Notes under the pieces: model-generated
Told to the model about the DNA's origin: nothing
The model's input: only the letters and a program-made list of their open reading frames with translations
The model's database searches: none
IMG/VR virus record: IMGVR_UViG_3300037264_002295
Span: 1 to 27,363 of that record
DNA length: 27,363 nt
From: a virus
Direction: 5' to 3' (one strand)
Position numbers and translations under genes: made by a program
Shown here: piece by piece, positions 1 through 27,363 of the stretch
Layout: each line of letters starts with the position of its first letter
How positions within the stretch are numbered: position 1 is the stretch's first letter

Positions 1-108
1 TTTGCTTATTTCTTAACTTTGAGAATCGGCGAACCTGACCCCCCTCCAAGAATCCCTCCTAAGCCTCCAAAACGCAAGAAAAAGCCTAAAAAGACTCCAA
101 AACAATGA
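1..108 (+). CDS. 3' end of an unidentified gene, Pro/Lys-rich C-terminus
   Basis: An open frame runs from the first base of the window to a TGA at 106-108, with no start inside the window. The last part of the product is very rich in proline and lysine (PPPRIPPKPPKRKKKPKKTPK), which looks like a disordered basic tail. The stop overlaps the start of the next gene as ATGA, the same coupling used by several gene pairs further along, and this is the main reason to believe the frame is real. The function cannot be told from about 35 residues. Confidence 0.5.
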   Translation, partial: FAYFLTLRIGEPDPPPRIPPKPPKRKKKPKKTPKQ

Positions 109-1970
109 TTTTTGAACCGCTTCTCGTTCCTGCCGGCCATGACCATGAGATTCAATTCAACGACGACTGGTGGATGTTCGGTTCAAATCCCCTGTTTGTC
201 TGGATAGACAATACCACCCGTTTCGGCATCGGTCTTGGCAATCCCCGCGATACTATCGAAGTCATTCACCGTATGGTCTTCGACCCTATCTTGTTCAATA
301 CATTAGTGGGCGAAGATTCGGGTGCAAGCCTGACTACGGGCGTCCGTAACACTTTGGGGGCCTACCACGCGGGATACTTCCTTGAGACTTCGAATGACTG
401 TGCTGGCTGGGGATACAAGGTCATCGGGGGGGCGGGGGATGGGATTGCGATACCTGCGACCTATAAGTACACTTACATCAGCGAGAGCGCCAAAATCTGG
501 GGTGTACCTATAATAGACGGTTCTATCGTTGGTCTTAATGTGGGTGATGCAGTGAACGTCGGAGGTGGCATAGTAGGAATAAATTACGACAATGCCAGTG
601 ATGATGGGGAACTGCGATTCATAGAAGGAGATGTAGTCGTTATCAATGGCACGACCAATTACGATGATGCTTATACATTGACGGCAGGAACGAGCCTGAC
701 GCAGTTACAATTCACAAGTGGATTTACCGCTGAGACTTTTGATGGTACTGAAACTGTCGTTAAACTGATTGAATCGCTTCATTCCAGTAACGGTCACATA
801 GTTCAAGATTCATCAGGCAATCTTTACTATGGTCATTCCGTGAATACTACTGGTGGCACACATTATATCACGAAGATTGAAACGGATGGAACGCAACATC
901 CTGATTATGAATGGTTGACCAATACATGGGACCCTATCATAGATGGAGGGGTTGCTGGCCTGGCAATCACACCCGATGATCTTTATCTCTATGTATGGTT
1001 GCGTGGAGCTTTTGGTTTGGGTTACATGTATAAATTCGATCTGACGACAGGAGACCAGGTTTGGGGTAATCCGGCAACTGGGTTGGGTTTTGGCGGCGGC
1101 GGGTATGACATGTCAATTGATGAAGATGGAAATGCTTATGCCGCCATTACGTCGGGTACTATATTTTGCAGTAAATTTGATGCGACCGATGGTTCTCGAA
1201 CTGCTTTGACTTTAATGGGTCAGGGAAAGGCAGTTTATGTTGCGATTGGATGTCCCTATGTCGCTCTTGTTGATGATGATTTAGGAATCGTGATTGCTGC
1301 GGGATACCAAATTTGCTCTGCTGCCCAGGATGAATCGGTTCTTTATAATCTTGCAGTGCGAACTTTTGATGACAGTAAAGGAGCGCAACTGGCTGTCGGA
1401 GATATAACTACCAGTGGTGGTGTTGATTCTACTCCTCTTATCGGTACAGGAATGGTTACAGTTCACAATGGTTATATTTACGTTCTTAACTATGCTCCAA
1501 CATGTACGCTTTACAAAATCCAGTGGGATGCCGATGACCAGACATTGACTGTTATTGATAGTGTAGCCGGTCCGACATACGGGCAGGGTGTTTATTTTGA
1601 TTTGTGGGGCAATCTTGTTGTCGTCAATCAGGATTGGACTATAGCACAAACTGATGTCATATACTTCTATGACGAAGACCTGAATTACCTGAGCAAAGTT
1701 GACAGTATGGAATCCTTGATGCTCAATACATGGGCGTCAACGGTAGGTGGTTCATGGATTCATGGTGATGCGGTTTTCAATGGAACTTTAGCCGTAGGTG
1801 CAAATCCTGACGTTCACCGCGTCGCGGCCTTTGGAGCTTATGCCGCGGCCAGAATCGTTGAAGGCGCCGATGACGGCCTGTATTTGGGCTATAAAGCAGG
1901 GGAACGCGTTACAACTCACACAAAAGGGGTATTTATCGGGGCTTATGCTGGTTGTCATCAAACTACTTAG
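105..1970 (+). CDS. Tail fiber-like protein with large inserted beta-propeller-like domain (621 aa)
   Basis: The N-terminus (residues about 1-117) carries the motif set common in phage fiber proteins: HEIQFND, then FGSNPLFVW, then GLGNPRDTIEV. The last about 50 residues (GYKAGERVTTHTKGVFIGAYAG) are a glycine-spaced repeat of the GYxAG type seen in many phage fibers. Both ends align with the 165-aa protein encoded at 2181, at roughly half identity by eye, so the two genes are paralogues. Between the ends sits an extra stretch of about 450 residues absent from the paralogue. It contains repeated strand-rich segments such as DLTTGDQVW, DEDGNAYAA and DSSGNLYYG, typical of propeller blades that read out values. 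The protein probably sits on the virion surface and may bind a receptor or glycan (inference). The start overlaps the previous stop as ATGA. About 210 bases without a gene follow it. Confidence 0.75.
   Translation: MIFEPLLVPAGHDHEIQFNDDWWMFGSNPLFVWIDNTTRFGIGLGNPRDTIEVIHRMVFDPILFNTLVGEDSGASLTTGVRNTLGAYHAGYFLETSNDCAGWGYKVIGGAGDGIAIPATYKYTYISESAKIWGVPIIDGSIVGLNVGDAVNVGGGIVGINYDNASDDGELRFIEGDVVVINGTTNYDDAYTLTAGTSLTQLQFTSGFTAETFDGTETVVKLIESLHSSNGHIVQDSSGNLYYGHSVNTTGGTHYITKIETDGTQHPDYEWLTNTWDPIIDGGVAGLAITPDDLYLYVWLRGAFGLGYMYKFDLTTGDQVWGNPATGLGFGGGGYDMSIDEDGNAYAAITSGTIFCSKFDATDGSRTALTLMGQGKAVYVAIGCPYVALVDDDLGIVIAAGYQICSAAQDESVLYNLAVRTFDDSKGAQLAVGDITTSGGVDSTPLIGTGMVTVHNGYIYVLNYAPTCTLYKIQWDADDQTLTVIDSVAGPTYGQGVYFDLWGNLVVVNQDWTIAQTDVIYFYDEDLNYLSKVDSMESLMLNTWASTVGGSWIHGDAVFNGTLAVGANPDVHRVAAFGAYAAARIVEGADDGLYLGYKAGERVTTHTKGVFIGAYAGCHQTT
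456..1812 (+). other. Inserted domain within the 621-aa fiber, beta-propeller-like
   Basis: Approximate limits of the segment present in the 621-aa fiber but missing from its paralogue at 2181-2678. The product has recurring blade-like motifs: DSSGNLYYGHSV, ITPDDLYLYVW, DEDGNAYAAITSG, VHNGYIYVLNY and DLWGNLVVVN. These resemble NHL, PQQ or YVTN-type propellers, but I cannot assign a family. Base composition differs from the flanks: sampled lines inside are about 37-43% GC (1441, 1261), while flanking lines 361 and 1801 are about 55-60%. This suggests the domain was acquired separately. The limits are good to perhaps 10 residues. Confidence 0.6.
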
Positions 1971-2180
1971 GGCTTTTTGTTCTTCTTACCCTTCTTACGT
2001 TACCTTATCTGATGAACCTTTTAGAGAGGAGAGACTAAGTCGCATATAAACCATTGAATGCCATTTTACACATTTCCAAAAAACCCGTCAAGCTAAAAAC
2101 CAGAGTAGTATGCTAATAATCTTCTAAGTACTTGGGCAAACGCTTATCGGGCAAGTGCTTATGAATACGAAAATTTATTT
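1971..2180 (+). other. AT-rich gap with a hairpin and a 7-codon mini-ORF
   Basis: This is the first real gap in the fiber block. It holds an imperfect inverted repeat, AAGTACTTG at 2126-2134 with CAAGTGCTT at 2152-2160 (9 pairs, one a G-U), which overlaps an imperfect direct repeat GGGCAAacGCTT / GGGCAAgtGCTT. Directly after it, ATG at 2161 opens a 7-codon frame (MNTKIYL) whose TGA at 2182-2184 overlaps the ATG of the next gene. The next gene has no evident Shine-Dalgarno, so translational coupling through this mini-ORF is possible. I see no convincing -35/-10 pair and no clear terminator after the 621-aa gene. Confidence 0.35.
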
Positions 2181-2678
2181 ATGAAGATATGGCCACTTTG
2201 CGTTCCCAGTGGGGACGATACCGAAATTCAGTACAACGACAGGTACATTTTCGGCGGAGACCCCCTATTCGTCTGGCAGGATACTGAGACGCGGTGCGGA
2301 GTAGGTCTTAACGACCCCAGAGACACCTTAGAGGTCTATAAACGCTTCGTTACCGACCCCGTACTTTTCAATACACTGATAGGCGACGATGCAGGCAACG
2401 CTCTGACGGTGGGCGTTCGCAATGCTTTAGCAGGCTATCATTCGGCCCTCTATACGGATTCTGATGATAATACTTCGTGGGGTTATCTGGCTTTGGGTGG
2501 GGATGGGGGTAGTGGAAACATCGCCAAGTGCACCGCCGTCGGCTCCTTAGCTCTTGGTAAGGTTACCGCAGGGGCGGATACCACAACGGCTGCCGGTTAT
2601 ATGGCCGGGGGCAGGGTAACGACACATTCGGGCGGAGTATTCTTAGGGCCTTACGCGGGCTGCCGGCAAACGACATGA
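2181..2678 (+). CDS. Short tail fiber-like protein, paralogue of the 621-aa fiber (165 aa)
   Basis: This is a compact version of the gene at 105. The N-terminus has the phage fiber signature DDTEIQYND, then FGGDPLFVW and NDPRDTLEV. The second half is built from glycine/alanine-spaced repeats (WGYLALGG, AVGSLALG, AAGYMAGG, LGPYAGC) like the NTAxGYxAL / GYxAG repeats that fold into beta-rich fiber shafts. The C-terminus GRVTTHSGGVFLGPYAGCRQTT-type ending is nearly shared with the 621-aa paralogue. The stop overlaps the next start as ATGA. No good Shine-Dalgarno precedes the ATG; a 7-codon frame ends on it. It is probably a virion fiber or a fiber-assembly adaptor. Confidence 0.7.
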   Translation: MKIWPLCVPSGDDTEIQYNDRYIFGGDPLFVWQDTETRCGVGLNDPRDTLEVYKRFVTDPVLFNTLIGDDAGNALTVGVRNALAGYHSALYTDSDDNTSWGYLALGGDGGSGNIAKCTAVGSLALGKVTAGADTTTAAGYMAGGRVTTHSGGVFLGPYAGCRQTT

Positions 2679-4048
2679 GCAATAGACTTTTCATAGACGA
2701 TAGGGACAGGCTCACCGCCGCCGCCGAATTGACCAATGCGCTGATTTGGGGACTCTTTGACGACGATCCGGCGAACCAGACGTTACAGTTCAACGCCGTC
2801 GTCAGAATTACAAGTCTGACGGCCTCAAGGCTCGTTGCGACTGACGCCGACAAAGACCTGACCAGTGTTGCGAATCTGGCAACGTGGATTTCGGGCACGG
2901 CGAACGAAATCGACATTACCGACGACGGCGACGGCACGATTACCATAGGTATCGTTGACCCGCTTATCGTGGGCAAGGGTGGTACGGGCGCAGCGACCCT
3001 AACTGACGGCGGGATTCTCTTGGGTTCTGGTACAGGGGCCATAACTGCTTTGGGCGTGGCAACCAACGGCCAGATACCTATAGGCGACGGGGCAACCGAT
3101 CCTGTTTTGGCTACAATTACCGGGACGGCGAATCAAGTCACCGTGACGAACGGTGCGGGGACGATTACGCTATCGCTTCCGCAGGACATACACACCGCCG
3201 CTACCCCACAGTTTGCTCAGGTTAAGATTGACGATGTTTCTACATATATAGATAAAGACGGTTCAAACAACATGACGTTTACAGATGCCGTCACGGGAAG
3301 TAAAACACTTGCTGAATTAGCCGCAGCAGGTGGAGAATCAACGTCAGTCTCAGATACGACCACAATCAATCTAACCCTGACCGGAGTAAATATTACAGCA
3401 GATGGTCTTTACACGGCAGGAGACCATTTGACTTTAACCGGAGCCGATTTTGATGTTGACGACGACTTTCTGTTAAACACTGGCGACATCGGCACGGGCG
3501 TCTATGACTTCGGCGGAGCCACGACCTTTGAGATACCCAATACGGCGGGTGACGTGACGCTTGCCGTCGCCGGCCAGATCGCTATTGATACGACACAGAA
3601 GCAATTAGTCGTTCACGATGGCGTAGAGAAGGCGATTCCACTGATTCATTCGTTGCAATTTCATGGAGACTTAGCCGGAGCCTGGGACGTTGACCACGAA
3701 TGGCAGTTGCTTGATATGGATCGTGGGGCGACAACATTTCCTGATGGTATCGTGATTACATCATGGTATGTTGATTGTTCCGTAGTTGATCCCACGACAG
3801 AGTTGAACGCTAATCTCTACTATTGCGATGCTTTAGCAAATGGTGCATTTCCCGGTGCGAATCCTGTTCTTGTAGATGTTCTGGACACAACAACGGGCAA
3901 TGCTTCTTGTACGGATATGTCAACGTCAGACTTAGGCAGTGGTGTGATTCCTACGGCGAAGATTCTGTATCTGCTTTTGGATGCTGACCCGGTGGATGCA
4001 AATACTGTCTGGAGTCTTACCATCAATTATTATATTCCTGAGAGTTAG
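2675..4048 (+). CDS. Tail fiber protein (457 aa)
   Basis: The product carries motifs common in phage tail fibers: a GKGGTGAATLTDGGILLGSG glycine turn followed by GQIPIGDG, then ITGTANQVTVTNGAGTITLS and PQDIHTAATPQF in the first 180 residues. A repeated beta-rich middle includes GTGVYDFGGATTFEIPN and the sequence QKQLVVHDGVEKAI. The C-terminal about 130 residues look like a compact beta domain ending NYYIPES, a plausible receptor-binding tip (inference). The 5' part is GC-rich (line 2881 about 58%) and the 3' part AT-richer (line 3781 about 43%), as expected for a swapped tip. The gene starts at an ATGA overlap with the 165-aa fiber, and the next gene follows 3 bases after the stop. Confidence 0.75.
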   Translation: MSNRLFIDDRDRLTAAAELTNALIWGLFDDDPANQTLQFNAVVRITSLTASRLVATDADKDLTSVANLATWISGTANEIDITDDGDGTITIGIVDPLIVGKGGTGAATLTDGGILLGSGTGAITALGVATNGQIPIGDGATDPVLATITGTANQVTVTNGAGTITLSLPQDIHTAATPQFAQVKIDDVSTYIDKDGSNNMTFTDAVTGSKTLAELAAAGGESTSVSDTTTINLTLTGVNITADGLYTAGDHLTLTGADFDVDDDFLLNTGDIGTGVYDFGGATTFEIPNTAGDVTLAVAGQIAIDTTQKQLVVHDGVEKAIPLIHSLQFHGDLAGAWDVDHEWQLLDMDRGATTFPDGIVITSWYVDCSVVDPTTELNANLYYCDALANGAFPGANPVLVDVLDTTTGNASCTDMSTSDLGSGVIPTAKILYLLLDADPVDANTVWSLTINYYIPES

Positions 4049-4051
4049 AGA

Positions 4052-5668
4052 ATGGCTTTAGCAGCCAATACTGTTTGGGAAGTCCGAACGACCGGCGCAC
4101 AGACGAACGGCGGCGGCTTCCGATGGCTTAGTCTTGTCAATGCGACCTATAGATGGGTACTCTCCGGCAGCGGCACGACTGAGTATTACTGCCAGACGGC
4201 GGCGGGCGGCAATCCTTCTTTAACGGAGGCCAAATGTGCCACGACGGACGGCACGTTCAATCTCGATACGAACGGAACTTTAGGCAGTCTGACCGCCGGG
4301 CAGTGGGACTGGGGCGATAACGATGCTCTGGGCTATTCGACGGTCTATGTCAGACTGGATGATGGTGCAGACCCGGACACAAAAGCAACTGGCTTCGTCC
4401 AGATAGGCAACGGAGGCGGATACGACTACTCTCAACAGGCGCCGGCACAATTGAGTTTGACTGACTTGGCTGCAACGTCGGCATCTGGGTGGTTGACCTT
4501 GACCAGTGCAACGGGCGGATTCACGGCGTTGATGGTGGGTAATATTATCCGCATTACATCGGGGACAAACGACATCCCCGGCTGGTATGAAATCACAGTT
4601 TATACCGACGGTAATACAGTAACCGTTGACCGCGCCTGCGGCAGTGTGGGCAATATGTCGGCGGGAGTGGGGGCCGTCGGCGGAGCATTTCTAATCGGCG
4701 GGACGCTTGATGATGACTTTACCGAGGGTGTTGTTGCTGGAAATACCAACTATGTTAAGACCGGCTCTTACACTCTCGGAGAGAATATTTCTCAATCAAT
4801 AGGCGGTACGACTCAACTTCCGATTCGTTGGATAGGCTATACGACGAATCGCCGCGATGTCACCGTTGGAACGGATCGACCTTTGTTTACTTGTGCTGCA
4901 AATACGTCGGCTTTTGGTGCTCATGCAATTTTAGAAAATCTGCGTTTTACAGCTACCTCAGCCAACGGTGCTTATATACTTGCTTACTCCATTATGATTA
5001 ACTGCAAATCTCATAATTCTGGAGCGGCGGGAAGCGCCTTTACTGGTGCGGGAGTATATACTAGGTACATACATTGCGAGGGGATAAGCGATGGTGGCAT
5101 TGCTTTCGATCCGTCTGGTGACAGCGGCACTCTCATTAGTTGTTATGCTCACGATAGTGCTACGGGATATGTGGCGATTGGAGGCGCTGACATTGTGCGT
5201 ATTTATGGATGTGTTGCTGATACATGTACAACGGGAGTGGATTTAGGAGCTTCACTTGGAGACATAATTGCAAATTGCACCATTTATAATTGCACAACAG
5301 GCATATCGGGTTCGACGGCATATTCATCGACTTTTATCAATAATATCATCAAGGATTGCACGACGGGAGCTTCTTGGACAACGGCCACGCCGAATAATTT
5401 CTGGGATAACAACTGCTGGAACAATACGACGGACGTAAGTAATGTTACAAAAGGCCCGAATGATATTACAGCCGATCCGCTTCTGAATGACCCCGCCAAC
5501 GGAGATTTTACCTTGCAAGCGGGTTCTCCTTGCCTCGATGCGGGTCTGCAAATAGGAGCCAACGAAGGCGTGACCGGTGATTACAAGATCAATATCGGCA
5601 TCGACCAGGACGACAACGCGGCAGCAGCAGGCGGCGGCGGCGCGACGGTCTATATGGGAAACTTCTAA
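4052..5668 (+). CDS. Tailspike-like right-handed parallel beta-helix protein (538 aa)
   Basis: The middle of the protein (residues about 230-470) has the short repeating N/C/S/T-rich turns of a right-handed parallel beta-helix: CKSHNSGAAG, RYIHCEGISDGG, LISCYAHDSATG, RIYGCVADTCTTG, IIANCTIYNCTTG, FINNIIKDCTTG. It ends with the DPLLNDPANGDFTLQAGSPCLDAG signature often found at the end of pectate-lyase-like helices. Phage proteins of this shape bind or cleave surface polysaccharide; no catalytic residues can be assigned here. The first about 120 residues are a separate domain likely to attach to the virion. A Gly/Ala-rich stretch (AAAGGGGATV) sits near the C-terminus. Sampled lines in the helix are 38-50% GC, against about 62% at both gene ends. 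The stop shares one base with the next start (TAATG). Confidence 0.8.
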   Translation: MALAANTVWEVRTTGAQTNGGGFRWLSLVNATYRWVLSGSGTTEYYCQTAAGGNPSLTEAKCATTDGTFNLDTNGTLGSLTAGQWDWGDNDALGYSTVYVRLDDGADPDTKATGFVQIGNGGGYDYSQQAPAQLSLTDLAATSASGWLTLTSATGGFTALMVGNIIRITSGTNDIPGWYEITVYTDGNTVTVDRACGSVGNMSAGVGAVGGAFLIGGTLDDDFTEGVVAGNTNYVKTGSYTLGENISQSIGGTTQLPIRWIGYTTNRRDVTVGTDRPLFTCAANTSAFGAHAILENLRFTATSANGAYILAYSIMINCKSHNSGAAGSAFTGAGVYTRYIHCEGISDGGIAFDPSGDSGTLISCYAHDSATGYVAIGGADIVRIYGCVADTCTTGVDLGASLGDIIANCTIYNCTTGISGSTAYSSTFINNIIKDCTTGASWTTATPNNFWDNNCWNNTTDVSNVTKGPNDITADPLLNDPANGDFTLQAGSPCLDAGLQIGANEGVTGDYKINIGIDQDDNAAAAGGGGATVYMGNF

Positions 5669-6126
5669 TGTCCGACGAACTCACCCACAATTTTCATCCA
5701 GGAGAGACCCTGTACGCCTGTAGGTTCCAGAAGAACGGGGACGTATTTCGTTCGCATCCCGGCATTGACGAAGTCTGGGGCAGTTACGGCCATACCGCCG
5801 ACGACTACGATGTTCCGATGGTCGAGGAGGATAACTGCGGGCACTACAAAGGCGACTTCGCGCACGGCGGGTCTATCCCGGCGGGAAGTTACTACGTCAC
5901 TATCTACCATCAATTAACAGCCATCCCATTGACGGGCGATCCCGCTATTGCCCAGGGCGTTATCTACTGGGACGGGACAGAGGAAATCGACGACTGGACG
6001 ATCAATGTGGACATTGAAGCTGGCAATGCCAACTGTCAGGCTCCACGCCAGCGCGCTATCATTATGAAGTATCTACAGGAACGAGACGGAATCAAAACCA
6101 AAGGCCCCGGCGCATCGGACGGCTAA
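5668..6126 (+). CDS. Hypothetical protein in the fiber block (152 aa)
   Basis: I do not recognise this family. The 152 residues look like a compact beta-rich domain with aromatic and acidic residues (ETLYACRFQKNG, YVTIYHQL, VIYWDGTEEIDDW), followed by a basic helical tail (RQRAIIMKYLQERDG). The gene starts on the one-base TAATG overlap with the beta-helix spike, so the two are probably translated together. The product may be a spike partner, a chaperone or a small virion protein. No signal peptide or membrane segment is seen. Confidence 0.65.
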   Translation: MSDELTHNFHPGETLYACRFQKNGDVFRSHPGIDEVWGSYGHTADDYDVPMVEEDNCGHYKGDFAHGGSIPAGSYYVTIYHQLTAIPLTGDPAIAQGVIYWDGTEEIDDWTINVDIEAGNANCQAPRQRAIIMKYLQERDGIKTKGPGASDG

Positions 6127-6141
6127 TCCGCCTACGGCGGA
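6127..6141 (+). repeat. Perfect GC-rich hairpin just after a stop codon
   Basis: TCCGCC (6127-6132), loop TAC, GGCGGA (6136-6141) form a 6-pair perfect hairpin directly after the TAA of the 152-aa gene. A strong ribosome binding site AAGGAG (6146-6151) lies 5 bases before the next ATG. There is no U-run, so it is not a standard terminator. It could be an mRNA processing or stability element, or a small extragenic palindrome. Confidence 0.4.
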
Positions 6142-6156
6142 CAAGAAGGAGTAACT

Positions 6157-6654
6157 ATGTCTTATGTAAATCAACCCAAGTATGCAATCCTGAGAAATAC
6201 CACTACCGTCGCCGACAGCAACTTATCAACCACGACAAGTACGTGGGCGACGTTCCTATCGACGTACCATCCAAGCCTGGCTACACCAAAGGCGATAAGG
6301 ATTCCTTCTCAATGCACGGAAATCGACGTTATCTTCGACTTCGCCGCCGCTGATACGGACACCGCCGCATTAAGTCTCTACGCCTATCGGGAAGATGGAG
6401 ACGCCGAATTGGTCTGTTCGATAGATACCATCACCGCCGGTGCGATGATAACCAACGACGGCACGGCACGGTATTACGCCGATACCATAGGCACGGTGAC
6501 GAGTGCATGGCCTGCAACCATCACAGAGACGGACTCCGCCGCAGGAAACCGCATGGCGAAACTGACTTTCAATACCAGGGGTTACAGGTATCTCATGTGT
6601 TTGTTCACAACTATCGGCGCGGGTACTGTAAGGGCCAAATATGCCTACCACTAA
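6157..6654 (+). CDS. Hypothetical beta-rich virion-associated protein (165 aa)
   Basis: The gene is unrecognised. The start is well supported by AAGGAG five bases upstream. The product is Thr/Ala-rich with alternating strands (IDVIFDFAAADTDTAALSLYAYR, AKLTFNTRGYRYLMCLFTTIG), suggesting a single beta-sandwich domain. It is the last gene before packaging and overlaps the small terminase gene by 14 bases. It may be a small fiber, a decoration protein or a spike accessory; its position is the only guide. Confidence 0.65.
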   Translation: MSYVNQPKYAILRNTTTVADSNLSTTTSTWATFLSTYHPSLATPKAIRIPSQCTEIDVIFDFAAADTDTAALSLYAYREDGDAELVCSIDTITAGAMITNDGTARYYADTIGTVTSAWPATITETDSAAGNRMAKLTFNTRGYRYLMCLFTTIGAGTVRAKYAYH

Positions 6655-7204
6655 TCTGACCTTACGTGACCTGGAGATTATGCACATGACGGAAATCGAG
6701 GGCAAATCTTACGATGAAGTGCAGGATAAACTCGATATTTCCCGTTGTACGATTGCCCGTACCAAGAAGAAACCGGAATACCGGGAATTGGTCTTGGCGG
6801 CCTTAGAGCAGCGCAATACTACCGCCGAGACCTTCGCTGAGCTTCTGATAAAGAAACTTAACGCCCAAAAAGTGATTTTTGTTCGTACTGACGAAGAAGA
6901 CAAGAAAGAAGAAATCACTGTCGATGACAATCCTACTCAGATGACCGCCTTGACGAAATTCGGTGACATCCTGGGCGTTGACGCTCCCAAAGAATTCGAC
7001 CTGAAACATTCGATGGCCGCCATGAGCGACGAAGAACTTCAGAACGCCATCCAAGAAAGTGCAGAGGCTCTTAATGGACGTGTCCAACATAGTATTGCCG
7101 GTTCATACCATGCGGAAGACCTTATCGCAAATACAATCGCTGGCGCAGAACCCCGAATGGTTGAAAGAGCCGGAGAACCGGCAGTTAGCTCAGCAAACAC
7201 TTGA
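6641..7204 (+). CDS. terS: Terminase small subunit, helix-turn-helix (187 aa)
   Basis: The small terminase subunit recognises the packaging site on phage DNA and recruits the large subunit. The N-terminal 45 residues show a helix-turn-helix: GKSYDEVQDKLDISRCTIAR, with a short first helix, turn and recognition helix, followed by KKKPEYRELV. The middle is charged and helical (FAELLIKKLNAQK, DEEDKKEEITVDD), fitting an oligomerisation region. The gene lies immediately before the terminase ATPase, which is the standard order. AAGGG lies five bases before the ATG. The 3' end overlaps the next gene by about 130 bases if that gene begins at 7074. The assignment rests on the motif and the context. Confidence 0.75.
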   Translation: MPTTNLTLRDLEIMHMTEIEGKSYDEVQDKLDISRCTIARTKKKPEYRELVLAALEQRNTTAETFAELLIKKLNAQKVIFVRTDEEDKKEEITVDDNPTQMTALTKFGDILGVDAPKEFDLKHSMAAMSDEELQNAIQESAEALNGRVQHSIAGSYHAEDLIANTIAGAEPRMVERAGEPAVSSANT

Positions 7205-9086
7205 ACGGTCCCGCGAGTTATTCTACCAGTACGAACCCTATTTCAACCGTCGAGACGGTAAACCCAGTTGGCAATGGGAGTTCCTTGAAGCGGCGAAAGA
7301 CTTCAAGGGCCGCTTGGCGTTAGGGGGAAATAGAATTGGCAAGTGTCTTCGATTAGACCAAAACGTGATAATGGCTGATGGGTCTTTTCGTAAACTTGTA
7401 GAGATTCAAGTTGGCGACAAAATCATGTCTTACGATACGACTACCGGAATAAGCCTGCCAACAACCGTGGTAAGAACCTACAGGTCTGGCACACAAAAGG
7501 TCTATCGTAGTTATTTCAGTGATGGTGCATACATCGACGCAACAATGAACCACACATTCCCCTGCATCATGGGAAGTGGTAGGTTTTATATAAGTCATTG
7601 CATCCCAAAGAAACGCAAGACACAGAAACGTCCTTTGTCCGATTTGATAGCCCGACTTGATAATTCCGTGTCCAAGCGAGTATCATTTCTGTCCCCTGTT
7701 TTGATTGATTATCAAACAGACGAGAATCTGCCAATTCATCCTTACGCATTAGGCGCTCTATTAGGAGATGGTTCTCTAAAATCTCATGTTCAAATTACAA
7801 CGGCTGATCCGATAGTATTTCATCGCGTCTTTGATGCGTTATCGCTTTATGTAAAAGGATATTCAGTCGATGAAAAGCCTGGAAATGCAGCCAAAACTTA
7901 TCGTTTCCAGCAAAAAACAGAAACCAGGGCAGATGGACAATATCCCAAGGGTTTTCTGAATGACAAATTAAGAGAATTGGGCTTGGCAAAGACAAATTGT
8001 TCTGACAAATTCATTCCACCAATATATCTGCGTGCTTCCGTTGAAAACCGCGAACAATTACTCGCCGGCCTGATTGATACCGATGGATTTCGACTCGGTT
8101 TTACAGTCAAATCAAAACGACTGGCTGAAGGTTTTGCTACGCTGGTTCGTAGTTTAGGCGGTAAGGCTACTATTCAAGCCGTTCGCAAGGAATGCAAAAA
8201 CAATGGCGTTGTTGGAGATTATTTTAACGTCTATTGGCGATTGAATCGTAGGTTGCCGCTGGAATTACCATACAAGCAGATTGAAACGACTCGTCGTCCA
8301 GTAGATTATTCGCGCCGCATATTGCGAAGTGTCAAATACATCGGTGATTATGAAACAGGATGCCTTGAAGTGGAACACCCTGACCACTGTTTCATTGTCG
8401 GAGATTACATTGCAGTAGGAAATTCTGACCAGGGCGCCTACGAATGTATCCTTGCCGTGACGGGCAGACATCCCTACAAACAATATCCCGCAAACGGCAA
8501 AGGTTGGATCGTAGGTTTGGACTTCAATATGTCCAGAGACGTTTGCCTGCCGAAATTCAATAAACTCATGCCCCGCAATTACACTATCAATTCGGATTAC
8601 AGTAAGGCCGACCGGATATGGTGGATTGAGGGTGAGGGCCGTCAGTGGGAAGTCCAGTTCAAGTCTTCCGATTCCGGGCGGGATAGATTCCAGGGCGCGG
8701 AGGTCGATTGGATATGGTTCGACGAGGAACCTTGCAAGACTGATATTTTCGCCGAGTGCATGATGCGGCTTGTAGATAAGGCCGGGACGTGGTGGATGAC
8801 CGCCACGCCTATCAACGGCACGGCATGGCTCAAACAACTCTCGGAGCGAGACGATATTTCCGTGACCTTTGGGGCTATGTGGGACAATCCCTACCTTCCC
8901 TTAGAGGAAGTGGAAAAAGCGGCGGCGGAACTCACGGAAGAAGAAAAACTCGTTCGCATCGAAGGACAATACATTGTCTTTGCAGGCAGTCCGGTATTCA
9001 ACATCAGACTCCTGACGGGAATGATAAATAACCTCAAAAACGACATCCCCATTTCAACGGGAATTATCGAGTCATGCGCAGCGTAA
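7074..9086 (+). CDS. terL: Terminase large subunit, ATPase part, interrupted by an intein
   Basis: This is the motor that pumps DNA into the prohead. Counting from the ATG at 7074, the Walker A sequence GGNRIGK is at residues 84-90. It is followed by a 360-aa intein, and the extein resumes with SDQGAYECILAVTGRHP, so the restored P-loop reads GGNRIGKS. Walker B VDWIWFDEE is at 544-552 and the coupling motif MTATP at 575-579. After splicing the ATPase part would be about 310 residues. The frame is open back to a GTG at 7059, but ATG 7074 is preferred because AGAGG lies just upstream. The frame stops at TAA 9084-9086 before the nuclease domain, which continues in the same frame from 9090. The order after terS and before the portal supports the call. 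Confidence 0.9.
   Translation: MDVSNIVLPVHTMRKTLSQIQSLAQNPEWLKEPENRQLAQQTLERSRELFYQYEPYFNRRDGKPSWQWEFLEAAKDFKGRLALGGNRIGKCLRLDQNVIMADGSFRKLVEIQVGDKIMSYDTTTGISLPTTVVRTYRSGTQKVYRSYFSDGAYIDATMNHTFPCIMGSGRFYISHCIPKKRKTQKRPLSDLIARLDNSVSKRVSFLSPVLIDYQTDENLPIHPYALGALLGDGSLKSHVQITTADPIVFHRVFDALSLYVKGYSVDEKPGNAAKTYRFQQKTETRADGQYPKGFLNDKLRELGLAKTNCSDKFIPPIYLRASVENREQLLAGLIDTDGFRLGFTVKSKRLAEGFATLVRSLGGKATIQAVRKECKNNGVVGDYFNVYWRLNRRLPLELPYKQIETTRRPVDYSRRILRSVKYIGDYETGCLEVEHPDHCFIVGDYIAVGNSDQGAYECILAVTGRHPYKQYPANGKGWIVGLDFNMSRDVCLPKFNKLMPRNYTINSDYSKADRIWWIEGEGRQWEVQFKSSDSGRDRFQGAEVDWIWFDEEPCKTDIFAECMMRLVDKAGTWWMTATPINGTAWLKQLSERDDISVTFGAMWDNPYLPLEEVEKAAAELTEEEKLVRIEGQYIVFAGSPVFNIRLLTGMINNLKNDIPISTGIIESCAA
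7344..8423 (+). mobile_element. LAGLIDADG intein inserted in the terminase P-loop (360 aa)
   Basis: The element starts with Cys1 (block A: CLRLDQNVIMADG) and ends with Asn360, followed by Ser+1 of the host protein. Block B is T67-M-N-H70 (ATMNHTFPC). The homing endonuclease has two LAGLIDADG motifs: ALGALLGDG at 135-143 and LAGLIDTDG at 240-248, both with the acidic residue in place, so the nuclease may be active. Block F is PDHCFIVGDY (346-355) and block G is IAVGN. The penultimate residue is Gly where most inteins have His. It lies between Lys and Ser of Walker A, so splicing is required for ATPase function. Sampled intein lines are 38-43% GC, against 48-60% in terminase lines on either side, consistent with recent arrival. 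Confidence 0.93.
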
Positions 9087-9089
9087 GTC

Positions 9090-9836
9090 ATGGCGGAAAA
9101 ACAACGATTCAGACTTGCCACGCCCGCAGAAAAAAACCGGGTGGACCTGGTATCCATTTACGCGCATCCCGAATCGGATACCCGATATACGATAGGACTG
9201 GATGCCGCGACCGGGTTTGGGAACGACTATACTTCTATCCAGGTCTTTTCCAATAGGATGCCGTTCGAGCAAGTCGCGTGGCTTCGCAATAAACGAATAA
9301 CGACAGTCAAGGGTTCGGAAGTTACCTATGCCTTAGCTAAGTATTACAACAACGCCTTTGTCGTTCCAGAGACCCGTTTTCCCGGCAATGCTTACGTCGA
9401 TAACCTCATCGAAGTCTATGGTTATGGTAATATCTTCAGACGAAAGCAAGTCCTGGATGAAGACCCTACGGTATCTACGAAATACGGTATTTGTACTACC
9501 GAGGCTGATAAACATCTGCTGATTAACCAGACCAAAAGTCTGATGGAAAATCCCGACGGTGCTCAGGTCATCTTTCACGATACCGTAACGCTGAATGAGT
9601 TCTGCAACTTCGTTTATATCGAGGACAAACGCAAAACAGGAGCCGGAGAGGGCTTCAACGACGATACCGTTATGGGGGCTATGTTGGCGCTTTATGGTTG
9701 TGCTTTAAGACCCCAGGAACAGCGAGAAATCGTCAAGCATTACAACAAGGACGACGAGAACGTTGCCCATCAGCAATACCTGATGAAGAACCACTGGGAC
9801 CGCATCCACGGGAAAGGAAAGGTAACGGCAATATGA
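9090..9836 (+). CDS. terL: Terminase large subunit, nuclease domain (248 aa)
   Basis: This is the RNase H-like nuclease half of a large terminase, which cuts concatemeric DNA at the start and end of packaging. Acidic residues expected for two-metal catalysis are visible: IGLDAATGFGNDYTSI with D38 and D46, E94 in VPETRFPGNAYVD, and the D191/D192 pair in FNDDTVMGAMLA. It lies in the same reading frame as the ATPase part, separated only by TAA-GTC, so the two would form one ordinary terminase if the stop were read through or were an error. The ATG has no clear Shine-Dalgarno; reinitiation after the nearby stop is a possible route. Its stop overlaps the next start as ATGA. Confidence 0.88.
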   Translation: MAEKQRFRLATPAEKNRVDLVSIYAHPESDTRYTIGLDAATGFGNDYTSIQVFSNRMPFEQVAWLRNKRITTVKGSEVTYALAKYYNNAFVVPETRFPGNAYVDNLIEVYGYGNIFRRKQVLDEDPTVSTKYGICTTEADKHLLINQTKSLMENPDGAQVIFHDTVTLNEFCNFVYIEDKRKTGAGEGFNDDTVMGAMLALYGCALRPQEQREIVKHYNKDDENVAHQQYLMKNHWDRIHGKGKVTAI

Positions 9837-10009
9837 ACGATGATTTTTTCAGACGCGCATGGCTGACGTTAAAAGCCGTCTCAAATACCAAAACGAGAAA
9901 GCGCATGGACGAAATCGAATTCGGAATCGAAGGCATTAGAGTAAAACCATCGCCTGTTAAACAAAGCGAGGAAAAGAAAAATGGCCCCAACAAAATCATC
10001 CCCTTGTGA
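9833..10009 (+). CDS. Small basic hypothetical protein (58 aa)
   Basis: A 58-codon gene starts at ATG 9833 on an ATGA overlap with the terminase nuclease gene. AAAGG about 10 bases upstream serves as ribosome binding site. The frame is open further upstream, but that part lies inside the terminase nuclease frame and is not used. The product is basic and charged (FFRRAWLTLKAVSNTKTRKR, KQSEEKKNGPNKI) with no recognisable domain. It overlaps the zinc-ribbon gene that follows. Its position between terminase and portal is where small head or packaging accessory proteins often lie. Confidence 0.6.
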   Translation: MNDDFFRRAWLTLKAVSNTKTRKRMDEIEFGIEGIRVKPSPVKQSEEKKNGPNKIIPL

Positions 10010-10262
10010 GCGTATTAAACTCAGGTGTGTCCAATGCCACGCACGAATCTGCGATAGGCTCGAAACCCAGGATGGCTGGACGCTCCATTACAAAAAAGGA
10101 CGAACGAGTATCTATACCAGTTGGATGGTCCTGACGTGTTCTGAATGTAATACGACTCATCGAATCACTTGCGATAAAGGTGTTGTCGAATCCGTGAGAA
10201 ACCAATACTATGACCCAAGAATTCAAAGCGAAACCAGCGATACCCCAGACGGCGGCCAGTAA
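9981..10262 (+). CDS. Small zinc-ribbon protein (93 aa)
   Basis: Two CxxC pairs form a zinc ribbon: LRCVQCHARICDR near residue 15 and LTCSECNTTHRITC near residue 52, with a basic beta-hairpin between them (LHYKKGRTSIYTSW). The pattern is reminiscent of the Com/zinc-ribbon family known from Mu-like phages, where Com is an RNA-binding translational activator, but the resemblance is at motif level only. GAGGAAAAG lies before the ATG. The gene overlaps the preceding small gene by 29 bases and the portal gene by 53 bases in other frames. A role in DNA/RNA binding is plausible. Confidence 0.65.
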   Translation: MAPTKSSPCERIKLRCVQCHARICDRLETQDGWTLHYKKGRTSIYTSWMVLTCSECNTTHRITCDKGVVESVRNQYYDPRIQSETSDTPDGGQ

Positions 10263-12333
10263 TGATATTCCCAACGCCGATATGGCCGTCAGGGAAATCA
10301 TGCAGTCCAGAATCAGGACGTTCAACCCCTTCCGGCGTACGCGCATTATCGAATGGAACGCTAATATCGCCTACCTGTGCGGTCATCAATACATCGGCCT
10401 CTTAGATGGACATATCGTCGCCAGGCCAAGGGGTCCTTTTGCCACTATCGTCAATAAGATAGCCCCCGCCGTTAGAAATGACGTGGCTTTGGCGACGAAG
10501 ATGCCGCCTAAGTACGAAGTCGTACCCGAAACCACGGACGAGAACGACAGGCAAACCGCCATTGCCGGCGAAAAGATGGTCAGTTACCTGCGGAGAATCA
10601 ACAACTTCGATTCCCAGCGTGGACGCATCATCATCTGGTACGATATTGCCGCTATAGGCTGGCGTAAACAGTATTGGGACCCCTACTACAAACTCATAGG
10701 ACACAACCCGGAACCCGAACAGCAAGGCAACAATCCCGAACAACCACCCGGAACGCCTATCTATCAGGGCGAGGCCATCTCGGAACACACGCCGTCCAAC
10801 GAAGTCATTTACGACTGGCGGCAGAACACCGATAGACTCCCGTGGATAATCCACGCCCGACCGATGACGTTGGGCGATATTATCATTCGCTACGGTAAGG
10901 AAAAAGCCGCAAGTATTCCTGAATCTGAATTCATCGACCCCAATACGGGATACAACGAATTCGAGATAAGAATACTGAGCGAATTCGACCAAAGTGTTGC
11001 CCAGTCAACGGGCAGTAAGCCCAAACCCGACACGTCGGAAATGGGTAATAAAGATAAAGAGATAATGGTTTATGAACTCTGGCAGGTCAGAGATACCAAT
11101 TATCCCCTGGGCGTCTTTGCTATCATGGCCGGTTTGGATAATGGCGTCGTCTTACAGAACGTCCCCTATCCCATCGAACAATATCCTCACGGCGATATAC
11201 CTTTTACGTCCTACGATATGATGCTTCCCGATAAGGCCGTTGCGGGTACGGCAAGTCGAATCTCCCAGGCCCGGCCATTACAGGATGAACTCAACGATAT
11301 TAGAAGTCTCATCCGCGAGAACACGGCGACGTTAGGCAGCGGACTCTGGAAGGTCCCCCGCGAGGCTAAACTGAATATCTCGCGCATGGATAACGGACCT
11401 GGCTTGATAGTGGAATACGAAGGTGCTTACGAACCTCACAGGGAAGCCGGAGTGCCCGTAGCGGGCCAGTTGTTTGTCTATGCCGCAAGTATTGTCAATG
11501 ATATTAACGACATCTTCAGTTTCCCTGAAGTTTCTCAAGGCAAGCGCCCTGCTGGAGGACCAAAATCAGGAGTGGGCATAGCCTTTTTACAGGAAGCCTC
11601 AGCCACACAACATTCACCCATTATCGCCGAAATGGAACGCAAGGACGAACAGGCTATGGGCCAACTACTTTCCATTGCCTTTGCCAACTATAACGAACGG
11701 ACATTACAGATTATCGGCAAGGACAACCAGTGGACGATGTTCGAATTCAGTCCTGAATCGTTCTCAGGAAAAGTCAATGTCCATATCCGCTCAGGCTCGT
11801 CCTTGCCCGTGAGTAAGGCTATAGAACGTGACACGACGTTAGGTCTCTTGCAGTTAGGTCTTTTGGGGAATCCACAGGACCCCAGTGTTAAGAAACGTGT
11901 TTTGGAAACTATCGACATCGGCGGTTTGGATAAGATTCTCAAAGAGAACGCCAAAGATGTGAACTTCGCTAAGAAGGAATTTCAAGTCCCGGTTCAACAG
12001 TATCGACAGTTAGTCCAACAGGCCGGTAAGCCTTCGGAAGAAATCTTGAAACAGATTTATCTACCTTCTATCAACCTGTTCGATAATCACGAAATCCATA
12101 TCGTCGAACACAAGAACGACCTCTTGGATAAGTATTTCGAATACTTGGGCGCTGGTGATCCGGGAATGTTAGTTATCGCCAATGCCATGCTAACCCACTG
12201 GGCACAACATTCGCAAATCTTAGCCCAGCAGCAACTACAGAACGCCCTAATGACCGGCCAGATTAAACGGACAGATCTTGAGTCTTCAGAAGAACAACAG
12301 TCCGTCAAGAACACTTCACAGAAAGAGTCCTGA
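10210..12333 (+). CDS. Portal protein, P22-like (707 aa)
   Basis: The portal forms the dodecameric ring at one capsid vertex through which DNA is packaged and ejected. The length (707 aa) is close to the P22 portal. Family-like features include a helical N-terminus with WNANIAYLCGHQYI at about 50-62, the clamp-like segment APAVRNDVALATKMPPKYEVVP at about 85-106, the conserved tract DKAVAGTASRISQARPLQDE in the wing/stem region, and GPKSGVGIAFLQEASATQHSP further on. The C-terminal about 80 residues are Gln-rich and helical (HWAQHSQILAQQQLQNAL), as expected for a barrel or coiled tail. It sits directly after terminase and before scaffold and capsid genes, the normal order. The start at 10210 overlaps the zinc-ribbon gene and has only a weak GAGAAA upstream. 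Confidence 0.88.
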   Translation: MTQEFKAKPAIPQTAASNDIPNADMAVREIMQSRIRTFNPFRRTRIIEWNANIAYLCGHQYIGLLDGHIVARPRGPFATIVNKIAPAVRNDVALATKMPPKYEVVPETTDENDRQTAIAGEKMVSYLRRINNFDSQRGRIIIWYDIAAIGWRKQYWDPYYKLIGHNPEPEQQGNNPEQPPGTPIYQGEAISEHTPSNEVIYDWRQNTDRLPWIIHARPMTLGDIIIRYGKEKAASIPESEFIDPNTGYNEFEIRILSEFDQSVAQSTGSKPKPDTSEMGNKDKEIMVYELWQVRDTNYPLGVFAIMAGLDNGVVLQNVPYPIEQYPHGDIPFTSYDMMLPDKAVAGTASRISQARPLQDELNDIRSLIRENTATLGSGLWKVPREAKLNISRMDNGPGLIVEYEGAYEPHREAGVPVAGQLFVYAASIVNDINDIFSFPEVSQGKRPAGGPKSGVGIAFLQEASATQHSPIIAEMERKDEQAMGQLLSIAFANYNERTLQIIGKDNQWTMFEFSPESFSGKVNVHIRSGSSLPVSKAIERDTTLGLLQLGLLGNPQDPSVKKRVLETIDIGGLDKILKENAKDVNFAKKEFQVPVQQYRQLVQQAGKPSEEILKQIYLPSINLFDNHEIHIVEHKNDLLDKYFEYLGAGDPGMLVIANAMLTHWAQHSQILAQQQLQNALMTGQIKRTDLESSEEQQSVKNTSQKES

Positions 12334-12368
12334 TAGACATTCACTTCTCATCGTAAAGGAATAACACA

Positions 12369-13355
12369 ATGGAACCTATTACAGGAGTAGCTACAGTCAC
12401 CGACCCCGTACAGAATCAGGGCGGTGCGCAAAAGAGCACACTGGAAAACTTGGACGCAAATATAGCCAACGCGCTTAATTTGCAAGCGGAACCGAGTCAG
12501 GGCGCTCCCTTAGCGACCCCAGTACCACCGCCAGCGGCAGCGGAACCCGCAAAAATCGAAGCCGAAGCAGAAGCGAAGATGACTCGTCTGAGTCAGGACA
12601 ATTCCCAACTTAGAACAACGCTTATCAAGTTGGGTATCGACCCTGACAGCCAGACGGCGGAACAGTTGAGAAATGGGTTTATCAGTTTCGACGACATCCT
12701 TCGAAGTCGGCAACCCATTGCTCCTCAGCAACCATCCATCGCCCCTGCGCCCAGAGTACCTCTCAACCAGAAAATCCAAAGCCTCAGAACAACCTTAACG
12801 GGTCAGGACGGCAAGAACGTCACGGCGGAAGAGTATCGCCAGACCATGACTCAGGCACTTGACGTTATTGGAGATTTGGCCGAGGCTAATCAGAACATCT
12901 ACAAAGTACAGGAGAAGAACGAACTACAGAACCTTGTCACGCAGACCTTAACGGCAACCAAGCAGGTCTTCGGGTCTTCGGTAGCATTGAAAGTCCCGGA
13001 GTCCGTAAGAGAAATCGGAGAAAAGCTATTTATCGGCGCTACGGATTTGGGAGTGGGTGAGTTAGCGGCACAGGTGGGCCGAGAACAAGCCTTCACGCCT
13101 GGAGCTTACAGGCACGTAGCGACAAAACTCGCACCCGATTTCGACAGATTCGTCCAGGCTATTTTTCAGGCCGGGCAACAGGCTGTCATAACCAATATCA
13201 ATCGAGGTTTGCCACCGGGCGCTGCCGTCGTTCCTCTTGCACCTGGTACGGGTCGCGGCTCGCCGCCTCCCCCTAAACCTAAAGGAACATTCTCATTTGA
13301 TAATCTGGACAGGAACGTAGATGCCTTCTTGGCGAGTACGCAAGCCCAGATTTAA
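12369..13355 (+). CDS. Probable capsid scaffolding protein (328 aa)
   Basis: A scaffold directs assembly of the capsid protein into a prohead and then leaves. No scaffold signature is conserved in sequence, so the call rests on position (between portal and major capsid protein) and composition. The protein has a low-complexity Pro/Ala linker (TPVPPPAAAEPAKIEAEAEA) followed by a coiled-coil start (KMTRLSQDNSQLRTTL), a second Pro/Gln linker near residue 118, a long Gln/Asn/Thr-rich helical body, a PPPPKPKG hinge and a short C-terminal helix (FDNLDRNVDAFLAS) that could bind the capsid shell. AAAGGA precedes the ATG. Confidence 0.7.
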   Translation: MEPITGVATVTDPVQNQGGAQKSTLENLDANIANALNLQAEPSQGAPLATPVPPPAAAEPAKIEAEAEAKMTRLSQDNSQLRTTLIKLGIDPDSQTAEQLRNGFISFDDILRSRQPIAPQQPSIAPAPRVPLNQKIQSLRTTLTGQDGKNVTAEEYRQTMTQALDVIGDLAEANQNIYKVQEKNELQNLVTQTLTATKQVFGSSVALKVPESVREIGEKLFIGATDLGVGELAAQVGREQAFTPGAYRHVATKLAPDFDRFVQAIFQAGQQAVITNINRGLPPGAAVVPLAPGTGRGSPPPPKPKGTFSFDNLDRNVDAFLASTQAQI

Positions 13356-13367
13356 GGAGCTTTTTCA

Positions 13368-14753
13368 ATGGCAACAAGTATCAGTAATTTAACAAACTCG
13401 ACCGCGTTGGACGGGTTGCTCAAGAAAGTCTATCTACCGACGATGCAGAGCGTCGCTTACGACGATACCCGCTTCTCGGAAATGATTCAGGCCCGTTCGG
13501 ACATCATTCCCGGCGGCGGCAATCACATCGTCCATTTCGCCCAGACACAAAGAGCGGAAGGCGTCGGGGCCATCTCCGAGGGCGGCAACTGGGTCAATAA
13601 CGTTCCCGTCAAGGGCAAGCAGATGACGGAAAACGTCAAGTATCTCAATAGTTACATTGCCCTGACCGGTCCCGTTATCAAGGCCGCAAACTCGAACGAG
13701 AAGTCGGCTATCGACGTTGTCACGGCTCACTTCAAGACCAATATCAGAGCCTTCAAGAACAACTTCGATAGAATGCTCATGGGCGACGGTTCTGGACGTA
13801 TGGCACTGGTTTCTTCTGTCGCCTCAATACCAGCCGTCACCGTAACCAAGACCGGTTTTGCTTGCGCACCATTCAACGCCGACCAGTTCATTCCCGTCGG
13901 CACAAGATGCAACGTTGCCACGTTCGGTACGGGAGTAACGGAAGCCATCGCCGCCAGTGGGATGAAAAACGCCAACGTTTCCGATGACTACGGCTTCATT
14001 ATTGCCGGTCATACCTCCAGAAGTACCAGTGCGGGGACGGCGGTTGTTGACGTTCACGACGAGGATGACGTAGCTTATGCCGGGGCCGGAACGGTTGATA
14101 TAGCCGCAGCCGACTACTTCGTTCGTGAGGGAGCTTACGGCACGGCCGGTACGGGAGCGAAGAACTGGACGGACTGCCTGGAAATCAACGGTCTGTCCAA
14201 TTTGGTTTCCGACGGTTCAAGTAACTCCGAGACTTCCGGCAATTTCTTAACCTGCTGGGGTCAGACGAGAACCAGTTTCAATTTCCTACAAAGCCTGATG
14301 ACGGACTTCGCCAGTGCCGAACTCGACGAAGATAATCTTCTCGATATGATGATGGACCTTCAGTACAGTCGGCAGGCTACGCCGAATCTTCTGATGACGA
14401 CCCCGAAAGCCGAGAAGAAATACTTCCTCAATAAGAAGGACGACCGACGGTTCACCAACGTCGGACCCATGAATTTCGTTGGCGGCTATACCCGCATGGG
14501 CATCCAGTTGGGTGAATGGCAACTCATCCTGACCTCTTTGGGAGCGGTGCCCAGTGGCAAGCTGTTCGTTATCAATACCTCGGACTTCGCCTTTGCTCAG
14601 AACTCTCCGATTGAATGGGTTTTGGGTGACGGCGGCAACGTCCTGGTCCAAAGTCACACCGGCGATAACAAATTCGCCAGTGCAGTCCAGTACGTCAACT
14701 TCGTCTGCTTTGACCCTTATCGTCAGGCAAAGGGATATAGCGTAGCCGAGTAA
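13368..14753 (+). CDS. Major capsid protein, HK97-fold type (461 aa)
   Basis: This is the main shell protein. The N-terminus TALDGLLKKVYLPTMQSV followed by TRFSEMIQ, then GGGNHIVHFAQTQRAEGVGAISEGG, matches the N-arm and early strands of HK97-fold coat proteins in which a helix leads into a beta strand pair. A long helix (VVTAHFKTNIRAFKNNFDRMLMGDG) fits the spine helix. An insertion rich in Gly/Thr/Asp (about residues 150-290) could be the surface domain, and the C-terminal half (TPNLLMTTPKAEKKYFLN, GRMGIQLG-like and PIEWVLGDGG segments) resembles the rest of the P- and A-domains. AGGAG lies 9 bases before the ATG. It follows the scaffold by 12 bases and is followed by a strong hairpin. Confidence 0.88.
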   Translation: MATSISNLTNSTALDGLLKKVYLPTMQSVAYDDTRFSEMIQARSDIIPGGGNHIVHFAQTQRAEGVGAISEGGNWVNNVPVKGKQMTENVKYLNSYIALTGPVIKAANSNEKSAIDVVTAHFKTNIRAFKNNFDRMLMGDGSGRMALVSSVASIPAVTVTKTGFACAPFNADQFIPVGTRCNVATFGTGVTEAIAASGMKNANVSDDYGFIIAGHTSRSTSAGTAVVDVHDEDDVAYAGAGTVDIAAADYFVREGAYGTAGTGAKNWTDCLEINGLSNLVSDGSSNSETSGNFLTCWGQTRTSFNFLQSLMTDFASAELDEDNLLDMMMDLQYSRQATPNLLMTTPKAEKKYFLNKKDDRRFTNVGPMNFVGGYTRMGIQLGEWQLILTSLGAVPSGKLFVINTSDFAFAQNSPIEWVLGDGGNVLVQSHTGDNKFASAVQYVNFVCFDPYRQAKGYSVAE

Positions 14754-14772
14754 CTCACGTCTTTCCTTTCCA

Positions 14773-14802
14773 CCGGGGGATGCGCGTTGTCGTGTCCCCC
14801 GG
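14773..14802 (+). terminator. Stable GC hairpin after the capsid gene, probable terminator or processing site
   Basis: CCGGGGGATGCG (14773-14784), loop CGTTGT, CGTGTCCCCCGG (14791-14802) form a 12-pair stem with two G-U pairs. It is followed by CTTGGTTT rather than a clean U-run. It lies 20 bases after the capsid stop. It may act as a leaky terminator or as a 3' stabiliser that keeps the capsid message abundant. Confidence 0.65.
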
Positions 14803-14855
14803 CTTGGTTTAACCCGGCTTGTCCTGTGTGTGCCGATTAAAAAACACACATTAAA

Positions 14856-14870
14856 TAAGTCTCAGACTTA
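14856..14870 (+). promoter_or_regulatory. Perfect 7-bp inverted repeat before the giant repeat gene
   Basis: TAAGTCT-C-AGACTTA is a perfect palindrome with a one-base centre. It sits directly before the ribosome binding site AAGGAG (14871-14876) and 13 bases before the ATG at 14884. Such symmetry suits a dimeric DNA-binding protein, or a small hairpin near the ribosome site if stem pairs open to a 3-base loop. A TGTGTG/CACACA pair (14827-14832 with 14845-14850) just upstream could make another weak hairpin. I see no clear promoter. Confidence 0.35.
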
Positions 14871-14883
14871 AAGGAGTTTCACA

Positions 14884-17800
14884 ATGGCTGTTAGACAGAA
14901 AAACATTCACAAAGATTGGCGGTTGTCCGGCGTCTATGCGTCCGCTGCCGCATATCTCACGGGCCGTGGTAAAACCACTGCTACGGAAGGTGATATCTAT
15001 TACGATACCACATTGAACGCCTTCCGGGCCTACGATGGTTCAAGTTGGGCCTCGCTCGGCGGCGGTTCCGGTGGCGCCGGGACGTGGGATAACGTCATGT
15101 CCGCCGGGGCTAAAGTCACGGGAGCCTACGCCCCTGAAATTGAAATCAGCGGCTCTACCAATATCTTGCTCACCCTCGATGCCAACGGAACTACGAACGT
15201 CGATATTCTCGACATCAGTTCCGAAGCTGGAACGGGCGACCTGATTAACCTTACTCAGGCCGGTACGGGTAAGGATGTCAATGGAACTTCCGGGACGTGG
15301 TCCGTAACAAAGGCCGGTGTTGCTGCATTGGCGGGCATTACGCTGGCCGACGATAAGAACATCACGTTCGGTACGTCTTCGGACGCTGTTCTTCAATGGG
15401 ACCAGACAAGACTAATCCTGAGTGCCGCTGCCGATAGTACATTGCAACTTGGTGCTGCCGCGTTTTCCTACGATGTGAGTTTCATAGGCAATACCGCTAC
15501 GACGAACCTGATGAAGTGGGACCTCGACGGTGGAGCCAACTCCGTCGGTGCGTTGGTCTTCGATAACGCCGACCTCGATCTGGGCGATAATGACTTACTG
15601 AGATTCGGTGACGCCCAAGACGTTACAATCAAGTGGGACAACACAAACCTCTTAATTGAACCAGCAACTCAGGACACGGGCGAAATCAGGATTGGCGCTA
15701 CCAATGCTATTAACCTGGCGGTCTATGGTAATACCAATACCGATATTGCCCTGTTCGACTGTTCGGCCCCGGACATCATCCTCAATGGATGGGATTTGGG
15801 TCTGTACGACGACGACATCCTCGAATTCGGCGATAGCAAGGACATCTCAATTAACTGGGATGGAACAAACTTGCTCATCGAAGCTCTCACCCAGGATACG
15901 GGCCAGATTAAACTCGGAGCGACGAACGCCATAGACTTCAAAATCTTCGACAATGCCGCTACGGGTTCGTATCTGTTCGATTGTTCAACGTCAGCTTTGG
16001 TTATTGACGGTTGCGACATCTGGCTCAAGGACGACGATTACCTTATTCTGGGTGATTCGGCCACGGCAGGCGGAACAGCGGACGGTACGATTCGCTGGGA
16101 CGCTACGGGTGGAGTCGTTGAAGTCATCGGTAGTACCAGATTCGAGGGTACAACTAATACCTTCGATGGCAACGTGGCCGTGACGGGAACCTTTGCCCTT
16201 GTGGGTGCGTTCTCGCCCACGTCTCTGGCGTTGGCCGATACCAAGACCCTAACCTTCGGCGATAGCAGTGACCTGACGATCAGTGCCACGACGACTACAA
16301 CTACAATGGCTATCCTGGCGGGGTCGAGTCTGGAGATTACAGGTTCAGGTGGAAACACCTCAACGTGGGGCGCTACCGGAAACAACATTAACAGTGTCTT
16401 CTACGGTACCGTCAAGGTCGGTGTGGATGCCACGGGTTACGATGTGACACTCTACAGCGATACCACCGGGGATTATATCCTCTGGGATATGAACGCCGAT
16501 ACCAACGGTGTACTGATTGCCGAGGATTCCGGCATCTGCCTGAACGATGATACAACCCTGAGATTCGGAGATGGCTCAGCGGCGGGCGTAGGCGACTTTA
16601 CAATCTCCTGCGACCAGACGAACCTGAACATCGCCGAAGTTTCTGCTACCGGTAAGGTTATAAATATCGGCGTGGATAACAAGGGTACGGATGTCAAGTT
16701 CTTCGGCGAAACGGCAAGTTCCTATATGCTCTGGGACCAGAATGGCCTGACCAACGGTGCGCTGTTGATTAACGCGGCTTCGATTTGCCTGGCCGATGGT
16801 GATAAGATTTACTTCGGTTCACCCCTGCTTACGGGCGACTTCACCATCAGTGCAACTACCAACGTCCTGAGTATCGCACAAGTAGCTTCAGGAACTGGTG
16901 AAATCTACAACGGCACGGACGGTAAGGGTCTCGACGAGACGTGGTTCGGAGAAACTGCCGGGGACTACATGAAGTGGGACCAGGATGGTAATTCCAATTT
17001 GGGTGCTCTTGTTTTTGAGGATTCCGCAGTTCTGATGATGGACGATTCGCCTATTCTCATCGGCGATTCTTCCGATGTTAGTATCAAGTGGGACCGGACG
17101 CGACTGATTGTCGATGCGGCTGCCGCGGATTCGGTTATCCGAATTGGTAGTACCAACAACATGGACGTCACGATTGCAGGCGCAACGGCAACGAACATCA
17201 TCACTTTCGATACCGACGATGCGGCCTTGCTGTGCAGCTTCAACGGCTTTGACCTCAATTTGATGGACGACGACAAGTTGATTTTTGGCGATGAAACTAA
17301 TGACGTAGTCATTATGTGGGACCAAACAGAGCTTCAATTCGATGCTGGTACGGCTAATGGTACGATTGCTTTCGGCAAAAGTACCGCGACAGACGTTAGT
17401 TTCAATGGTACAAACGCCGGGCGGGATTGTGAGTGGAATTCGTCCTCGAACATGCTTCACTTCTTGGATAGCGCCTTTCTTGGTATTGGTGGAGCCGCCG
17501 ACGCAGCAGCAGACATCACCCTGACATGGGACACCACTCGTTTGCTGGTGGATGCAGCCGCTGCTGATTCAGTCATTCGCGTTGGTGCAACCAACAACCT
17601 CGACTTACTCATCTATGGCGATACGTCAACTGACGTAGTTACCTACGATACCAGTGCCGAACTGGTGACGCTCGATGGTTTCGACCTGCAACTACAGGAC
17701 GATGACAAACTCATCTTTGGTGATAGTACCAATGCCGATGTTGTTGTCCAGTGGGACCAGACTGAACTTCAGTTTGACGCAGGTACAGCGAATGGGACGA

Positions 17801-19140
17801 TAGCGTTCGGCAAGACTACGGCTACTGACGTGAGTTTCAACGGCACTTCGGCGGGTGTGGACTGCGAGTGGAATTCGTCATCGAACATGTTGCACTTCCT
17901 CGATAGCGCCTTTCTGGGAATAGGTGGTGCGGCTGACGCAGCGGCGGATATTACCCTGACATGGGATACTACGAGACTGCTCGTGGACGCTGCGGCGGCT
18001 GATTCCGTTATTCGAGTCGGGGCCACCAATAACCTCGACCTGATAATCTACGGTGGAACCAGTACGAACCTGATTACGTTCGATACGGATGATGCGGCCC
18101 TGTTGTGCCACTTCGATGGGTTCGATCTCCAGTTGAAAAATGATGACAAACTCATTTTCGGTGATAGTACCGCCAATACCAACGTTGTGGTTCAATGGGA
18201 CCAGACCGAATTACAATTCGATGCTGGGACCGCCAACGGCACGGTAGCCTTTGGTAAGACCACCGCAACGGACATCAGTTTCAATGGTACGAGTGCTGGC
18301 GTGGATATGGAGTGGAATTCATCTTCCAACATGCTCCACTTCATCACAAGTGCCGTACTGGGTATCGGTGGTGCTGCGGACGCGGTAGCAAGCGTAACAG
18401 CTTCGTGGGACCTCACGCGTCTTAACATCGACGCGGCTGCGGCCAATACTCCTATCCGCATAGGAAACACCAACAACCTCGACATCGTCATTCACGGCGA
18501 GACCAATACCAGTACCATCACGTTCGATACGGATGATACGGCAGCCGTGGTTACGTTCGACGCTTTCGACCTCAAGATGAACGATGACGATATTCTGAAG
18601 TTTGGTGACAGTTCGGATATTACAATCACCTGGGATCAGACGCAGTTGAACATCGACGGGGCCGCAGCGGATACAACCATCCGCGTAGGATACGCCAATA
18701 ATCAAGACCTGATTATCTACGGCGATTCGACGAACGATAAAGTCACGTTTGATACGTCGGCGGAGTCTATGGCCCTCGATGGTTTCGACCTGACGGTTCA
18801 AGATGATGACTTCCTGCGGTTTGGGGATTCGACCTCGGACTGCTACTTCACCTGGGACCAGTCAAGGCTCCAGATTGTACCGTCGAGTAACGTGTTCATC
18901 GGCGATAAGACCAACTACATCAGTATCAGTTCCGCAGGAGCACTGGCAACGGCAGGCACGGCTACGATTACGGCCACTCTTGTTGCGGCCAGTTTTGGTG
19001 GTCTTGTTCTGCCTAACCATGCAAGTTCAAGTCCGAGTGGTACGGCTGGAACCGCTGGGTCTATCTTCTTTGAAGTGGATGCCAGTAAACTCTGGGTCTG
19101 TTCAACTGGAACGGTTTGGGTTGGCCAGGCATTGTCGTAA
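14884..19140 (+). CDS. Giant repetitive virion fiber/decoration protein (1418 aa)
   Basis: The protein is built from about sixteen repeats of about 70-75 residues with the consensus: L-x-L-x-DDDxLxFGDSxDVxIxWDxTxLxI, then DxxIxIGxTNNxD, then IYGxTxTxxxTFD and a closing DGFD. The first about 150 residues and last about 60 are different: GDIYYDTTLNAFRAYDGSSW near the N-terminus and GSIFFEVDASKLWVCSTGTVWVG at the C-terminus are of the type common in phage tail and fiber proteins. The regular beta-strand repeats, high Asp/Thr/Ser/Asn content and lack of Lys-rich or hydrophobic segments suggest a long beta-solenoid-like filament on the virion. It follows the capsid gene, lies between two hairpins, and precedes sugar/methyl transfer genes. 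I do not know a named family. AAGGAG precedes the ATG. Confidence 0.8.
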   Translation: MAVRQKNIHKDWRLSGVYASAAAYLTGRGKTTATEGDIYYDTTLNAFRAYDGSSWASLGGGSGGAGTWDNVMSAGAKVTGAYAPEIEISGSTNILLTLDANGTTNVDILDISSEAGTGDLINLTQAGTGKDVNGTSGTWSVTKAGVAALAGITLADDKNITFGTSSDAVLQWDQTRLILSAAADSTLQLGAAAFSYDVSFIGNTATTNLMKWDLDGGANSVGALVFDNADLDLGDNDLLRFGDAQDVTIKWDNTNLLIEPATQDTGEIRIGATNAINLAVYGNTNTDIALFDCSAPDIILNGWDLGLYDDDILEFGDSKDISINWDGTNLLIEALTQDTGQIKLGATNAIDFKIFDNAATGSYLFDCSTSALVIDGCDIWLKDDDYLILGDSATAGGTADGTIRWDATGGVVEVIGSTRFEGTTNTFDGNVAVTGTFALVGAFSPTSLALADTKTLTFGDSSDLTISATTTTTTMAILAGSSLEITGSGGNTSTWGATGNNINSVFYGTVKVGVDATGYDVTLYSDTTGDYILWDMNADTNGVLIAEDSGICLNDDTTLRFGDGSAAGVGDFTISCDQTNLNIAEVSATGKVINIGVDNKGTDVKFFGETASSYMLWDQNGLTNGALLINAASICLADGDKIYFGSPLLTGDFTISATTNVLSIAQVASGTGEIYNGTDGKGLDETWFGETAGDYMKWDQDGNSNLGALVFEDSAVLMMDDSPILIGDSSDVSIKWDRTRLIVDAAAADSVIRIGSTNNMDVTIAGATATNIITFDTDDAALLCSFNGFDLNLMDDDKLIFGDETNDVVIMWDQTELQFDAGTANGTIAFGKSTATDVSFNGTNAGRDCEWNSSSNMLHFLDSAFLGIGGAADAAADITLTWDTTRLLVDAAAADSVIRVGATNNLDLLIYGDTSTDVVTYDTSAELVTLDGFDLQLQDDDKLIFGDSTNADVVVQWDQTELQFDAGTANGTIAFGKTTATDVSFNGTSAGVDCEWNSSSNMLHFLDSAFLGIGGAADAAADITLTWDTTRLLVDAAAADSVIRVGATNNLDLIIYGGTSTNLITFDTDDAALLCHFDGFDLQLKNDDKLIFGDSTANTNVVVQWDQTELQFDAGTANGTVAFGKTTATDISFNGTSAGVDMEWNSSSNMLHFITSAVLGIGGAADAVASVTASWDLTRLNIDAAAANTPIRIGNTNNLDIVIHGETNTSTITFDTDDTAAVVTFDAFDLKMNDDDILKFGDSSDITITWDQTQLNIDGAAADTTIRVGYANNQDLIIYGDSTNDKVTFDTSAESMALDGFDLTVQDDDFLRFGDSTSDCYFTWDQSRLQIVPSSNVFIGDKTNYISISSAGALATAGTATITATLVAASFGGLVLPNHASSSPSGTAGTAGSIFFEVDASKLWVCSTGTVWVGQALS
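17254..18570 (+). repeat. Three tandem about 147-aa super-repeats, conserved in protein but not in DNA
   Basis: Units at 17254-17685, 17686-18126 and 18127-18570 (144, 147 and 148 codons) each contain a DDKLIFGD...WDQTELQFDAGTANGT half and an LGIGGAADA...TRLxxDAAAA half. The products are nearly identical over long stretches, whereas the DNA differs at many third positions. In a 49-codon run starting with FLDSAFLGIGG (17461 in unit one, 17896 in unit two) all amino acids match, while 29 codons differ. Confidence 0.9.
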
Positions 19141-19166
19141 AAAAAGTTGTTTTTTGCTCTTGACAT

Positions 19167-19203
19167 GGGCAGGTTACTTCGGTAATCTGCCCTTTGTTAT
19201 TAT
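19167..19203 (+). terminator. Intrinsic terminator with UUCG tetraloop
   Basis: GGGCAGGTTAC (19167-19177), loop TTCG, GTAATCTGCCC (19182-19192) pair over 11 positions with one G-U, closed by C-G around the UUCG loop, a very stable tetraloop. TTTGTTATTAT follows at 19193-19203. This is a textbook rho-independent terminator 26 bases after the stop of the 1418-aa gene. Confidence 0.88.
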
Positions 19204-19245
19204 AAGTTTTTCTAATGGTGTCATAAGGAAAAGGAAAGAAACCAA

Positions 19246-19830
19246 GTGTACCATGCTCAATTCAACGAGGATGCAATTCTCAATGGCCTCTATCATAAGA
19301 TAGGCACTACCAACAGGTTGTGCGTAGATATAGGGGCCAGTAACGGAATTCTCTATTCCAATACCCGTTTCTTCATGGAGAACGGATGGGAAGGTATCTT
19401 CGTCGAGCCTGACGAGAAGGCATTTGTAAAACTTGCCACATTATATCCCGCCGAATGGTGCTACAAAGAAAGTGTCACCAACGAGAATACGATTGACAGG
19501 ATTCTAACAAAAGTCCATTTCCCCTTGTCTTTCGATCTCTTGAGTCTGGACATTGACGGGCAGGAATACTATGTCTGGCAGGATATGGTCAAGTATCGAC
19601 CTCGCGTCGTCGTGGTCGAATGGAGTCCTTATGTCCAGTGCGATTTCATTCCCGAACGCAATAGCGACGGCAAGAATGGTTGCAACCAGGCTGGGATTCA
19701 CCCCATGTGCAAACTGGCACTGGAAAAAGGTTACTACGTCGTGGCGATAACGCCAACGAATCTGATTTGCGTTGACCAGAAACTTTGCCCCGAACGGAAA
19801 CAGTATTGGGAAGGGAATTTTCCACTGTAG
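19246..19830 (+). CDS. FkbM-like SAM-dependent methyltransferase (194 aa)
   Basis: The product transfers a methyl group from S-adenosylmethionine, typically to a sugar hydroxyl in this family. The SAM-binding loop is CVDIGASNGILYSNT near residue 26, followed by the acidic strand end GIFVEPDEKAF. A second motif LLSLDIDGQEYYVW near residue 99 and the RVVVVEWSP strand match the FkbM/related fold. The protein is about the family length, on the short side. The start is GTG (19246) with AAGGAAAAGGAAAG upstream. It lies between the terminator and a second methyl/glycosyl transferase gene, so the pair probably acts on the same glycan, either on the virion or on the host surface (inference). Confidence 0.78.
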   Translation: MYHAQFNEDAILNGLYHKIGTTNRLCVDIGASNGILYSNTRFFMENGWEGIFVEPDEKAFVKLATLYPAEWCYKESVTNENTIDRILTKVHFPLSFDLLSLDIDGQEYYVWQDMVKYRPRVVVVEWSPYVQCDFIPERNSDGKNGCNQAGIHPMCKLALEKGYYVVAITPTNLICVDQKLCPERKQYWEGNFPL

Positions 19831-19842
19831 GAAGGGAAGAAC

Positions 19843-21162
19843 ATGAGCCGACGACTTCATATAGGAGGTACGATAAAGGCCGACGGATGGGAAATCTTCA
19901 ACATTACCCCTGGCCCGGCAGTTGACCACGTAGGCGACGCCAAAGACATGTCTCGCTTTCGAGATGGACTATTCGTAGAGGTCTATGCCTCACACGTCCT
20001 TGAACATTTCGACGGCAAGGGACTTGAACTTGCCCTGAAGGAATGGCATAGGATTCTGGCTTCGGAAGGTAAGCTCTACGTAAGCGTTCCCGACCTTGAC
20101 GTTCTGAGCCGACTGTTCCTGCAGAAAGATAAGTTCCCTCCCCAGGAACGAATCAAACTTATCCAGATGATGTACGGCGGGCACGTTGATTCTCACGACG
20201 TACACAACGTCGGTTTCGATAAAGACATCTTGACGGCTTTGATTCGACAGGCCGGGTATAAGACTTGCACGTTCGTCCCTAAATTCGACATCGGTTTCAA
20301 GGATTGCAGTACGATAGAATTTGGTGGAGTCCCTATTAGTCTAAACCTCATCGCAACAAAGGATAGGGTAGAATCCAAGAACCCGGAAATCCCAAAGACC
20401 GATATTGCCAAAGACGTGTTCTATATCATGTCCACGGCGAGACTCGGATTCACAGATAACCTCTTTAGTCTGATAGGGTCAGTAAGTAAGTTAGGTATCG
20501 ACGGTCAAAGGTTCACCGGCGTGTTCTGGGAACAGGGCATGGAGAACCTGTTAGAGAACGCCATAGAGAAAGGTTTCAAGTATGCTTTGGCGATTGACTA
20601 CGATACGTTCTACACAGCGTATCACGTTATGGACATCTACAACCTAATGGAAAGCAACCCGAATGTAGGTTTGCTTATTCCCCTTCAACCCCGACGGGGA
20701 AATACTTATCCGATGTCGGGCAAGTTTGAAGACCCGAACGGCGACTTGGTATGTGTATCTAAGGGACCATTTACGGACGGCATCCAAGATGTTGACACGG
20801 GCCATTTCGGGCTTACGATGTTACGATTGTCGGAATTAAGCAAATTCGGAAAACCGTGGTTCGAGAGTAAGACCAACGAGAAAGGTGACTGGCATAGAGG
20901 CCACAAAGACGCCGACGTGAACTTCTGGATTAAATGCAAGAACGCTGGAATCGTCGCCAAACTTGCCGAAGTCTGGATAGGTCACATGGAACTGAAATGT
21001 TCGTTCTGCGGACCCGTAGAAGAAAATTTCAAAACCTACAGTTTAGACATTAACGAAGTCCTCGAAGGCGCGTTGCCTTCATGGACAATACCTAAGTCGT
21101 TTAAGGACGGTCAGTTAATCAACAATTATTTACCCACAGAGAAACAAGGAGTTTCACAATGA
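19843..21162 (+). CDS. Methyltransferase-glycosyltransferase fusion protein (439 aa)
   Basis: Two domains are visible. Residues about 1-175 look like a SAM-dependent methyltransferase of the Methyltransf_11 type lacking a long glycine loop: VDHVGDAKDMSRF, then VYASHVLEHF at 47-56, then WHRILASEGKLYVSVPDLD. Residues about 190-390 look like a GT-A glycosyltransferase: a DYD metal/nucleotide-sugar motif in ALAIDYDTFY (252-254), QPRRGNTYP, and DVDTGHFGL (316-324), which resembles the loop before the acceptor site. A CSFC pair (387-390) ends the domain. The two activities together suggest a modified sugar is added and capped. The strong AGGAAGGGAAG site and the order behind the FkbM-like gene indicate one operon. 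The stop overlaps the next start (ATGA). Confidence 0.72.
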   Translation: MSRRLHIGGTIKADGWEIFNITPGPAVDHVGDAKDMSRFRDGLFVEVYASHVLEHFDGKGLELALKEWHRILASEGKLYVSVPDLDVLSRLFLQKDKFPPQERIKLIQMMYGGHVDSHDVHNVGFDKDILTALIRQAGYKTCTFVPKFDIGFKDCSTIEFGGVPISLNLIATKDRVESKNPEIPKTDIAKDVFYIMSTARLGFTDNLFSLIGSVSKLGIDGQRFTGVFWEQGMENLLENAIEKGFKYALAIDYDTFYTAYHVMDIYNLMESNPNVGLLIPLQPRRGNTYPMSGKFEDPNGDLVCVSKGPFTDGIQDVDTGHFGLTMLRLSELSKFGKPWFESKTNEKGDWHRGHKDADVNFWIKCKNAGIVAKLAEVWIGHMELKCSFCGPVEENFKTYSLDINEVLEGALPSWTIPKSFKDGQLINNYLPTEKQGVSQ

Positions 21163-21437
21163 CAGAAAACCCGAAAGAACAAACAGTAACCTTCGAACCC
21201 AAAAAGGAAGACGACATGAAGAAAGTCAAGGCTACCGAGAATCTCGCCAAAGACACCGAGACCAAACCCATCGACCGCGTGGACATTGATAAGAAAATCA
21301 AAGCACAGGAAACCGACATCGACAAGTTACGGCAAAAAGGCCGAGAACTCCAGGGCCAGTTGACTCAACTCGAACAGGCCATTATCGCCAAAATGGGCGC
21401 TGTCGCCGCCATGAAGGACCTACTGGGCAATGCTTAA
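21159..21437 (+). CDS. Small charged coiled-coil protein (92 aa)
   Basis: The function is not recognised. The first 45 residues are Lys/Glu-rich and probably disordered; residues about 45-80 form a heptad-like coiled coil (IDKKIKAQETDIDKLRQKGR, ELQGQLTQLEQAIIAKMG). The start overlaps the previous stop as ATGA and the stop overlaps the next start, so it belongs to the same transcript. It could be an oligomeric virion or assembly factor, such as a head-completion chaperone. Confidence 0.65.
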   Translation: MTENPKEQTVTFEPKKEDDMKKVKATENLAKDTETKPIDRVDIDKKIKAQETDIDKLRQKGRELQGQLTQLEQAIIAKMGAVAAMKDLLGNA

Positions 21438-21867
21438 CATTTCCTTATCTCCTGCATCGCGCAGAAAAATGCGGGTGCGCGGCATTTTCGAGAAGTTTAC
21501 ACGCGCCCCGCAGGGGGGCACGGAAGAATACTGGCAGAAAGTCTTGACGGAATTCGATTCCCATCTTTACCTTAGATGGAGTCACCTGACCAAACACTAC
21601 CTGATTTACTACGAGTATAGAGGTCTATTAGATGTCATACGGACGTTCGAGGCCGGCGATTCGTTCTTTTGCGCCTTCAAGAACATTCAACACAATAGTT
21701 GCCTGACATCGGAATATATCCGACAAATGGCTGCCCAGCAAAGAGAACAAGAGCAAAAAGTCATTGACGATGCTATCGACGAAGGCGCAAGGGAAACCGC
21801 AAAAGCTTACCGGAGTATGCTCGGCGGGAAAGTCACAACGGATAACGTAATGGACAATAGGTATTAG
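21430..21867 (+). CDS. Hypothetical phage protein (145 aa)
   Basis: The N-terminal basic part (SPASRRKMRVRGIFEKF) leads to an aromatic-rich core (YLRWSHLTKHYLIYYEYRGL) and a charged helical C-terminus (MAAQQREQEQKVIDDAIDEG). A similar aromatic core followed by a helical tail occurs in uncharacterised proteins next to adaptor genes in phages, but I cannot name the family. It overlaps the preceding gene by 8 bases and lies 7 bases before the first adaptor gene. A structural or assembly role is likely from position. Confidence 0.6.
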   Translation: MLNISLSPASRRKMRVRGIFEKFTRAPQGGTEEYWQKVLTEFDSHLYLRWSHLTKHYLIYYEYRGLLDVIRTFEAGDSFFCAFKNIQHNSCLTSEYIRQMAAQQREQEQKVIDDAIDEGARETAKAYRSMLGGKVTTDNVMDNRY

Positions 21868-21874
21868 GTGAATC

Positions 21875-22579
21875 ATGGCAATTTGGGATAGGACTAAAAA
21901 CGAACTCCAGCGACATATCGAAACTACCGTGCGCACAATGCGCAAGGGCGTCGCTATCATCACCGCAGAGGAACGATTTACAATCTTCGGAGCAATCAAC
22001 GAGGCGATTATTGATATTGCCTTAGAACGCAGTATCGACGCGCCCAAAGCCATCACGTCCGATACCACGGCCACGACAACGGCATCGACGGCCTATGTGG
22101 ACTTGGCTTCTACGATAATTCAAGTTGTCGATGGTACGGTAAGAATCACCGCTGAGGATCAAATCCTTACGAGGATGAGTATTGCGGAATTCTACGCTTT
22201 CGATGTCGGCGAAGACATTACCGGTCTTCCATATCTTTACGCACTCGATACCAACGGATCGGGGGCGTTGAGGATGCTTTTGCGGCCCACCCCAGATGCC
22301 GTCTATACCATCGCCTACAAGGCGGAGTCCATGCCGGACGAAGATGAGGTCTCTCAGTTTCCCGGTTGGTATCACGGACTTTTACGAAGTTTGGCAACGG
22401 CGATTACCCTTGAGAATCTGGGCCTTAATAGTCTGGCCCAACGTTTTCAATATGAAGAAAAGCTCAAGAACATCAGAGATAAACAACGAGGTTTCTCCGG
22501 GCCGATACATATACCACTGAGAAGTACAACCGTAAGGCCAATGGCCCCGGAACTCAGAATACGAGGGGGTAACGTCTAA
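21875..22579 (+). CDS. Head-tail adaptor-like protein, first copy (234 aa)
   Basis: An N-terminal helix pair with alternating charge (WDRTKNELQRHIETTVRTMR, FTIFGAINEAIIDIALE) matches the adaptor/gp4-like fold that attaches below the portal. It is followed by a beta insertion (TAYVDLASTIIQVVDGTVRI, YLYALDTNGSGALRMLLRPT) and a C-terminal helix (QRFQYEEKLKNIRDKQRG). The next protein-coding gene (22680) shows the same layout. AGGTG lies before the ATG. A tRNA gene begins 7 bases after the stop codon. The call comes from the fold pattern and the position between head genes and the tail hub. Confidence 0.62.
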   Translation: MAIWDRTKNELQRHIETTVRTMRKGVAIITAEERFTIFGAINEAIIDIALERSIDAPKAITSDTTATTTASTAYVDLASTIIQVVDGTVRITAEDQILTRMSIAEFYAFDVGEDITGLPYLYALDTNGSGALRMLLRPTPDAVYTIAYKAESMPDEDEVSQFPGWYHGLLRSLATAITLENLGLNSLAQRFQYEEKLKNIRDKQRGFSGPIHIPLRSTTVRPMAPELRIRGGNV

Positions 22580-22585
22580 GTTTTT

Positions 22586-22659
22586 CAGAGTGTAGGGAAG
22601 TCTGGTAACCCACCTCGCTTGGGACGAGGTAATCGCTGGTTCGAATCCAGCCACTCTGA
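22586..22659 (+). tRNA. tRNA-Pro (anticodon UGG)
   Basis: All arms can be folded by eye. Acceptor CAGAGTG (22586-22592) pairs with CACTCTG (22652-22658), discriminator A at 22659. The D stem is GGG/CCC. Anticodon stem CCTCG/CGAGG (22613-22617, 22625-22629) holds loop CTTGGGA with anticodon TGG at 22620-22622. The T arm is GCTGG-TTCGAAT-CCAGC. C1:G72 and A73 are bacterial tRNA-Pro identity marks. CCA is not encoded. It would read CCN proline codons. Confidence 0.95.
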
Positions 22660-22679
22660 TTATGAATGGAGACTATTAA

Positions 22680-23282
22680 ATGGCTACCGGCACAACTATC
22701 ATCGCTAAAATCAGGGACGAACTTCAGGATACTACCGACCAGAGTTTCGCCGATGAGCTTCTTTTGAGATATATCAACAGGGGCGCAACGGAATTCTGCT
22801 CTACGACGGGTTGCCTACAAAAATCGGCCTACATCGCCACTGACGCTACGAATTTCAAATTCACCCTATCGTCCTATCTGACGAATCCCGTCGTCGTCTA
22901 TGACGTAGAGTACAACGGTACGCCTCTTAATAGAACCTTCAGGCATGAAGTGACGTACAAATTCGGGGCCTCGTCGGGTACGCCAATAGCATGGTACGAA
23001 TTCGGCGGCTCTCTCTTTATTGACATTATTGCCCCCGTCGCCACCGGAGCCTCGGCCTTGACGGCTTTCTATATCGGAACACCGACGGATTTATCCGCCG
23101 TCGACTCTACGTTCGACTTCCCGAATGAATGGGAATCGGCCATAGTCAGTTACGCCATCGCACGATGTTTTGCTACTCAACGTGACACAGTCCTGGCCGC
23201 CGAACACATGGCAAAATATGAAACCATGCGACAGACGGTTTACGCCATAAATAAGTACAAACTATTGGGTGACTCTCAATAA
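22680..23282 (+). CDS. Head-tail adaptor-like protein, second copy (200 aa)
   Basis: The N-terminus IIAKIRDELQDTTDQSFADELLLRYINRGATEF is a typical start for phage adaptor proteins in which a first helix, a D-rich turn and a LLRYINxG helix form the portal-binding bundle. The beta middle (YNGTPLNRTFRHEVTYKFG) and the C-terminal helices (EWESAIVSYAIARCFATQ, MAKYETMRQTVYAINK) complete the fold. It resembles the 234-aa protein before the tRNA in layout, so the two may form stacked rings below the portal. GGAG lies before the ATG. The stop shares one base with the next start (TAATG). Confidence 0.7.
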   Translation: MATGTTIIAKIRDELQDTTDQSFADELLLRYINRGATEFCSTTGCLQKSAYIATDATNFKFTLSSYLTNPVVVYDVEYNGTPLNRTFRHEVTYKFGASSGTPIAWYEFGGSLFIDIIAPVATGASALTAFYIGTPTDLSAVDSTFDFPNEWESAIVSYAIARCFATQRDTVLAAEHMAKYETMRQTVYAINKYKLLGDSQ

Positions 23283-25330
23283 TGTTTCGTTCTCCCCTGG
23301 CCGTTCCGAAGCCCGTTGACCAACAGGCGGACCAATGGCAAACCTATCCCATTGAAGACTTTAGTGGCGGTCTAAACGCCGCGGACCCCGCCAGTGCTCT
23401 GCGCAAAGACCAGTTTACCGCCCTGACGAATTACTATCATTTGCCGAACCGCACACTCATCGTCAGAGGTCCTTACCGGCCCTGGCTGGTTGCGTCGGAA
23501 GATACGGTGCTTTCCACGGCCCCATTGACGTTTGCTATCGTCGAACTCAGGGGAAGCGATTATCGTGTTGCTTGCTGGGATAGTGGAAGTGCTTACAGTG
23601 TAAGTGTTTACGACGAGACGAATAATCGCTGGGCGGGTACGGGTGGCGGGACGGCCATCAAGACGGATTTGACCGACGGTTACAAAGTCAGATTTGTTAA
23701 GTACAGTGTGAACGAAGCCGAGGACCTGATTTTCTGCAATGGCAAAGACACGCCCCAACGATGGGTGGGAACGGTCGATACGGCATCGGCGGATTTGGGA
23801 CTATCGGTTCCGGTCGTGACGGCTATAAGCGCATCGGAGAGCGATACTCTCACCGAAAGCCAACGGGGTATTACCGATAGTGGAACCTACTACTACAAAT
23901 TCACCAACTTCTACGACGACTCAGGGACATCGACCAAATACGGAGAATCGGGACCGTCCAGTGCCATATCTGTCAGTGTCACCAATGCCGTAGCCAGTCC
24001 GCCGCATCCCGTTGCCGTAACAATTTCCAGTATCCCAACCCTGCCTACGGGCGTCTCGAAAGTCTTTATCTATCGCTCGTATCCCGACAGGTCGGAAGGT
24101 CCATTCCGTTACGTCGGTTATACATCAGCCACCGAATATACCGATAACATGCCCAACGACGAAGAAGGCGTAGAGATTCCAGTCGATGCAGGCACACCAC
24201 CGAAACTCAAGAACATCATCGAATTTGACGGTAGAATCTGGGGTATAGGATTATCTTCGACTGGCGCCCTGACAAACAAAGGCGTATGGAGTCGCAATGG
24301 AAATCCGGACTATTACGACGCTTTGGCGTTTTTCTATTTCCCCGATAGTCTCATAGGCCCCAAAGCCTTCCGACGTGACGTGTACTGGTTTACTGAGAAG
24401 CAGATTTACGTCTCTCCCGATGGCGACGTTAATAAAACTCCATTGAAAATCTGCGATATAGGTTGCGATTCATACGACTCTATCACGGATGTAGGCACGG
24501 GTTTAGTCTGGCAGTACAACGGAAATATCTACTGGAGCAACTTCAACGACTTCAATCCGGTCACGGGTGACTTGCCCTGGCCCATCGGTGATCCCATTAA
24601 GAACAAGATTGCCGCCATTCCTACTGCCCAACGAACCAATTCGACGGGCTGTTTTCATAAAGACAGGTATTATCTATCCTTCACGGGTACGAACCAAACC
24701 CACAATACTTCAACTTTAGTCTGGGACGTAAAACATGGCACACGACTTTTACAGCAAGGTCTTACTGGCGCTTGGTCGCTTATGGACTGGTCCGCGAACG
24801 ACTTGCAATCGTTCGACCGCACCCTCTATTCCGCCGACCACGCCAATAAGTACGTCATGGAGCACGACTTCGCGGGAACCGCAGACTACCATTCCAAAAC
24901 CGAATACACCGCAGGGACTTCATATAATCTTACCAGCCAACTTGCCACCGGGGACCTGCATTTCGGTCAAGAATGGGCAGATAAGGTTATCAATTCCCTC
25001 AGTCTTGCCGTCGAAAGTTCCGGGGTCTCAATCGTCGCAACATTATCTTTCAATAACACCGAATACGAACGCGGCAAAACCTTCACGCTCGGTTCGGGAA
25101 CCCTGCCAACGGATTCTACCTGGCTCGTTTGGAACGAGGGCACGTGGGGAAGTTTCAACTGGGGCGAAACCGCATGGGAATCTGGAACGGCTTTTCAAAG
25201 CGCACATAAACAACTGGGGAAAGGCGGCAAGGGGCGAAATGCTAAACTAACCCTGGAATCACAGAACTCTCAGGACACAAAACTCATTATGGGTAAACTC
25301 TATTATAAAGAATTACCCAGTCCGGCTTAG
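23282..25330 (+). CDS. Tail hub / DNA-stabilisation protein, gp10-like (682 aa)
   Basis: The N-terminal motif IEDFSGGLNAADPASALRKDQF, followed by LPNRTLIVRGPYRP, is characteristic of podovirus tail hub or packaged-DNA stabilisation proteins. The rest is beta-rich with repeated short strands and YRVACWDS/DIYWSN-type blades, fitting a beta-propeller, interrupted by a fibronectin-like segment (GVSKVFIYRSYPDRSEG, TEYTDNMPNDEEG). The C-terminus has a WNEGTWGSFNWGETAWESG cluster, a tryptophan-rich repeat, then a short strand tail. It would close the end of the portal/adaptor channel and carry fibers. TAATG coupling to the adaptor gene supports common translation. Confidence 0.75.
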   Translation: MFRSPLAVPKPVDQQADQWQTYPIEDFSGGLNAADPASALRKDQFTALTNYYHLPNRTLIVRGPYRPWLVASEDTVLSTAPLTFAIVELRGSDYRVACWDSGSAYSVSVYDETNNRWAGTGGGTAIKTDLTDGYKVRFVKYSVNEAEDLIFCNGKDTPQRWVGTVDTASADLGLSVPVVTAISASESDTLTESQRGITDSGTYYYKFTNFYDDSGTSTKYGESGPSSAISVSVTNAVASPPHPVAVTISSIPTLPTGVSKVFIYRSYPDRSEGPFRYVGYTSATEYTDNMPNDEEGVEIPVDAGTPPKLKNIIEFDGRIWGIGLSSTGALTNKGVWSRNGNPDYYDALAFFYFPDSLIGPKAFRRDVYWFTEKQIYVSPDGDVNKTPLKICDIGCDSYDSITDVGTGLVWQYNGNIYWSNFNDFNPVTGDLPWPIGDPIKNKIAAIPTAQRTNSTGCFHKDRYYLSFTGTNQTHNTSTLVWDVKHGTRLLQQGLTGAWSLMDWSANDLQSFDRTLYSADHANKYVMEHDFAGTADYHSKTEYTAGTSYNLTSQLATGDLHFGQEWADKVINSLSLAVESSGVSIVATLSFNNTEYERGKTFTLGSGTLPTDSTWLVWNEGTWGSFNWGETAWESGTAFQSAHKQLGKGGKGRNAKLTLESQNSQDTKLIMGKLYYKELPSPA

Positions 25331-25339
25331 GAATTTTCT

Positions 25340-25915
25340 ATGGCAACAACTTACACGATTACTAATTCATTTACCGCAGGCACAACCGCCGTCGCGTCTC
25401 AGGTCAATCAGAACTTCACCGACATCCTGACGGCAATCAACGGCTTGGATGCTGCGAATCTGACCTCGAACTCCGTTCCTCTGGCAAGAATCTCCGGCCT
25501 GACGACGACTCAGTTTGCGGCCAACGTCGTGGATACCGACGATACCCTGGCGGCTGATTCTGATACGCGACTTCCTTCTCAGAGCGCCGTTAAGGATTAC
25601 GTAACTAATACTATTCAAGCTGCGGTAGGGGCAACGACTATATCTCCGACCAGTTACGCCGCCGAAGAAAGTGTCACGTTCACCAATGGACGAATTGAAA
25701 AACAGGGAAACGCTACATATTTAGGTTCTGACCTAACAGTGACATTCGCTGTAGCTTTCCCTACTGCATGTACGCGCGTGATTGTTTCTCTGAATGACAG
25801 TGCATGGAATATTCATTACGCACCCGTACTTATCTCAAAAGCCGCAGCCAACTTCGTCGTCAGTAGCGGCAATGCCACAAGTCTAAGCATTGATTGGTTT
25901 GCGATAGGATACTAA
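25340..25915 (+). CDS. Small tail fiber protein with gp53-like C-terminal tip (191 aa)
   Basis: The N-terminus TAGTTAVASQVNQNFTDILTAI is a common phage fiber attachment sequence, followed by LTTTQFAANVVDTDDTL and SDTRLPSQSAVKDYV, another frequent fiber motif. The C-terminal about 80 residues (GNATYLGSDLTVTFAVAFPT, ending SLSIDWFAIGY) match the compact tip of gp53-like putative tail fibers. It lies 9 bases after the hub gene with AGGA before the ATG, as expected for a fiber attached to the hub. Confidence 0.75.
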   Translation: MATTYTITNSFTAGTTAVASQVNQNFTDILTAINGLDAANLTSNSVPLARISGLTTTQFAANVVDTDDTLAADSDTRLPSQSAVKDYVTNTIQAAVGATTISPTSYAAEESVTFTNGRIEKQGNATYLGSDLTVTFAVAFPTACTRVIVSLNDSAWNIHYAPVLISKAAANFVVSSGNATSLSIDWFAIGY

Positions 25916-25916
25916 T

Positions 25917-26642
25917 ATGGGATATTTAGCTGAAACCTTCGGATACGGCGATGACATGCCCAAACGGCCCCCGACGCCACAATTAGACCCTCGAGCGGAG
26001 GAGTTCCAGGGCCAACTTTATCCCGCGATTACATCGGGATTACAGGGAAGGGGACTCACCCCTGAAGTCAACGCAAGAAGTCTCAGAGACACTTTGGCTT
26101 CTCTGAGCGATTCTTACCTGAACTTTCAGGGCGAATTACCTGGATTCCTGGCCAGGAACATTCAGCGAGAAGACGTGGGCGTTCAAGACTTTCTCAGAAA
26201 GTCATCGGAGGCTGAATATGGTCGCCAATGGGAAGGCGCTCAGAACGACTACGCCATGCAGAACTTCGCTGATATTGACGCTGCGACACAGGCGGCGTTT
26301 GGTGCCGTAGGGGCCGAAAAGAAACTGGCCGGCGGAATTACCTCCGCGTACAACGAGTCTATGTACAGAAGGGCATTTGCTCCTGATTTCGAGTCGGGAC
26401 TTATGGGCGGTGCAGGCGGGGCGGCGGGAACCGTCATGGGAAGCTGGAAGTCCGGTTCGCAAACCAATACGCCTTTTGAGTATTACGGACAAAACAACAA
26501 TTCATACGGCGATCCCAATACAACGCGAAGTATGTTCGGTTCGTCGGGGGGGTCGCAGGGAATGACCTTCGATAATCCCGGAGCCGTTTACGGTAGTCCA
26601 GAACAAACCTACGCATCAAACTTCAGTCACACCCGTTATTAG
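25917..26642 (+). CDS. Hypothetical virion protein, possible internal/ejection protein (241 aa)
   Basis: No family is recognised. The first half is helical and charged (DPRAEEFQGQLYPAITSGLQ, EVNARSLRDTLASLSDSYLN), the centre has AANQ-like helices (DIDAATQAAFGAVGAEKK), and residues about 150-175 form a Gly/Ala-rich hydrophobic stretch (GLMGGAGGAAGTVMG) that could pass a membrane. The last 65 residues are Gly/Ser/Asn/Tyr-rich and probably disordered. This mix, following the hub and fiber, fits a protein stored in the head and ejected with DNA (inference). Confidence 0.55.
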   Translation: MGYLAETFGYGDDMPKRPPTPQLDPRAEEFQGQLYPAITSGLQGRGLTPEVNARSLRDTLASLSDSYLNFQGELPGFLARNIQREDVGVQDFLRKSSEAEYGRQWEGAQNDYAMQNFADIDAATQAAFGAVGAEKKLAGGITSAYNESMYRRAFAPDFESGLMGGAGGAAGTVMGSWKSGSQTNTPFEYYGQNNNSYGDPNTTRSMFGSSGGSQGMTFDNPGAVYGSPEQTYASNFSHTRY

Positions 26643-26653
26643 GACACCCCACC

Positions 26654-27181
26654 ATGGGAAATTTCTTAGAAGATACAACTTTCATGGGTCTAATGAAGGG
26701 TCCCGACTACAAACCCTCTACGGAAACCCGAATGACCCCGGCGGGCGAGAACCTGGAAACCGCCCTTTATGAAAACCTGAAGAAGAATCTCTTTCCTGAA
26801 AACCTGGCTTCGAGGTTTATCGGCCAGGCCAAAAGGTTCGAGCAGGGCAGGCAACGGGAATGGAGAGGCCAATTCCAGGGCCTCAGTGCCCCAGGGACGC
26901 AAAATGTAGTCTCCGGGCAAGCCATAGGCGGAGGACTGCTCTCGGAGGCCCAGGCGCGGCTCTCAGGGGGTTCCGCTGGATACAGACAAGTGGGAGAGGC
27001 TAAACGAGGTTTCGCCATCAGCCGCTTGGGTAATCTACAGAACTTTATGAACTTGCAATCCCAGACGCCCATGCTCAAAGCCGAAGCCGACCTGCTCAAA
27101 GGTGAACTAAAACAACAGCAAGGTTATGAAACCGGCGCCACCATAGGAACGATATTGAGACTCGCCGCTATGGGAGCATAG
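26654..27181 (+). CDS. Hypothetical virion protein, possible internal protein (175 aa)
   Basis: The product is predominantly helical and charged at the N-terminus (GENLETALYENLKKNLFPEN, RFIGQAKRFEQGRQREW), with a Gly/Ser/Ala-rich linker (VVSGQAIGGGLLSEAQARLS) and a Gln-rich C-terminal helix (LKAEADLLKGELKQQQGYE) ending in a short hydrophobic tail (GATIGTILRLAAMGA). It is not a recognised family. It is similar in style to its neighbour at 25917 and probably part of the same assembly. AGGA lies 11 bases before the ATG. Confidence 0.55.
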   Translation: MGNFLEDTTFMGLMKGPDYKPSTETRMTPAGENLETALYENLKKNLFPENLASRFIGQAKRFEQGRQREWRGQFQGLSAPGTQNVVSGQAIGGGLLSEAQARLSGGSAGYRQVGEAKRGFAISRLGNLQNFMNLQSQTPMLKAEADLLKGELKQQQGYETGATIGTILRLAAMGA

Positions 27182-27190
27182 GAGATTATC

Positions 27191-27363
27191 ATGCCTCAGT
27201 CAGCAACAGTCGCATTTTTAGATAACCTGGTTCAAGCCTACGCACAGACCAAAGCCCTTCAATTCCAGAAGGAAATGGCAGTGCGCCAGGATGACAGGTA
27301 CAATCGGCAACTGGAAGAGAACCGTCTTTTCAGGCATCAGCAACTTGAGATGCAGAAGGGAAC
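27191..27363 (+). CDS. 5' part of a gene cut by the window edge, helical Gln-rich product
   Basis: The ATG at 27191 is preceded by GGAG (27181-27184). The frame is open to the window end (57 codons). The product begins MPQSATVAFLDNLVQAYAQT and continues into a charged, Gln/Arg-rich helix (NRQLEENRLFRHQQLEMQKG), a likely coiled coil. It may be a long internal or ejection protein, which often lie here, but the sequence stops too early to tell. Confidence 0.6.
   Translation, partial: MPQSATVAFLDNLVQAYAQTKALQFQKEMAVRQDDRYNRQLEENRLFRHQQLEMQKG

Follow-up and report, generated by a model that had tools for sequence, protein, structure and literature searches.

How can tandem copies within a single phage gene keep their protein sequence while their DNA becomes so different? 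The 1418-aa protein encoded in this stretch of viral DNA contains three consecutive super-repeats (U1, U2 and U3) of about 147 residues, and an earlier note had attributed their scrambled synonymous codons either to very strong purifying selection after an old duplication or to active avoidance of homologous DNA that would otherwise recombine the repeats away. Our comparisons indicate that the super-repeats are very probably old internal duplicates within a putative fibre, kept by purifying selection, with their silent sites saturated.

Architecture of the repeat gene

The window, that is the whole stretch of 27,363 nt analysed from the virus record, is a phage structural block. It carries terminase, P22-like portal, an ORF in the scaffold position, major capsid, the 1418-aa protein, methyltransferase-type genes and SU10-type adaptors. 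The super-repeats are spaced 435 and 444 nt apart, and each comprises two modules of ~ 74 aa (Table 1). The whole gene holds ~ 16-17 such modules (17 HMM matches), placed between conserved N- and C-terminal parts of the protein.

Table 1. Features of the fibre-like gene and of the two single-copy genes used for comparison, with positions in the window
Feature	Position	Strand	Description
Portal protein (P22-like), single-copy yardstick	10210..12333	+	PF16510, phrog_156; pS 0.88-0.91 at 72% aa identity
Major capsid protein, single-copy yardstick	13368..14753	+	phrog_14242, E = 2e-18; pS 0.73-0.87 at 65-74% aa identity to relatives
Fibre-like repeat protein	14884..19140	+	Single ORF, 1418 aa; immediately follows the major capsid gene
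N-terminal region	14884..15339	+	Homologous to the L013 and L015 fibre genes (alignment), 49-56% identity
Upstream ~ 74-aa modules	15340..17250	+	Older and more divergent than the super-repeats; alignment, HMM matches
Super-repeat U1	17251..17682	+	144 aa, two modules
61-residue run, U1 copy	17425..17607	+	Protein identical to the U2 copy; 33 codons differ
Super-repeat U2	17683..18123	+	147 aa; 87% aa and 72-73% nt identity to U1
61-residue run, U2 partner	17860..18042	+	Offset 435 nt from the U1 copy
Super-repeat U3	18124..18567	+	148 aa; 70-76% aa identity to U2
Further modules 3' of U3	18610..18882	+	Alignment, HMM matches
Conserved C-terminal part	18748..19137	+	Alignment; 64-66% identity to L013 and L015

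Direct searches with the repeats against IMG/VR, GTDB genomes and named phages returned no relatives, and 50,697 phage records gave no sequence match. The full protein has no match in PHROGs, a PDB sequence search gave nothing relevant, and Pfam yielded a single sub-threshold match to a HYDIN-type Ig family (E = 1e-4, under the cut-off), which was set aside as uninformative. Relatives were located instead through the portal, the capsid and a DNA pattern of the module.

A monomeric AlphaFold2 model of 11 aligned units is all-beta (pLDDT 80, pTM 0.55). Among named entries in BFVD, it is most similar to tail fibres or S74-type proteins of Prochlorococcus and Synechococcus phages (E ~ 0.003-0.02). 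A structure search of the PDB with the model gave no match at E <= 0.001; trimeric spikes and a fibre of a Klebsiella phage are among the weak matches (E >= 0.25). A related DDDKLIFGDGNDL-type motif occurs in a fibre-like ORF of phage L011. The cyanophage fold matches, the position behind the capsid gene and this motif suggest that the 1418-aa protein is most likely a putative fibre with a repetitive shaft. It resembles the repetitive tail fibres of marine cyanophages and uncultured marine phages in predicted all-beta fold, gene position and motif, and differs from them in having neither a sequence match among the phage records nor a PHROG match.

Neighbouring genes

Several neighbours of the fibre-like gene display features of their own. 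The large terminase (7059-9836) is split between two ORFs, the first covering the ATPase and the second the nuclease side, with a TAA followed within a few bases by an ATG. The second ORF (249 aa) is common to the relatives L007 and L008, so the split seems to be real and old. The ATPase ORF (7059-9086) carries an insertion of ~ 316 residues right after the Walker-A lysine (GNRIGK / SDQGAYE), which begins CLRLDQNVIMADGS and ends IAVGN before a Ser. It contains a LAGLIDADG-like LLAGLIDTDG motif with a Hom_end match, L007 has no such insertion, and the element looks like an intein with a homing endonuclease.

Further upstream, a 457-aa protein (2675-4048) matches, below threshold, the N-terminal domain of the major tropism determinant (PF18454, E = 8e-4), and a 538-aa protein (4052-5668) has right-handed beta-helix matches (NosD, Beta_helix) and is possibly tailspike-like. 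Behind the fibre lie two methyltransferase-type genes (19246-21162), FkbM-like and Methyltransf_11. The second also adjoins the fibre in L013, L015, L023 and L049 and is perhaps linked to surface or fibre modification. A tRNA-Pro gene (22585-22660) separates two adjacent ORFs (21875-23282), each of which matches the SU10 adaptor family PF24175.

Divergence between the super-repeats

Amino acid identity, which varies with the placement of unit boundaries, is 87% for U1-U2, 70-76% for U2-U3 and 66-70% for U1-U3, and the corresponding DNA identities are 72-73%, 65-68% and 64-66%. The earlier description of units with nearly the same amino acids applies to U1 and U2, whereas U3, in which many amino acids have changed, is less well kept than it suggested. 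The short stretch EWNSSSNMLHF in U3, said to show the same codon scrambling, was overstated as an example, as only 4 of its 11 codons differ from U2.

By the NG86 method, all unit pairs reach pS values of 0.77-0.83, at or above the ceiling of 0.75, with dN at 0.10-0.28. Silent change is therefore saturated for every pair while dN remains low. A home-made pairwise GY94 fit for U1-U2 gave an omega of ~ 0.05 at dS = 2 and smaller values at higher dS. Low dS is strongly rejected (25 units of 2lnL at dS = 2); maximum-likelihood dS above ~ 6 is meaningless from saturation, so that the fit excludes low dS only and absolute dS is not estimable. A recent tandem duplication would have left DNA identity as well, as the note correctly remarked. 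A different origin of one unit, considered on grounds of composition, was rejected because GC3 is alike across the units (0.53-0.60).

Single-copy genes place these values in context. In the relatives found through portal and capsid (L007, L008 and L012-L015), the orthologs of these two genes show pS of ~ 0.73-0.91 at 65-81% amino acid identity, and their codon sharing lies at chance or somewhat higher. These orthologs are as saturated as the repeats, indicating that scrambled codons with a kept protein are the normal outcome of comparisons in this phage group.

Is homologous DNA avoided?

Active avoidance should leave less DNA in common between the copies than a random choice of synonymous codons would. 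As a null, each codon in aa 731-1256 was shuffled among the sites that encode its amino acid. Sharing of codons or k-mers below this expectation was sought in U1-U3 and was not found; values lie at the expectation or slightly above it. The super-repeats share 164 8-mers (123 +/- 18 after shuffling), with 8-, 10-, 12- and 14-mers all slightly in excess, and the longest DNA in common is 18 nt, compared with 17.0 +/- 3.3 in the shuffled sets. At identical residues, U1 and U2 use the same codon in 46 of 121 cases (41.8 +/- 5.0 by chance). Nothing therefore appears to drive the copies apart beyond drift.

Serine codons offer an independent test. The two serine boxes, TCN and AGY, are not interchangeable by one silent step. 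The box is switched at one of seven shared sites for U1-U2, one of seven for U2-U3 and none of five for U1-U3, where about half (about 3/7) would be expected at random. That the boxes are mostly kept indicates that the copies share DNA ancestry and have changed stepwise. Active codon avoidance, the second of the two readings proposed originally, is rejected by the permutation together with this conservation.

Concerted evolution, sought as silent-site similarity within the genome, was likewise not found, with silent sites saturated and codon sharing at chance. The units instead combine high silent divergence, low amino acid divergence and shared DNA ancestry, as in birth-and-death evolution with purifying selection.

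The 61-residue identical run

The longest stretch of identical amino acids between U1 and U2 spans 61 residues (aa 848-908), and the codons that differ within it carry 32 third-position and 5 first-position changes. The reported count of 29 differing codons in a run of 49 is exact, and is found in 5 of the 13 possible 49-codon sub-windows; a random draw from the gene's own codon usage predicts 31.1 differing codons in 49. The length of the run is less ordinary. With 18 differences randomly placed over 144 sites, a run of at least 61 has a probability of 0.0004, and the U1-U2 amino acid differences cluster outside it. No run in the ortholog comparisons reaches this length (at most 35, in distant pairs), and U3 has diverged in the matching stretch. 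A uniform constraint on the unit consequently fails to explain the run.

U1 and U2 share 25 of 58 codons inside the run and 12 of 44 beyond it. Both values are close to chance, and recent gene conversion across the run was rejected on this basis. As a clear excess of shared codons is missing, the run reads as stronger constraint rather than recent conversion. It is the remaining oddity of the system.

Repeats in related fibres

A homologous fibre gene follows the capsid gene in L012, L013 and L015, the L012 copy being cut off. The L013 and L015 proteins are smaller (919 and 1007 aa) and have homologous N- and C-terminal ends, with one U-type super-unit where U1-U3 lie. Their module arrays vary in number: the HMM matches 17 modules in the window, 11 in L015 and 10 in L013. 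By its homologous ends, its position and its variable array, the 1418-aa protein belongs with the fibre-like repeat proteins of this uncultured phage group, which has a P22-like portal. Further repeat-bearing ORFs were found in other viral contigs by the module DNA pattern. Within L015, internal repeats at 67-68% amino acid identity share 21 of 63 codons (25.4 expected), and within L041, repeats at 74% share 38 of 93 (33.7 expected). Internal repeats at 60-74% amino acid identity in the ORFs of other contigs generally share codons near chance, and are thus scrambled to the same degree as those of the window. Across 23 repeat-bearing ORFs almost no repeat pair exceeds chance, with L033 as the clear exception (47 of 84, z = 3.3), in a survey biased by short-read assembly, which loses DNA-identical repeats and may hide young copies. 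The differing module counts and the near-chance codon sharing indicate that repeat number is not fixed and that copies are as a rule old and diverged in their codons.

The near-identical contigs L012 and L013, which stem from different metagenomes, differ by 25 SNPs in 8.8 kb and give a view of short-term change. In portal and in capsid there is a single SNP, synonymous in both cases. The fibre has 14, of which 10 are nonsynonymous and 4 synonymous, and the sole U-type super-unit (about aa 442-564) contains one, which is synonymous. Taken as a whole, the fibre looks weakly constrained in the short term, and these changes may represent slightly deleterious polymorphism or adaptation. As the fibre is not slow over short times, we avoid the term "very strong" selection for the whole protein. 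The original proposal of an old duplication under purifying selection is supported by the saturation, the low dN, the conserved serine boxes and the similar state of the single-copy orthologs.

Origin and maintenance of the super-repeats

The observations can be best explained if an all-beta unit of two modules (about 2 x 74 aa) was duplicated long ago within a fibre-like protein. Selection at the protein level would since have kept the amino acids, most strongly in the 61-residue core of U1-U2, while silent sites would have drifted to saturation, one substitution at a time. A DNA-level mechanism would then be unneeded. We infer that the unit is selected for by the geometry of the shaft, and that this lineage alone has the triplication.

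The units could also have been assembled by recombination among diverged relatives that carried the same unit. Single copies of the super-unit are indeed present in L013, L015, L023 and L021, divergence between phages is itself saturated, and phage fibres are recombination hot spots. However, U1-U3 are mutually 69-87% identical and reach only 39-54% to the unit of any relative, and their similar GC3 also speaks against different sources. A tree groups U1-U3 weakly (42% of bootstraps), so that a single origin is not fixed; we nevertheless regard such a mosaic as unlikely.

A passive form of DNA-level selection, in which copies alike in DNA are deleted by recombination or slippage and codon-diverged copies persist, is also improbable. 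The near-absence of above-chance codon similarity in the surveyed ORFs, even though module number varies between relatives, is what such survivorship would leave behind. Short-read assembly biases this picture by dropping DNA-identical repeats, and codon and k-mer sharing among U1-U3 is not depressed relative to the shuffle. It is doubtful that arrays in this fibre family last only where the copies have lost DNA similarity. If it were true, silent divergence would be required for protein repeats to persist in a phage genome that recombines, and would not be a by-product of age.

An assembly chimera or sequencing artefact, conceivable in a metagenomic virus record, is highly implausible, as the longest exact direct repeat in the gene (18 nt) is too short to confuse usual assembly k-mers, the frame is intact over 1418 codons, and a gene of this kind occupies the equivalent position in relatives.

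With old duplication under purifying selection as the preferred reading, the nearest conceptual precedent is, by analogy, the birth-and-death view of polyubiquitin. Its repeats are protein-identical and show concerted evolution in many species (PMC10457151); birth-and-death with purifying selection was argued by Nei et al. 2000, according to the discussion in PMC10457151. In both systems the amino acids of tandem coding repeats are constrained, and silent differences have accumulated between copies. In contrast to polyubiquitin, the fibre repeats have saturated silent sites and a diverged U3, and they showed no sign of conversion. A survey by Persi, Wolf and Koonin 2016 found that within-protein repeats diverge faster than orthologs, under relaxed purifying selection and positive selection (PMC5120217). 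The fibre repeats share with these the status of internal duplicates with dN/dS < 1, but U1 and U2 differ little in amino acids compared with their silent divergence.

Before a DNA-level mechanism is invoked for scrambled codons with a kept protein, the pattern needs controls by synonymous shuffling, serine-box switching and single-copy orthologs, and here those controls make the fibre repeats ordinary. What the locus offers is a clean natural case of tandem protein repeats that have outlived their DNA similarity, in a fibre family unannotated in PHROGs.
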